48,798 bases of DNA, from positions 1-48,798 of the forward strand of contig VGEB01000010.1 of NCBI GenBank assembly GCA_016869435.1, written 5' to 3'. Source of the DNA: Alphaproteobacteria bacterium. Lineage in GTDB: Bacteria > Pseudomonadota > Alphaproteobacteria > Rhizobiales > Beijerinckiaceae. The notes beneath the pieces are model-generated. The model saw nothing but the letters and a program-made list of their open reading frames with translations, made no database searches and had not been told where the DNA came from. Of this stretch, positions 1 through 48,798 are shown piece after piece (position 1 is the first letter of the stretch; every line of letters begins with the position of its first letter). A program made the translations under genes and the position numbers.

Positions 1-1
1 C

Positions 2-70
2 GGCCGCGCGCAGCGCGACGCTTACGCGGAAAGGATCGCGCTCAAACGAGAGAAAGCCTTCGAGCTGTAA
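2..70 (+). CDS. C-terminal end of a truncated unknown protein
   Basis: An open frame enters from the left edge and ends at a TAA at 68-70. It gives 22 residues, rich in Arg, Lys, Glu and Ala and ending in KAFEL. The charged, helix-like composition fits a real C-terminus, but the piece is too short to assign a family, and a chance open frame is possible in such GC-rich DNA. Confidence 0.3.
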   Translation, partial: GRAQRDAYAERIALKREKAFEL

Positions 71-123
71 TTGCCGTAGGGGAGGCTTGCGAAAAATTCT
101 TCCGTGGCCTGTGGATTCCGGCC

Positions 124-243
124 CTAGGCGATCAGCAGGCCGGCGATGGCCAAAAGCAGCAGGGAAAGCAACGCCGACGACAGGCCAGCGAGAACCCCAA
201 CCGCCAGAATGACTCCAAGCTTGGTCCTGATGTTGATCGCCAT
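124..243 (-). CDS. 39-residue single-span membrane peptide
   Basis: This short frame starts at ATG 243-241 and stops at TAG 126-124. An AGGAG-type ribosome binding site sits a few bases upstream of the ATG. The product begins with a basic N-terminus (MAINIRTKLG), then about 28 almost uninterrupted Leu, Ala, Val, Ile and Gly residues, so it would be one membrane span with almost no soluble part. I do not recognise a family. The clear ribosome binding site and the clean hydrophobic composition argue for a real gene. It is followed on the same strand, further upstream, by a second micro-gene of the same style at 462-548. Confidence 0.55.
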   Translation of the reverse strand: MAINIRTKLGVILAVGVLAGLSSALLSLLLLAIAGLLIA

Positions 244-461
244 CGCTGATTCTCCTGATCGCGCCTTGAACTGCATTCGATTAGAGCAACATGGTTAATG
301 AAAAGTTATCATCCGCCGGCCTTTCGCCGTCAGCGCGCCAGCTTGTGTTTGGGAAGGCGCGCGTGATGCGCCAGCCGCGCGAGACAAAACGTCAAAATGC
401 CTCTCCAAGCGAAACCGGGCGCAACGCCTCGCTGAGCTTGCAGCTGACGCGGGCTTCGTCT

Positions 462-548
462 TCAGCCGGCGTAATAGCCGACGATCGCTGCGCCGATGAA
501 AAAGCCGATCGCTCCCAAAATCACTAGTCTCGTTAACCCTGCCGGCAT
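462..548 (-). CDS. 28-residue membrane peptide
   Basis: The frame starts at ATG 548-546 and stops at TGA 464-462. GGAGAGAG lies just upstream as ribosome binding site. The peptide has a short N-terminus (MPAGLTR), then one hydrophobic span with small-residue GxxxG-like spacing (GAIGFFIGAAIVG), ending in YYAG. No family is recognised. It resembles other one-helix peptides that regulate membrane complexes, but that is only an analogy. Confidence 0.5.
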   Translation of the reverse strand: MPAGLTRLVILGAIGFFIGAAIVGYYAG

Positions 549-636
549 GATCTCTCTCCAATCGGAGCCGCACGCTCAAATTAGCGGCCCGGCCTCCAAG
601 ATCAAGCAGCGTCGCGCGCCCTCGATTGACGCCCTC

Positions 637-667
637 AAAGAAAAACCGCAGGCCGGCAGGCCTGCGG
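637..667 (-). terminator. Rho-independent terminator of the glycine-zipper lipoprotein gene
   Basis: A perfect 9-bp stem, CCGCAGGCC at 646-654 and GGCCTGCGG at 659-667, closes a 4-base loop. Read on the minus strand, it is followed directly by a T-rich tract (complement of 637-645). It lies 25 bases past the stop codon of the gene at 692-982. Confidence 0.85.
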
Positions 668-691
668 TCTAAAGAACCAACGCTTGTGCGC

Positions 692-982
692 TCAGTAATT
701 GTAGAAAGCGACGCAGACGCGGTCGCCATTGTAGTCCCAGCCCCATTTCGCGCAGCGCCGCGGCGGCGCGGTCGCCGCGCCGACGACGGCGCCGCTGGCC
801 GCGCCGATCGCCGCGCCCGCAAGCGTTCCGCCCGCGCGTCCGCCGGAAGCGAGCGCGCCAATGCCCGCGCCGCCGAGGCCGCCGATCACGGCGCCGCCTG
901 CTGCGCGTTCCCCGGGAGTGTAACACGCCGCAAGCGGCGCAGCCGCCGCCAGGACGGTCGTCAGGAGCAGAACTTTCTTCAT
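692..982 (-). CDS. Glycine-zipper outer-membrane lipoprotein
   Basis: A 96-residue exported protein. The signal peptide MKKVLLLTTVLAAAAPLAAC ends in a lipobox (LAAC), so Cys20 should be lipidated. The middle is a run of Gly/Ala repeats (GGAVIGGLGGAGIGALASGG and on), a glycine-zipper membrane-association module. The C-terminus is compact and aromatic (CAKWGWDYNGDRVCVAFYNY) with two cysteines that could pair. An ATG at 988 touches the AGGAG at 989-993, whereas the ATG at 982 has a normal 6-base spacer; I chose 982. The gene stands alone with its own terminator. The family resembles 17-kDa surface antigen/YMGG-like proteins; its exact role is unknown. Confidence 0.8.
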   Translation of the reverse strand: MKKVLLLTTVLAAAAPLAACYTPGERAAGGAVIGGLGGAGIGALASGGRAGGTLAGAAIGAASGAVVGAATAPPRRCAKWGWDYNGDRVCVAFYNY

Positions 983-1320
983 GCGCATCTCCTTTAGAGG
1001 GCGACACCGGATGATTGATATCCAGGCGAGGCGGCGGCCTGCCTGGTTTACTGATATGCGCGCCGCAAATTCGAATGACGCCGCGGCCCACGGCCGCTTG
1101 GATTAACCGCGCGCCGCATTGGCGTCGCGCAGAATTTAATGAAAGCCGCCGGCAATGGCTGTCGCAAAAATACAACATCCGGCATCGATCGCACGCTCGC
1201 GGGTCAGGAAAAGACTAAAATTCGACCAATTTTCGCCATCAACAGCGCGCCCGGCGCTCTTGGGAACCGAACGCAAATTTGCTAGCAGCCATTGTGGTTT
1301 GTTTTAAGGGACTTCACCTC
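983..1320. other. Non-coding gap between the lipoprotein gene and ispA
   Basis: About 340 bases between divergent genes. It must carry both promoters. The lipoprotein ribosome binding site is at 989-993 and the ispA one (AAGGGA) near 1306-1312. I saw no RNA gene, no convincing small gene and no repeat. An open frame at 1015-1218 on the plus strand has no ribosome binding site and an unlikely composition. Confidence 0.5.
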
Positions 1321-2253
1321 ATGGATGCAGCCGCTCGCGCCGAGGAATTTCGCCGCCGTCTCGACGCCGCCGCCGAGACGACCGAAAGTGCGCTCGATAC
1401 GCTGCTCGCGCCGGCGCCGCTTCCGGGCGAGATCGTCCGGCCGACGCGCCTTCTCGAGGCGATGCGCTATTCGGCGCTTGGCGGCGGCAAGCGGCTGCGG
1501 CCGTTTCTCGTCATCGAATCTGCGCGACTCTTTGGCGTCGTCGGCGAAGCGGCGCTGCGCACCGCCTGCGCGCTCGAAATGATCCATTGTTATTCTCTCG
1601 CCCACGACGATCTGCCGGCGATGGACGATGACGATCTGCGTCGCGGACGGCCGACGACTCATAAGGCCTTCGATGAAGCGACGGCGATCCTCGCGGGCGA
1701 CGGACTTTTGACCTACGCATTCGACGTCGTCGCCGATGCGGCGACGCATCGCGACGCAGGCGTGCGCGCCGCGCTGGTGCTTGCTTTGGCGCGCGCGGCA
1801 GGACTTGGCGGCATGGTCGGCGGACAGGCGCTCGATCTTGCCGCCGAAACCGCGGCGACGCCGCTCTCGCTCGATGACACCTTGCGCATGCAGGCGATGA
1901 AAACCGGCGCTCTGTTGCGTTTCGCGGTCGACGCCGGCGCGATCCTCGGCGCGGCGTCGGCCGCGCAGGCGCGGGCATTGACGCGCTATGGCGAGGCGCT
2001 CGGCGCCGCCTTTCAAATCGCCGACGATATTCTCGACGCCGAAGGCGACAGCGCCGCGCTCGGAAAGCGCGCCGGCAAGGACGCCGAGCGCGGCAAGGCG
2101 ACCCTCGTTGGCCTTCTCGGTCTCGAAGCCGCGCGTGCGAGACGCGACTCGCTTGTCGAAGAAGCGACGGCGGCGCTGCGTGAGACGGGACTGGGGGAGG
2201 CGACCGACATTCTCGCCGAGGCCGCCCGCTTCGTCGCGGCGCGGCGCAATTGA
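1321..2253 (+). CDS. ispA: Polyprenyl (farnesyl/geranylgeranyl) diphosphate synthase
   Basis: Condenses isopentenyl diphosphate with allylic diphosphates to make C15 or C20 prenyl diphosphates for quinones, undecaprenyl phosphate, hopanoids or carotenoids. The 310-residue length is normal for the family. Visible motifs are GGGKRLRPFL (about 54-63), the first Asp-rich motif DDLPAMDDDD (96-105) with the bacterial two-residue insertion, and the second, DDILD (235-239). The GQALDL region (169-174) is also typical. The ATG at 1321 has AAGGGA nine bases upstream; an earlier in-frame start at 1279 lacks a site. Chain length cannot be fixed from sequence alone. The DUF1345 gene begins 12 bases after the stop, so the two are probably co-transcribed. 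Confidence 0.92.
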   Translation: MDAAARAEEFRRRLDAAAETTESALDTLLAPAPLPGEIVRPTRLLEAMRYSALGGGKRLRPFLVIESARLFGVVGEAALRTACALEMIHCYSLAHDDLPAMDDDDLRRGRPTTHKAFDEATAILAGDGLLTYAFDVVADAATHRDAGVRAALVLALARAAGLGGMVGGQALDLAAETAATPLSLDDTLRMQAMKTGALLRFAVDAGAILGAASAAQARALTRYGEALGAAFQIADDILDAEGDSAALGKRAGKDAERGKATLVGLLGLEAARARRDSLVEEATAALRETGLGEATDILAEAARFVAARRN

Positions 2254-2265
2254 GGGATCTCGCCA

Positions 2266-2982
2266 TTGCGCCGACAAAGACTGTCCGAGATTCCGCGTCG
2301 GGCCTCGGCGATCCTGGCGCCCTTCCGAATTATCCGTGCGCGGCCACAGCTCTTTCTGAGCGTTTTGTTCGGCCTTGTCGTCGGACTTCTCATGCCGCAG
2401 GCCATGCAGCCCATTTCGCGCGCGCTCATCGGGTGGAACGCCCTGACGCTCTGCTATTTCGCGCTCATCGCGATCTTCATAACCGGCGCGACGCATCACA
2501 CGATCCGCGAGCGCGCCCAACAACTCGACGAAGGACGTGTCGCGATGCTGTTGCTGACTTCGGCGATCGCAACCGCGTCATTCGGCGCAGTGGTCATTCA
2601 GCTCGGCTCGGTGAAATACATGCAGGGCTGGGAAAAGAACGCGTCGATCGCGCTCACGATCATCACCGTGCTGAATTCATGGCTGTTCCTGCATCTGACA
2701 TTCGCGTTTCACTATGCCCACGAATTCTATCTCGAAGAGGAGTGCGATTCCGGCGAGCCGCCCGAGGCGAGAGGCGGGCTCCATTTCCCGCATACGAAAG
2801 CGCCGCAATACATCGACTTCCTCTATTTTTCCTATGTGATTGGCGTCGCCTTTCAGACGGCCGATATCGAAACCTGCTCGGCGTCGATGAGGCTGCTCGT
2901 GGCCACGCATGGCATCGTGGCCTTTTTCTACAACACTACCATCCTCGCGCTCATGGTGAATATCGCCAGCCAGTTGGTGTGA
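2266..2982 (+). CDS. DUF1345 integral membrane protein
   Basis: A 238-residue inner-membrane protein with about five hydrophobic segments (near residues 29-50, 60-75, 90-115, 125-150 and 210-235). The region TGATHHTIRERAQQLDEGR and the late segment YIDFLYFSYVIGVAFQTAD are typical of DUF1345. The function is unknown in the family. The start is a TTG at 2266 with GAGGG at 2252-2256, partly overlapping the ispA stop codon, so translation is probably coupled to ispA. It is convergent with the C1 peptidase gene; only 38 bases separate them and I saw no strong terminator hairpin there. Confidence 0.85.
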   Translation: MRRQRLSEIPRRASAILAPFRIIRARPQLFLSVLFGLVVGLLMPQAMQPISRALIGWNALTLCYFALIAIFITGATHHTIRERAQQLDEGRVAMLLLTSAIATASFGAVVIQLGSVKYMQGWEKNASIALTIITVLNSWLFLHLTFAFHYAHEFYLEEECDSGEPPEARGGLHFPHTKAPQYIDFLYFSYVIGVAFQTADIETCSASMRLLVATHGIVAFFYNTTILALMVNIASQLV

Positions 2983-3020
2983 GCGTGAAGCAAAGGCCTT
3001 CCAACGATCGAGCGAAGTGA

Positions 3021-3944
3021 TTAAGCGCCCGCAAAGTTTCCGGTATCGACCCATTCTTGGGAAATGATCGACCACCAGTCCGTTGCAAGGCCTCTAACAA
3101 CGTATTCGTAGGGCAGCCATCCGTAACCGGCTTCGCCCCATTTGTCGCCCCATGAGTTGCGAATAAGCAAAGCTCCAACGGTTTCCTGCCCGCCACTGTT
3201 CGTATTCTTGATCTTGATCTTGTCATCGTACCCTGCCGCAATCACTGCGTGCCCTCCGACGACTTTCTCTGTCAGTGTGGGAAATGGAATCTTTCCGCTA
3301 AGTTGGGCCTGCGTATAGGAGGAATAAACTGTAAAGCCGAAAAAAGAAGGCAAACCGGCCGCCAGATTGGTCTTGATGCGACTCATGACTTGAGTTGGCG
3401 GGACGCCAGGCGGGTCATAGCGATAGTAATTTATTGTCCTGTAACCTTGAGAAAATGCATAGAGAAACGCGCTTGGCTCCTCGTCGTATTTCGCCGGGTC
3501 ATAGGGCCAATATTCTTCCGGCGGAACGCCAAACAGGGTCAAAGCTTCGAGCGTGGTGCGTAGATATGCGCCAGTGTCTCCAGTCCAATTGAGCAAGTTG
3601 CGCGTCGCCTTGTATAGAAAAAGGCGAGAGGCATCGAGATGCTTACCGAACGCGCGACGCTGGTAGTATTCGACTAATCCGACGCCAGCGTTTGCCGTGC
3701 ATGAGCCGATATTCTGCTGATCTTCAATCGGAGAAAACCAAGCCCGCAGGTCCACCGACGTCGGCGCCTTGGCCGTACCGGTCACCCCTTTGGTCACAGC
3801 AGCGACCAGCTTTTTCACGGGTTCTTTCTGTCCGAGAGCAAGTTTCGTCGGGTCAATAGCATTGTGGTCGACAGAATAATCGCGAATGTTTGGCAGTTCA
3901 CGGACCCATCCAAGCCCATAACCATCTGGAGTGCTCAATGACAT
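3021..3944 (-). CDS. Papain-like C1 family cysteine peptidase
   Basis: A 307-residue protein of the bacterial C1A peptidase group. The catalytic set can be seen: Gln76/Gln77 for the oxyanion hole, Cys82 in IGSCTANAG, His232 in VGGHAVIAAGYDD and Asn263 in IRNSWGDKWG. The N-terminus carries GYGLGWVRELPNIRDY, the usual opening of this group, and residues 31-62 may be a short propeptide-like stretch. No signal peptide is evident, so it is probably cytoplasmic or exported by an unknown route. The start at 3944 has AGGAGG six bases upstream, better than an upstream TTG/ATG frame. It follows the chagasin gene by 35 bases. Base composition is clearly lower in GC than its neighbours, a sign of transfer. 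Confidence 0.9.
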   Translation of the reverse strand: MSLSTPDGYGLGWVRELPNIRDYSVDHNAIDPTKLALGQKEPVKKLVAAVTKGVTGTAKAPTSVDLRAWFSPIEDQQNIGSCTANAGVGLVEYYQRRAFGKHLDASRLFLYKATRNLLNWTGDTGAYLRTTLEALTLFGVPPEEYWPYDPAKYDEEPSAFLYAFSQGYRTINYYRYDPPGVPPTQVMSRIKTNLAAGLPSFFGFTVYSSYTQAQLSGKIPFPTLTEKVVGGHAVIAAGYDDKIKIKNTNSGGQETVGALLIRNSWGDKWGEAGYGWLPYEYVVRGLATDWWSIISQEWVDTGNFAGA

Positions 3945-3979
3945 AATTGTCCTCCTGATTTTAAAAAACAAAACAACTA

Positions 3980-4294
3980 TTATGCGACAACAACAACAAT
4001 GTTGATCGTGACGGAATCAATATACGCTGCGTCGCTTTCCCATTCCCTTGAGAGTTTGAAAAAAAGTGTAGCGCGCCCCTGCTTTACGGAAAGGAAATTG
4101 AATGAAGCTTGCCCTACTCCTCCCACGATGTCTGACTTAGCCTCGAACCCAGAATCGAGAAAGCTCACAGCGTCGCCAATTACCTTTAATTGCCAACGGT
4201 ACCCGGTCGTTGGTGACTCGTCAAGATGAACAGTGAAGGGCGCACCGAGCAGCGCCTCGACAGACGCGCCATCGTCAGCGTGGGTTAAGATCAT
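3980..4294 (-). CDS. Chagasin-type (I42) cysteine peptidase inhibitor
   Basis: A 104-residue protein with the three inhibitory loops of the chagasin family: SPTTGY at 27-32 (chagasin NPTTGY/F), a Gly-rich GGVGQASFNF loop at 58-67, and REWESD at 83-88 in the place of the RPWE loop. Such loops fill the active-site cleft of papain-like enzymes, and the gene lies directly upstream of a C1 peptidase, so the pair is probably a protease with its own inhibitor. No signal peptide is seen, matching the peptidase. I chose ATG 4294, preceded by a weak GAGACGAG; a TTG at 4306 is possible. GC content is low compared with the flanks. Confidence 0.85.
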   Translation of the reverse strand: MILTHADDGASVEALLGAPFTVHLDESPTTGYRWQLKVIGDAVSFLDSGFEAKSDIVGGVGQASFNFLSVKQGRATLFFKLSREWESDAAYIDSVTINIVVVVA

Positions 4295-4380
4295 CGCTCG
4301 TCTCAAGCAGAAGATACGAATTAATGATGCAACTTAATCATGGAGCTGCGGCATATGCAAAGCACCAATGGCGCTACGGC

Positions 4381-5718
4381 ATGAGTGAGATGACGGAACG
4401 CATAGCTAAGAAGGAAGCGAATGCGCGCGACGACGCGACAGCGATCGACCTGAAGATTGAAGCGGCGCGACTGCGCGCCATTTTGATCGGCTCTGTCGGC
4501 AATCTCGTCGAATGGTATGACTTTTACGTCTATTCGGCTTTTTCGCTCTATTTCGCTGACTCGTTCTTCCCGGGCAATGATCCCGTCGCGCAGATGCTGT
4601 CGGCCTCGGGCGTCTTCGCGCTCGGCTTCTTCATGCGGCCCATCGGCGCCTATATTTTCGGCCGCATCGGCGATCGTCGCGGCCGGCGTCTCGCGCTGAT
4701 GCTCTCGGTCACACTGATGTGTCTCGGCTCGCTCCTCATCGCGCTCGCGCCGACCTATGCGATGGTCGGCGTCGGCGCGCCGACGACGCTGCTTGTCGCG
4801 CGTCTTCTGCAGGGCGCCAGTCTAGGCGGCGAATATGGTTCGAGCGCGACCTATCTCGCCGAAATGGCGCATCCCGAACGGCGTGGTTTCTATTCGAGCT
4901 TCCAATATGTGACGATGATCGCCGGCCAATTGCTCGCGCTCTGCGTGCTGCTGATCCTGCAAGATGTCGCGCTCGACGCGCCGGCGCTGCGCGCCTGGGG
5001 ATGGCGCGTCCCCTTCGCCTTCGGGGCGCTGCTCGCCATCGTCGCGCTTGTCATGCGCCGCGATCTTGCCGAGACGCCGGCCTTCGAAGCGTCGCGCGCG
5101 CAACGCGCACGCGGGTCGCTGCGCGCCCTCTTGGCGCATAAGCGCGAGACGGCGACAGTCGTCGGACTGACGCTCGGCGGCACGATCGCCTTTTACGTCT
5201 ATACGACCTATATGCAGAAGTTTCTCAAACTGTCAGCGGGCCTGAGCGATCGGCAGACGACCTGGATTGCGGCCGGTTCGCTTCTCTTCGCGATATGCCT
5301 TCAGCCCGTCTACGGCGCCGTGTCGGACCGCGTCGGCCGCCGGCCGATGCTCATCGCCTTCGGGCTGCTGGGCACGATATTCACGGTCCCGCTGCTGACC
5401 GCCATCCAGAACGCGCGCGACGCATGGCTGGCCTTCGCCCTCATCTGCTGCGCCTGGCTGATCGTCGCGCTTTATACGTCGATCAACGCCGTCGTGAAGG
5501 CGGAGCTTTTTCCCGCCGCTATCCGCGTCACCGGCGTCGCGCTGCCTTATGCGGCGACCGTGTCGGTCTTTGGCGGCTCGGCCGAATATGTCGCGCTCTG
5601 GTTCAAGGCGCATGGCCATGAGCGCTGGTTCTTCTACTATGCGAGCGCCGCGATTTTCGTCTCGCTCATCGTCTACGCGACGATGCCGGATACGAAGAAA
5701 AATTCGCGCATGGAATGA
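4381..5718 (+). CDS. MHS-family MFS transporter (alpha-ketoglutarate permease-like)
   Basis: A 12-span inner-membrane symporter of about 445 residues. The start of the first span, GSVGNLVEWYDFYVY, is the hallmark of the metabolite:H+ symporter group, as are the loop 2-3 motif GRIGDRRGRR and its loop 8-9 echo SDRVGRRP. QGASLGGEYGSSATYLAE is the span-4 substrate-pathway motif. Relatives carry 2-oxoglutarate, proline/betaine, citrate or shikimate; the substrate cannot be read here. The start is uncertain: ATG at 4324, 4381 or 4390 are all without a strong ribosome binding site, and the hydrophobic core begins only at about 4483. A HicB-like remnant follows 10 bases after the stop. Confidence 0.87.
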   Translation: MSEMTERIAKKEANARDDATAIDLKIEAARLRAILIGSVGNLVEWYDFYVYSAFSLYFADSFFPGNDPVAQMLSASGVFALGFFMRPIGAYIFGRIGDRRGRRLALMLSVTLMCLGSLLIALAPTYAMVGVGAPTTLLVARLLQGASLGGEYGSSATYLAEMAHPERRGFYSSFQYVTMIAGQLLALCVLLILQDVALDAPALRAWGWRVPFAFGALLAIVALVMRRDLAETPAFEASRAQRARGSLRALLAHKRETATVVGLTLGGTIAFYVYTTYMQKFLKLSAGLSDRQTTWIAAGSLLFAICLQPVYGAVSDRVGRRPMLIAFGLLGTIFTVPLLTAIQNARDAWLAFALICCAWLIVALYTSINAVVKAELFPAAIRVTGVALPYAATVSVFGGSAEYVALWFKAHGHERWFFYYASAAIFVSLIVYATMPDTKKNSRME

Positions 5719-5728
5719 GGGGGAGACC

Positions 5729-5934
5729 GTGAAGCGTTACGCGGTCGTGATCGAAAAGGCGGGTGGGAATTATTCGGCTTATGTGCCGGATTTACCGGGC
5801 TGCATCGCGACAGGGGAGACGGTGGCGGAGGTGGAGCGTGAAATCCGCGACGCCATCCGCTTTCACATCGAAGGGCTGGAGGCGGATTCCCCGTGCCGGC
5901 GCCGAGCGCCATCGCGGTATATGTGGAGGCGTGA
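5729..5934 (+). pseudogene. HicB-family antitoxin-like gene with a frameshift
   Basis: The first 53 residues (from GTG 5729, preceded by GAGGGGGAG) match HicB: MKRYAVVIEKAGGNYSAYVP, then DLPGCIATGETVAEVEREI and HIEGLEAD. At about 5887-5892 the frame breaks. The expected ending, PVPAPSAIAVYVEA and a stop at 5932-5934, is present in another frame and is reached if one base is restored near the TTCCCC run. In the current frame the protein runs on to 5977 through unrelated residues. There is no HicA next to it, so it would be a solitary HicB. A sequencing error or programmed slippage at TTCCCC are alternatives to true decay. Confidence 0.7.
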
Positions 5935-5967
5935 AGCGAGTTCCCGGATCGTCGGTTCGCGTATTCT

Positions 5968-5996
5968 CTCCCCCTAGACCGGCCCACAAGGGGGAG
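5968..5996. repeat. Palindromic intergenic repeat (C-rich/G-rich arms)
   Basis: CTCCCCCT at 5968-5975 and AGGGGGAG at 5989-5996 form an inverted repeat around a 13-base centre. It sits just after the expected end of the HicB-like gene. The arm sequence is of the type that recurs between genes in many alphaproteobacterial genomes. Confidence 0.5.
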
Positions 5997-6111
5997 GGGA
6001 GATGCGATTCCGGCCGAACCAATCAGGATTTCGCGCCATTGACGTTCCGTTGATGTTCAAATCGCACGCGCTACATCGTATGCGTGCAACCATCCCGAGA
6101 GGGAGGCAATC

Positions 6112-6297
6112 GTGAGACGAATTCTTCTACTCACGCTTCCGTCCGTCGGCTTCTTGATCGCTTTCACGGCGGTTCCGGCGGCGTTCTTCGGCTCCGAGTC
6201 GGCAGGCCTCGAAGCTTCGGCCGCCACAAATCTCAATAGCTCCAAGTCGAACATTTACAAGACGACGCCACCCAAGAAACGCGGTTCCCAGACGTAG
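6112..6297 (+). CDS. Small secreted Ser/Thr/Lys-rich protein, possibly shortened by a stop
   Basis: Starts at GTG 6112 with GGGAGG at 6101-6106. The 61 residues open with a clear signal peptide (MRRILLLTLPSVGFLIAFTA, cleavage probably near AVPAAFFG) and end with the Lys/Ser/Thr-rich SKSNIYKTTPPKKRGSQT. After the TAG at 6295-6297 the same frame stays open to TGA 6349-6351 and encodes GGPAATTVKGSKSNTSD, repeating the SKSN motif. So the stop may be a recent nonsense mutation in a 79-codon gene. Function unknown; probably periplasmic or surface. Confidence 0.55.
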   Translation: MRRILLLTLPSVGFLIAFTAVPAAFFGSESAGLEASAATNLNSSKSNIYKTTPPKKRGSQT

Positions 6298-6449
6298 GGC
6301 GGTCCGGCGGCTACGACCGTCAAGGGCAGCAAGTCGAACACGAGCGATTGACGTTCGCGATCAGCGCCCAAACTCGCGACGCGACTCAACCTCGATCGGG
6401 CGGAAGCGCCTGTTTGTTCCCGCCGAGCGGCTCCGCTGGGCGCGCGCGC

Positions 6450-6562
6450 CCTTCTCCTTGCGGGAGAAGGCGTCATGCGAAGCGCGACGGATGAGGGCAA
6501 GCCGCTGAAAGCCCTCACCCGACCTGGCTGCGCCGGGCCCCTCTCCCGCAAGCGGGAGAGGG
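6450..6562. repeat. Composite palindromic repeat element (REP/MITE-like)
   Basis: Two hairpins frame a 113-base unit. The left is CCTTCTCC (6450-6457) with GGAGAAGG (6463-6470). The right is a perfect 11-bp palindrome, CCCTCTCCCGC (6539-6549) and GCGGGAGAGGG (6552-6562). Between them lies GATGAGGGC...GCCCTCACCC, another partial inverted match. The layout is that of the widespread intergenic repeats of Rhizobiales. The 274-base gap 6352-6625 holds nothing else I can support. Confidence 0.65.
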
Positions 6563-6625
6563 AATGCGCGAACCTTGTCGATCACCACGAACCCCGATCA
6601 CTGCGCCGGTTCGACGTAGCGTCGT

Positions 6626-6823
6626 TCAAAACGCTTTCGGCAGTCCCGCCTGACGCAGGATGGCGTTTGCCGTATGGCGGCTGGGGATGCCGATCGGGAC
6701 GGCGAAATTCCGCTTGGTGATCGGGCTATGCCAAATCTCGTGGCTTCCCTTGCCTTGACGAACCATGACGCATCCCGCAGCGTGCAGCAGATCGCGCAAG
6801 GGCCGATCGAATTGCGGCGCCAT
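6626..6823 (-). CDS. hicA: HicA-family mRNA interferase toxin
   Basis: A 65-residue toxin with the HicA double-stranded-RNA-binding-like fold. Visible family signs are the early helix [10 protein letters not shown], the catalytic-histidine strand [13 protein letters not shown], the strand FAVPIG and the closing helix [12 protein letters not shown]. HicA toxins cut mRNA and tmRNA independently of codons. Its ATG (6823-6821) overlaps the TGA of the upstream DUF1902 gene in a TGATG junction, so translation is coupled. That order, putative antitoxin first, fits a toxin-antitoxin pair. Confidence 0.85.
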
Positions 6824-7062
6824 CAGGCAACCGCCCGCTCGACCTCGCGCAACGCGGAAATTTGCAAGAACACCGACGCAGGATCGGTGGCGGGATGATT
6901 ATCGGGCAACAGGTCGAGCGCCATCGCCGACATTTTTGCGAAAAGTTCGTCCAGCGTCGCGGCGTCAGCGGCCGCCGGAATCTCATCGCAATGTCCGCTC
7001 CAGACGGACGCTTCGTCATCCCATGCCGCGGAAATCGTGAAAATGACCGGCTTCGCCGACAT
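6823..7062 (-). CDS. DUF1902 protein, probable antitoxin to HicA
   Basis: A 79-residue HicB-like partial-RNase-H-fold protein. The segment [22 protein letters not shown] followed by [24 protein letters not shown] is the DUF1902 pattern, which replaces HicB in many hicA loci. I chose ATG 7062, with GGAG nine bases upstream; an in-frame TTG at 7092 would overlap the end of rpoD. No DNA-binding domain is visible, so autoregulation, if any, would need another protein. It ends in a TGATG overlap with hicA. Confidence 0.8.
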
Positions 7063-7088
7063 GCCTGGGTTCTCCGCTTCGTCGCGCG

Positions 7089-9101
7089 TCAATTATCCAA
7101 AAAGCTCCGCAGCTTCCGGCTCCGGCTCGGATGTTTCAGCTTCCTCAGCGCCTTCGCCTCGATCTGGCGGATACGCTCGCGCGTGACCGAGAACTGCTGG
7201 CCCACTTCTTCGAGCGTATGGTCGGTGTTCATGCCGATGCCGAAACGCATGCGCAGCACGCGTTCCTCGCGCGGCGTCAGCGAAGAGAGAACGCGCGTCG
7301 TCGTCTCGCGCAGATTCGACTGGATCGCCGCCTCGATCGGCAGCACCGCGTTCTTATCCTCGATGAAATCGCCGAGATGCGAATCCTCCTCGTCGCCGAT
7401 CGGCGTTTCGAGCGAGATCGGCTCCTTGGCGATTTTGAGAACCTTGCGCACCTTTTCGAGCGGCATGGCGAGCTTTTCGGAAAGCTCTTCCGGCGTCGGT
7501 TCGCGGCCGATCTCATGCAGCATCTGGCGCGAGGTGCGCACGATCTTGTTGATCGTCTCGATCATATGCACGGGAATGCGGATCGTGCGCGCCTGATCGG
7601 CGATCGAGCGGGTGATCGCCTGCCTGATCCACCATGTCGCGTAGGTCGAGAATTTATAGCCGCGGCGATATTCGAATTTGTCGACCGCCTTCATCAGGCC
7701 GATGTTGCCTTCCTGGATAAGGTCGAGAAACTGCAAGCCGCGGTTGGTGTATTTCTTGGCGATGGAGATCACGAGACGTAAGTTCGCCTCGACCATCTCC
7801 TTCTTGGCCTGGCGGGCTTCGCGCTCGCCTTTCTGCACCATATGCACGATCTTGCGGAACTCGGAAATCTCCAGTCCGGTTTCGGTCGCAAGCGCATGAA
7901 TGTCGGCGCGCAGATCCTTGATGCGATCCTTGTCGCGGGCGACGAATTCCTTCCAGCCTTTGGAGCCGAGCTTGGCGACGCGCATGACCCATTTGGGATC
8001 AAGCTCGGAGCCGTGGAATTTGTCGATGAAGTCCTCGCGCATGACGCCGTGACTGTCGGCGAGGCGCATCAGCCGCGTCTCGTAGCCGATGAGCCGCTTG
8101 TTGATGTCGTAAAGCTGCTCGACCAGCGCTTCGATTCGATTTTGATTGAGCGAAAGCGATTTGACGTCGGCGACGATCTCTTTCTTGAGAGTCTTGTATT
8201 TGCGCTCCTGCGCCGGGGTCAGAGTCTCATTCCTGAGCTTGTTCTCGACGTTCTGATCCTGAAGCCGGCGCAGCTTCTTGTAGGCGTCGGCGATGCGCGC
8301 GAAAGTTTCGAGAACCTTGGGTTTCAGCTCCAATTCCATCGCCGACAGCGACACGGAATTTTCCATGTCGTCTTCTTCCTCGAACGCTTCTTCGGCGGGT
8401 GGGCCTTCCTCCTCCAATCCGGCGGGCGGCGTGCGCGGCGCGGTGGAGGGGGCCAACTCGGCGCCTGCGGACGGCTCCGCGGCCTTCGCCGCCTTGCCTT
8501 CGGGGCCGGCGTAGGTCGCCTCGAGATCTATGATGTCGCGCAGCAGGACCTTGCCTGCCTCCAATTCTTCGCGCCAGATAATGATCGCCTGGAAGGTGAG
8601 CGGGCTCTCACAGAGCCCGGCGATCATCGCCTCGCGCCCAGCTTCGATTCGCTTGGCGATGGCGATTTCGCCTTCGCGCGACAAAAGCTCGACCGAGCCC
8701 ATCTCGCGCAGATACATGCGCACCGGGTCGTCGGTGCGATCCGCCGGCTCCGACGTGCGCGTCGCCACCGCGGTCGCGCGTGGGCTTTCGACGAGTTCGC
8801 CGCCTTCCGATTCTTCTTCCTCTGCGGCCTGCTCCTCCTCGACGTCTTCCGGATCGTCGCCTTCCGAGACGGTGATGCCCATTTCCGAGAGCATCGCATA
8901 AACGTCCTCGATCTGGTCTGACGACACTTCCTCGGACGGCAACACCGCGTTCAACTCGGCATAGGTCACAAAGCCGCGCTTTTTCGCGAGCTTGATCATC
9001 CGTTTAACGGCGGCGTCGTTGAGATCGAGAAGCGGTCCGTCAGACGTCTCCGTCACCGCCGCGGTTTCATTCTCGACCTTGTCTTCGTCTTTCTTCGCCA
9101 T
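7089..9101 (-). CDS. rpoD: RNA polymerase primary sigma factor (sigma-70)
   Basis: The housekeeping sigma factor, 670 residues. Region 1.1 is at about 20-95 ([20 protein letters not shown]), region 1.2 begins [22 protein letters not shown], and a long acidic, Pro/Ala-rich non-conserved region follows. Regions 2.1-2.4 hold [20 protein letters not shown] and the -10 recognition helix [20 protein letters not shown]. Region 4.2 holds [20 protein letters not shown], the -35 recognition helix. The start MAKKDED at 9101 has GGAG nine bases upstream; an open frame extends further but with no conserved sequence. It lies downstream of dnaG on the same strand, the usual dnaG-rpoD macromolecular-synthesis order. 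Confidence 0.97.
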
Positions 9102-9309
9102 CCACAAGCTCCAAGCGCCTCGCCCCGGATCGGCTCCCCGAACCAGGCAAGGCGCAAGTTTTCTAAAAAGGCCCTGAGAAGGCCGCCCTTCTCCAAGCTG
9201 CGGCGCGGCAAGCGGGAGAAAAAGCCCGGCCGACCGCATGAAACCTTCGCTCCGCCCCTAGCGGCGCGTCCTCCGTCCCCTCATCGCCACGGCGCCAACC
9301 ATGCGAATG

Positions 9310-11214
9310 TCATAAATTGCGCGACGGCCGGCCGGAAAGCGAACCATATCCTTCCACCGCCGCTTCTGCGCCATCTAGGGCCGACAGCTGGGTCTGAATA
9401 TCCTTCAGCCGCGCATAATCCCGCTCGTTTGGGTTGTCGGCGAGCACAGCTTGCACCGCGCGCAACTCTCTATTTAACGCCAACGATCTTCGATGCAAGG
9501 CGAAAGCCTGTCGCAGGCTTTCGCCGGCGTCGGCCGCCGCCGCCTCGGGGCGCACGCTCCATAGCGTGGAATGGGCGGCCATCGCTTCGAGCCGGGCGAC
9601 GATCGAGTCAAGCCCAAGCGACGCCATAAAAGCGCGAAGCTCGACCTTGTCGGCGTCGCCGCCCTCGGCGAATCGCAGAAGCGCGTCGCGCAGGGCTCGC
9701 GCATCGGCTGAATTGAGGTCGAGAGTCGCCAGATCCTCGGCGCGGGAATCAATCAAATCCGGATGATTTATCAGGATCAACAGGATAAGCGCCTCGCGCG
9801 GCGCGATGCCGGCTTTGACGCCGCGAAACAGCGGCGAATTCGCTAATCCTGGACCGATGGTTAGGGGCGCTTCGTCGGAGGCGCGCGCCAATCTGCCGCG
9901 CCGTCGCCCCGGAAAATCGGAACGCCTATATTTTGTGCGCTGGTCGCGGCCAAACAGTCGGTCCAGCCGCTCCGACAGTTCCTGCATATAGTGGCGCCGC
10001 AGGTCCTCGTCGCAAATCAGACCAACGATTTCGCGCATCCGCCGTTGGAGCGCGGCGCGGCGTTCGGGGGTGTCGAGGGTCGCCGCTTCGGTTTCGCGCA
10101 TCCACAAGAGATCGACGAGCGGCAGCGGCCGGCTCAGAGCATCGGTGAGGGCCTCGGGACCGCCGGAACGCAATAGTTCATCGGGATCCTGGCCATCCGG
10201 CAGCAGGACGAACCGCAGCGAACGACCGGGTCCGATCAGAGGCAGCGCGGTGTCCACAGCCCGAAAGGCCGCCTTGAGCCCGGCCTTGTCCCCATCGAAG
10301 CAGAGAATCGGCTCTTCGGCCAGACGCCAGAGCAGGGCGCATTGTTCAGCCGTCAACGCCGTGCCGAGCGGGGCGACCGCATTGGGGAACCCCGCAGCCG
10401 CCAACGCAATCACGTCGACATAACCCTCGACCGCTATCACTGCGCCGCTGTCATGCGCGGCCTTGCGGGCGTTATGCAGATTGTAGAGCGTTGAGCCCTT
10501 GTGAAAGAGCGGCGTCTCCGGGGAATTGAGATATTTCGCCTGTGCGTCCGCCTCCAGCGCGCGTCCGCCGAAAGCGATGACGCGGCCAGCGCGGTCGCAG
10601 ATCGGAAACATGATCCGATTGCGGAACCGATCGTAGGGGACGGCGATATCCTCGCCGTGGACGAGCAGGCCGGCTTCGATCATCGTCTCGACGCTTGCGC
10701 CCTTGGCGGCGAGATGATCGCGCAGCGCGTGGCGCTCAGCCGGCGCGAAGCCCAAGCGGAATTTTTCGCGCGAGTCCGGGGATATCTGTCTGCGGTCCAG
10801 ATAGGCGCGCGCGTCGCGCCCCGCCGCGCCGGCGAGCTGCCTTTCGAAAAATACGGCGGCCGCCTCAAGGACCTCGCCAAGCGTCGCGCGGCGGCGATCC
10901 TGCTCCTGCTGCTCTTTGGTCTCGACGGGCAGCGCCAGGCCGGCGAGCGCCGCCAGCCTCTCCACCGCCTCGGGGAAGGAGAGACCCTCGGTCTCCATAA
11001 GAAAATCGAAAACATTGCCGTTCTTCCCCGCGGAGAAGTCGAACCAGCGCATTTTCTGATCGTTGACGTAAAAGGAGGGGGTTTTTTCTGCGTTGAAGGG
11101 CGAGAGGCCGCGCCATTCCCTGCCTTCCTTCCGAAGCTTCACCTTCTGGCGCACGACCTCCGAGACGGGCACGCGCGCCCGTATCTCGTCGAGGAAGGAG
11201 GGTGAGAAGCGCAT
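9310..11214 (-). CDS. dnaG: DNA primase
   Basis: Makes RNA primers for replication; 634 residues. The N-terminal CHC2-like zinc domain is recognisable (REWRGLSPFNAEKTPSFYVN) but its zinc ligands are gone: the usual CPFH is SPFN, and the later CxxC position reads FDFSAGKNG. This loss is known in alphaproteobacterial primases. The Toprim core shows VIAVEGYVDVIAL (near 260) and ILCFDGDKAGLKAA (near 310). The C-terminal third is the DnaB-interacting region. ATG 11214 has AGGGA six bases upstream. rpoD follows after 208 bases. Confidence 0.95.
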   Translation of the reverse strand: MRFSPSFLDEIRARVPVSEVVRQKVKLRKEGREWRGLSPFNAEKTPSFYVNDQKMRWFDFSAGKNGNVFDFLMETEGLSFPEAVERLAALAGLALPVETKEQQEQDRRRATLGEVLEAAAVFFERQLAGAAGRDARAYLDRRQISPDSREKFRLGFAPAERHALRDHLAAKGASVETMIEAGLLVHGEDIAVPYDRFRNRIMFPICDRAGRVIAFGGRALEADAQAKYLNSPETPLFHKGSTLYNLHNARKAAHDSGAVIAVEGYVDVIALAAAGFPNAVAPLGTALTAEQCALLWRLAEEPILCFDGDKAGLKAAFRAVDTALPLIGPGRSLRFVLLPDGQDPDELLRSGGPEALTDALSRPLPLVDLLWMRETEAATLDTPERRAALQRRMREIVGLICDEDLRRHYMQELSERLDRLFGRDQRTKYRRSDFPGRRRGRLARASDEAPLTIGPGLANSPLFRGVKAGIAPREALILLILINHPDLIDSRAEDLATLDLNSADARALRDALLRFAEGGDADKVELRAFMASLGLDSIVARLEAMAAHSTLWSVRPEAAAADAGESLRQAFALHRRSLALNRELRAVQAVLADNPNERDYARLKDIQTQLSALDGAEAAVEGYGSLSGRPSRNL

Positions 11215-11332
11215 CGACTGTCCCTAGCACTACTCCTTCTTAGGGGGCAGGAAATTCACCGTGATGCCCATGATTCACAGCTGGACGCTATGTCCAGATG
11301 CTATGTGGCGGAGCGCAAGACGGGCTGAGCAA

Positions 11333-13771
11333 TCAATCCGGCACGACCCGAAGCGGCGCCGAGAAATCGGGCAGCGACTCGAAGCTTATCGGACCGCCGA
11401 TCGTAAAGCGCACCGCCGGCGGCTCGACCGGCTTGAAGTGGCGATCCATGACGCCGACGCCGCAAACGGCGCCGGGAGCGACGCCGGCGACGCATTGCTG
11501 ATAGAGAGGATCGCTCGGCAGCAGCGATCCATAGGCGTAGGTGATCTGGTCGGAGCGCGAATTGAAGATGTTGAAGGCGTCGATCTGAATGCGCCAGCCG
11601 TCAGCCCAGCGATAGCCGAGCCGCACGTTGAAGGTGCCGGTGGCGGGCGAAGTATAATAGCCGTCGGGCGTCAGCGGGCGCGTGCCGAAATAGCGGTATT
11701 TCATGCCGCCGAACCAGCCCGTGGCCTCGCCGATTTCGAGTCCGCCCATCGCCACGATGGCCGGCGCATTGAAGAGATAATTGCCAGGCGCGTTGCCGAG
11801 GAACGTTCCGTAGGGCAGCGCCTCAGGCGCGGTCAATTCGGCATAGCCGAGCCAGGCGAACTGATCGACGCCGCGGAAGCGGGTATTCACCAGCGCGACG
11901 TCGCCATCGAAGCTGATCCAGGGCGTTGGACGATAATGATTGGCGAGTTCGATGCCGTAACGGCGGCTCGGACGGCCGAACTCCGTCGTGCCGGCGTCGC
12001 CGACATATTGGTTTTCGGAATCGAGATTGAGCCAGAACAGGCTCAGGCTTGAATCGAGTCCTGGGATGAATTTGGTGCGCCAGCCGATTTCCGCGCCGCG
12101 CGACTTGACGAGCAGCGGAATGCGCGCTGCGACCGCAAAGCTGTCGAGGTCGAAGCCTTCGATGCCGCCGATTTCCGCGCTCGAGAAATTCTGCACGGTG
12201 CCGCGCGCGTCGGTCGAGTGGAATCCTTCGCCGAAATTCAGGTACATTTCGGTCGCATACCAGGGACCGAGAATAATCGAGGCCTTGGGACTGAAGATCG
12301 CCGCGTCCTTCTGGCCATTGTTGAAGGGACCGGTCCACAGAAAGACCGGAACGCCGGCGCTGTTGAAGACCTTTGGCGCGTCCGCCAGCGTCTGAATCGA
12401 ATTGGTGGCGGCGGAATAAAGGTCGACGCGCGCCCCTGCGACGGTGCGCAGCCATGGCGTCCAACTCACCGTCGTGTCGGTCCAGATGCCGATGCTGCCC
12501 TCGCCGACGTAATCGTTGCGGATCGTGTCGTAGATGGTGCGGCGGAAGCTTTCCTGCAGGCCTAGACGAATATCGTCATAGCGGCCCTGAAGTCCGAAGC
12601 GCGTCTGGACGGGAAGACCGAACGAGTTCCAGGCGATGCCGTGCTGAGCGTTGACCCCGACGATCGTGCGGCGGTCGAATTGGCGGAACTGGTCTCCGAT
12701 GTCGGGATGCGCGAGGTAGTAAGTGAAGTTGTTGTAGAGCTCGAGAGTCGAGCGGATCGCATAGGCTTCGACGCGCGAGTAGTGATTGCCCTCGGTCTGG
12801 CTCCATCGTCCAGACAGCGAGAACCGAGTCGTGGCGCCGCCGTCGGTCGGGTCCAGCGTGCCCCATAGCGACAGCAGGCCGGAGTTTACGGCGCGCGTGG
12901 GAATCTGGTCGGTCGAATACCAACGATTGGCGTACCCCATGAAGGTTACTGACGCGCCGTCTTCCTGGGTTCCGCGCGCCCAGCGGAGAACACTGTTGAT
13001 CCGCCGCAGATTGTCGCCGCGTTGCCACGGGCCATTATAATATTGCGCTTCGACGGCGCCATAGGCCGAGCCGCCGCCAAAATCCTGATAAGGCGCGACG
13101 GCGAGCGCGCGACTATAGGCGAAACTTCCGCCGGTAAGCTGATAAAACCCCTTATCGATCTTGTCCTTATATTGCATGTAGATCGAGCCGGCGGAGGAGA
13201 AGTCGCCGTCCTGCGCATCGTAAGGGCCTTTACGCGCCAGCACATAGGAGAGAAGCTCTGGGATGAGAAAATTGGCGTCCGCGTAACCCTGCCCGTGACC
13301 ATGGGTGCGCATGTTGAGTGGCATGCCGTCGAGATAAAGCGCCAGATCGGTGCCGTGATCGAGATTGAAGCCGCGCAGATAATATTGATTGGCTTTGCCG
13401 TCGCCGCTGTGCTGAGTGACGATGAGGCCGGGCACAATTTCGAGCGCTTCGCTTGATCGAGCAAACGGAAGCGCGTTGACCTCCTTACCGGTGAAAAATT
13501 TTTCGCTCGATGCGGTGATCGGAGGCGGTTGGGGTCCTGAAGGCTCCGCTGGGGGGCGACTGACTGCGGCGACGACCGGCGACGAGCGGCGCGCCGAACT
13601 TATGATACGCGGCCCCGATGGAGTATGCACGTGCGGCACGGTCACGGTGCGCCGCTGCCCGCCAACATCGATTTTCGGCAAAGAAATCGTATGCGCGAAA
13701 GCGTCGCTCGCCGGAAGAACGACGCCGACGACGATGGAAGACAAGGTCGTTGCGAGGCGGCGGCGGTTCAT
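11333..13771 (-). CDS. TonB-dependent outer-membrane receptor, probably for nickel
   Basis: An 812-residue receptor: signal peptide (1-26, ending ASDAFA), plug domain with SSEALEIVPGLIVTQHSGDG and YLRGFNLDHGTDLALYLDGMP, then a 22-strand barrel ending in a short acidic/Val-rich tail (RVVPD). It imports a ligand using TonB energy. The N-terminus carries VPHVHTPSG, a possible metal-contact or signal segment. Because the gene lies 125 bases downstream of nikR on the same strand, nickel (or a nickel chelate) is the likeliest substrate, an inference from context. Several ATGs exist; MNRRR at 13771 has AGGA eight bases upstream. The 13772-13896 gap is AT-rich and should hold the promoter; I could not find a standard NikR operator. 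Confidence 0.85.
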   Translation of the reverse strand: MNRRRLATTLSSIVVGVVLPASDAFAHTISLPKIDVGGQRRTVTVPHVHTPSGPRIISSARRSSPVVAAVSRPPAEPSGPQPPPITASSEKFFTGKEVNALPFARSSEALEIVPGLIVTQHSGDGKANQYYLRGFNLDHGTDLALYLDGMPLNMRTHGHGQGYADANFLIPELLSYVLARKGPYDAQDGDFSSAGSIYMQYKDKIDKGFYQLTGGSFAYSRALAVAPYQDFGGGSAYGAVEAQYYNGPWQRGDNLRRINSVLRWARGTQEDGASVTFMGYANRWYSTDQIPTRAVNSGLLSLWGTLDPTDGGATTRFSLSGRWSQTEGNHYSRVEAYAIRSTLELYNNFTYYLAHPDIGDQFRQFDRRTIVGVNAQHGIAWNSFGLPVQTRFGLQGRYDDIRLGLQESFRRTIYDTIRNDYVGEGSIGIWTDTTVSWTPWLRTVAGARVDLYSAATNSIQTLADAPKVFNSAGVPVFLWTGPFNNGQKDAAIFSPKASIILGPWYATEMYLNFGEGFHSTDARGTVQNFSSAEIGGIEGFDLDSFAVAARIPLLVKSRGAEIGWRTKFIPGLDSSLSLFWLNLDSENQYVGDAGTTEFGRPSRRYGIELANHYRPTPWISFDGDVALVNTRFRGVDQFAWLGYAELTAPEALPYGTFLGNAPGNYLFNAPAIVAMGGLEIGEATGWFGGMKYRYFGTRPLTPDGYYTSPATGTFNVRLGYRWADGWRIQIDAFNIFNSRSDQITYAYGSLLPSDPLYQQCVAGVAPGAVCGVGVMDRHFKPVEPPAVRFTIGGPISFESLPDFSAPLRVVPD

Positions 13772-13896
13772 TCGAGGCATTCCTGACATGCGCGTGATTG
13801 TGATTTTTTTTAAAAATTGTCTTACGCGACGCGCCGGGTCAATTAGCTCGGAATAATTTGCTGCAAGCGTTGCCGATTTGCCACAGAGACTGCGTT

Positions 13897-14364
13897 CTAG
13901 CTGGAATGGTGCGCGTGGCGACCCGTCGAGTGGCGATCGAGATGGGGGGCCTCGCCCTGCTCGACCTCCGCCGGCACGACGACGAGCTGCCCGTAGCGCA
14001 CGCCGCGCTCGCCGATCACGTGGCCGGCGAAATGCTCGACGTCCGACTTCTGGCCCCTGAGCAGCGACACTTCGAGACAGGTGGCTTCATCCATGTGCAC
14101 ATGGAGCGTCGCGATCGACATGTCGGCGTGAGAGTGATGATCGTGCATCAATCGCTTCGAAAGCTGCCGCGTCTCATGGTCGTAAACATAGACGAGCGCC
14201 GCGACGCAGGAGCGGGCGCTGTCGTCGGCTTCGGGCGTCTTGAGCAGCCCGGCGCGAACGAGATCGCGCACCGCTTCGGAACGGTTTTGATGGCCGCCCG
14301 CCTCCATATACTGGTCGAGCGCGCTCATCAGCTCTTCGTCGATCGTGATTGTTACGCGCTGCAT
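13897..14364 (-). CDS. nikR: Nickel-responsive regulator NikR
   Basis: A 155-residue ribbon-helix-helix repressor. Residues 1-45 are the DNA-binding RHH domain (MQRVTITIDEELMSALDQYM...NRSEAVRDLVRAGL). Residues 52-135 are the ACT-like nickel domain, with the square-planar ligands visible as His77, His88, His90 and Cys96. The family length is about 133; here a His-rich tail (APHLDRHSTGRHAHHSS) is added and could store or sense metal. ATG 14364 has GGAG eight bases upstream. The TonB receptor follows and is the likely target. The frame is open far upstream but runs towards the tRNA gene and is not coding. Confidence 0.95.
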   Translation of the reverse strand: MQRVTITIDEELMSALDQYMEAGGHQNRSEAVRDLVRAGLLKTPEADDSARSCVAALVYVYDHETRQLSKRLMHDHHSHADMSIATLHVHMDEATCLEVSLLRGQKSDVEHFAGHVIGERGVRYGQLVVVPAEVEQGEAPHLDRHSTGRHAHHSS

Positions 14365-14560
14365 GACTGGGCTCCGCCTTTCCGCGCCTGCGCCGGGGGT
14401 CAACCGGCGCCAGGCCGCCAGTGTATCGTCAAGCCGAGAGGGCCGCCACTGGGTCACGCTGTGTTTCGGCGGGATCGCCCGAACGCAGATGGCATGATTG
14501 ATTCCAAAAAACCGGAGCGCGCTTTGCGCGAAAAACCGGCATCCGTCTTTTCGCGGCAAA

Positions 14561-14637
14561 TGGCGGTCCCGAAGGGATTCGAACCCCTGACCTTCGGTTT
14601 AGGAAACCGCTGCTCTATCCTGCTGAGCTACGGGACC
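14561..14637 (-). tRNA. tRNA-Arg (anticodon CCU)
   Basis: The minus strand folds into a full cloverleaf: acceptor GGTCCCG with CGGGACC, D-stem GCTC/GAGC, anticodon loop TTCCTAA (anticodon CCT, reading AGG), T-loop TTCGAAT, and an encoded 3' CCA. The only blemish is a mismatch at the base of the anticodon stem. No integration relic was found next to it. Confidence 0.97.
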
Positions 14638-14719
14638 GCGCGAACCGGCTTTTATCATAGCGCCGGCGTTTGAAAAATTCCTCGCCCCCGGGTTTTCGAC
14701 CCGGCGCTTGGCCGCGTGC

Positions 14720-15712
14720 TCATACGGCGCCGCGCGCGATCAAGCGCTTCTCCCATTCCAGCGCCTGACGAACGATCTCGTCGAGATTGTCATATTGCGG
14801 CGTCCAGCCGAGCGCCTGCCGAATTCTGCCATTCGCGGCAACGATCGCGGCCGGGTCGCCCGGCCGGCGCGGCGCGATCTCGATCTCGAAATCGACGCCC
14901 GAAACCCGCTTCACCGATTCGATGACTTCGAGAACCGAAAATCCGCGCTCATAGCCGCAGTTCGCCGTAAGATTGGCGCCGCCGGCGCGCAGATAGCGCA
15001 GCGCGTCGAGATGCGCGCGCGAGAGATCGGTGACCTGGATATAATCGCGTACGCATGTGCCGTCGGGCGTGGGGTAATCGTCGCCGAAGACCTGCAGCGT
15101 CTTACGCAGGCCGAGCGCCGCCTGCACGGCGACCTTGATGAGATGCGTAGCTTTCGGCGTCGACTGTCCCGAGCGCCCCTGCGGATCGGCGCCGGCGACG
15201 TTGAAATAGCGAAGCGCGACATAGGCGAGACCTTGGGCGCGGGCCGTATCCTCCAGCATCCATTCGACCATGAGCTTCGATCGCCCATAAGGCGACACCG
15301 GCTTTAAGGGCTCGTCTTCGGTCACGGGATTATGCAAGGGATCGCCATAGACGGCTGCGGTCGAAGAAAAGATGAAGCGCTTGATCCCGCATGCGACCGA
15401 CGTCGCGAGCAGCGCGCGCGCTTTCGCGGTATTGTTGAGATAATAGCCCAGCGGGTCGGCGACCGAGTCGGGAACGACGATCTTTGCGGCGAAGTGAATG
15501 ATCTCATCGACGCCGTGGCGCTCGATCAGTTCGGCGACCAGGCTTTCGTCGCCGAAATCGCCGACGACAAGCGGCGCGCCGTCGGCAACCGACCAGCGGA
15601 AGCCCGTCGAAAGATCATCGAGCACGATGGGCGGAGTTTCGCCAGCGTCGAGCAGTTCGAGAACCGTATGACTGCCAATGTAGCCAGCGCCGCCCGTCAC
15701 CAGAACCGTCAT
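14720..15712 (-). CDS. galE: UDP-glucose 4-epimerase
   Basis: Interconverts UDP-glucose and UDP-galactose for surface polysaccharides; 330 residues, normal for the family. The NAD-binding GGAGYIGSH is at 7-15, the catalytic Ser region is IFSSTAAVYG, and the catalytic Tyr/Lys pair is in SPYGRSK. The region NLTANCGYERGFSVLEVI is typical near the C-terminal substrate domain. ATG 15712 has GGAAGG ten bases upstream. It is divergent from galU, with a shared 150-base promoter region, so supply of UDP-glucose and its epimerisation may be regulated together. Confidence 0.95.
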   Translation of the reverse strand: MTVLVTGGAGYIGSHTVLELLDAGETPPIVLDDLSTGFRWSVADGAPLVVGDFGDESLVAELIERHGVDEIIHFAAKIVVPDSVADPLGYYLNNTAKARALLATSVACGIKRFIFSSTAAVYGDPLHNPVTEDEPLKPVSPYGRSKLMVEWMLEDTARAQGLAYVALRYFNVAGADPQGRSGQSTPKATHLIKVAVQAALGLRKTLQVFGDDYPTPDGTCVRDYIQVTDLSRAHLDALRYLRAGGANLTANCGYERGFSVLEVIESVKRVSGVDFEIEIAPRRPGDPAAIVAANGRIRQALGWTPQYDNLDEIVRQALEWEKRLIARGAV

Positions 15713-15862
15713 ATTGAAATCGCCTTCCTTTTCTGTCTTTGCCTGGTCTAGCGCCTTTGTGGGGCCAACCCGGTCTCACGCCCGCGAGTTCTGCGAACGG
15801 GCCAAACCGTGCTACACGCCCCCGCGCTATCGCTAACCCTCGCCATCTCAACGGGTCGCTTC

Positions 15863-16747
15863 ATGAGCAAACGCATTCGCAAGGCTGTTTTCCCCGTCGC
15901 CGGACTCGGCACGCGCTTCCTGCCCGCCACCAAGGCCGTGCCGAAGGAAATGCTGACCGTCGTCGACCGGCCGGTCGTGCAGCATGTCGTCGACGAAGCG
16001 CGAGAGGCCGGAATTGAACATTTCGTTTTCGTCACCGGGCGCGGCAAGGGGGCGATCGAAGATCACTTCGACATGGCCTATGAGCTTGAGGACACGCTTC
16101 GCCGCCGCAACAAGTCCAAGGAATATGAAGCTCTGATGTCGGACCTGCCGGCCGCAGGCGCGACGAGCTTCACCCGCCAGCAAGCGCCGCTCGGCCTCGG
16201 CCACGCCGTCTGGTGCGCGCGCGACATTATCGGCGATGAGCCCTTCGCCGTGCTGCTGCCCGACATGATTACGCTTCCGGCCAAGGGCAAAACCGCCCGT
16301 TGCCTCGCAGAGGCGGTCGCCGCTTACGAAAAGCATGGCGGCAATATCATCGCGGTCGAGGAAGTGAAGCCGGAAGAGACGCATCAATATGGCATCGTGG
16401 CGCGCGGCAAGGATTACGGCTCGACTTTCGAGATCACCGGCATGGTCGAGAAGCCGCCGCAGGGGACCGCGCCCAGCAATTTCATCATTTCCGGCCGCTA
16501 TATTCTGGAGCCGGAAATTTTCGAGTTGCTCGAGCGGCATGAAAAAGGCGCCGGCGGCGAAATCCAGCTGACCGACGCCATGATACATCTGGCGAAATCG
16601 CGTCCGTTCCATGCCGTGCGCTTCGACGGACGCACTTATGACACGGGCTCGAAGCTCGGCTTTCTCGCCGCCAATGTCGCTTTCGGCCTGGCGCGGCCCG
16701 ATGTCGCCGATGGCCTGCGCGCCGAGTTGAAAAAGCTGCTCGACTAG
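15863..16747 (+). CDS. galU: UTP-glucose-1-phosphate uridylyltransferase
   Basis: Makes UDP-glucose from UTP and glucose-1-phosphate; 294 residues. The nucleotide-binding signature [20 protein letters not shown] is at 8-27, followed by [19 protein letters not shown], and [20 protein letters not shown] is the sugar-binding region. The start MSKRIRK at 15863 has only a weak GGGT upstream, but the family alignment begins here; an open frame reaches back to 15809. Its partner galE is divergent. Confidence 0.95.
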
Positions 16748-16919
16748 CGAGTATTTTCTCAAAAAAACAAAGGCTTGCGCGAGTCGCTCGCATGAGCGGC
16801 GGCTCTGCGCCCGCGACCTTCGTTTGACGCCGGCGCGCCCGCTTCATTAAAGGTTGATATCGTTTCGAGATCGGCGCGCGGCCGCGCCTGATTGAAATCA
16901 AGCAAGGGATTGAACGCTG

Positions 16920-18137
16920 ATGCCGCAACAAGGCGCCGCGCGGAAAATCGTTATTACCGGAATGGGCGCGGTGTCAGCCGCCGGCGTCGGCGCAGCGGCG
17001 CTATGGGATGCGGCGCGCGATGGCGTTTCCTGCGTGCGGCCGGTGAAATTGCCGCGCCCCTTTACCGGGCGAATCGGAATCGCCGCGCAGGTCCCGGATT
17101 TCGATCCCGCAAAATATATCAGCGCCGAACTGCTGCCCTATTGCGATCCATTCACGCAATACTCGATCGCCGCCGCCGACGAGGCGCTGGCCCAGGCGGG
17201 GTTCGCGGGCAAAGAGGTCGGCGGGCCGAGAACGGCGGTGATCATCGGCACCGGCATCGGCGGCGCCACGACCATCGATAACAACGCCTATGTTGAATAT
17301 AAGCTCGGCGGCCGGCCGGACACGCTGACCGTGCCGCGTCTCATACCAAGCGCTGCGCCGACGACTCTCGGCATGCGCTACGGCGCCAAGGGGCCGACCT
17401 TCGCGCTCGCCTCCGCCTGCTCCTCCGCCGCTCAAGCCATCGGCGAAGCCTTTGAAATGCTGCGCGCCGGCCGCGCCGATCGGGCGATCGCCGGCGGCGC
17501 CGAAGCCTGCGTGAACAACGGATCAATTCGCGCCTGGGAGGCGCTGCGCGTTCTAACGCCCGATCTCTGTCGTCCGTTCTCGCAAAAGCGCAATGGCATG
17601 ACCCTCGGCGAGGGCGCGGCGGTCTTCATTCTGGAAACGCTGGAGGCGGCGCAGGCGCGCGGCGCAATGCCGCTCTGCGAACTCGCCGGCTATGGCACGA
17701 CGAGCGACGCCTTCGATCCGCTGCGGGCAGATGTCGAAGGCCCGTCGCGATGCATGCGGCTCGCGCTCGAAAGCGCCGGACTGGGGCCCGCCGACGTCGA
17801 TTATCTCAGCGCCCACGGCACAGCGACCTACGCCAACGACATCACCGAATCGCAGGCGATGCGCGCCGTCTTCGGCGACAAGCCGCCGCCGGTCTCCTCC
17901 ACGAAGCCCGTGCATGGCCACGCGCTCGGCGCGAGCGGCGGGCTGGAGCTCGCGATCTCGATCGCCGCGCTGCGCGATCAGATCGCGCCGCCGACGATCA
18001 ACTTTCTTGAAGCCGATCCGAAATGCGAGGTCGACGCCATTCCCAATGTCGCGCGTAAAATGCCGATTCGCGTGGCGCTGTCGAATTCCTTCGCCTTCGG
18101 CGGCATCAATGCGACGCTCGCCGTGAGGGCCATATGA
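16920..18137 (+). CDS. Beta-ketoacyl-ACP synthase (KAS II-like)
   Basis: A 405-residue condensing enzyme of the thiolase fold. The catalytic triad is visible: Cys167 in LASACSSAAQA, His299 in YLSAHGTATYAND and His334 in KPVHGHALGASGG. The family glycine-rich end is SNSFAFGGINATL. It is not beside fabG, acpP or fabF partners, and the His334 context (VHGHALGA) differs from the usual KSMIGHLLGA of FabF, so it may be a specialised synthase (nodE-like, or for very long or unusual acyl chains) rather than the housekeeping FabF. ATG 16920 has AAGGGA about ten bases upstream. A small gene and murA follow. Confidence 0.87.
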   Translation: MPQQGAARKIVITGMGAVSAAGVGAAALWDAARDGVSCVRPVKLPRPFTGRIGIAAQVPDFDPAKYISAELLPYCDPFTQYSIAAADEALAQAGFAGKEVGGPRTAVIIGTGIGGATTIDNNAYVEYKLGGRPDTLTVPRLIPSAAPTTLGMRYGAKGPTFALASACSSAAQAIGEAFEMLRAGRADRAIAGGAEACVNNGSIRAWEALRVLTPDLCRPFSQKRNGMTLGEGAAVFILETLEAAQARGAMPLCELAGYGTTSDAFDPLRADVEGPSRCMRLALESAGLGPADVDYLSAHGTATYANDITESQAMRAVFGDKPPPVSSTKPVHGHALGASGGLELAISIAALRDQIAPPTINFLEADPKCEVDAIPNVARKMPIRVALSNSFAFGGINATLAVRAI

Positions 18138-18185
18138 CCTGAACGGTCGCTTCGCTGGATTCGAGCAAGTTTTGAGACAACCGCA

Positions 18186-18383
18186 ATGGCCGAGGACAAG
18201 GAACAGCGAATAGACGCCCCAAAAGGGACGGATTTCTGCGTGAAGCCTAGCGGGGCGTCGAAGAAGAAGGCGGCGCTCGCCGCGGCATTGCGCGCCAATC
18301 TTGCCCGCCGCAAGGCGCGCGAACGCGCGGTAAAGGACACGGCGCAAGCGAAAGACGGCTTGAAAATCGACAGCGAGGGGTGA
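18186..18383 (+). CDS. Small basic protein upstream of murA
   Basis: A 65-residue hydrophilic protein: an acidic start, then a Lys/Arg/Ala-rich helix ([24 protein letters not shown]). Comparable short basic reading frames commonly stand directly before murA in Rhizobiales, which supports a real gene. Its stop codon overlaps the murA start in a TGATG junction, so it may mainly serve translational coupling. The ribosome binding site is weak. Function unknown. Confidence 0.7.
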
Positions 18384-19678
18384 TGGACAAGATCAAGATC
18401 GTCGGCGGCGGCCGGCTCAACGGCGTCATCCCGATCTCCGGCGCGAAGAACGCCGCCTTGCCGTTGATGATCGCTTCGCTCCTGACGCGCGAAACCCTGA
18501 CGCTCGCCAACATGCCGCTTCTGGCGGATGTGACGCTGCTCGAGCGCATTCTCGGCAATCATGGCGTCGATTACGCCATCGCCGGCAAGCGCGCCGGCGA
18601 TTCCGTCGACGCAAGCCGCATCGTCCATCTCACCGCCCGCGACATCGTCGACACCACCGCGCCCTATGAACTCGTTTCGCGCATGCGCGCGAGCTTCTGG
18701 GTGCTCGCGCCGCTGCTCGCGCGATGCGGAGAGGCGCGCGTGTCGCTGCCCGGCGGCTGCGCCATCGGCACGCGGCCCGTCGATCTTCTTCTCATGGCGC
18801 TCGAAAAACTTGGCGCGAAGATCGACATCGAGAACGGCTATGTCGTCGCGACGGCGAAGAATGGCCTCGTCGGCGCCGAGATCGACTTTCCCAAGGTCAC
18901 CGTCGGCGGCACGCATACGGCGCTGATGGCGGCGTCCCTCGCGCGCGGAACCACCGTGCTGCGCAACGCCGCGCGGGAGCCGGAAGTCGTCGACCTCGCC
19001 GACTGTCTGGTGAAAATGGGGGCGCGAATCAAGGGCGCCGGCCAGTCGACGATCGAGATCGAGGGCGTCGGCTCGCTCTATGGCGCAAGACATGCGGTCA
19101 TGCCCGATCGCATCGAGACCGGCACTTACGCCATGGCGGTGGCGATGACGGGCGGCGACGTTCTTCTCGCCGGCGCCCGCGCCGATCTTCTGCAGGCGGC
19201 GCTCGACGCGCTTGAAGCGGCAGGCGCCAGCGTGAGCGAGACGAATGAAGGGCTGCGCGTCGCGCGCAACGGCGCCGGGATATCGCCCGTCAGCGTCGAG
19301 ACCGCGCCGTTCCCGGCCTTTCCGACCGATCTGCAGGCGCAGTTCATGGCGCTGATGACCCGCGCCAAGGGCGTGTCGCGCATCACCGAAACGATTTTCG
19401 AAAACCGCTTCATGCATGTGCAGGAGCTTGCGCGGCTCGGCGCCCATATTAAGCTTGAGGGCGATACCGCGATCGTGACGGGCGCGGATCATCTCGATGG
19501 CGCGCCGGTGATGGCGACCGATCTGCGCGCATCGGTCTCCCTCGTCATCGCCGCGCTCGCCGCGCGCGGCGAGACCACGATCAACCGGGTGTATCATCTC
19601 GATCGCGGCTTCGAGCGGCTGGAGAAGAAGCTGCGCGGCTGCGGCGCCGAAATCGAGCGCATCAGCGGGCAGGGGTGA
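18383..19678 (+). CDS. murA: UDP-N-acetylglucosamine 1-carboxyvinyltransferase
   Basis: First committed step of peptidoglycan synthesis, transferring enolpyruvate from PEP to UDP-GlcNAc; 431 residues. The opening [20 protein letters not shown] is at 8-27 and the PEP-binding, fosfomycin-reactive Cys126 is in [33 protein letters not shown] closes the second domain. ATG 18383 overlaps the stop of the preceding small gene; a GTG at 18380 is also possible, with the GAGGGG site just upstream. Confidence 0.96.
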
Positions 19679-19753
19679 GGGGCGGACTTTTTGCTTATCC
19701 GCGAAAATTCTTGGGATCACGCGCGGCATTCCACATTCGCAGAATGCGAACCG

Positions 19754-20011
19754 TTACGTTGGCTCGTCCACTGTGTAGACGAGCCAATATTTCGTGCGCT
19801 GCCCAACGTCGAAGAGATAAGCTCTATACGGCGCGCCCGTCGCAAAGAAGAAACCCCAGACGCCCGGTGTTTCAGAGAGCCAAGTTTCGAAGACCCGACT
19901 AAGCCGATCTGACTGCAGATCCCAAAACTCCGGCGAATATGATCGGCAGTAACGCGCAAAATCGTCGATGTCCCGTTGCGCATGAGTCGCGATAACGACG
20001 CGATACTTCAT
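19754..20011 (-). CDS. ParE/RelE-family toxin
   Basis: An 85-residue protein opening MKYRVVIATHAQRDIDDFAR, the typical start of ParE/RelE toxins, with the later strands VGQRTKYWLVYTVDE matching the core sheet. It is unusual in the middle (SPEFWDLQSDRLSRVFETWL). ParE members poison gyrase and RelE members cut mRNA in the ribosome; which applies is not clear. The putative antitoxin gene ends 3 bases upstream. Convergent with murA. Confidence 0.72.
   Translation of the reverse strand: MKYRVVIATHAQRDIDDFARYCRSYSPEFWDLQSDRLSRVFETWLSETPGVWGFFFATGAPYRAYLFDVGQRTKYWLVYTVDEPT
19759..19787. terminator. Inverted repeat between convergent murA and toxin gene
   Basis: TTGGCTCGTC (19759-19768) and GACGAGCCAA (19778-19787) form a perfect 10-bp stem with a 9-base loop. 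It overlaps the last codons of the toxin gene and lies 80 bases past murA. There is no long T-run on either side, so a role as terminator or mRNA end-stabiliser is only plausible. Confidence 0.4.
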
Positions 20012-20014
20012 AAA

Positions 20015-20230
20015 TCAATCGAGATCGCCTCTACAGATCGCCATGAACCGTGCGATGAACCCTGCCCTATCAAAAGGCGTCGCTCGGCCGGCTGCGACAT
20101 CTGACTCAGCATCCCTTAAGGATGCGATCAGTTCCTCGCGTTCCTCATCGTTAAGGACAGGCACTTCTTCCATCGTTACGACGGGAACAAAGGTCGTCTC
20201 GAGCTCGCGCTTTAGCTTGGGTTGTGTCAT
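20015..20230 (-). CDS. Putative antitoxin of the ParE/RelE-type toxin
   Basis: A 71-residue acidic protein: MTQPKLKRELETTF, then MEEVPVLNDEEREELIASLRDAE and FDRAGFIARFMAICRGDLD. The helical, Glu-rich C-terminal half would wrap the toxin, as in many RelB/ParD-like antitoxins; I see no clear DNA-binding domain. The start is uncertain: ATG 20230 gives the best protein, ATG 20275 and TTG 20302 are possible, and none has a strong ribosome binding site. It starts shortly after pbpC ends and may be read as the tail of that operon. Confidence 0.6.
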   Translation of the reverse strand: MTQPKLKRELETTFVPVVTMEEVPVLNDEEREELIASLRDAESDVAAGRATPFDRAGFIARFMAICRGDLD

Positions 20231-20305
20231 GGCGCCGACTTTAGCAGGAATTCTTAAACCGTCGAGCGTCGCCATTCCCGCGCGCAAACCGACGACGCTC
20301 AAGAA

Positions 20306-22600
20306 TCACTCGATCACGATCCTCACCGCGCGCGACGCGACAGGCGCGAGGGCGAGGCGCGCCTGAATGCGATGCCGGCCGGGCGTCATCGGCCAGAATA
20401 CGGTCTCGTTCGCCTGCGCCGTCGCGAAAGGCTCGCCGTCGATCGTCCAGACGATCTGCGAATCTGCGCCTGACGGCGCGAGTTTCAACGCCAGTCGGTT
20501 GAGGCGCTCCGGCTGCTCCGGGTTTCGCCAGATATGCGTGTTGTGTTCCGGCGTCGCGATGACGAGCGGCGTGGCGCCGTCCGCGTGAGAATAGGAAGCG
20601 TCATCCGCACTCGACCGCTGAGCGGGACCCGCGCGCAAGTCTTGAGCCTCGCGCGCTTCAGCCGGCTTCACCCATTCGCGCAGGGTTTGCGCGCAGTCGC
20701 CTTCGTCGCCGGCGCGGCAGAGATCGATGGCGATTCGTCCCGGCGGCGGGGCGAATGTTTCGGGCGCGATCTCGCCGGGCTTGGAATCATGCAGTTTCGC
20801 GAGCACGGCATGGGCAAGCCGGGCCGCTGACGACACGCCGGTCATCGCGCGCATGGCGCCGGCGTCGCCGCGCCCGATCCACACGCCGACAATGAATTTA
20901 TGCGAGAAGGCGATCGTCCAGGCGTCGCGATAGGCTTGCGACGTTCCGGTCTTCACGGCGACCGCGAAGGGATATTCGAGCGGTCCGTAGCGTGGAAATG
21001 AGGGCAGGCGCGCCTGCGGGTCGGCGAGCATCGAAGCCACGAGCCGCGCACTGTCGACCGACAAGACGCGTCGCGGCGGCCGACGCGGTCCGTCGCGCGT
21101 GAAAGCAAGCTCGCGCAGGAGTCCATCGTCCGCGAGCGCGGCATAGGCGCGCATCACATCCTCAAGCCGCGTCGGCAGCGCGCCGATCGCCATCGAAATT
21201 CCGAAACTCTCCGCCGGCGTTTCGAGATCGTGCAGCCCGAGGTCTCGCAGAAAATTGAAATTCGCCTCGAGTCCGACGCGCCGCAGCAGATTGGTCGCCG
21301 GCACATTGCGTGAATTGGCGAGCGCCTGCCGCGGCGTCAGCGGCCCGAGATAGAGTCCGTCGGCGTTCGAGACGCCCGACGCGCCTTCGGGAATGTCGTT
21401 CACTAGGTCCGTCGTCTTGAGAACGCCGCGTTCGAAGGCCAGCGCATAGATGAAAGGCTTCAAGGTCGAGCCGGGAGAGCGCCGCACGCGGGTGAAATCG
21501 AAGGCGCCAGCCTGCGGGTCGCTATAGTCTGAGGAGCCGACATCAGCGATGACGGCGTTCGTTCCGCGTTCGACCACCATCACCGCGACCTGCCGTGCGC
21601 CGCGGCTGCGGAAATTGGCAAGATAGCGGCGGGCGAGATGCAGGACGTCGCGTTCGATCTCCATATCGATCGTGGCGTTGATGCGCCGATCATCATCCGC
21701 GGCGGGCCGCGCCAATCCTTCGCGCGCGAGCGCCTCGTAACGCAAAGCGAGATGCAGCGTCTCCGGACGATGCTTGGCGTCGAGCGGGCGCATATGATCG
21801 AGCTCTGCGCGGGCCAACGCCGCCTGCGCGGCGTCGAGCGCGCCTTCCGCTTCGAGCCTGGCGATGGCGTGACGCGCGCGCGCCGTCGCCAATGCGAGGC
21901 CGCTCTCGCGCGCGATGTTCATCCGCCCCGGCGATTGTGGGATGGCGGCGAGCAGCGCCGCCTGCGCCCAAGAAAGGTCGTCGACCGGTCTGTCGAAATA
22001 TAAGCGCGCGGCGTAGGCGACGCCATGCCCGTTCAGCCCATAGGGCGCGAGCCGCAGATAATGCGCGAGCGTCGCTTCATGGCCGTGGCGCGCGACGATG
22101 GCGAGCGCCGTCGCCGCCTGCATCATTTTTTCGCCAAAGCTGCGCGGCCTTTCGGTCTGCATCCGCGCGACCTGCATCGCGATCGTCGAAGCGCCTTCGC
22201 GTCTGCCGCGCGATGTGAGATTGCGCCATGCGGCGCGCACGAGCGCGGTTATGTCGACGCCGGAATGAGAAAAAAAACGGCGATCTTCGAGCGCAAGAGT
22301 CGCGCGCGCAATTTTTTGCGGGATGGCCGGCAGAGGCCAATAGCCGTAATCGACGCGAGGGCTTCTGGTCTTGGGATCAAAAGACTTGTCGCCGATCTGA
22401 GTGAGGAAGGCGCCGTTGCGGTCGTAAACGATGGCGCTGGCGCGCGGGGAGATAAGGTCGGCGCGCGACAGCGCCTCCTGCGAGATCCAGCCGGCGAAGG
22501 CGATGAGCGCCGCAATGAGAACAACAAAGATGCAGCTCGCGAAGCCTCTCCCGCGCGCGGGAGAGGTGGCGCATCGGCGCAGGGTCGCGCCAGCAGTCAT
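20306..22600 (-). CDS. pbpC: Penicillin-binding protein 1C
   Basis: A bifunctional class A enzyme of 764 residues: one N-terminal membrane span (22-40), GT51 glycosyltransferase with catalytic Glu105 in LALEDRRFFSHSGVD and the EGASTIAMQVAR motif, then transpeptidase with Ser378/Lys381 in SPGSTLKPF, the SRN motif in ALANSRNVPATNLL and AVKTGTSQAYRDAW. The C-terminal 90 residues match the BiPBP_C beta domain. PbpC works with alpha-2-macroglobulin, which precedes it here by a TAATG overlap (coupled translation). A perfect 22-base palindrome (22545-22566) lies inside the first 20 codons. Confidence 0.95.
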   Translation of the reverse strand: MTAGATLRRCATSPARGRGFASCIFVVLIAALIAFAGWISQEALSRADLISPRASAIVYDRNGAFLTQIGDKSFDPKTRSPRVDYGYWPLPAIPQKIARATLALEDRRFFSHSGVDITALVRAAWRNLTSRGRREGASTIAMQVARMQTERPRSFGEKMMQAATALAIVARHGHEATLAHYLRLAPYGLNGHGVAYAARLYFDRPVDDLSWAQAALLAAIPQSPGRMNIARESGLALATARARHAIARLEAEGALDAAQAALARAELDHMRPLDAKHRPETLHLALRYEALAREGLARPAADDDRRINATIDMEIERDVLHLARRYLANFRSRGARQVAVMVVERGTNAVIADVGSSDYSDPQAGAFDFTRVRRSPGSTLKPFIYALAFERGVLKTTDLVNDIPEGASGVSNADGLYLGPLTPRQALANSRNVPATNLLRRVGLEANFNFLRDLGLHDLETPAESFGISMAIGALPTRLEDVMRAYAALADDGLLRELAFTRDGPRRPPRRVLSVDSARLVASMLADPQARLPSFPRYGPLEYPFAVAVKTGTSQAYRDAWTIAFSHKFIVGVWIGRGDAGAMRAMTGVSSAARLAHAVLAKLHDSKPGEIAPETFAPPPGRIAIDLCRAGDEGDCAQTLREWVKPAEAREAQDLRAGPAQRSSADDASYSHADGATPLVIATPEHNTHIWRNPEQPERLNRLALKLAPSGADSQIVWTIDGEPFATAQANETVFWPMTPGRHRIQARLALAPVASRAVRIVIE
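22545..22566. repeat. Perfect 22-base palindrome inside the pbpC 5' coding region
   Basis: CCTCTCCCGCG followed directly by CGCGGGAGAGG. The arms match the CCTCTCCCGC arm of the intergenic repeat at 6539-6562. On the message it would fold 35-55 bases after the start codon and it encodes part of the cytoplasmic tail (SPARGRG). Confidence 0.75.
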
Positions 22601-25600
22601 TATTTCCCAATCTCCACGCTCGCGCCGGCGCTCGTCGCGCGAAGGCCTTTCTTATACATCGCCTCAACAAGGGCCGGCGGTTGCGTATAGACGCCCGCCG
22701 TCTGCGCGCGCAGGCGGAAGGCGAAGCGATAGGTTCCCTTCGGCAGCGAATCATAAGCGTAGAACACGCGGTCGTCGCCGAAAGAAACCCAGCTTGGCTG
22801 CAGCGTCGGCGCGAATGAAGGCTGCGCTTCGGCGGGCGCCGTGGCGATATTGGGATTGAGCGGCTCATAGCCGGCGGCGAGCGGGATCGAGATTGCGATA
22901 TGGGTGCGATCCTCGGGATTGACCACTTCCGCGGTCTCCTCGATCACATCGCCTTGCTTCACCTGCAGGATGCCCGCCTTGAGTTCAAACTTTTCGGGCG
23001 CCTTGCCGCTTTCGACGCGCCAGCTCTGCCTGGCGATCGCAAAGCCGTCGCTCGTCGGCTGGGCTTTGGCGCCAGGTTCGGCCGGCATGTAGTCTGTCTC
23101 GATCATCGCGACGAGCGGCGCATTGGAGCCATTGACGATTTTCAGCGGCGCGTCGTTCTTCGACACATGCCGGGCGACCGGCGCATTGGCGTCAAGCGTC
23201 GACGCTTGATCCTTTCCGCCGTCGTTGAAACTCACGGCGATCGGCGCGGCAGGGCGCCGCCAGCCTTCGGCGAGGGCTTCGATTGCGGCAGCGTTGGCGT
23301 TGGTCGTGCCCCAGCCGTCGCCGTCGCCAAGCCGCAGCAGCGCGTCGCGCAGCGCATTGGCGCGCGGATCGCCCGAGGCCGTCAGCGCCGCTGCGCGCGT
23401 CATTTCCGCGATGCTGCGCGTTTCCGAAGGCAGAATGATCGGCGAGGCGCTCTCGGCCGCCTGTCCCGCATAAACCTGCACGCCGTTGCGGCTGGCGAAT
23501 TTCACCCGGCTCCACATCGTATCGATGAGCGCCGCGAGCGCGCGCTGATCGACATTGGGGAGATGCGCGGAGGCGGACGCCATTTGCGCGACGCTGATAT
23601 TGGGCAAAAAGTCGGCGCGGCGCGCAAATTCGGCGACGTAGGATTCGTCGAGCTTGCCGCCTTCGGCGAGCGCCGACAGCGCTTCGACGCGCTCGCGCAA
23701 TTCCTCGCCGGAAAGCAGTCGCGGATAATCGGAACGTAGCGACAGTTTCAATATATTGGCGAGACGATCGAGAAGCGTCTTGTCGATCGGTTCTCCCGCG
23801 CGCTCAGCCCGCGCCAGAAAATCATAGGCCCAGGCGGTCAGCGAGACCGTGCCGCGCCCGCGCGGCCAGAAGGCGACGAGTCCGTCGGCGTCGATCGACT
23901 GATCGATGATCTGCGCCGTCGATCTCACATTGGCTGAAACGCGATCCTCAAGCCCCGCCGCCGCGAGAATCGGCCCGAAACTTTTCAGCGCCAGTCCGCC
24001 GCGCGCGAGCGACAGGCGTTGCTCGGTGCAGCCATAGGGATATTCGACGAGCGCATTCAATCCAGCAACGAGCTTCACGAGCGACGGATCGGCGGCGACG
24101 ACCGTCTCGCGCCTGAAGCTGCCGGGCCGCGACTGCTCGCCAGAAGGCGCGATCGTCCTGGTTTCGCCCGGCGCGATCTCGACCAGCTCGAAGCGTCGCG
24201 TCACCTCGCGGTCCTCCTTCACCGGCAGGGCGATCTCAACGGCGTCTTTCGCATGGTCGGCGTCGCGCTCGATGCGGAAGCCGAGCGTCGCTTCGCCCGA
24301 AAGCTCGGTGGGCGCAGCGGCGCGCAAATCGATGCGCACCGGCTTGTTCTGCGTCCATTCGATCTTGCGGCTTGCTTCGCCCGAAAGCGTCAGCGCCCGC
24401 GCCGAGATCGACGCCTTGCCAGCGCCGCCCGGCCCTTCGACGACGCGTGCGACAAGGCCGATGTCGAAGCTATCGCCCGGCCGAATGAAACGCGGCAGCG
24501 CCGGCTGCGCGACGAGCGCCTGCCGGATCAGCATTTCGCCGCCGGAGGCGCCGAAACGATCGGGCCCGCTCACCGCCTTGGCGCGCAGCTTGAACACGGT
24601 CAGCGTATCAGGCAGCTGCACTTTGATTTTGGCGACGCCGTCGGGGCCGATCTTCACGCTCGGCAGATAGATCGGCACCGGCGTGAAGTTTTTGCGTACG
24701 GAAATATTGTTCTCCGCGCCCCATTCCTGCAGTTCGTCGCCGTCGCCGCCGGCGATCTCCTCCAGCGGAATGACGCCAAAGGCCATGTTGCGCGTATCGC
24801 GCGCCGCCATTTTCGTTTCGCGCTCGACAATAAAGTCGGGCAAGGGATCGAGTGGCCGTTCCTTGGCAAGCGACAGCACCGCCTGATCGACCATCCAGAA
24901 GGTCGCTTCGCCCGAAAGAGGTTTGCCGGCGTCGTCGGAAAGCCGCAGCGCCACCTCGATCGCCTCGCCAGGGCGCGCCTTTGAAGGATGTTCGAGCTTC
25001 ACATTGACGATGTTCTTGACCGGCGTCACCTCGATCCATTTCGTCGCCGCGATGGTGACGGGTTTGCCCTGGTCGAAAGTCGCGGTCGGCTGCGGCGGCG
25101 CATCCTTCAGACGTCCGCGCATGATCAGGAAATGCACGGCGAGCTTGGGCGTCTGCTCTTTCTTGACCGATAGCGCATAGCGCCCGAAGCCGTTGGCGAT
25201 GTCGACAAATTCATAGTCATAGACGCCGCTCGGCTGTTCGACGATGGCGAGCGCGCGCGCGTTCTGAAACGGAGATTGGATGATGAGAGTCGCCGTTTCG
25301 CCCGGCGCATATTTGTCCTTGTCGGTCGTGATCGTCGCGGATTCGGCCGGCGGCCGCGCGAAGGTGACGGGCGTGTCGCCGCCGACAAAAAAGTCGACGC
25401 TCACCTGTTGCCGACGCTTGAGTCTGTCATAGGCCTCGAGCTGCACAAGATAGACGCCGGCGTCGCGCGCCGCGAGTTCGATCTTCTGCGCGTCCTTGGC
25501 GCTCGTCACCTTGCGCTCGATCAGGACTTCGTCCTGCGCCTGGGTGACATATTTAGCGGCGCCTTGCGCAAAGTCGGAGGCCTGTAGCGTCGAAATCCAG

Positions 25601-28428
25601 TTGCGCTTGATGAGCCGCAGCGTCATCTCCAGGCCGACGACTGCGTCGCCTTTGCCGTCGATGGCGATGAGCTCCGGCGTAACGACGCTCGGACGCTCCA
25701 CATACCGTGGCGTCTTGACGCCGAGCACGAAGGGCGGCAGCGCGATGACGTTCTGCACATTGCGCACTTCGACGCCATCGTCGCCCGTCACCGTCGCTTC
25801 GATGGAGTAGCGGCGCGGCTGCGCCGTCGGCTCGATCGTCGTGTCGAAGGTCATGCGCGCGGCGCCGCCGGCGTCGGTGCGCTGATCACGCTCGAGCACC
25901 GCCGTCGACTTGAATTTGCCGTCGCCAGAAAAGCGCGCGTCGGTTGAAAACAGAAAGCCTTCGCGGCCGGGCGGCGTGAACACATGCGGAAATTGCGCCG
26001 CGCGCCATTTGACCGGACGATCCGCCGCAAGCCCGCCGGCGAAATAGCGGGCGAGGAGATCGACGTCGAAAGTTCCGTCGAGCGCCACGGTCTGCGGGGC
26101 ATTGAGAACGACTTCGAAAGTCGGCAGGCGGTAGGCTTCTTTCTTGAACGAGAACTGTCCGCAGGAATTATCCTCAGCGGCTTCGACCGCTTCGCTCTCT
26201 CCCTCGGCGACTTCTTCCGTTTCGTCCTTTTGCGCCTCGGTCTTCTTCAGTTTTTTCGGCGCATCAGGTTCGAACCTTGCCGAATAGTCGCCGGTCGCCT
26301 GAGTTTGCGCGTCGAATTTGTGATAGAAGCCGCCGCTCGCGTCGAGCTTCACCGGTATGCGCCATTCCTGATTGCCGGGGCCGGTGACGACAAGCGTCCC
26401 GCCGGTCTTGGTCAGGCTCAGCGCGCCGCCGCGATGGCTGCGCACGAAGCCCTTGATATGCGCGCTTTCCTCGGGCCGGTAGATCGGCCGCTCGGAAAAG
26501 AGATGGCAGAGGGTGCGTGGCTTTTCGGCGCGCGGCTGGTCGGCTTCGCTCGTCCAGGCGAGCCATTCCGATTCCGGCTTCGACCAGATTTCGCGCGAAT
26601 ATTCCGAAGGCGCGCTATTGGGGTCGATGACCAGCGTATCGAGCCCCTTATTCACGACGATGCGTCGCGCTTCGGCTCCGCCGCGCTTGTCGGGCGTCCA
26701 GGAATAGAAGCCGGAAGCGTCGGTGGTTCCGCTCGCAAGCGTGACGAATTTTTCGTCCTTGATTCCTTCAATGCGGATTTGGGCATTGCCGACAGGCTGC
26801 GTCGTCGCGAGCGAGGTGACGGCGAATCGCACCCGCGTCGGCTCTTCGATCGCCGACAGCGAAAGATCGGTGATCTGCACGCGCAGCCAGCGGCGCTTGT
26901 CATCATCGACGGCGCGAAGGCCGACGAGATAGGTTCCCGGCTGATCGCGTCCGGCGATTTTGGCGAAATCCTCCTTAAGATCGACGCCGAATTTCGCGTC
27001 AGGGCCATTGCGGCGGATCGGCAGATCGACGAGCCGCGACACAGCGGGCGACCCCAGCGACTTGATGCGCTCCTTGATCGCGTCAGCCTCGATGTTCGCG
27101 GTCTCGCTCCAGGACTTCGGCTCGTTGCCTGGCAAGGGCGGGGCGTCGGAATCGCTGGTTTCGACGCCATGTGCGGGGAAGGGGAAGAAATTTCGCGACA
27201 GCGGATCGATGGCGTGGATGCGGATATCGGCGCGGTCATAGCCGCGACCGCGCAGCGGCAGGAGCTGTGGCCCGAGCCGTTCGGCGACCCCATAGCCCGC
27301 ATCCCACTGCAGCGCCGGCGCATCGCGGGTGAAGGCGAAACGCTGAGAGAAAGCGCTCGCGAGCGCACGCCCTTGAGAATCTTTCAGCGCGCCTTGAGCG
27401 ATCGAAAGTTCGTAGACCTGATCCGACAGGAACTTCGCAACGATGCGGAGGCGCCTGCCGTCGGTCTCGACGGAAAGATCGTCGACAGGCGGCGTGATCC
27501 GCAGCGCCTCGCGCGCGCGAAGAATGTCGAGCGTCTCGGGCGTCGCGTTGAAGGAGAGCGCGAGCAGCCGCTTGCTCGCCGGCGCATAGGGGATGGCGGC
27601 GGAATCGCCTTCTTCTTCGCTGCTTTCGGGCGACATGAGATAGGAGGCGCAGCGCAGCACGTTTTCGGCGCGGTCGTCGCTCCAGCCGCGCCCGCAGCTC
27701 GCCTCCGTCGCCGCGAACGGCGGCGCGGTACGCAGCCGCAATTCATATGTCTGATCGTCGAGACCGGCTTCGTCGGACAGGCGCAGCCGCAGGATCGCGA
27801 CGCGGCCGTCGGCGATTCTCTCGCGGAAGCGAATGACATAGGTCTGATCCGCGGCGCGCGCGTCGCGCTCCAGCGCGCGAATCTCATAGGCCGAGGCGCT
27901 GAGCATTTGGCCGCGTTGCGGCGAAACGCCCGGCGCCGGCCGAATCTCGATCGAGAGCAGCCGCGCCAATGCGCCGACGTCGACCGGCTCGGCGAAAGTG
28001 AGGGCGATCTGCGTCAGTTCGAGCTGCGGATCGGCGCCCTCGGTAGGTTGAGTCGAGCGCGGCGTCGGCAGCAGCGCCACGAGTTTGGTTTCCGCAGCGC
28101 CGAGCTTGACGCTCACCCGCGACAGCGGCTTCCAGGCGTCGGCGGGACGAAACTGCAGCGCGCGCGGACCGAGCCAGCGCCATTCGCCGGCGGGCTGCGG
28201 ACTCATCGTCACATATTTTTGCGGCGAGTCCTCCGCGCCCCCGTTTTTCGGTCCGAGTTCGTTCGGGAAGAAGACAGTCACCGGATCATAGGCGCGCAGG
28301 AATCGATCGGGCGTGACGCGCGCGCCGTCGGCGCGTTGCGCGCGGTCGAAGATCGGCGGAGCTTCGGCGCGCAGCGGCGCCCCCGCGGCCAGGAGCGCGC
28401 ATAAAGTGAGAAGCAGAAGTTTCTTCAT
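22600..28428 (-). CDS. Bacterial alpha-2-macroglobulin (YfhM-like)
   Basis: A very large periplasmic protein, 1,942 residues, against about 1,650 for E. coli YfhM. It is thought to trap attacking proteases: cleavage of a bait segment exposes an internal thioester that binds the protease covalently. The thioester motif is intact: GCTEQ with Cys1467. Preceding it are repeated macroglobulin beta domains (including HLFSERPIYRPEE and SFKKEAYRLPTFEV), and Cys pairs such as CGRGWSDDRAENVLRC look like disulfides. The signal peptide MKKLLLLTLCALLAAGAPLRAEA has no lipobox, so unlike YfhM it is probably soluble. ATG 28428 has AAGG seven bases upstream. A Glu-rich stretch lies near residue 740. It sits between the giant protein gene (16 bases) and pbpC (overlap). 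Confidence 0.95.
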   Translation of the reverse strand: MKKLLLLTLCALLAAGAPLRAEAPPIFDRAQRADGARVTPDRFLRAYDPVTVFFPNELGPKNGGAEDSPQKYVTMSPQPAGEWRWLGPRALQFRPADAWKPLSRVSVKLGAAETKLVALLPTPRSTQPTEGADPQLELTQIALTFAEPVDVGALARLLSIEIRPAPGVSPQRGQMLSASAYEIRALERDARAADQTYVIRFRERIADGRVAILRLRLSDEAGLDDQTYELRLRTAPPFAATEASCGRGWSDDRAENVLRCASYLMSPESSEEEGDSAAIPYAPASKRLLALSFNATPETLDILRAREALRITPPVDDLSVETDGRRLRIVAKFLSDQVYELSIAQGALKDSQGRALASAFSQRFAFTRDAPALQWDAGYGVAERLGPQLLPLRGRGYDRADIRIHAIDPLSRNFFPFPAHGVETSDSDAPPLPGNEPKSWSETANIEADAIKERIKSLGSPAVSRLVDLPIRRNGPDAKFGVDLKEDFAKIAGRDQPGTYLVGLRAVDDDKRRWLRVQITDLSLSAIEEPTRVRFAVTSLATTQPVGNAQIRIEGIKDEKFVTLASGTTDASGFYSWTPDKRGGAEARRIVVNKGLDTLVIDPNSAPSEYSREIWSKPESEWLAWTSEADQPRAEKPRTLCHLFSERPIYRPEESAHIKGFVRSHRGGALSLTKTGGTLVVTGPGNQEWRIPVKLDASGGFYHKFDAQTQATGDYSARFEPDAPKKLKKTEAQKDETEEVAEGESEAVEAAEDNSCGQFSFKKEAYRLPTFEVVLNAPQTVALDGTFDVDLLARYFAGGLAADRPVKWRAAQFPHVFTPPGREGFLFSTDARFSGDGKFKSTAVLERDQRTDAGGAARMTFDTTIEPTAQPRRYSIEATVTGDDGVEVRNVQNVIALPPFVLGVKTPRYVERPSVVTPELIAIDGKGDAVVGLEMTLRLIKRNWISTLQASDFAQGAAKYVTQAQDEVLIERKVTSAKDAQKIELAARDAGVYLVQLEAYDRLKRRQQVSVDFFVGGDTPVTFARPPAESATITTDKDKYAPGETATLIIQSPFQNARALAIVEQPSGVYDYEFVDIANGFGRYALSVKKEQTPKLAVHFLIMRGRLKDAPPQPTATFDQGKPVTIAATKWIEVTPVKNIVNVKLEHPSKARPGEAIEVALRLSDDAGKPLSGEATFWMVDQAVLSLAKERPLDPLPDFIVERETKMAARDTRNMAFGVIPLEEIAGGDGDELQEWGAENNISVRKNFTPVPIYLPSVKIGPDGVAKIKVQLPDTLTVFKLRAKAVSGPDRFGASGGEMLIRQALVAQPALPRFIRPGDSFDIGLVARVVEGPGGAGKASISARALTLSGEASRKIEWTQNKPVRIDLRAAAPTELSGEATLGFRIERDADHAKDAVEIALPVKEDREVTRRFELVEIAPGETRTIAPSGEQSRPGSFRRETVVAADPSLVKLVAGLNALVEYPYGCTEQRLSLARGGLALKSFGPILAAAGLEDRVSANVRSTAQIIDQSIDADGLVAFWPRGRGTVSLTAWAYDFLARAERAGEPIDKTLLDRLANILKLSLRSDYPRLLSGEELRERVEALSALAEGGKLDESYVAEFARRADFLPNISVAQMASASAHLPNVDQRALAALIDTMWSRVKFASRNGVQVYAGQAAESASPIILPSETRSIAEMTRAAALTASGDPRANALRDALLRLGDGDGWGTTNANAAAIEALAEGWRRPAAPIAVSFNDGGKDQASTLDANAPVARHVSKNDAPLKIVNGSNAPLVAMIETDYMPAEPGAKAQPTSDGFAIARQSWRVESGKAPEKFELKAGILQVKQGDVIEETAEVVNPEDRTHIAISIPLAAGYEPLNPNIATAPAEAQPSFAPTLQPSWVSFGDDRVFYAYDSLPKGTYRFAFRLRAQTAGVYTQPPALVEAMYKKGLRATSAGASVEIGK

Positions 28429-28444
28429 CGCCGCGCCTTTCAAG

Positions 28445-31400
28445 TCATTGCGCCTTGCTTTTCTTCATGCCGGCCTTGTCGAGCAGCTCCGCGACGATTT
28501 CCGCCGGCGGCGCGTTCACAGGCGGCGACAGTCCGACGATCGCCGCGCGGATCGTCGTCGCCGGCGCGTCGGCGGGCGTTCGCGCCTCAAGGAAATAGCG
28601 GCCGGGCGAAAGCTTCATCGTCTGCGCGACGCCTTCGCCGAGCGGCTTGCCTTGCGCATCGATAAGCCGCGCTTGGACGCGGTCGGGCTCGGCGCGCAGG
28701 CCGAGTCCGACCTCGCGCGGTTCCTTGACCTCGAAGGTGAAAATTGCGCTCGCGCCGGGCGAAACCGCCACCGCATCGTTCACGCCTTCATGCGCCTCGA
28801 CGACGGGCTGCGTCGAAATATCGAGCGCGCCGGACAGAGTCCCCTCATAGGGCGCGAAAATGTCGAGCGTCGCTTCGCCCGGCGTCATGTAGCGATAAAG
28901 ATCGACGCCATTGGCGAAGGCGAGCGTCTCGCGCCTGCCGTTCTGCGTGAAACCGACGATCGCCGGCGCGTCGCCGCTCGCTTTCAACAGCGCCGGCTTG
29001 TCACTCTTGATCGTATAGCGCGTCGCTGCGCCTTCCAGCGCCACGCGCTGCGGCAGATTGAGCGCGCGCGCCGCGGGCGCGGGCCAGGGCGACGCGCCGC
29101 CGCGCTCGATCCAAAAAGCGACGAGGCCGGGGCCGTGATCGATGATCGCTTCGCCCGCGCCGTCGAGCGCAATAGTGTCGCCGCGCGCGATCCGGCCGCT
29201 GTTCGATATCACCGTCGCCTTTGCGCCGCTGACGATGAGCCTGTCGTTCTTCTGCGCGTCGAGCGGAAGCGACATCTGACCCGCAGCCGGGAAGAAGCGC
29301 GTGAAGGCCCGCGTCGCGTCGAGCCGCCGGCTTTCGCCAGTCTCGCGCGCGATGCGCGCCGGCAGCGGCGCTTGCGTCAGATTGACCAGAAGCACGCGCG
29401 ATTTGACGCCGTGCAGAAGGCGCGACATGGCGGCGCCGTCGCCGAAGACGACGCGCGGCTGCGCAAAGGCGGCGAGTCCGCCTGCGAGGTCGAGCGCGAG
29501 AGGCCCGGCGGCTTCATCCATATCGACAGGCTGCGCGGTCATCGGCGGGATCATCCCCGAGAACAGCGCGCCGCCTTTCACAGCCGGCCGCGTCTCGACG
29601 TCGATGGCGTTCAGCGCGACCCGCATTGGCGCGACGCCTTCCGCATTCCAAAGGTCAAGTGGCGAATCTCCAGCGAGCGTCAGCGCCGCCCCCTTCGCCA
29701 CGCCGACGCCGAGTCCGCCATCAAGCGCCGGCTGCGCGAAGGCGGAGCGCGCGAGCCACAGGCGCCGCTTCCCGGCGGGCGGCGCAAAAGGAACGACATG
29801 GGCGCGCTCGCCTTCGCCGATGTCGAGTGAAATTTCGGCGCCTTTCCAGTCGAAGGCGGCGACGCCGATGCGCGAGGCGCAGTCGCCGCGGCGCAACAGC
29901 CACAAATTCTGCGTTTGCGGCGCAAGCGTTCCGGCGCGCGCGGTGTGCAACAAAGTTCCGGGTGTCGAGCCGGCGGCTATCTCTTCCTGCGTAATGAGCG
30001 TCACCAGCGAAGCGTCAGGCGTCGCGACCTTGGCGATGCAGACGCCGGCGAGTCCGTCGATCTGATCAAAGCGGACGTCGCCCAGCTGGCGCGCGCGGCC
30101 TTCGGCGGCCCGTGCGGCAAGCGTGATCGGCGCATCGCCGCCGCCGATCGACCAAACGACGACGCGCAGTTCGCTATCGCTGGCCGCCGGCCACGCGGTG
30201 ACAGGCGCTGGGCCGCGCTCGACGCCGATCGCGCGCCATTGGCCGTCGGGGTCGCGACGTTCGATCGATATGGCGACGTCGCCTTCCGAGCGCGCCGCGA
30301 CGAGCGCCAGATTTCCAGCCGGCGCGGGCGCGAGGGCAAGGACATGCGCGCCGGCGCCGCTCAGCGTCTTCTCGCCCGATAGCGTCAACGCGCCGTCATC
30401 CTTCTCCTCAGGCAGCGACAGGCGCAGCTCGACGCCGGTCAGCGGCGTTTCGTCATTCGCCCCCGCCTCTTCTTCATTGGAGCTCTCTTCGTCATTGGAC
30501 GCTTCTTCGGTCTCTTCGCTCGTCGCTTCTTGGGTCTGCGCCGGCGGGCTCGGTTCGGCGCCGAGTCGTTCAAGTTCGATGCGGTAATGCCCGGCGGGCA
30601 GGCGCCGCGACAGAGCGACATTCCAGTCGTCGCCGCGCGGCTGCAGACGTTCGATCACGTCGCCCTTGTCGTCTTTCAGCGCGCCGATAGTTTCAGTGTC
30701 GCCGAAGCTCGAAAGATCGACGATGCTGTCCTTCGCCAGCGAAAGGTCGAGGCGCGTCGGCGGTTCGACGATGCGCGGCGCGTCGGGCTGCAACTCTTGC
30801 GAGTCGAGCGAAATCTCATAGTCGAGACGATCGTCATGGGCGAGGCTGCGCGCCTCGACCCGATAGTCGCCCGCGGTCAGCTTCGACTTGAACGGCCTGT
30901 CCGAAGCGACCTTGCCGATACTTTCCTTTTCGCCTTTGAAAATCTCGCCGACCATGCCCTCGCCGATCGATAGATCGATGTCGGAATCGCCGTAGAGCGA
31001 GAAGCGCCACTGGTCCGGCGCGCGCGGCGCGTCGCGCGCCTGCGGCTCGCGCCATTGCAGGCGCTGGGCTTTACCGAAGGGCAGGGGATGCGGACCATGG
31101 CCTTCGAGCGCCTTCGCCGCGACAACGGGCGTCAAGCGCGCCGTCATGCGCGCTTCGACATCCTTCGGCATGACGACCAGCCGATAGGCGCCCTTTTCGA
31201 ATCTCCGCGTGAGCCGCTGCATTTCGTCAGGCGCCGCCAGCGGCCAGCCGTCGGCGTCCTCCAATCTCGCGCGCCATTTCTGCTTCAGGCCGAGAAGCTC
31301 GATGCGATATTCGCCGTCGCTCGTGATCTCAATCGGCACGACCGCGCCCTTGCCTGGATCAAGCGTCGCGCGCGCAATGCCCGTATCGACGAGTTTCGCC

Positions 31401-33565
31401 GTCGACGCGAGAGTCGCGGGCGAGACGGCGAGTCCGAGATGTCCGGAGGAGTCTTTGGCCGTTACGGCGGCGCGATAGCCGCCGGCGCGCAGAAAGGCGG
31501 TGACCAGGGCGTTGGCGCCGGGACCATTCGCTTCGCCTTCGCCGAGTCGCGGCGAGACATTCGCGCCGACGCGCAGCGCGGTCTTCATGCGCCCCAGCGT
31601 TTCAACCCTGTAGAGTCCGCCCTGCGCGACATCGAAGCGCAGCCGCTTCGTCTCGTCGCGCGCAAGATCGAAAAAGGCCGGATGCGCGACCGAGGCGGAA
31701 AGCGCCGCCGGCGCCGGCTTGCCCGCGTCTTCGGGCTTCGGGGGCGTGGTTTCCGGAACGAAGATGAGCCCGAGCGCGCGCGATTTTTCCGCCGCGGCGA
31801 TTCTTATTGTGGCGAGACGCTGCTCGTTTTCTTCTCTCTGTTCGGCGAGCGTCAGCGCGACATCGGCGCCATGCGCATCGCGCGCAATCGCTTTGCCGGT
31901 TTTAGGAAGCCGCACCGGCAGCGCAATCTCCTTGCCGCTGTCCTGCCAGATCGCCAATGGCGCCTTGTCGAGTTCGACGGGAAGCGCGACGACGCGCGGT
32001 CCGGTCAAAAGTTGCGGCGCGACATTCGACAGAATGAGATACGAGCCGTCCTTTTCCAGCGTTTGCGTCCCGAAGGACATCGTTTGGCGCGAAGGCGACG
32101 GCGTCGGCGCCGCCGCCGAGAGTCCGGGCGGGCCGAGCGTCACGTCGATGACGCCGCCGGAATCGCCCTTCGGCGCGAGCTTGAGAAAATAATAGCCCGC
32201 CTGGAGATCGTAGCGTGTTGAGTCTTTGCCGTCGGCGCGGGCCGCAAGCGCGCCAAGCGCCGGCTCGATCGAGGCGTCGACCTTCACCCCTTTGGCGTCA
32301 ATCGCTACAGGCCCGTCGCGCGTCGCTTCGAAGAGGATCGACGTCGGCCCGAACAGGTTGAATTTGGCGCGCCACGCTTTTCCCGCGCCGATGCGCGGCG
32401 CATCGGAAGCAATGACGCGCGTCTTGCCGTCCTTTTCGATGCGCGCGAAGAGCGCGGTCGCCGGCGGGTCATCGCCCCCGTCGCCGGCGATGTCGAGTCC
32501 GACGAGATGCGGTCCCGACGCCTCGAATGTTTCGCGGTCCGACTGACGCAGGCCGCGCAACGTGAACGGCTGGCCCTCAAAGCCTGAGACTTCAAGACGC
32601 GCGTTGGTCTTGCCGTCCGCGGCGAGTCTGACGTTCGCCGAAGGCGCGCGGCTGTTCTTCGAGATCGTCGCGATCTCTCTCGAACCGTTGCGCCGCGCTT
32701 CGAGCCGCGCTGGAATCGTCTGCGCAAGGTCGAGACGGAAAGCGTCATAGCTTGCCGGCGCGTCGAAACGTTCGGCGCCGAAGGGGCCGATCACGCCCTC
32801 GGCGACGCCAGCGGCCAGCAGGGCGGGCTCGTCAAGCCGCAGCATGAACGGCTGCGCGGCGTCGCCTTGCGCCCAGACGAGTTTCTCGCCGCCATAGGCG
32901 GTGACGACATAGCGGCCGGGCTCCAGCGCGCCTTCGAGACGCAGCCGGTTCATGGCGCGACCAGGCTTGGTTTCAACAGTTTCCTGCTCGAAGGCGAGAT
33001 CGACGAGTTCGCCGTCGCCGCGCCAGACCCGCAGATCGTTCAGCGCGCGGCCGATCGCTTCGAGGTTCGCGCGACCTTCCGCGCCAACCTCGAAGGCAAA
33101 GGAGCGCTGCTGCAGATCGCCGAGTTCGCCGCTTTGAATGCGTCCCGGCGCGAGCGTCGGCTTTGAGGCGTCGACATCGATGAATGGCTGCGCGGAGAAC
33201 GCGATCTTCCCACTTGCGCCTTTGACGCCGGAAACCCGCAGCTTGTAGACGCCCTTGTCGAGCAGCGCGTCGATTCTACCGTCGCGCAGTCCCGGCGCGC
33301 CGCTCGAATCGAGCGGGCCGGCGATCATGTCGACGAGTTCGATGCGCGCGCCCGAGGGACTCTTGGCGCGGATCGAATAGCGGCCCGGCGCGGGAATCGT
33401 CAGAAGACTCGCGCCGTCTCGATCCGCCGGCAGTTCGCTTGGCGCAAAGCTGATCGACGATTGTTTGGCTTTGGTTTCGGCGAGGGCGCCCTGCGTCGCG
33501 CGCAATAAGGGTTGCGCAAAATAGGCGGCGCCGGCGACGAGAAGAGAGAATGCGATCCGCCGCAT
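28445..33565 (-). CDS. Giant exported repeat protein linked to alpha-2-macroglobulin/PbpC
   Basis: A 1,706-residue protein I cannot assign to a named family. It begins with a signal peptide (MRRIAFSLLVAGAAYFAQPL); the open frame reaches 33688 but earlier codons look non-coding. At least twelve segments share a G-x-Y-x-(V/L/I) beta pattern, for example GRYSIRA (61), GVYKLRV (105), GRYVVTA (217), GYYFLKL (457), GLYRVET (650), GEYRIEL (751), GAYRLVV (792), GDYRVEA (899), GHYRIEL (992) and GRYFLEA (1655). That resembles pre-peptidase C-terminal (PPC)-type beta sandwiches. A 28-residue acidic Glu/Ser linker lies at about 1014-1041. Only two cysteines (1176, 1229) occur, suggesting one disulfide. 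The gene precedes alpha-2-macroglobulin by 16 bases and is probably the first gene of that operon, so a scaffold or partner role in the periplasm is likely but unproven. Confidence 0.85.
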   Translation of the reverse strand: MRRIAFSLLVAGAAYFAQPLLRATQGALAETKAKQSSISFAPSELPADRDGASLLTIPAPGRYSIRAKSPSGARIELVDMIAGPLDSSGAPGLRDGRIDALLDKGVYKLRVSGVKGASGKIAFSAQPFIDVDASKPTLAPGRIQSGELGDLQQRSFAFEVGAEGRANLEAIGRALNDLRVWRGDGELVDLAFEQETVETKPGRAMNRLRLEGALEPGRYVVTAYGGEKLVWAQGDAAQPFMLRLDEPALLAAGVAEGVIGPFGAERFDAPASYDAFRLDLAQTIPARLEARRNGSREIATISKNSRAPSANVRLAADGKTNARLEVSGFEGQPFTLRGLRQSDRETFEASGPHLVGLDIAGDGGDDPPATALFARIEKDGKTRVIASDAPRIGAGKAWRAKFNLFGPTSILFEATRDGPVAIDAKGVKVDASIEPALGALAARADGKDSTRYDLQAGYYFLKLAPKGDSGGVIDVTLGPPGLSAAAPTPSPSRQTMSFGTQTLEKDGSYLILSNVAPQLLTGPRVVALPVELDKAPLAIWQDSGKEIALPVRLPKTGKAIARDAHGADVALTLAEQREENEQRLATIRIAAAEKSRALGLIFVPETTPPKPEDAGKPAPAALSASVAHPAFFDLARDETKRLRFDVAQGGLYRVETLGRMKTALRVGANVSPRLGEGEANGPGANALVTAFLRAGGYRAAVTAKDSSGHLGLAVSPATLASTAKLVDTGIARATLDPGKGAVVPIEITSDGEYRIELLGLKQKWRARLEDADGWPLAAPDEMQRLTRRFEKGAYRLVVMPKDVEARMTARLTPVVAAKALEGHGPHPLPFGKAQRLQWREPQARDAPRAPDQWRFSLYGDSDIDLSIGEGMVGEIFKGEKESIGKVASDRPFKSKLTAGDYRVEARSLAHDDRLDYEISLDSQELQPDAPRIVEPPTRLDLSLAKDSIVDLSSFGDTETIGALKDDKGDVIERLQPRGDDWNVALSRRLPAGHYRIELERLGAEPSPPAQTQEATSEETEEASNDEESSNEEEAGANDETPLTGVELRLSLPEEKDDGALTLSGEKTLSGAGAHVLALAPAPAGNLALVAARSEGDVAISIERRDPDGQWRAIGVERGPAPVTAWPAASDSELRVVVWSIGGGDAPITLAARAAEGRARQLGDVRFDQIDGLAGVCIAKVATPDASLVTLITQEEIAAGSTPGTLLHTARAGTLAPQTQNLWLLRRGDCASRIGVAAFDWKGAEISLDIGEGERAHVVPFAPPAGKRRLWLARSAFAQPALDGGLGVGVAKGAALTLAGDSPLDLWNAEGVAPMRVALNAIDVETRPAVKGGALFSGMIPPMTAQPVDMDEAAGPLALDLAGGLAAFAQPRVVFGDGAAMSRLLHGVKSRVLLVNLTQAPLPARIARETGESRRLDATRAFTRFFPAAGQMSLPLDAQKNDRLIVSGAKATVISNSGRIARGDTIALDGAGEAIIDHGPGLVAFWIERGGASPWPAPAARALNLPQRVALEGAATRYTIKSDKPALLKASGDAPAIVGFTQNGRRETLAFANGVDLYRYMTPGEATLDIFAPYEGTLSGALDISTQPVVEAHEGVNDAVAVSPGASAIFTFEVKEPREVGLGLRAEPDRVQARLIDAQGKPLGEGVAQTMKLSPGRYFLEARTPADAPATTIRAAIVGLSPPVNAPPAEIVAELLDKAGMKKSKAQ

Positions 33566-33803
33566 GAGCGCTCTATACGCCAGCCGGCGATTTGATGGAA
33601 ATGGAGCGCCGCTCTTGATTTTCAGCACGGGCCGCGCCCCTCGACTGAGTCGAGAGCCGAGCGCCTTTCGCGACGACGCTATCATCATGCCGCTTTCTCA
33701 CGCGCTTATTTAGCCGACCCCAGTTGGAGGCGGCGGGATTATCTTTTAGGCTAGCGACTGCGCCCGGGGATTTGCGCGAGCGCACAGCAACCGGAATGTC
33801 GGC

Positions 33804-34196
33804 ATGCGTCGGTCATTGTTTGCCATGGTGCTCTTTTCTGCGGTCTTATGTGGTGAGGAGGCGGCTGCGATCAAGCTGACGCTCGCCTATCCGGCGGTGC
33901 TGCGCGCGGGTCCCGAGGAACATTATGCGGCGATCGGGACAGCGCCGGCGGGCACTGAGGTCAAGATCCTACGCGACGATCCAAGCTGGACGCGCATCGC
34001 CATCGACAACAGACGATATTTCGTCGCGACGCTCGAGCTGGTGTTCATGTCGTCGCGGGTGACGGAAACGTCCGGCTGCGATTTCGGCTATCCCTATTCG
34101 GGCAGCACGCAATATTTCGCCTGGCCGTTGACGGAATTGCGCCACAGCGAGCCGTTGGGCTCGCTGCTCGGCTATCACAACCGGTTTCCCTGCTAG
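33804..34196 (+). CDS. Secreted SH3-like (SH3b) domain protein
   Basis: A 130-residue exported protein: signal peptide 1-22 (MRRSLFAMVLFSAVLCGEEAAA), then a bacterial SH3 domain (about 25-82) with VLRAGPEEHYAAIGTAPAGTEVKIL and WTRIAIDNRRYFVATLELV. A short tail carries Cys92 and ends in Cys130, which could form a disulfide. SH3b domains often bind peptidoglycan or metals. ATG 33804 has GGAA eight bases upstream. It is divergent from the giant exported-protein gene across a 238-base promoter region and convergent with the lytic transglycosylase, so the context is cell wall. Confidence 0.8.
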   Translation: MRRSLFAMVLFSAVLCGEEAAAIKLTLAYPAVLRAGPEEHYAAIGTAPAGTEVKILRDDPSWTRIAIDNRRYFVATLELVFMSSRVTETSGCDFGYPYSGSTQYFAWPLTELRHSEPLGSLLGYHNRFPC

Positions 34197-34241
34197 ATCG
34201 CGGCTTGCGCTCTTTCGCAGCGCGCTTTTGAAGCGGACGGA

Positions 34242-36485
34242 TTATAGGCCGGCGCGTGCGAGTTCGACCTGAGGCGGCCGCGTCGCCTTGTCCTCGAATT
34301 TCGCGCGATAGACGACGAAATTCTCCATTACCCGCTGCACATAATTGCGTGTTTCCGTGATCGGAATCCGCTCGACCCAGTCGATCGGATCGATATGGGG
34401 CTTGCGCGGATCGCCATAGGCGTCGATCCACTGCTTGACGCGTCCGCCGCCGGCGTTGTAGGCGGCGAATGTCAGCAAATAGGCGCCGCGATATTCGCCG
34501 AGCAGAATGCCGAGATGCGCTGCGCCCAGTTGGGCGTTGAAGGGCGGATCTTTAAGCATCCGCGAAATGTCGAAGCTCACGCCCCGCATAGAGGCGGTGT
34601 GCCGCGCCGTCGAGGCGATCATCTGCATCAGGCCCATGGCGCCGGCGGAAGAAACCGCCCTCGGATCGAAGGCGCTTTCCTGACGCGCAACGGCGAAGAC
34701 GATCGAGCGCGACGCCGAGCCCGGAAGGGCGTCGAAGTCCGGAACCCCATAGGCCGGGAAAGCGACGTCGTCGAGCGCGATCCCGCGATAGGACGCCGCC
34801 TTGCCGTAAACGAGCGAGAGCTTGGCGTCGCCCTGGCGGGCGATGATCTCGCCAAGCGCCGCGACCTGCGCCTCCACTCGCAAATATTTGGCGCTGTCGA
34901 GTGCGAGCGACGCCGCCACCTCCTTCTCTCCGAGGGCGAACAACAGCTCAGCGACTCGAACCGCTTCCTCCCGCTTGTCGCCGGACGCGGCCTGCGGCGG
35001 CGGGCGAAGCGGGCGATCCTCGGCGCCCAGCCGGGCGCCGGCCAGTTGCCCGTAGAAGGTCGTCGAATGCGTCGCCGCCTGCAGATAGAAATTATGCGCC
35101 CTTGCGTCGTTCTCGACTTCCGCCGTGCGGCCCAGCCAATACAATGCGCGAGATTTCTGCAGCGGCGTTTCGGCGATCTCTCCAAGTGTCTTAAAATGGC
35201 GCTCGGCCTTGATCGGATCCTTGAGGAACCGAAGGGCGATCCAGCCGGCGTTGAATTCCGCGTCGACCTTGTTGCTGGTCTTTACCGCCGCATGCTGTGC
35301 GCAAAGGATATAGGCGGTTTCGGCGTCGCCCTGATCGAGCAGCTTGCGCGCCACGATGCGCCGTTCTTCCCACCAGACGTCGCCGTCGACGACCTGTTCG
35401 ATGTCACGCGGGGCCTTGCGCAGCAGCGCGCCCGCTTCGGCGAATTTGTTGGCTGTGCGCAGCTTGTGCACGCGCCCGTAAAGCAGCCCCGGATCGTTTT
35501 GCACGGACGGCGGCAACGCCGCCGCCAATTTATCGACGCCGGACATGCGCGCGCGGGCGAGCAGCACGACGTCCTTGCCGGCGAGTTCGGCGCTGCGCAA
35601 GGCGAGCGAGCTCTTCCCCGCATAGAGCAGGCGGTCGGCGCGGAATTTGTGATCGGCCGGCGCCAGAAGCTCGCCGAGCTCCTTATTGAAGATCGAATCG
35701 AACCCCTGTCCGATATCCTCATTGCGCCAGGCGTCGCGCGCCAAAGCCGCCGCCGACTCGAAATCGCCTTCGCGCGCGATGACGCGCGCCAAAGCATATT
35801 TCCCATAGGCGGTGAGCGGCTTTGTTTCGGCGAACCAGGCCAATACGACTTTGTCGGGCTGATGCTCGGCGACGAGCGCCTGCTCGCCGCGACGGCGCAG
35901 CCAGTCCGCGGCGGGCCAGGTCGGATGGGCCGCCATGAACGCGGCGATGCGGTTGAAGCCGGCTTCGTGCGGATGAAGCCGCAGGCCGACCCAGCGGGCC
36001 GCGGCGGCGGCCAGCGGCGCCTGCGCGCGCGACGCGGCGTCGTCGCCATGAACGAAATCGCCGGCCTTATAAGCCGCGACCGCCTGGATGAAGGCGTCCG
36101 CGTCCTCGCCGAGCAGAGATCGAGCGGATTCAGCGAGCGTGTTGGCGCCATCGAGCCGGCGCGCTGTCGGAGCGTTCGCAACGATCGGCGGCAGCGCGCC
36201 GTCCTCGCCGCTGAACAGCGAATTCCCAAGAGGATGCGCCGCCTCATTGTCTGGGTCTGCGCGGTCGAGATCGATGAGCTGGTGGACGGCCTCCTGCAAG
36301 GAGCCGACCCGGGAACGCCAGGCGCCGAGACTTAAAGGAACCGAGGGCGTCCACCGCCAGGCTGAGCGTCGCGCCTCGCCGTCGCCAAGACGGTCAAAAC
36401 CGGTGAAAGCCGGCGCGGCGATCAGCAGGGCTGTGACGCCGACAGTGAGTTTGAACCGGGTCGCAACGCGTCGAGGCAACATCAT
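34242..36485 (-). CDS. Soluble lytic murein transglycosylase
   Basis: Cleaves the glycan strands of peptidoglycan to 1,6-anhydro products; about 747 residues, as for Slt70. A signal/anchor segment covers residues 10-30, a long alpha-helical superhelix (U/L domains) 60-560, and the catalytic SLT domain about 580-720. The catalytic Glu is in ARQESAFDPRAVSSAGAMGLMQ and the fold-closing motifs are TFAAYNAGGGRVKQW and ITETRNYVQRVMEN. An AAGGA site precedes GTG 36488 and ATG 36485; either may be the start. It may remove damaged wall in concert with PbpC further along the same strand, but 0.7 kb and another gene separate them. Confidence 0.95.
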   Translation of the reverse strand: MMLPRRVATRFKLTVGVTALLIAAPAFTGFDRLGDGEARRSAWRWTPSVPLSLGAWRSRVGSLQEAVHQLIDLDRADPDNEAAHPLGNSLFSGEDGALPPIVANAPTARRLDGANTLAESARSLLGEDADAFIQAVAAYKAGDFVHGDDAASRAQAPLAAAAARWVGLRLHPHEAGFNRIAAFMAAHPTWPAADWLRRRGEQALVAEHQPDKVVLAWFAETKPLTAYGKYALARVIAREGDFESAAALARDAWRNEDIGQGFDSIFNKELGELLAPADHKFRADRLLYAGKSSLALRSAELAGKDVVLLARARMSGVDKLAAALPPSVQNDPGLLYGRVHKLRTANKFAEAGALLRKAPRDIEQVVDGDVWWEERRIVARKLLDQGDAETAYILCAQHAAVKTSNKVDAEFNAGWIALRFLKDPIKAERHFKTLGEIAETPLQKSRALYWLGRTAEVENDARAHNFYLQAATHSTTFYGQLAGARLGAEDRPLRPPPQAASGDKREEAVRVAELLFALGEKEVAASLALDSAKYLRVEAQVAALGEIIARQGDAKLSLVYGKAASYRGIALDDVAFPAYGVPDFDALPGSASRSIVFAVARQESAFDPRAVSSAGAMGLMQMIASTARHTASMRGVSFDISRMLKDPPFNAQLGAAHLGILLGEYRGAYLLTFAAYNAGGGRVKQWIDAYGDPRKPHIDPIDWVERIPITETRNYVQRVMENFVVYRAKFEDKATRPPQVELARAGL

Positions 36486-36689
36486 CACCGTATGTCCTTA
36501 CTGGCGTGAAAAAGCTGCTCTCACTTGGTTTACGAAGCATCAACTTCGTGCGCCGCCTACGAATTCGATCTCTCCCGCTCCACCCATAGCGTAGGGCTTT
36601 CCTCGACGCGGCCCAGCGGCTATGAAGGGCGCCTCAATCTTAGCGACGCAATTACGGCGGCTCTGGGGCGTACGGAAGGCTCTGATTCA

Positions 36690-37583
36690 ATGAGTGGAAG
36701 GCCGATTTTTCACGGGTCGATGACGGCCCTGGTCACGCCGTTTTCCCATGGAGAAGTCGACTATGACGCCCTGCGCGCGCTGATCGATTGGCAGATCGAA
36801 AATGGAACGCATGGCCTCGTGCCGGTTGGCACGACAGGCGAAAGCCCGACGCTCAGCCATGAAGAGCATGGTCGCGTCATCACTGAAACGATTCGCGCCG
36901 CGCGCGGGCGGGCGCCGGTCGTCGCCGGCGCGGGCTCGAACAATACGCGCGAAGCCATCGCCATCGCCGGCCATGCCGAGCGGGCGGGCGCCGACGGGCT
37001 TCTGATCGTCACGCCCTACTACAATAAGCCCAATCAGGAAGGGCTTTATCTGCACTTCAAGGCGATCAACGACGCCGTCTCGATCCCCATCATCATTTAT
37101 AATATTCCGCCGCGCTCGGTGATCGACATGAGCGTCGACACCATGAAGCGCTGCGCAGAGCTGAAGAATGTCGTCGGCGTCAAGGATGCGACAGGAAATA
37201 TCGGCCGCATTTCGCTTCAACGCGCCGCGATGGGGCCGGATTTCATCCAGCTTTCGGGCGACGATCTCACCGCGCTCGCCTGCATGGCCGCGGGCGCGCA
37301 TGGCTGTATCTCGGTCGTCGCCAATATTGCGCCGCGGCTCTGCGCCGATTTGCAAAATGCCTGTCTCGCGGGCGACTACGCCAAAGCTTTGGAGATTCAG
37401 GACAGGCTGACGCCGCTGCATGTCGCAACTTTTCTCGAGGCAGGCGTCACGGGCGCCAAATATGGCCTGTCGCTTCTCGGCAAGGTCGAGGAGGAGGTGC
37501 GTCTTCCGTTGGTTCCGTGCACGCAACCGACCAAGGATCGCATACGCGCCGCGATGGTTCACGCCGGCGTGCTCGCCGCTTAA
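36690..37583 (+). CDS. dapA: 4-hydroxy-tetrahydrodipicolinate synthase
   Basis: First enzyme of the diaminopimelate/lysine branch, supplying the peptidoglycan crosslink; 297 residues. The Schiff-base Lys165 is in [10 protein letters not shown], the catalytic Tyr137 in [10 protein letters not shown], and [14 protein letters not shown] (47-60) is the pyruvate-binding signature. ATG 36690 has GGAAGG about eleven bases upstream; a longer open frame from 36525 shows no family sequence. smpB follows after 54 bases on the same strand. Confidence 0.96.
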
Positions 37584-37637
37584 AGTTCCAGACCTGCGTT
37601 TCTCGCATATCTCATTGAAGCGCTTCGGGGAGAGTCA

Positions 37638-38114
37638 GTGGCCGCAAAGCCGGAGCCGAATTTCAAGGTCGTCGCCGACAATCGCAAGGCGCGCTACAAC
37701 TACGAAATCGGCGAAACTTTCGAAGCCGGGCTGGCGCTGACGGGCACCGAGGTGAAGTCCCTGCGCACCGGAAAGGCGACGATCGCGGAGAGCTATGCTC
37801 ATGTCGATCGGCAGGGCGAAGCTTGGCTCGTCAACGCCAACATCCCAGAATATCTTGCCGGCAACCGCTTCAACCATCCGCCAAAGCGGCCGCGCAAGCT
37901 GCTGCTCAAATCACGCGAACTCGCCAAGCTGTCGCAGGCGGTTGAGCGCGAAGGCATGACGATCGTGCCGCTCAAACTCTATTTTAACGCCAAGGGACGG
38001 GCCAAGCTGCAGCTTGCGCTGGCGAAGGGCAAGAAGCTGCATGATAAGCGCGAAGTCGAAAAAAAGCGCGACTGGAGTCGCGAAAAAGGTCGCCTCTTGC
38101 GCGCGCGGGGATAA
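37638..38114 (+). CDS. smpB: SsrA (tmRNA)-binding protein
   Basis: Brings tmRNA to stalled ribosomes; 158 residues. The family opening [29 protein letters not shown] (about 15-43) and the basic C-terminal helix with [21 protein letters not shown] are both complete. The start is a GTG at 37638 with GGGGAGAG a few bases upstream. It is convergent with the NYN nuclease gene, with a strong shared terminator between them. Confidence 0.97.
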
Positions 38115-38123
38115 GTGATCGCC

Positions 38124-38158
38124 AAAAAAATCCGGCCTCTCGCAGTCGATAGGCCGGA
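38124..38158. terminator. Bidirectional terminator between smpB and the NYN gene
   Basis: TCCGGCCT (38131-38138) and AGGCCGGA (38151-38158) form an 8-bp stem. On the minus strand it is followed by seven T (complement of the A-run at 38124-38130), an excellent terminator for the NYN gene. On the plus strand the tail is CTATAATTTT, weaker but usable for smpB. Confidence 0.85.
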
Positions 38159-38185
38159 CTATAATTTTCACTTCGGCGTTTAGCG

Positions 38186-38794
38186 TCACTCGCCTTCGTC
38201 TTCGGCGTGAGCCGCCTGCGGCGCCGGACGCGGGCGCTCCTGATAGCGCTGCATGCGCTCGGCGCGTTCGCCCGGATCGCGGCCGATCTTTCCGACGAGA
38301 TGGATGAGGTCGATGAATTCGTCGGCCTGCCGACGCAATTCATCGGCGATCATCGGCGGCTGGGTGGTGATCGTCGAGATCACCGACACGCGGACGCCGC
38401 GCCGCTGCACGGCCTCGACCAGCGAGCGGAAGTCGCCATCGCCCGAGAACAGGACCATGTGGTCGATATGCTCCGCCATCTCCATGGCGTCGACCGCAAG
38501 CTCGATGTCCATATTGCCTTTAACTTTGCGACGACCGAGCGAATCGACGAATTCTTTCGTCGGCTTGGTCACCACCGCATAGCCGTTGTAGTCCAGCCAG
38601 TCGATCAGCGGCCGGATCGAGGAATATTCCTGATCCTCGATCAGCGCCGTATAGTAGAAGGCGCGGATCAGACGGCCCTTGCCCTGAAATTCGCGAAGCA
38701 ACCGCTTATAATCAATATCGAATCCCAGCGATTTCGCGGTCGCATAGAGGTTTGCGCCGTCAATGAATAATGCAATTCGTTCGATATCTGCCAT
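38186..38794 (-). CDS. NYN-domain (LabA/DUF88) family nuclease-like protein
   Basis: A 202-residue PIN-like protein. The acidic metal-binding residues are in ALFIDGANLY (near 8-17), NMDIELAVDAM (near 95) and LFSGDGDFRSLVEAVQ (near 115-130), and the sheet-helix order is that of NYN proteins, which cleave or bind RNA. The last 40 residues are Arg/Glu/Pro-rich and probably disordered. The ribosome binding site is weak (GAGACGAAT). It stands divergent from rpoZ. The substrate is unknown. Confidence 0.88.
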   Translation of the reverse strand: MADIERIALFIDGANLYATAKSLGFDIDYKRLLREFQGKGRLIRAFYYTALIEDQEYSSIRPLIDWLDYNGYAVVTKPTKEFVDSLGRRKVKGNMDIELAVDAMEMAEHIDHMVLFSGDGDFRSLVEAVQRRGVRVSVISTITTQPPMIADELRRQADEFIDLIHLVGKIGRDPGERAERMQRYQERPRPAPQAAHAEDEGE

Positions 38795-39161
38795 ATTCGT
38801 CTCGTAGTCGGGCTAGTGTGATCACGCGGGCTTTGATTATACATCAACCCGCAGCTCGGCGTTTTGCTCAATCGTATCAATGGCCGGACGGAGCGAGTTT
38901 TCGCCGCATCCGCTGGGATGTTCAGCAGCCATCTTAGAAAAAGCGCTGCGCGCGTCTCTTCCGAATACATCGCCTCTGATTGTCACAGCGTCAAGAGCAA
39001 CTGCGCCTTTTTGCGGGCCGATCATCGGCGATTTTCTAGAATGAATCCCAAGTGCAACGTCAAAAATGGTTAACTGCGCGTCTAGGTTCAAGAAATTATT
39101 GCGTAATTTTCATAATTGGCGTATCAGCGCTCTTCCCCAACCGCATGGAGCTTGACAGCAA
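38795..39161. other. AT-richer gap between the NYN gene and rpoZ
   Basis: A 367-base stretch with clearly lower GC than its flanks. It must hold the divergent promoters. A minus-strand frame (38837-39091, TTG start, or ATG at 39025) encodes up to 84 residues with a reasonable composition (GPQKGAVALDAVTIRGDVFG), but it has no ribosome binding site and no recognised relative; I cannot support it as a gene. Confidence 0.4.
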
Positions 39162-39548
39162 ATGGCGCGCGTTACTGTCGAAGATTGCATCGACAAAATC
39201 GAAAACCGCTTCGACCTCGTTCTTCTTGCGGCGCACCGGGCGCGGAACATCTCGTCGGGTCAGCCGATCCTTGTCGATCGCGATCGCGACAAAAATCCCG
39301 TCGTCGCCCTTCGAGAGATCGCCGAAGCGGCGCTCGCGCCAGACGATCTATCCGAGGACTTCATCCACTCGCTGCAGCGTCACGTCGAAGTCGACGAACC
39401 GGAAGCCGAGACGGCTCCCGCCCTGACCCCCGCGGTCGGCGGAGACATCGAAGGCGAGGCGCAGTTCGACCGGATGACCGAAGAAGATCTGCTGCGCGGT
39501 CTCGAAGGTTTGGTGCCGCCCGCCGAGGTCGAGGACGAGGCGGAGTAG
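39162..39548 (+). CDS. rpoZ: RNA polymerase omega subunit
   Basis: Helps assemble RNA polymerase by holding beta-prime; 128 residues. [20 protein letters not shown] and [15 protein letters not shown] form the conserved core (1-60) and the acidic C-terminal tail is typical of alphaproteobacteria. It also contributes to ppGpp binding in the polymerase, which suits its position just before rsh. Confidence 0.97.
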
Positions 39549-39754
39549 GCCACGCTCGACGGGGCCTTCCAAGAGGCGGCTCGGCCGTAAAATCGCCGCC
39601 TGCGCGGGTCGTCGCTGTTGGTCACGGCGGCCGGGCTGCGCTATCCTCGGCTTGCTACATCCGCGCTCCGGCGCAGCTCGCTCGGCCCAAGCATTAAATT
39701 TGCGTAAGGAAGGGCTTGCGCGCCGGCGCATAACCCATCTTCGGCGCCACGCGC

Positions 39755-41962
39755 ATGATGCGTCAGTATGAGCTCGTCGAACGCGTGCGGAAATACAATC
39801 CGCGCGTCGACGAGGATTTGCTAAACCGGGCCTATGTTTACGCCATGAAGGCGCATGGGGCGCAAACCCGCGCCTCCGGCGACCCTTATTTTTCGCATCC
39901 GCTCGAAGTCGCCGCGATCTTGACCGATCTCAAGCTTGACGACGCGACGATCGTCGCGGCAGTGCTGCACGACACGCTCGAAGACACCAACGCCACGCGC
40001 GAAGAGATCGACCGGCTGTTTGGGGAACAGATCGGCAGACTGGTCGAAGGCCTGACCAAGATCGAAAAGCTCGATCTCGTCACCAAACAGGCGCGTCAGG
40101 GCGAGAATTTCCGCAAACTGTTGCTCGCCGTCGCCGAAGACGTGCGCGTGCTGCTCGTCAAACTCGCCGACCGCCTGCACAATATGCGCACGTTGCATTT
40201 CGTGCCGCAGGACAAGCGCGCGCGCATCGCCCAGGAAACGCTCGACATCTATGCGCCGCTCGCCGGCCGTATGGGCATGCAGCGCCTGCGCGAGGAATTG
40301 GAAGGCCTCGCCTTCCGCCATCTGATGCCGGAGGCGCATCAGACCATCGAGCAGCGCCTCCATGATCTGCGCGCCAAGAACGGCCGCATCATCAGGCGCA
40401 TTGAGGACGAGCTCACCAAGGAGTTCGCGGCGCGCGGCATCACCGCTGCGGTCACCGGGCGTCAGAAGACGCCCTATTCAGTGTGGCGCAAGATGGAGCG
40501 CAAATCGATCTCGTTCGAACAGCTCTCCGACATTTTCGGCTTTCGGATCATCGTCGGCAGCGTCGAGGATTGTTATCGCGCGCTCGGCGTCGTGCATACG
40601 AAATGGCCGAACGTCCCCGGCCGCTTCAAGGATTATATTTCGACGCCTAAACAGAACGACTATCGCTCGATCCACACCACCGTGATCGGTCCGGGCCATC
40701 AGCGCGTCGAACTTCAGATTCGCACCGCTGAAATGCATGAGATCGCGCGCTTCGGCATCGCCGCCCATGCGCTTTACAAGGACGCGATCGGCGCGCAAGG
40801 CCGCGAGGAGCTGGCGAAGGAAAGCCGCGCCTTCCGCTGGCTGCAGGAAACGCTCGATCTCCTCGCCCATGGCGACAGTCCCGAGGAATTCCTCGAACAT
40901 ACGCGGCTCGAACTGTTCCAGGATCAGGTGTTCTGCTTCACGCCCAAGGGCGGCCTGATCGCGCTGCCGCGCGGCGCGACGCCGATCGATTTCGCCTATG
41001 CGGTGCATACGAAGCTCGGCGATTCAGCCGTCGGCGCGAAAATCAACGGGCGCGTCGCTCCGGTGCTGTCGCAGCTGAAAAACGGCGACGAGGTCGAAAT
41101 CATCCGCGCCGAGGGCCATGTGCCGCCCGCCGCCTGGGAGGCGGCGGTCGCGACCGGCAAGGCGCGCGCCGCGATCAGGCGCGCGACGCGCGACGCCGTT
41201 CGTCATCAATATGCGGGGCTTGGCCGCCAGATCGTCGAGCGCGCGTTTGAGCGCGCCGGCCGAGTTTGGAGCGAGGACAAGCTGAAATCGGCGCTGATGC
41301 GGCTGGCGCGTCCCTCGGTCGAAGACGCGCTCGCCGCCGTCGGCCGCGGCGAAATCTATTCGGGCGACGTGGTCAAGGCGGTCTATCCGGATTTCAGCGA
41401 AGAGCGCAAAGCCGCGTCGACTCCCATCGCGCCGGGCGAGCCGGGATGGTTCGGCGTCAAGGCCAACGCCAATGTGGTCTTTAAGGCGCCGGGCGCGAAA
41501 GACGACGGCGGCGCGATTCCGATCCGCGGGTTGCGCGGCGACGCGCCGGTCAGTTTCGCGCCGGAGGGCGGCGCGGTGCCGGGCGATCGCATCGTCGGGA
41601 TTTTCACGCCGGGCGAGGGGATCACCATCTATCCGATCCAGTCGCCGTCGCTCACCGCCTTCGACGATCAGCCGGAACGCTGGCTCGACGTGCGCTGGGA
41701 TATCGAGGCCGGGTCGGCGGCGCTCTTTCCCGCGCGCCTCGTCGTCACCGCGATCAACGAACCGGGCTCGCTCGGCGCGCTGGCGACGCTGATCGGCGAG
41801 ACCGGCGCCAATATCGACAACATCAGCTTCAAGGCGCATTCGCCCGACTTCCGCGAAATGACCTTTGATCTCGAAGTCGCGGATTTGAAACATTTGAACA
41901 GCATCGTCGCGCGGCTGCGGTCGAGCCCGCTGGTGAGCAAGGTGGAGCGGGTGATCGGGTAG
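39755..41962 (+). CDS. rsh: Bifunctional (p)ppGpp synthetase/hydrolase (Rsh)
   Basis: Makes and degrades (p)ppGpp, the stringent response signal; 735 residues. The hydrolase HD domain (about 20-180) has SHPLEVAA, VLHDTLEDT and ADRLHNMRT. The synthetase domain (about 230-350) has GRQKTPYSVWRKM, YISTPKQNDYRSIHTT and VELQIRT. TGS (about 385-450) begins QVFCFTPKG, and the ACT domain closes the protein (LVVTAINEPGSLGALATLIG). ATG 39755 is used; 39758 is equally possible. A decayed copy of the ACT-coding part lies at 42591-42713. Confidence 0.97.
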   Translation: MMRQYELVERVRKYNPRVDEDLLNRAYVYAMKAHGAQTRASGDPYFSHPLEVAAILTDLKLDDATIVAAVLHDTLEDTNATREEIDRLFGEQIGRLVEGLTKIEKLDLVTKQARQGENFRKLLLAVAEDVRVLLVKLADRLHNMRTLHFVPQDKRARIAQETLDIYAPLAGRMGMQRLREELEGLAFRHLMPEAHQTIEQRLHDLRAKNGRIIRRIEDELTKEFAARGITAAVTGRQKTPYSVWRKMERKSISFEQLSDIFGFRIIVGSVEDCYRALGVVHTKWPNVPGRFKDYISTPKQNDYRSIHTTVIGPGHQRVELQIRTAEMHEIARFGIAAHALYKDAIGAQGREELAKESRAFRWLQETLDLLAHGDSPEEFLEHTRLELFQDQVFCFTPKGGLIALPRGATPIDFAYAVHTKLGDSAVGAKINGRVAPVLSQLKNGDEVEIIRAEGHVPPAAWEAAVATGKARAAIRRATRDAVRHQYAGLGRQIVERAFERAGRVWSEDKLKSALMRLARPSVEDALAAVGRGEIYSGDVVKAVYPDFSEERKAASTPIAPGEPGWFGVKANANVVFKAPGAKDDGGAIPIRGLRGDAPVSFAPEGGAVPGDRIVGIFTPGEGITIYPIQSPSLTAFDDQPERWLDVRWDIEAGSAALFPARLVVTAINEPGSLGALATLIGETGANIDNISFKAHSPDFREMTFDLEVADLKHLNSIVARLRSSPLVSKVERVIG

Positions 41963-42018
41963 CAGTGTGGCGTGTGAGTTTCAGATCGTTTGCTGAATTG
42001 AACTATCGGTTGATTGCT

Positions 42019-42468
42019 TCAGCGCAAATTCTTCGTCATCTGAATGCAGTCGGAGGCCAATCCTGTGAGTTCCGATTCGTCCCAAAGATCTTTTTTCCAT
42101 CCCATTTTTTCGTAGAAGCCCACAGCGTCGGGCGCTGCGTTGACCAACAATTTCGTGATCCCAAAGCGCCGTGCATAGTCTTCAGTCAACGATGAAAGCT
42201 CACGTCCGTGCCCCGACCGCTGAACGTCTGGCGCAATCGACACCAGCCTCACAACTCCTGAGCGGTGGCCAACCTCGTCGAGACGAACTGTGCCAATCGG
42301 GCGCCCGCGCAGCTTCAGTAATAGTGGGTGGTTCGTCTTGAGATGTTCATCCGGATGATTCTCGTTATAGTTGTATCTTCCCTTAGCTTCCCACAAAACC
42401 GTCTGGCGAAGGAAATGATAGTCCTTCCAGTCGTCTGCGCTGTTTACTTCAGCAAGTTTGTAGTTCAT
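42019..42468 (-). CDS. GNAT-family N-acetyltransferase
   Basis: A 149-residue acetyl-CoA-dependent acyltransferase. The acetyl-CoA-binding core is VRLVSIAPDVQRSGHGRELS (motif A, R/Q-x-x-G-x-G/A) followed by LLVNAAPDAVGFYEKMGWKK (motif B). The substrate is unknown. I chose ATG 42468 (MNYKLAEV), preceded by AGAG; an earlier GTG at 42507 has no site. Base use is lower in GC than neighbours. It lies in the patch inserted between rsh and pdxJ. Confidence 0.85.
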   Translation of the reverse strand: MNYKLAEVNSADDWKDYHFLRQTVLWEAKGRYNYNENHPDEHLKTNHPLLLKLRGRPIGTVRLDEVGHRSGVVRLVSIAPDVQRSGHGRELSSLTEDYARRFGITKLLVNAAPDAVGFYEKMGWKKDLWDESELTGLASDCIQMTKNLR

Positions 42469-42590
42469 CAAAAATCTCTGGGCGTCGCGGAGAATGATCC
42501 TGCGCACCGAATCGAAGCTCGTGAGGAGGACGAAAATCGCGAGTTAGGAAAATTCGACTTTATGAATTAAGCGCCCTCGAACATTGCGAC

Positions 42591-42713
42591 GCTGGCGATG
42601 CGTTGGCAAGGCAATTCGGAGTCTTCCGCACTGTTTCCCGCCCACATCGTTGTCGCCGCGATCAACGAGCAAAGCTCGCTTGGCGCTCGTGACGCTGGTA
42701 AGCGCGGCAATCG
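42591..42713 (+). pseudogene. Decayed copy of the rsh 3' (ACT-domain) end
   Basis: Translated from 42598, the frame reads MRWQGNSESSALFPAHIVVA then AINEQSSLGA. The end of Rsh in this window reads VRWDIEAGSAALFPARLVVT then AINEPGSLGA at about 41691-41785. The match then breaks up with gaps, although GACGCTGG and GCGGCAAT still align with the rsh sequence. There is no start signal, no upstream domain and no proper end. So this is a non-functional relic of an rsh terminus, diverged from the intact copy 0.9 kb away. Confidence 0.75.
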
Positions 42714-42746
42714 TGGTTCTGTCGCGAGCCTTAACCCAAGTTCTTT

Positions 42747-42974
42747 CTATATGTCAGAGCAACATGCGTTGGGGCGGCTCCGCTTTTTTGCTTCCTGTAT
42801 CGGCGGGCAGGGCGTATCGCCGTAGGAACAGAAGACGCAGCAATCCCCTGACTTCGGCTTTAAGAGCACGCCGCAGCCTTTGCACTCGTAGAAATACTGG
42901 CAGGCGTCGGTTGGCATCGTTTCCGTTGCTCGATGGCCGCAAAAGGGGCAGGTGATTGTCGAGACCAGCTTCAT
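42747..42974 (-). CDS. Cysteine-rich GDCC-type protein next to MerT
   Basis: A 75-residue cytoplasmic protein with ten cysteines, including zinc-ribbon-like pairs CPFCGH and CKGCG, the block GDCCVFCSYGDTPCPPIQ, and a CC pair near the C-terminus. Proteins with this GDCCVxCSYG...CPPIQ block occur beside merT genes. They are candidates for metal (mercury or thiol-reactive metal) capture or transfer. The ATG (42974-42972) follows the merT stop directly (TGAATG), so the two are co-translated. Confidence 0.78.
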   Translation of the reverse strand: MKLVSTITCPFCGHRATETMPTDACQYFYECKGCGVLLKPKSGDCCVFCSYGDTPCPPIQEAKKRSRPNACCSDI

Positions 42975-43406
42975 TCAACGCCACCGAAAAAGCTTGAGCA
43001 ACGCCGGGTCGATATAGCTCCAACTCGCGGCCGCCAGCGCAATCGCCGAAGCGCAGAGCAGTAGAGCGAGCATTGAACGAGAGCGCTCTGGGGACGCGCA
43101 GTTCGCCTTTGAGGCGCATATCACGGGGCGTTTCATCCACCATGCGCTCCATCCTCCGCTAATCGCCAAGGCGCTCGCAGCGAGTAGCGGGACGCGCCAC
43201 GCGGCGATCAATTCAAGGCCGCCAAAAACGCCTGCGCCCGCGCCGAGCGCTGCGAGCCCCAGCGGTATGACACAGCACGACGACGCCACGACCGCGCCGA
43301 GGCCGGCGACGAGTCCAAAAGCGGCGAACCAATTCGATGAGGCAGGGACGGCAGGCGGAGCCGAAGCCGCTGGTGTTTTTTTTTGCGCGGCGTCATTGAC
43401 GGTCAT
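42975..43406 (-). CDS. merT: Mercuric ion transport protein MerT
   Basis: An inner-membrane Hg(II) importer, 143 residues, with three hydrophobic segments (about 28-58, 68-90, 112-132). The two defining Cys pairs are present: Cys44-Cys45 in VVASSCCVIPLG within the first span, and Cys97 and Cys103 (ICASKANCAS) in the loop after the second. The N-terminal 25 residues are Ala/Pro-rich and unusual. ATG 43406 has AAGG seven bases upstream. It is divergent from a frameshifted merR, and no merA or merP is present in the window, so its role in resistance is unclear. Confidence 0.88.
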   Translation of the reverse strand: MTVNDAAQKKTPAASAPPAVPASSNWFAAFGLVAGLGAVVASSCCVIPLGLAALGAGAGVFGGLELIAAWRVPLLAASALAISGGWSAWWMKRPVICASKANCASPERSRSMLALLLCASAIALAAASWSYIDPALLKLFRWR

Positions 43407-43442
43407 GGTTTGCCCTTTCTTGACATGGTGGCTATCGTGCAC

Positions 43443-43459
43443 CCCGTAGCGACTACGGG
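43443..43459. promoter_or_regulatory. MerR-type operator between merT and merR
   Basis: CCCGTA (43443-43448) and TACGGG (43454-43459) form a dyad around 5 bases. It resembles the CCGTAC...GTACGG operator of mercury operons. It lies between the divergent merT and merR starts, where MerR would bind; a TTGCAC -35-like box lies beside it in the merT direction. Confidence 0.65.
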
Positions 43460-43475
43460 TGCAAGAGAATAATCC

Positions 43476-43882
43476 ATGCAGTCCTTGACGATTGGGCGGC
43501 TTGCCGAGGCGGCGGGCGTCAATCTGGAGACGGTGCGTATTACGAGCGCATCAGGCTAATGCCGTCGCCTGCGCGGACGGCAAGCGGGCATCGCGTCTAT
43601 GAAGAGGGCCACATCCGACGGCTGACGTTCATCCGTCGTGGCCGCGAGCTTGGGTTCGGCATCGAGCAAATTCGCGCTCTCTTGGGCCTCGCCGAGCCGT
43701 CCCGCGCCTCTTGCGCGGAGGTGAGAGAGATCGCGCGAACGCATCTCGACGAGGTGCGGACGAAGCTCGCTGATCTCGTTAGGCTTGAGGGCATTCTCGC
43801 CGCGACAATCGCCCAATGTTCGGGCGATGCCGCGCCCTCATGTCCTGTGCTCGACATGCTAACGGACTCGGCGCGCGTATAG
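43476..43882 (+). pseudogene. merR: Frameshifted MerR (mercury-responsive regulator)
   Basis: From ATG 43476 the frame reads MQSLTIGRLAEAAGVNLETV, a perfect MerR winged-helix start, then hits a stop at 43558-43560. Restoring one base after 43537 (in the Arg codon before TATTAC) yields YYERIRLMPSPA and an intact rest of 135 residues. The three mercury ligands are all there in the repaired protein: Cys80, Cys115 and Cys123 (SCAEV, QCSGD, SCPVL). So the regulator was complete until one base was lost, or the base is missing through a read error. An internal ATG at 43559 would give only the part lacking most of the DNA-binding domain. Confidence 0.85.
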
Positions 43883-43898
43883 ATAATTTTATGCGAAA

Positions 43899-43920
43899 GG
43901 AGGCGCATTTACTCGCCTCC
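43899..43920. repeat. Stem-loop just before pdxJ
   Basis: GGAGGCG (43899-43905) and CGCCTCC (43914-43920) form a 7-bp stem with an 8-base loop, ending 16 bases before the pdxJ start codon. It includes an AGGAGG sequence and might affect ribosome access or terminate the merR transcript; neither is proven. Confidence 0.4.
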
Positions 43921-43936
43921 CGAGATATTAGAGCGC

Positions 43937-44692
43937 ATGAGCCCCGAACCCCTCCGCCTCGGCGTCAATGTCGATCATGTCGCCACCGTCCGCAACGCGC
44001 GCGGCGGCCCGCGGCCCGATCCCGTGCGCGCCGCGCTCGCCGCCATCGAAGCCGGCGCCGACGGGATCACCGCGCATCTGCGCGAGGATCGCCGCCACAT
44101 CCACGACGACGACATGGCGCGCCTCAAGGCGGCGATTTCGAAGCCGCTGAATTTCGAAATGGCGGCGACCGAGCAGATGCTCGACATCGCGATCGCGACG
44201 GCGCCGCACGCCGTCTGTCTCGTGCCGGAAAAGCGCACCGAGCGCACCACCGAAGGCGGTCTCGACGTTATCGGCCAGCACGACTATCTGCTGCCTTACG
44301 TCGATCAGCTGACGCGGGAGCGCGTGCGCGTCTCGCTCTTCATCGAGCCGTCGCGGGAGGCGCTCGACGCCGCCGTGTCAATCAAGGCGCCGGTCGTGGA
44401 GCTTCATACCGGCGCCTGGTGTCACGCGGTCGAGGTCGGCGATCTGGGGCGGGCGGAGGCTGAATTCGCCCGGATCGCGGAAGCCGCCGCCTATGGCGCG
44501 GAGCGCGGGCTTGAGATTCACGCCGGGCACGGCCTCGATTATGACACGGCGCGCCGCGTCGCGACGCTGCCGCAGGTCGCCGAGCTCAACATCGGCCATT
44601 TCCTTATCGGTGAGGCGATATTCGTCGGGCTCGCCGAGGCGATTTTCCGCATGCGCCGGGCGATGGAGGAGGGGCGGGCGCAGGCGCGTTGA
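43937..44692 (+). CDS. pdxJ: Pyridoxine 5'-phosphate synthase
   Basis: Final step of the DXP-dependent vitamin B6 route; 251 residues, a TIM barrel. [17 protein letters not shown] (8-24) is the phosphate-binding opening, and [36 protein letters not shown] and [13 protein letters not shown] are all family signatures. The ATG at 43937 has only a weak TAGAG nearby. In related genomes acpS usually follows; here 227 non-coding bases follow, then lepB. Confidence 0.96.
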
Positions 44693-44769
44693 GGCCGGAC
44701 CCGCCGGCCAGCCGGGAAACAACAGGCGCATTAGCGTTAATCCCCGAATGCGGCCAGGCGCTGTTGGAA

Positions 44770-44890
44770 CGCGGATAAGCTGGCGCGCGGCCATCCGTTT
44801 GGCGTGGCCTCCACGCCGCCCTTATCCGCGGGCGCAGGTTCTCATCGAAGCTATGGCGTGGTAAGTCGGGCGGCCCGGGCGGGACCCGAC
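44770..44890. other. Structured non-coding stretch between pdxJ and lepB
   Basis: CGCGGATAAG (44770-44779) pairs exactly with CTTATCCGCG (44821-44830). Inside this is a 7-bp hairpin, GGCGTGG (44801-44807) with CCACGCC (44811-44817). A second hairpin pairs GTCGGG (44865-44870) with CCCGAC (44885-44890), 14 bases before the lepB ribosome binding site. No supported gene lies here. It may be an RNA leader, a small RNA or an insertion remnant. Confidence 0.45.
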
Positions 44891-44919
44891 GCCGCCCAAA
44901 TCATGAGGAGTGAGTCGGC

Positions 44920-45708
44920 TTGAGCAGGAACATTCCCGTGGCGCGAAAACGCGAAGAGGGCGGTTTTCTAGAGACAGTAAAGGTCATCGTCGAGGCGCTG
45001 GCGATCGCGCTCGTCATCCGCACGCTGCTCTTTCAGCCGTTCAATATTCCGTCTGGCTCGATGATCCCGACCCTGCTCATCGGCGACTATGTGTTCGTGT
45101 CGAAATACGCCTACGGCTATTCGAACTACTCGATGCCGTTCGGTCCCGACATTTTCTCCGGCCGCATTCTGGCGTCGCCGCCGAATCGGGGCGACGTCGT
45201 CGTCTTCAAGCTGCCGCGGGACAATGAGACCGACTATATCAAGCGCGTCATCGGCCTGCCCGGCGACCGCATCCAGGTCATCGACGGCAGGCTCTACATC
45301 AATGGCGTGATCGTTCCGCGCGAGCCGATCGCAAAGGCGGAGACGGAAAATCGCGAGGGCGTCGAAGTTCCCGTGACCACCTATAAGGAAACGCTGCCGG
45401 GGAACGGCGATCATCCCGCGGTCGAACATACGATCATCGAAATCGAGGGCGACCACGGCATCAACGACAGCACCGAGCTCTTCGTCGTTCCGTCCGATCA
45501 CTATTTCATGATGGGCGATAACCGCGATAATTCGACTGATTCACGTATCGCGCCGGAGGTCGGCGGCGTCGGCTATGTGCCCTTCGTCAATCTGGTCGGT
45601 CGCGCCGAGATCATCTTCTTCTCGGTCAGGAAGGATGAGTGGGCGCTCGCCTTCTGGCGCTGGCCCTGGTCGGTGCGCTGGGACCGGCTGTTCCGACCCG
45701 TTCATTGA
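44920..45708 (+). CDS. lepB: Signal peptidase I
   Basis: Cuts signal peptides from exported proteins at the periplasmic face; 262 residues. One N-terminal span (about 18-38), catalytic Ser47 in IPSGSMIPTL, catalytic Lys108 in DYIKRVIGLPGD, and GDNRDNSTDSR is box E. The start is a TTG at 44920 with AGGAG nine bases upstream. It opens the lepB-rnc-era run, with rnc beginning 19 bases after its stop. Confidence 0.96.
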   Translation: MSRNIPVARKREEGGFLETVKVIVEALAIALVIRTLLFQPFNIPSGSMIPTLLIGDYVFVSKYAYGYSNYSMPFGPDIFSGRILASPPNRGDVVVFKLPRDNETDYIKRVIGLPGDRIQVIDGRLYINGVIVPREPIAKAETENREGVEVPVTTYKETLPGNGDHPAVEHTIIEIEGDHGINDSTELFVVPSDHYFMMGDNRDNSTDSRIAPEVGGVGYVPFVNLVGRAEIIFFSVRKDEWALAFWRWPWSVRWDRLFRPVH

Positions 45709-45727
45709 CCGGGCGCATGGGCGCGAC

Positions 45728-46435
45728 ATGACGCGCGGCCGCGACGAGGGGTTTGCGGCGCTGGAAGCGCGCATCGGACATGAGTTCGCCGATCCGGCGC
45801 TGCTGGCGCGAGCGCTGACCCATGTCAGCGCCTCGTCCGCCCGGCGCGAGTCATATGAGCGTCTCGAGTTTCTGGGCGACCGCGTGCTCGGCCTCGCCGT
45901 CGCCCATATGCTCTATGACGCCTTCCCGAACGAGACCGAGGGCGAGCTGTCGCGTCGCCTCGCCGCGCTGGTGCGCAAGGAAACCTGCGCCGAGGTGGCG
46001 GAGGCCTGGGGCGTCGGCCCGGCGATGCGGCTCGGAGAAGGCGAGGCCCAGACCGGCGGGCGCGGCAAGCGCGCTTTGCTCGGCGACATTTGCGAAGCGA
46101 TCATCGGCGCGGCCTTTCTCGACGGCGGCGCCGACGCTGCGGAGCGCATCGTCCGCAAAGCCTTCGGCGATCGTATGGCGGCGCGCGGCCAGGAATTGCG
46201 CGACGCGAAGACGGCCTTGCAGGAATGGGCGCAGGCGCGGGGCTTGGCGACGCCCCGTTATCAGGTCGTCGCCCGCAGCGGACCGGACCATGCGCCCTTT
46301 TTTGAGGTCGCGGTGGACATCAAAGGATTCACTCTGACCCCGGGCTCGGGCGCTTCGAAGCGCGCCGCTGAACAAGCCGCCGCAGCGGCCTTTCTTGCCC
46401 GAGAGGGATCCGGCGTCGGAAAGGGGGAGTCGTGA
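45728..46435 (+). CDS. rnc: Ribonuclease III
   Basis: Cuts double-stranded RNA in rRNA and mRNA processing; 235 residues. The catalytic signature ERLEFLGDRVLG lies near 40-51, with the second acidic site in GDICEAIIGAAFLDGG. The C-terminal double-stranded-RNA-binding domain covers about 160-228 (ALQEWAQARGLATPRY...GASKRAAEQAAAAAFL). The ATG at 45728 starts the family sequence; the longer open frame upstream overlaps lepB. Its TGA overlaps the era GTG (GTGA), so translation is coupled. Confidence 0.96.
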   Translation: MTRGRDEGFAALEARIGHEFADPALLARALTHVSASSARRESYERLEFLGDRVLGLAVAHMLYDAFPNETEGELSRRLAALVRKETCAEVAEAWGVGPAMRLGEGEAQTGGRGKRALLGDICEAIIGAAFLDGGADAAERIVRKAFGDRMAARGQELRDAKTALQEWAQARGLATPRYQVVARSGPDHAPFFEVAVDIKGFTLTPGSGASKRAAEQAAAAAFLAREGSGVGKGES

Positions 46436-47358
46436 GCGGCGGGGACGAATTGGCGCAAGACGAAACGCGCTGCGGCTTTGCGGCGCTCGTCGGCGCGCCG
46501 AACGCCGGCAAGTCGACGCTGCTCAATCAGCTTGTCGGCGCCAAGGTCTCGATCGTCTCGCGAAAGGCGCAGACGACGCGGGCCCTGGTCCGCGGCATCG
46601 CGATTGAAGGCGCGGCGCAGATCATCCTTGTCGATACGCCCGGCATCTTCACGCCCAAGCGCCGGCTCGATCGCGCCATGGTGGCGAGCGCGCTCGCGGG
46701 CGCCGCCGACGCCGACGTGGTTGCGCTCCTCGTCGATTCGCGCAAAGGCCTCGACGAGGAGGTCGAAGCGATATTGACCGAGCTTCAGCAGAATAAGGCG
46801 CCGAAGCTGCTCGTGTTGAACAAGATCGACCTTATTGCCCGCGAAAAGCTGCTGGCGCTGGCGCAGGCGCTCAACGCGCGTCAAAAATTCGACGAAACCT
46901 TCATGATTTCGGCGCTGAACGGCGACGGCGTCGCCGATCTGCGCAAGGCGCTGGCGCGGCGCATGAAGCCTTCGCCCTGGCTTTACCCCGAGGATCAGCT
47001 TTCCGACGCGCCGCTGCGGCTGCTCGCCGCCGAGATCACGCGCGAGAAAATCTACGAGCGCCTGCACGACGAATTGCCGTATCAGTCGACGGTCGAGACC
47101 GAGTCCTGGACCAACCAGAAGGACGGCTCGGCGCGTATCGAACAGACGATCTATGTCGCTCGCGACAGCCAGAAGAAGATTGTCATCGGCGAAGGCGGCC
47201 GCACCATCAAGGCGATCGGTCAAGCGGCGCGTAAAGAAATCGCCGAAGCCGCGGAACAGCCGGTCCATCTCTTTCTTTTCGTGAAGGTCCGCGAGAACTG
47301 GGCGGACGACCCCGAACGCTATCGCGAGATGCGCCTCGATTTCCCCAAGGGCGATTAG
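46432..47358 (+). CDS. era: GTPase Era
   Basis: A GTPase for 30S subunit assembly that binds the 16S rRNA 3' end; 308 residues. G1 is GAPNAGKSTLL (about 21-31), G3 VDTPGIF, G4 NKIDL, and the C-terminal KH domain holds VIGEGGRTIKAIGQAARKEI (about 245-265). The start is GTG 46432, overlapping the rnc stop. Confidence 0.96.
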   Translation: MSGGDELAQDETRCGFAALVGAPNAGKSTLLNQLVGAKVSIVSRKAQTTRALVRGIAIEGAAQIILVDTPGIFTPKRRLDRAMVASALAGAADADVVALLVDSRKGLDEEVEAILTELQQNKAPKLLVLNKIDLIAREKLLALAQALNARQKFDETFMISALNGDGVADLRKALARRMKPSPWLYPEDQLSDAPLRLLAAEITREKIYERLHDELPYQSTVETESWTNQKDGSARIEQTIYVARDSQKKIVIGEGGRTIKAIGQAARKEIAEAAEQPVHLFLFVKVRENWADDPERYREMRLDFPKGD

Positions 47359-47399
47359 TATCAGGCAATCGGGTGATTCGCGCGGCGCTGGAGAGACGG

Positions 47400-47627
47400 A
47401 TGTCTGATGAACGCAAGGCGATGACCGCCTATCGCTTTCTCACCGGGCCGGACGACGCGGCGTTCTGCCATCGCGTTACGCAAGCGTTGAGCCTCGGCTG
47501 GCGGCTCTATGGCTCGCCGTCCCTCACCTTCGATTCGATGCAGAACCGGGTGATCTGCGGCCAGGCTTTGATCAAGGAAGTCGAGGGGATAGACTATAGC
47601 CCGGACATGAAGCTTTCCGAAGTGTGA
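47400..47627 (+). CDS. DUF1737 protein between era and recO
   Basis: A 75-residue protein. TAYRFLTGPDDAAFCHRVTQAL and LGWRLYGSPSLTFDS are the DUF1737 pattern. Function unknown; the domain is seen alone or fused in small cytoplasmic proteins. ATG 47400 has GGAGAG four bases upstream, better than the in-frame ATG-less extension to 47373. It is placed between era and recO with short gaps (41 and 7 bases). Confidence 0.8.
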   Translation: MSDERKAMTAYRFLTGPDDAAFCHRVTQALSLGWRLYGSPSLTFDSMQNRVICGQALIKEVEGIDYSPDMKLSEV

Positions 47628-47634
47628 GCCAGAC

Positions 47635-48378
47635 ATGGAATGGCGCGACGACGCTCTCATCATCGGCGCGCGTCGGCATGGCGAAACCTCCGTCATCCTG
47701 GAACTGATGACCCGTGGACACGGGCGCCATCTCGGTCTCGTGCGCGGCGGACGTTCGCGCTGGCTCCGTCCGATTCTGCAGCCCGGCAATCTTGTCGCCG
47801 CGCAATGGCGTGCGCGTCTTGAGGACCATCTCGGCGCCTTGACGATCGAGCCGCTCGCCGCCCGCGCCGCCCATCTCCTCGATCGCGCCGCGGCGCTCAA
47901 CGGCGTCGCGTCGCTGTGCGCGCTGCTGCGCCTGCTGCCGGAGCGCGACCCACATGAGGAATTGTTTGAAATGGCCGACGCCATCGCGGCGCGGCTTGGC
48001 GACGTTCGCGATTTCGACATCGCGGCTCTGATGATGGCGCGGTTCGAGCTGGCGCTGCTCGGCGCGCTCGGATTCGGACTCGATCTCAACGCCTGCGCAC
48101 TGACCGGCGCGCGGGACGATCTCGCTTATGTGTCGCCGAAATCGGGGCGCGCGGTGAGCCGCGCCGCGGGCGCGCCGTGGCGCGACAAGCTGCTGCCTTT
48201 TCCGGATTTGCTTCAGCGTGAGAGCGTTGCGGCGGCGCAGAGCGATCTTGTCGCCGCGTTCCGATTGACGGGATTTTTTCTGACGCGCGACGTGCTGAAC
48301 CCGCGCGGCGTTGCGCTGCCGGCGGCGCGCGATCTTTACATCGGCGCTCTTGCGCGGTCGTCGTCGCCGCAAATGTAG
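47635..48378 (+). CDS. recO: DNA repair protein RecO
   Basis: Loads RecA with RecR and anneals ssDNA in gap repair; 247 residues. The N-terminal OB fold begins MEWRDDALIIGARRHGETSVIL and has LVRGGRSRWLRPILQPGNLV; the alpha-helical middle and the C-terminal FLTRDVLNPRGVALPAARDLY are also typical. The four zinc cysteines of some RecO proteins are missing (LDLNACALTGARDDLAYVSP keeps one Cys), as is usual in this class. It follows the DUF1737 gene by 7 bases. Confidence 0.93.
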   Translation: MEWRDDALIIGARRHGETSVILELMTRGHGRHLGLVRGGRSRWLRPILQPGNLVAAQWRARLEDHLGALTIEPLAARAAHLLDRAAALNGVASLCALLRLLPERDPHEELFEMADAIAARLGDVRDFDIAALMMARFELALLGALGFGLDLNACALTGARDDLAYVSPKSGRAVSRAAGAPWRDKLLPFPDLLQRESVAAAQSDLVAAFRLTGFFLTRDVLNPRGVALPAARDLYIGALARSSSPQM

Positions 48379-48590
48379 CGCGACTCATGGCTGGTGACGC
48401 CATAGCCCTGGTCGGTGTCGACAAGCACCTCACGGCAGATCGCCTGCATGTCGGCGTCGTCGGCATTCCGCGTCTGCGGCGCGCGCTCCTTCGCAGCGAC
48501 CGTAGATACGGGCGGCTGCGGCCTGTCCAAAGCGAGCGAGGCGGTAGTGACGAGCAGCGTGGCGACGAGCAGCAATGGCAGTTTGTTCAT
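48336..48590 (-). CDS. Small secreted protein overlapping recO
   Basis: An 84-residue exported protein: signal peptide MNKLPLLLVATLLVTTASLA, then a hydrophilic part with ICREVLVDTDQGYGVTSHESRYICGDD holding two Cys. The last 43 bases overlap the recO 3' end on the other strand. ATG 48590 has only a weak AGGC upstream; a longer frame to 48662 precedes the signal peptide and is unlikely. Not recognised; the two Cys suggest a small disulfide-bonded periplasmic protein. Confidence 0.68.
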   Translation of the reverse strand: MNKLPLLLVATLLVTTASLALDRPQPPVSTVAAKERAPQTRNADDADMQAICREVLVDTDQGYGVTSHESRYICGDDDRARAPM

Positions 48591-48677
48591 GGACGCCTGT
48601 CTTGAAAGCCGCAGCAAGCCGGCGAAAATTCGACCGCGCCGATCCGCGCCATCGCTTGGCAAGCCTTCTAACCCGTC

Positions 48678-48798
48678 TTATTCATCCCACCGCCGCGCGA
48701 TTGTGATTTTTTCCGCGACATGATTGCGGGCGCGAGTCCGCTTTGCGTTTTTGGCGCTGGGTGGGTCTGCACTTTTCGCACGCGTTGGAGTTGGTCGG
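48678..48798 (-). CDS. C-terminal end of an unknown protein entering from the right edge
   Basis: A minus-strand frame is open from the window edge to TAA 48680-48678, giving a basic 39-residue tail ending HVAEKITIARRWDE. The basic, Pro/Ala/Lys-rich composition looks like the end of a nucleic-acid-binding protein. Other frames here are also open for 30 or more codons, so this is tentative. Confidence 0.35.
   Translation of the reverse strand, partial: RPTPTRAKSADPPSAKNAKRTRARNHVAEKITIARRWDE

Follow-up and report, generated by a model that had tools for sequence, protein, structure and literature searches.

A large repeat protein, here named REP, is encoded alongside one subfamily of Type I alpha-2-macroglobulin (A2M) only, and its link to A2M is strong. 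The pair formed by Type I A2M and penicillin-binding protein 1C (PBP1C) was already known; added to it here is a third, accompanying protein, encoded at the head of an operon in the 48,798-nucleotide stretch of alphaproteobacterial DNA, from Methylocystis, that was analysed (hereafter the window). We lean, tentatively, towards reading REP as a dedicated periplasmic partner of this A2M subfamily within an envelope-defence module, a role in which it would be secreted and would bind A2M.

The genes of the operon lie on the minus strand of the window. REP, the first of these, occupies positions 28445-33565 and encodes 1706 aa, a length similar to that of its orthologues. The open frame spans 28445-33688, and the ATG at 33565, where the orthologue matches also start, begins a signal-peptide-like stretch, giving the 1706-aa product. 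A gap of 16 bases (28429-28444), read from the sequence, separates its stop codon from the start of the A2M gene (22600-28428), the stop of which overlaps the ATG of pbpC (20306-22600) as TAATG. This arrangement agrees with the sequence-only reading, which had placed a third large, exported-looking protein at the head of an A2M/PbpC operon with a 16-base gap after it. Scanning of 18000-38500 at Rfam gathering scores gave no matches, and within 20000-37000 a promoter scan found no site (mean of 2.0 in shuffled sequences) while a terminator scan found 12, against a shuffle mean of 18.4. A large antisense frame at 28313-29830 has no match in Pfam, and was taken to be a shadow frame.

The identities of the neighbours are provided by domain searches. 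The A2M product exceeds the Pfam cut-offs for bMG10, A2M_BRD, MG2 and A2M, carries the CTEQ thioester motif at 24019-24030 and has a signal-like start from which the lipobox pattern is absent. The pbpC product is classed by Pfam as a transglycosylase/transpeptidase with a BiPBP_C domain, and scores 453.5 bits with the NCBIfam PBP_1c model, below its cut-off of 494.2. In E. coli, the A2M of the corresponding operon, ECAM, is encoded by yfhM; both operons have a thioester A2M with bait-region and MG domains and the CTEQ motif, and pbpC after it, whereas here A2M is itself preceded by a third protein that is just as large. A further difference is the missing lipobox of the window's A2M, as ECAM is lipobox-bearing according to the accessible part of its description (PMC3328433). 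Among the 13 REP-linked A2Ms tabulated, CTEQ is present in 12, including that of the window, the thirteenth (L034) being a wrong-frame reading.

The distribution of REP ties it closely to its A2M neighbour. When a single REP sequence was used as the query, 29 of 61 related genomes matched, all of them in its own genus, and 13 loci of named relatives were found, 11 labelled Methylocystis and two carrying higher names only. A profile of 17 REP members was then compared with 298 genomes of the family, which we take to be the Beijerinckiaceae of GTDB, and matched 45 of them, in eight of 43 genera; since no more than two candidates were scored for any genome in the profile searches, absences are not proof. 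In two order-wide samples the profile matched solely the window genome and one other, G009 (2/397 and 2/347). An A2M search matched 98 of the same 298 genomes, of which 46 have the close subfamily (identity 55-100%) and 52 have divergent forms only, the latter at no more than 39% identity, mostly around 25%, and in G466 and G531 present as short, weak pieces only. The close subfamily is present in each of the 45 REP genomes. In only one genome, G568, does it occur without REP, and the A2M there lies at the start of a contig. By contrast, the profile search found no REP match in any of the 52 genomes with divergent A2M only, nor is there one in the eight divergent-A2M loci examined. This REP-less set includes members of g32 (G588, G610) and g169 (G590), sister species of which have the REP-linked form.

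By coordinates, REP lies next to A2M on one strand in 43 of the 45 genomes, with at most 212 bases between the aligned parts, and in G514 REP adjoins A2M by way of an A2M piece, such that 44 are directly adjacent; in G580, 739 bases separate the aligned parts. The proposed link to A2M, which the sequence-only reading would have given up had homologues been mostly located elsewhere, is thereby upheld. Some assemblies contain split copies of REP (G025, G029 and G034, with that of G762 in three pieces), and the REP of G514 is without approximately aa 1057-1604. A search across the class found matches in five of 337 genomes: the window genome, G880, G843, G762 and G1029. The REPs of G880, G843 and G762 belong to three other families; the first two, 32-33% identical to that of the window, retain the REP-A2M-pbpC order, and in G762 the contig ends at REP. 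The match in G1029, which covers 63 positions (E 1.4e-4), was rejected as not being a full REP, and queries with A2M and pbpC drew a blank in the 16 kb around it.

The divergent A2Ms also bear on whether REP might substitute for a lost lipid anchor on A2M. Within residues 1-120, the lipobox pattern is absent from all 12 in-frame REP-linked A2Ms, some of which have uncertain starts, and it is likewise missing from the five tabulated divergent A2Ms that occur without REP, two of them (L087 and L088) having uncertain starts. This proposal is therefore weakened, as REP is not needed to replace the anchor in such cases.

The position of pbpC is less constant. It follows A2M in 11 of 13 named and 10 of 11 other loci in the first sets collected, the remaining three being contig ends, and it is next to A2M in 17 of 20 REP-positive genomes for which approximately 3 kb downstream of A2M was checked. 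In the other three (G556, G580 and G006), no pbpC is found downstream of A2M and a close homologue (63-65%) lies elsewhere, yet REP is still beside A2M; hence REP belongs with A2M more than with pbpC. Three Methylocystis genomes that are at least 92% complete (G002, G007 and G033) have no REP or A2M match and a best pbpC match of no more than 38%, and because all three genes in their close form are missing, the whole module seems to be gone from these strains. Pairwise distances between REPs correlate with those between the A2Ms (r = 0.96 over 55 pairs, 0.97 over 45), although this proves little alone because a correlation is expected between genes that share an operon, and the one for pbpC is nearly as good (r = 0.96 with REP and 0.95 with A2M, 45 pairs each). 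REP diverges the faster, with a mean distance of 0.57 compared to 0.42 for A2M.

The REP protein begins with a signal-peptide-like sequence at approximately aa 1-30 (33476-33565), identified by eye and by hydropathy, and no lipobox was seen when the N-termini were read by eye. It ends in a conserved tail (28448-28525), evident in orthologue alignments, of the form PP...PP...LL/YLE/DKAG. There are 11 copies of the strict motif G-x-Y-x-[VLI], just short of the 'at least twelve' previously counted but far above the level in 2000 shuffled sequences (mean 0.48, maximum 4), while the wider form G-x-[YF]-x-[VLIA] is found 13 times, against a mean of 2.6 and a maximum of 8 in as many shuffles. Two further details of the sequence-only reading were accurate: the chain has one acidic linker, at approximately aa 1009-1040 (30446-30541), which differs in length between orthologues, and only two cysteines, C1176 and C1229, bounding a stretch at 29879-30040. 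The latter are both kept in 11 of the 17 aligned members and both missing in the other six, and this joint presence or absence suggests that they form a disulphide. Their contexts are CIAK and CASR, and the protein contains no CxEQ. The peak of internal hydropathy is 1.46 in the window's REP and reaches 1.66-1.88 over a 19-residue stretch in five of 13 REPs, on account of which some of these proteins may contact the membrane.

Database searches with the whole protein were largely unproductive. A Pfam scan of the window's REP found no families and no protease domain, and NCBIfam contributed a single sub-threshold domain match (E 0.061). Searches of PDB sequences returned nothing significant, the best E value being 2.4 with the single REP and 0.15 with the 17-member profile. 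The 17-member alignment identified no Pfam family for the repeats, and the Pfam PPC (pre-peptidase C-terminal) model matched none of the members at E values up to 10. Homology to A2M or its MG domains was rejected, the profile-profile probability being 0.5% (E 0.12) and none of 20 segments exceeding 7.7%. The suggestion that REP is a second A2M-like trap is thus disfavoured, as the protein displays no such homology.

Comparison of profiles within REP reveals its repeated architecture. The units were set by hand, and any match linking segments that overlap was disregarded. Unit i (aa 726-816; 31118-31390) is matched by unit h (aa 627-718; 31412-31687) with a probability of 86% and by the C-terminal unit r (aa 1592-1681; 28523-28792) with one of 95%, while unit j (aa 838-923; 30797-31054) matches both unit r and unit k (aa 926-1004; 30554-30790) at 82.5%. 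Weaker links connect unit b (aa 138-248; 32822-33154) to unit h, at 74%, and unit de (aa 395-481; 32123-32383) to unit i, at 48%. An unbiased scan gave matches above 25% in only three of 25 windows of the protein (aa 690-820, 1535-1665 and 1600-1706), recovering unit r, and also marked aa ~895-1020 as repeated through its match. Judged by profile similarity, REP therefore holds five firmly linked units of approximately 90 aa each and two weaker ones, and a figure of five to seven is preferred to twelve because profile comparison links only these; further beta-rich stretches may be more diverged copies.

The fold of the units was approached through prediction. A model of unit i built from 65 unit fragments (pLDDT 81.1, pTM 0.71) is a predicted eight-stranded beta sandwich resembling PPC, GOLD and PliG domains; a model of aa 30-1003 produced by AlphaFold with 11 close sequences had a mean pLDDT of 40, and was not counted as evidence. 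In a Foldseek comparison of unit i with the PDB, the best matches, from around 1e-3 and with none under an E value of 0.001, were to sandwiches of jelly-roll-like form. These included GOLD domains, Tk-SP (TM 0.72-0.76), the collagen-binding domains of ColG and ColH (TM 0.65-0.74), the PPC domain of a Bacillus anthracis collagenase (5sv5; TM 0.71, rmsd 2.6) and PliG (4dzg; TM 0.71, 5% identity), as well as CBM6, the C-terminal domains of enterotoxins and a mitogen from Yersinia. Among viral predicted structures, a single match fell under 0.001, to a Halobacterium phage transmembrane domain protein. The earlier likening of the unit to PPC-type beta sandwiches consequently stands for the predicted fold of unit i; on this model the repeat is PPC-type by fold but not by sequence, and the fold is a generic one. 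The similarity to known PPC and collagen-binding domains (TM 0.71-0.74 to 5sv5, 1nqd_A and 3jqw_C) is accompanied by identities of only 13-15%.

In several relatives, REP contains an additional recognisable domain. LprI (PF07007), which Pfam names for a lysozyme inhibitor, scores above the Pfam cut-off in members of g29, g170, g172 and g165 and in G762 from another family, sitting directly after the signal-like start and in frame with the repeats. Of 15 N-termini scanned, nine are above the cut-off (L079, L080, L081, L082, L103, L108, L109, L110 and L111), that of G880 from a further family (L101) is just under it, at 21.5 against 22, and LprI was not found by the Pfam scan in five (L083, L085, L102, L106 and L112); five genera thus have the fusion above the cut-off and a sixth just under. 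Reading by eye detected no LprI at the N-termini of L107 and L113-L116. The domain is present in three of the 17 alignment members (L080, L081 and L082), none of the eight from Methylocystis, and has no Pfam match in the window's REP. No named family had been recognised in the sequence-only reading, which holds for the protein in the window but not for these relatives. Neither the LprI domain nor the confinement of REP to one A2M subfamily had been remarked upon in the sequence-only reading.

The occurrence of LprI in separate families suggests that the domain may be ancestral in REP and may have been lost several times, including in Methylocystis. At the corresponding position, REPs of g169 have a short cysteine-bearing stretch with the look of a remnant. 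A single stand-alone LprI gene is present in the window genome, on a different contig. When ten further REP genomes were scanned, G006, G580 and G843 had no LprI match of any kind; as these also lack the fusion, a gene elsewhere does not always compensate for its loss. The fused proteins share the domain with M. tuberculosis LprI and Salmonella ScwA, and differ from them in that LprI is followed by approximately 1700 aa of repeats and in having no MliC domain by Pfam.

These observations allow several functions to be weighed. REP could itself inhibit lysozyme or other hydrolases of peptidoglycan, acting beside the protease trap without being bound to it, its LprI domain, its PPC/PliG-like units or both binding the hydrolases. 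The ten LprI matches among 15 N-termini, the appearance of PliG, a periplasmic inhibitor of g-type lysozyme, among the fold matches of unit i and the presence of a peptidoglycan-synthesising enzyme, PBP1C, in the operon all point in this direction. Nevertheless, Methylocystis REPs have no LprI domain, three genomes that carry REP have no LprI match anywhere, and PliG is one match among many and a single small domain; furthermore, SG-x(1,2)-Y, a motif tied to lysozyme inhibitors, is found in none of the 17 REP members. The LprI domain itself may not be the inhibitory part of such proteins, as the available text of one study reports no inhibition of lysozyme by ScwA, for which the authors propose regulation of endogenous wall enzymes instead, and states that it is MliC that is the proven inhibitor within M. 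tuberculosis LprI (PMC7933661). We consider this function rather unlikely for REP.

An unlikely explanation, too, is that REP is co-regulated with A2M but does not bind it, being a large protein with a structural, adhesive or surface function, its units attaching to wall or matrix polymers or serving as a protease decoy. Collagen-binding and PPC domains from secreted proteases are indeed among the nearest folds, and the faster divergence of REP relative to its operon neighbours would fit such a protein. However, restriction to one A2M subfamily, recurrence of the gene order across three families of Alphaproteobacteria and retention of the REP-A2M pair where pbpC lies elsewhere all exceed what shared regulation alone would be expected to produce. 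This last observation also opposes the suggestion that REP reaches across the periplasm and turns on wall repair by PBP1C, in the manner of LpoA and LpoB for PBP1A and PBP1B. The placing of pbpC after A2M in most loci, and the three genomes from which close pbpC is missing together with REP and A2M, are what such a regulator would predict, and a precedent exists in the outer-membrane lipoproteins that are the cognate cofactors of PBP1A and PBP1B, PBP1C having no known role under standard conditions, by the portion of the source available (PMC7554673). Yet REP itself has no lipobox discernible by eye, and we regard a regulatory function of this type as very improbable.

The preferred reading, in which REP is the partner of A2M, can be expressed as a mechanism. 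From its signal-like start and the absence of a lipobox, REP would be exported to the periplasm and remain unanchored by lipid. There it may form a long scaffold of PPC/GOLD-like domains that binds soluble A2M, by analogy with the Mag partners of MagD, and holds it at or near the cell wall. A2M would then trap invading proteases through its thioester as PBP1C rebuilds peptidoglycan, with the LprI domain of relatives adding an arm that might inhibit or control wall-cleaving enzymes; Methylocystis and certain further genera would have lost this arm. The more elaborate possibility that all these parts make up one complex, in which the A2M trap, a giant beta-domain scaffold with an ancestral LprI arm and PBP1C meet an attacker's proteases as well as its hydrolases, is a doubtful one.

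Published work, in the parts accessible, describes two settings for bacterial A2Ms: Type I beside PBP1C, and Type II, represented by MagD, in an operon of six genes (PMC3328433, PMC5764988). In Pseudomonas aeruginosa, MagD is reported to bind MagA, MagB and MagF, with MagB keeping it stable and at the membrane (PMC5764988, available text). The mag operon (MagA-F) resembles the one found here in that a macroglobulin is co-encoded with dedicated proteins, which in the Mag case bind it; MagD, however, has no thioester, and the operon is set apart from the PBP1C type (PMC5764988, same text). The likeness drawn here between REP and the Mag partners is one of proposed function. A literature search that covered titles and the openings of abstracts, with most subscription papers outside its scope, encountered no description of a further conserved protein accompanying the pair of Type I A2M and PBP1C. 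The closest remark found, in the accessible part of one paper, concerns large PAN-domain proteins of root-nodule bacteria that are associated with A2M domains (PMC4653623).

As REP travels with A2M and several of its relatives carry LprI, what was known as a two-part system of wall defence looks to be three-part in some bacteria. The presence of REP in free-living methanotrophs and their relatives provides a handle on the role of Type I A2M outside animal hosts, and on its pairing with PBP1C. From the fusion with LprI seen in relatives, peptidoglycan hydrolases emerge as a possible second threat for the module to counter.

Upstream of the gene for the 1,706-residue repeat protein (REP), the window carries a soluble lytic transglycosylase gene with an SLT domain (34242-36488, minus strand), and beyond it dapA in divergent orientation. 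Among 13 named Methylocystis-group loci, SLT lies upstream of REP in ten and dapA in nine; no SLT was found within approximately 3 kb upstream at loci L031 and L033, and L043 starts within REP itself. The interval between REP and SLT contains a small divergent gene (33804-34196, plus strand), the product of which begins with a signal-like stretch and matches a bacterial SH3 domain just below the Pfam cut-off (26.5 against 27 bits). Elsewhere in the window, a MerT-like gene (42975-43442, minus strand), which at 29.3 bits scores under the cut-off of 32.9, and a divergently oriented MerR-type regulator gene (43559-43882, plus strand) are possibly a mercury-response pair.

The neighbourhood varies among relatives. 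In G762, a genome from another family, REP is preceded by genes for an OmpA-domain protein, likely to include a coiled coil, and a MotA/ExbB-like protein, the latter a match below the cut-off (locus L103, 5560-7666, minus strand); this pair recalls wall-attached motor or channel complexes. The operon of G580, a REP-positive member of family f1 (taken as GTDB Beijerinckiaceae), lacks pbpC, and the place after the alpha-2-macroglobulin (A2M) gene is taken by that of a protein which, from its sequence, appears to be small heat-shock-like (locus L104, 13786-14307, plus strand).

REP-linked A2Ms, represented in the window by the gene at 22603-28428 (minus strand), have four cysteines in common besides that of the thioester, at positions 245, 260, 641 and 756 of the 1,942-residue protein, which are invariant in an eight-member alignment; the pattern differs in the divergent A2Ms tabulated. 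Within genera g32 and g169 of family f1, some species have the A2M that goes with REP, while their sisters have a divergent A2M and no REP, a pattern that looks like substitution of one macroglobulin system for the other.
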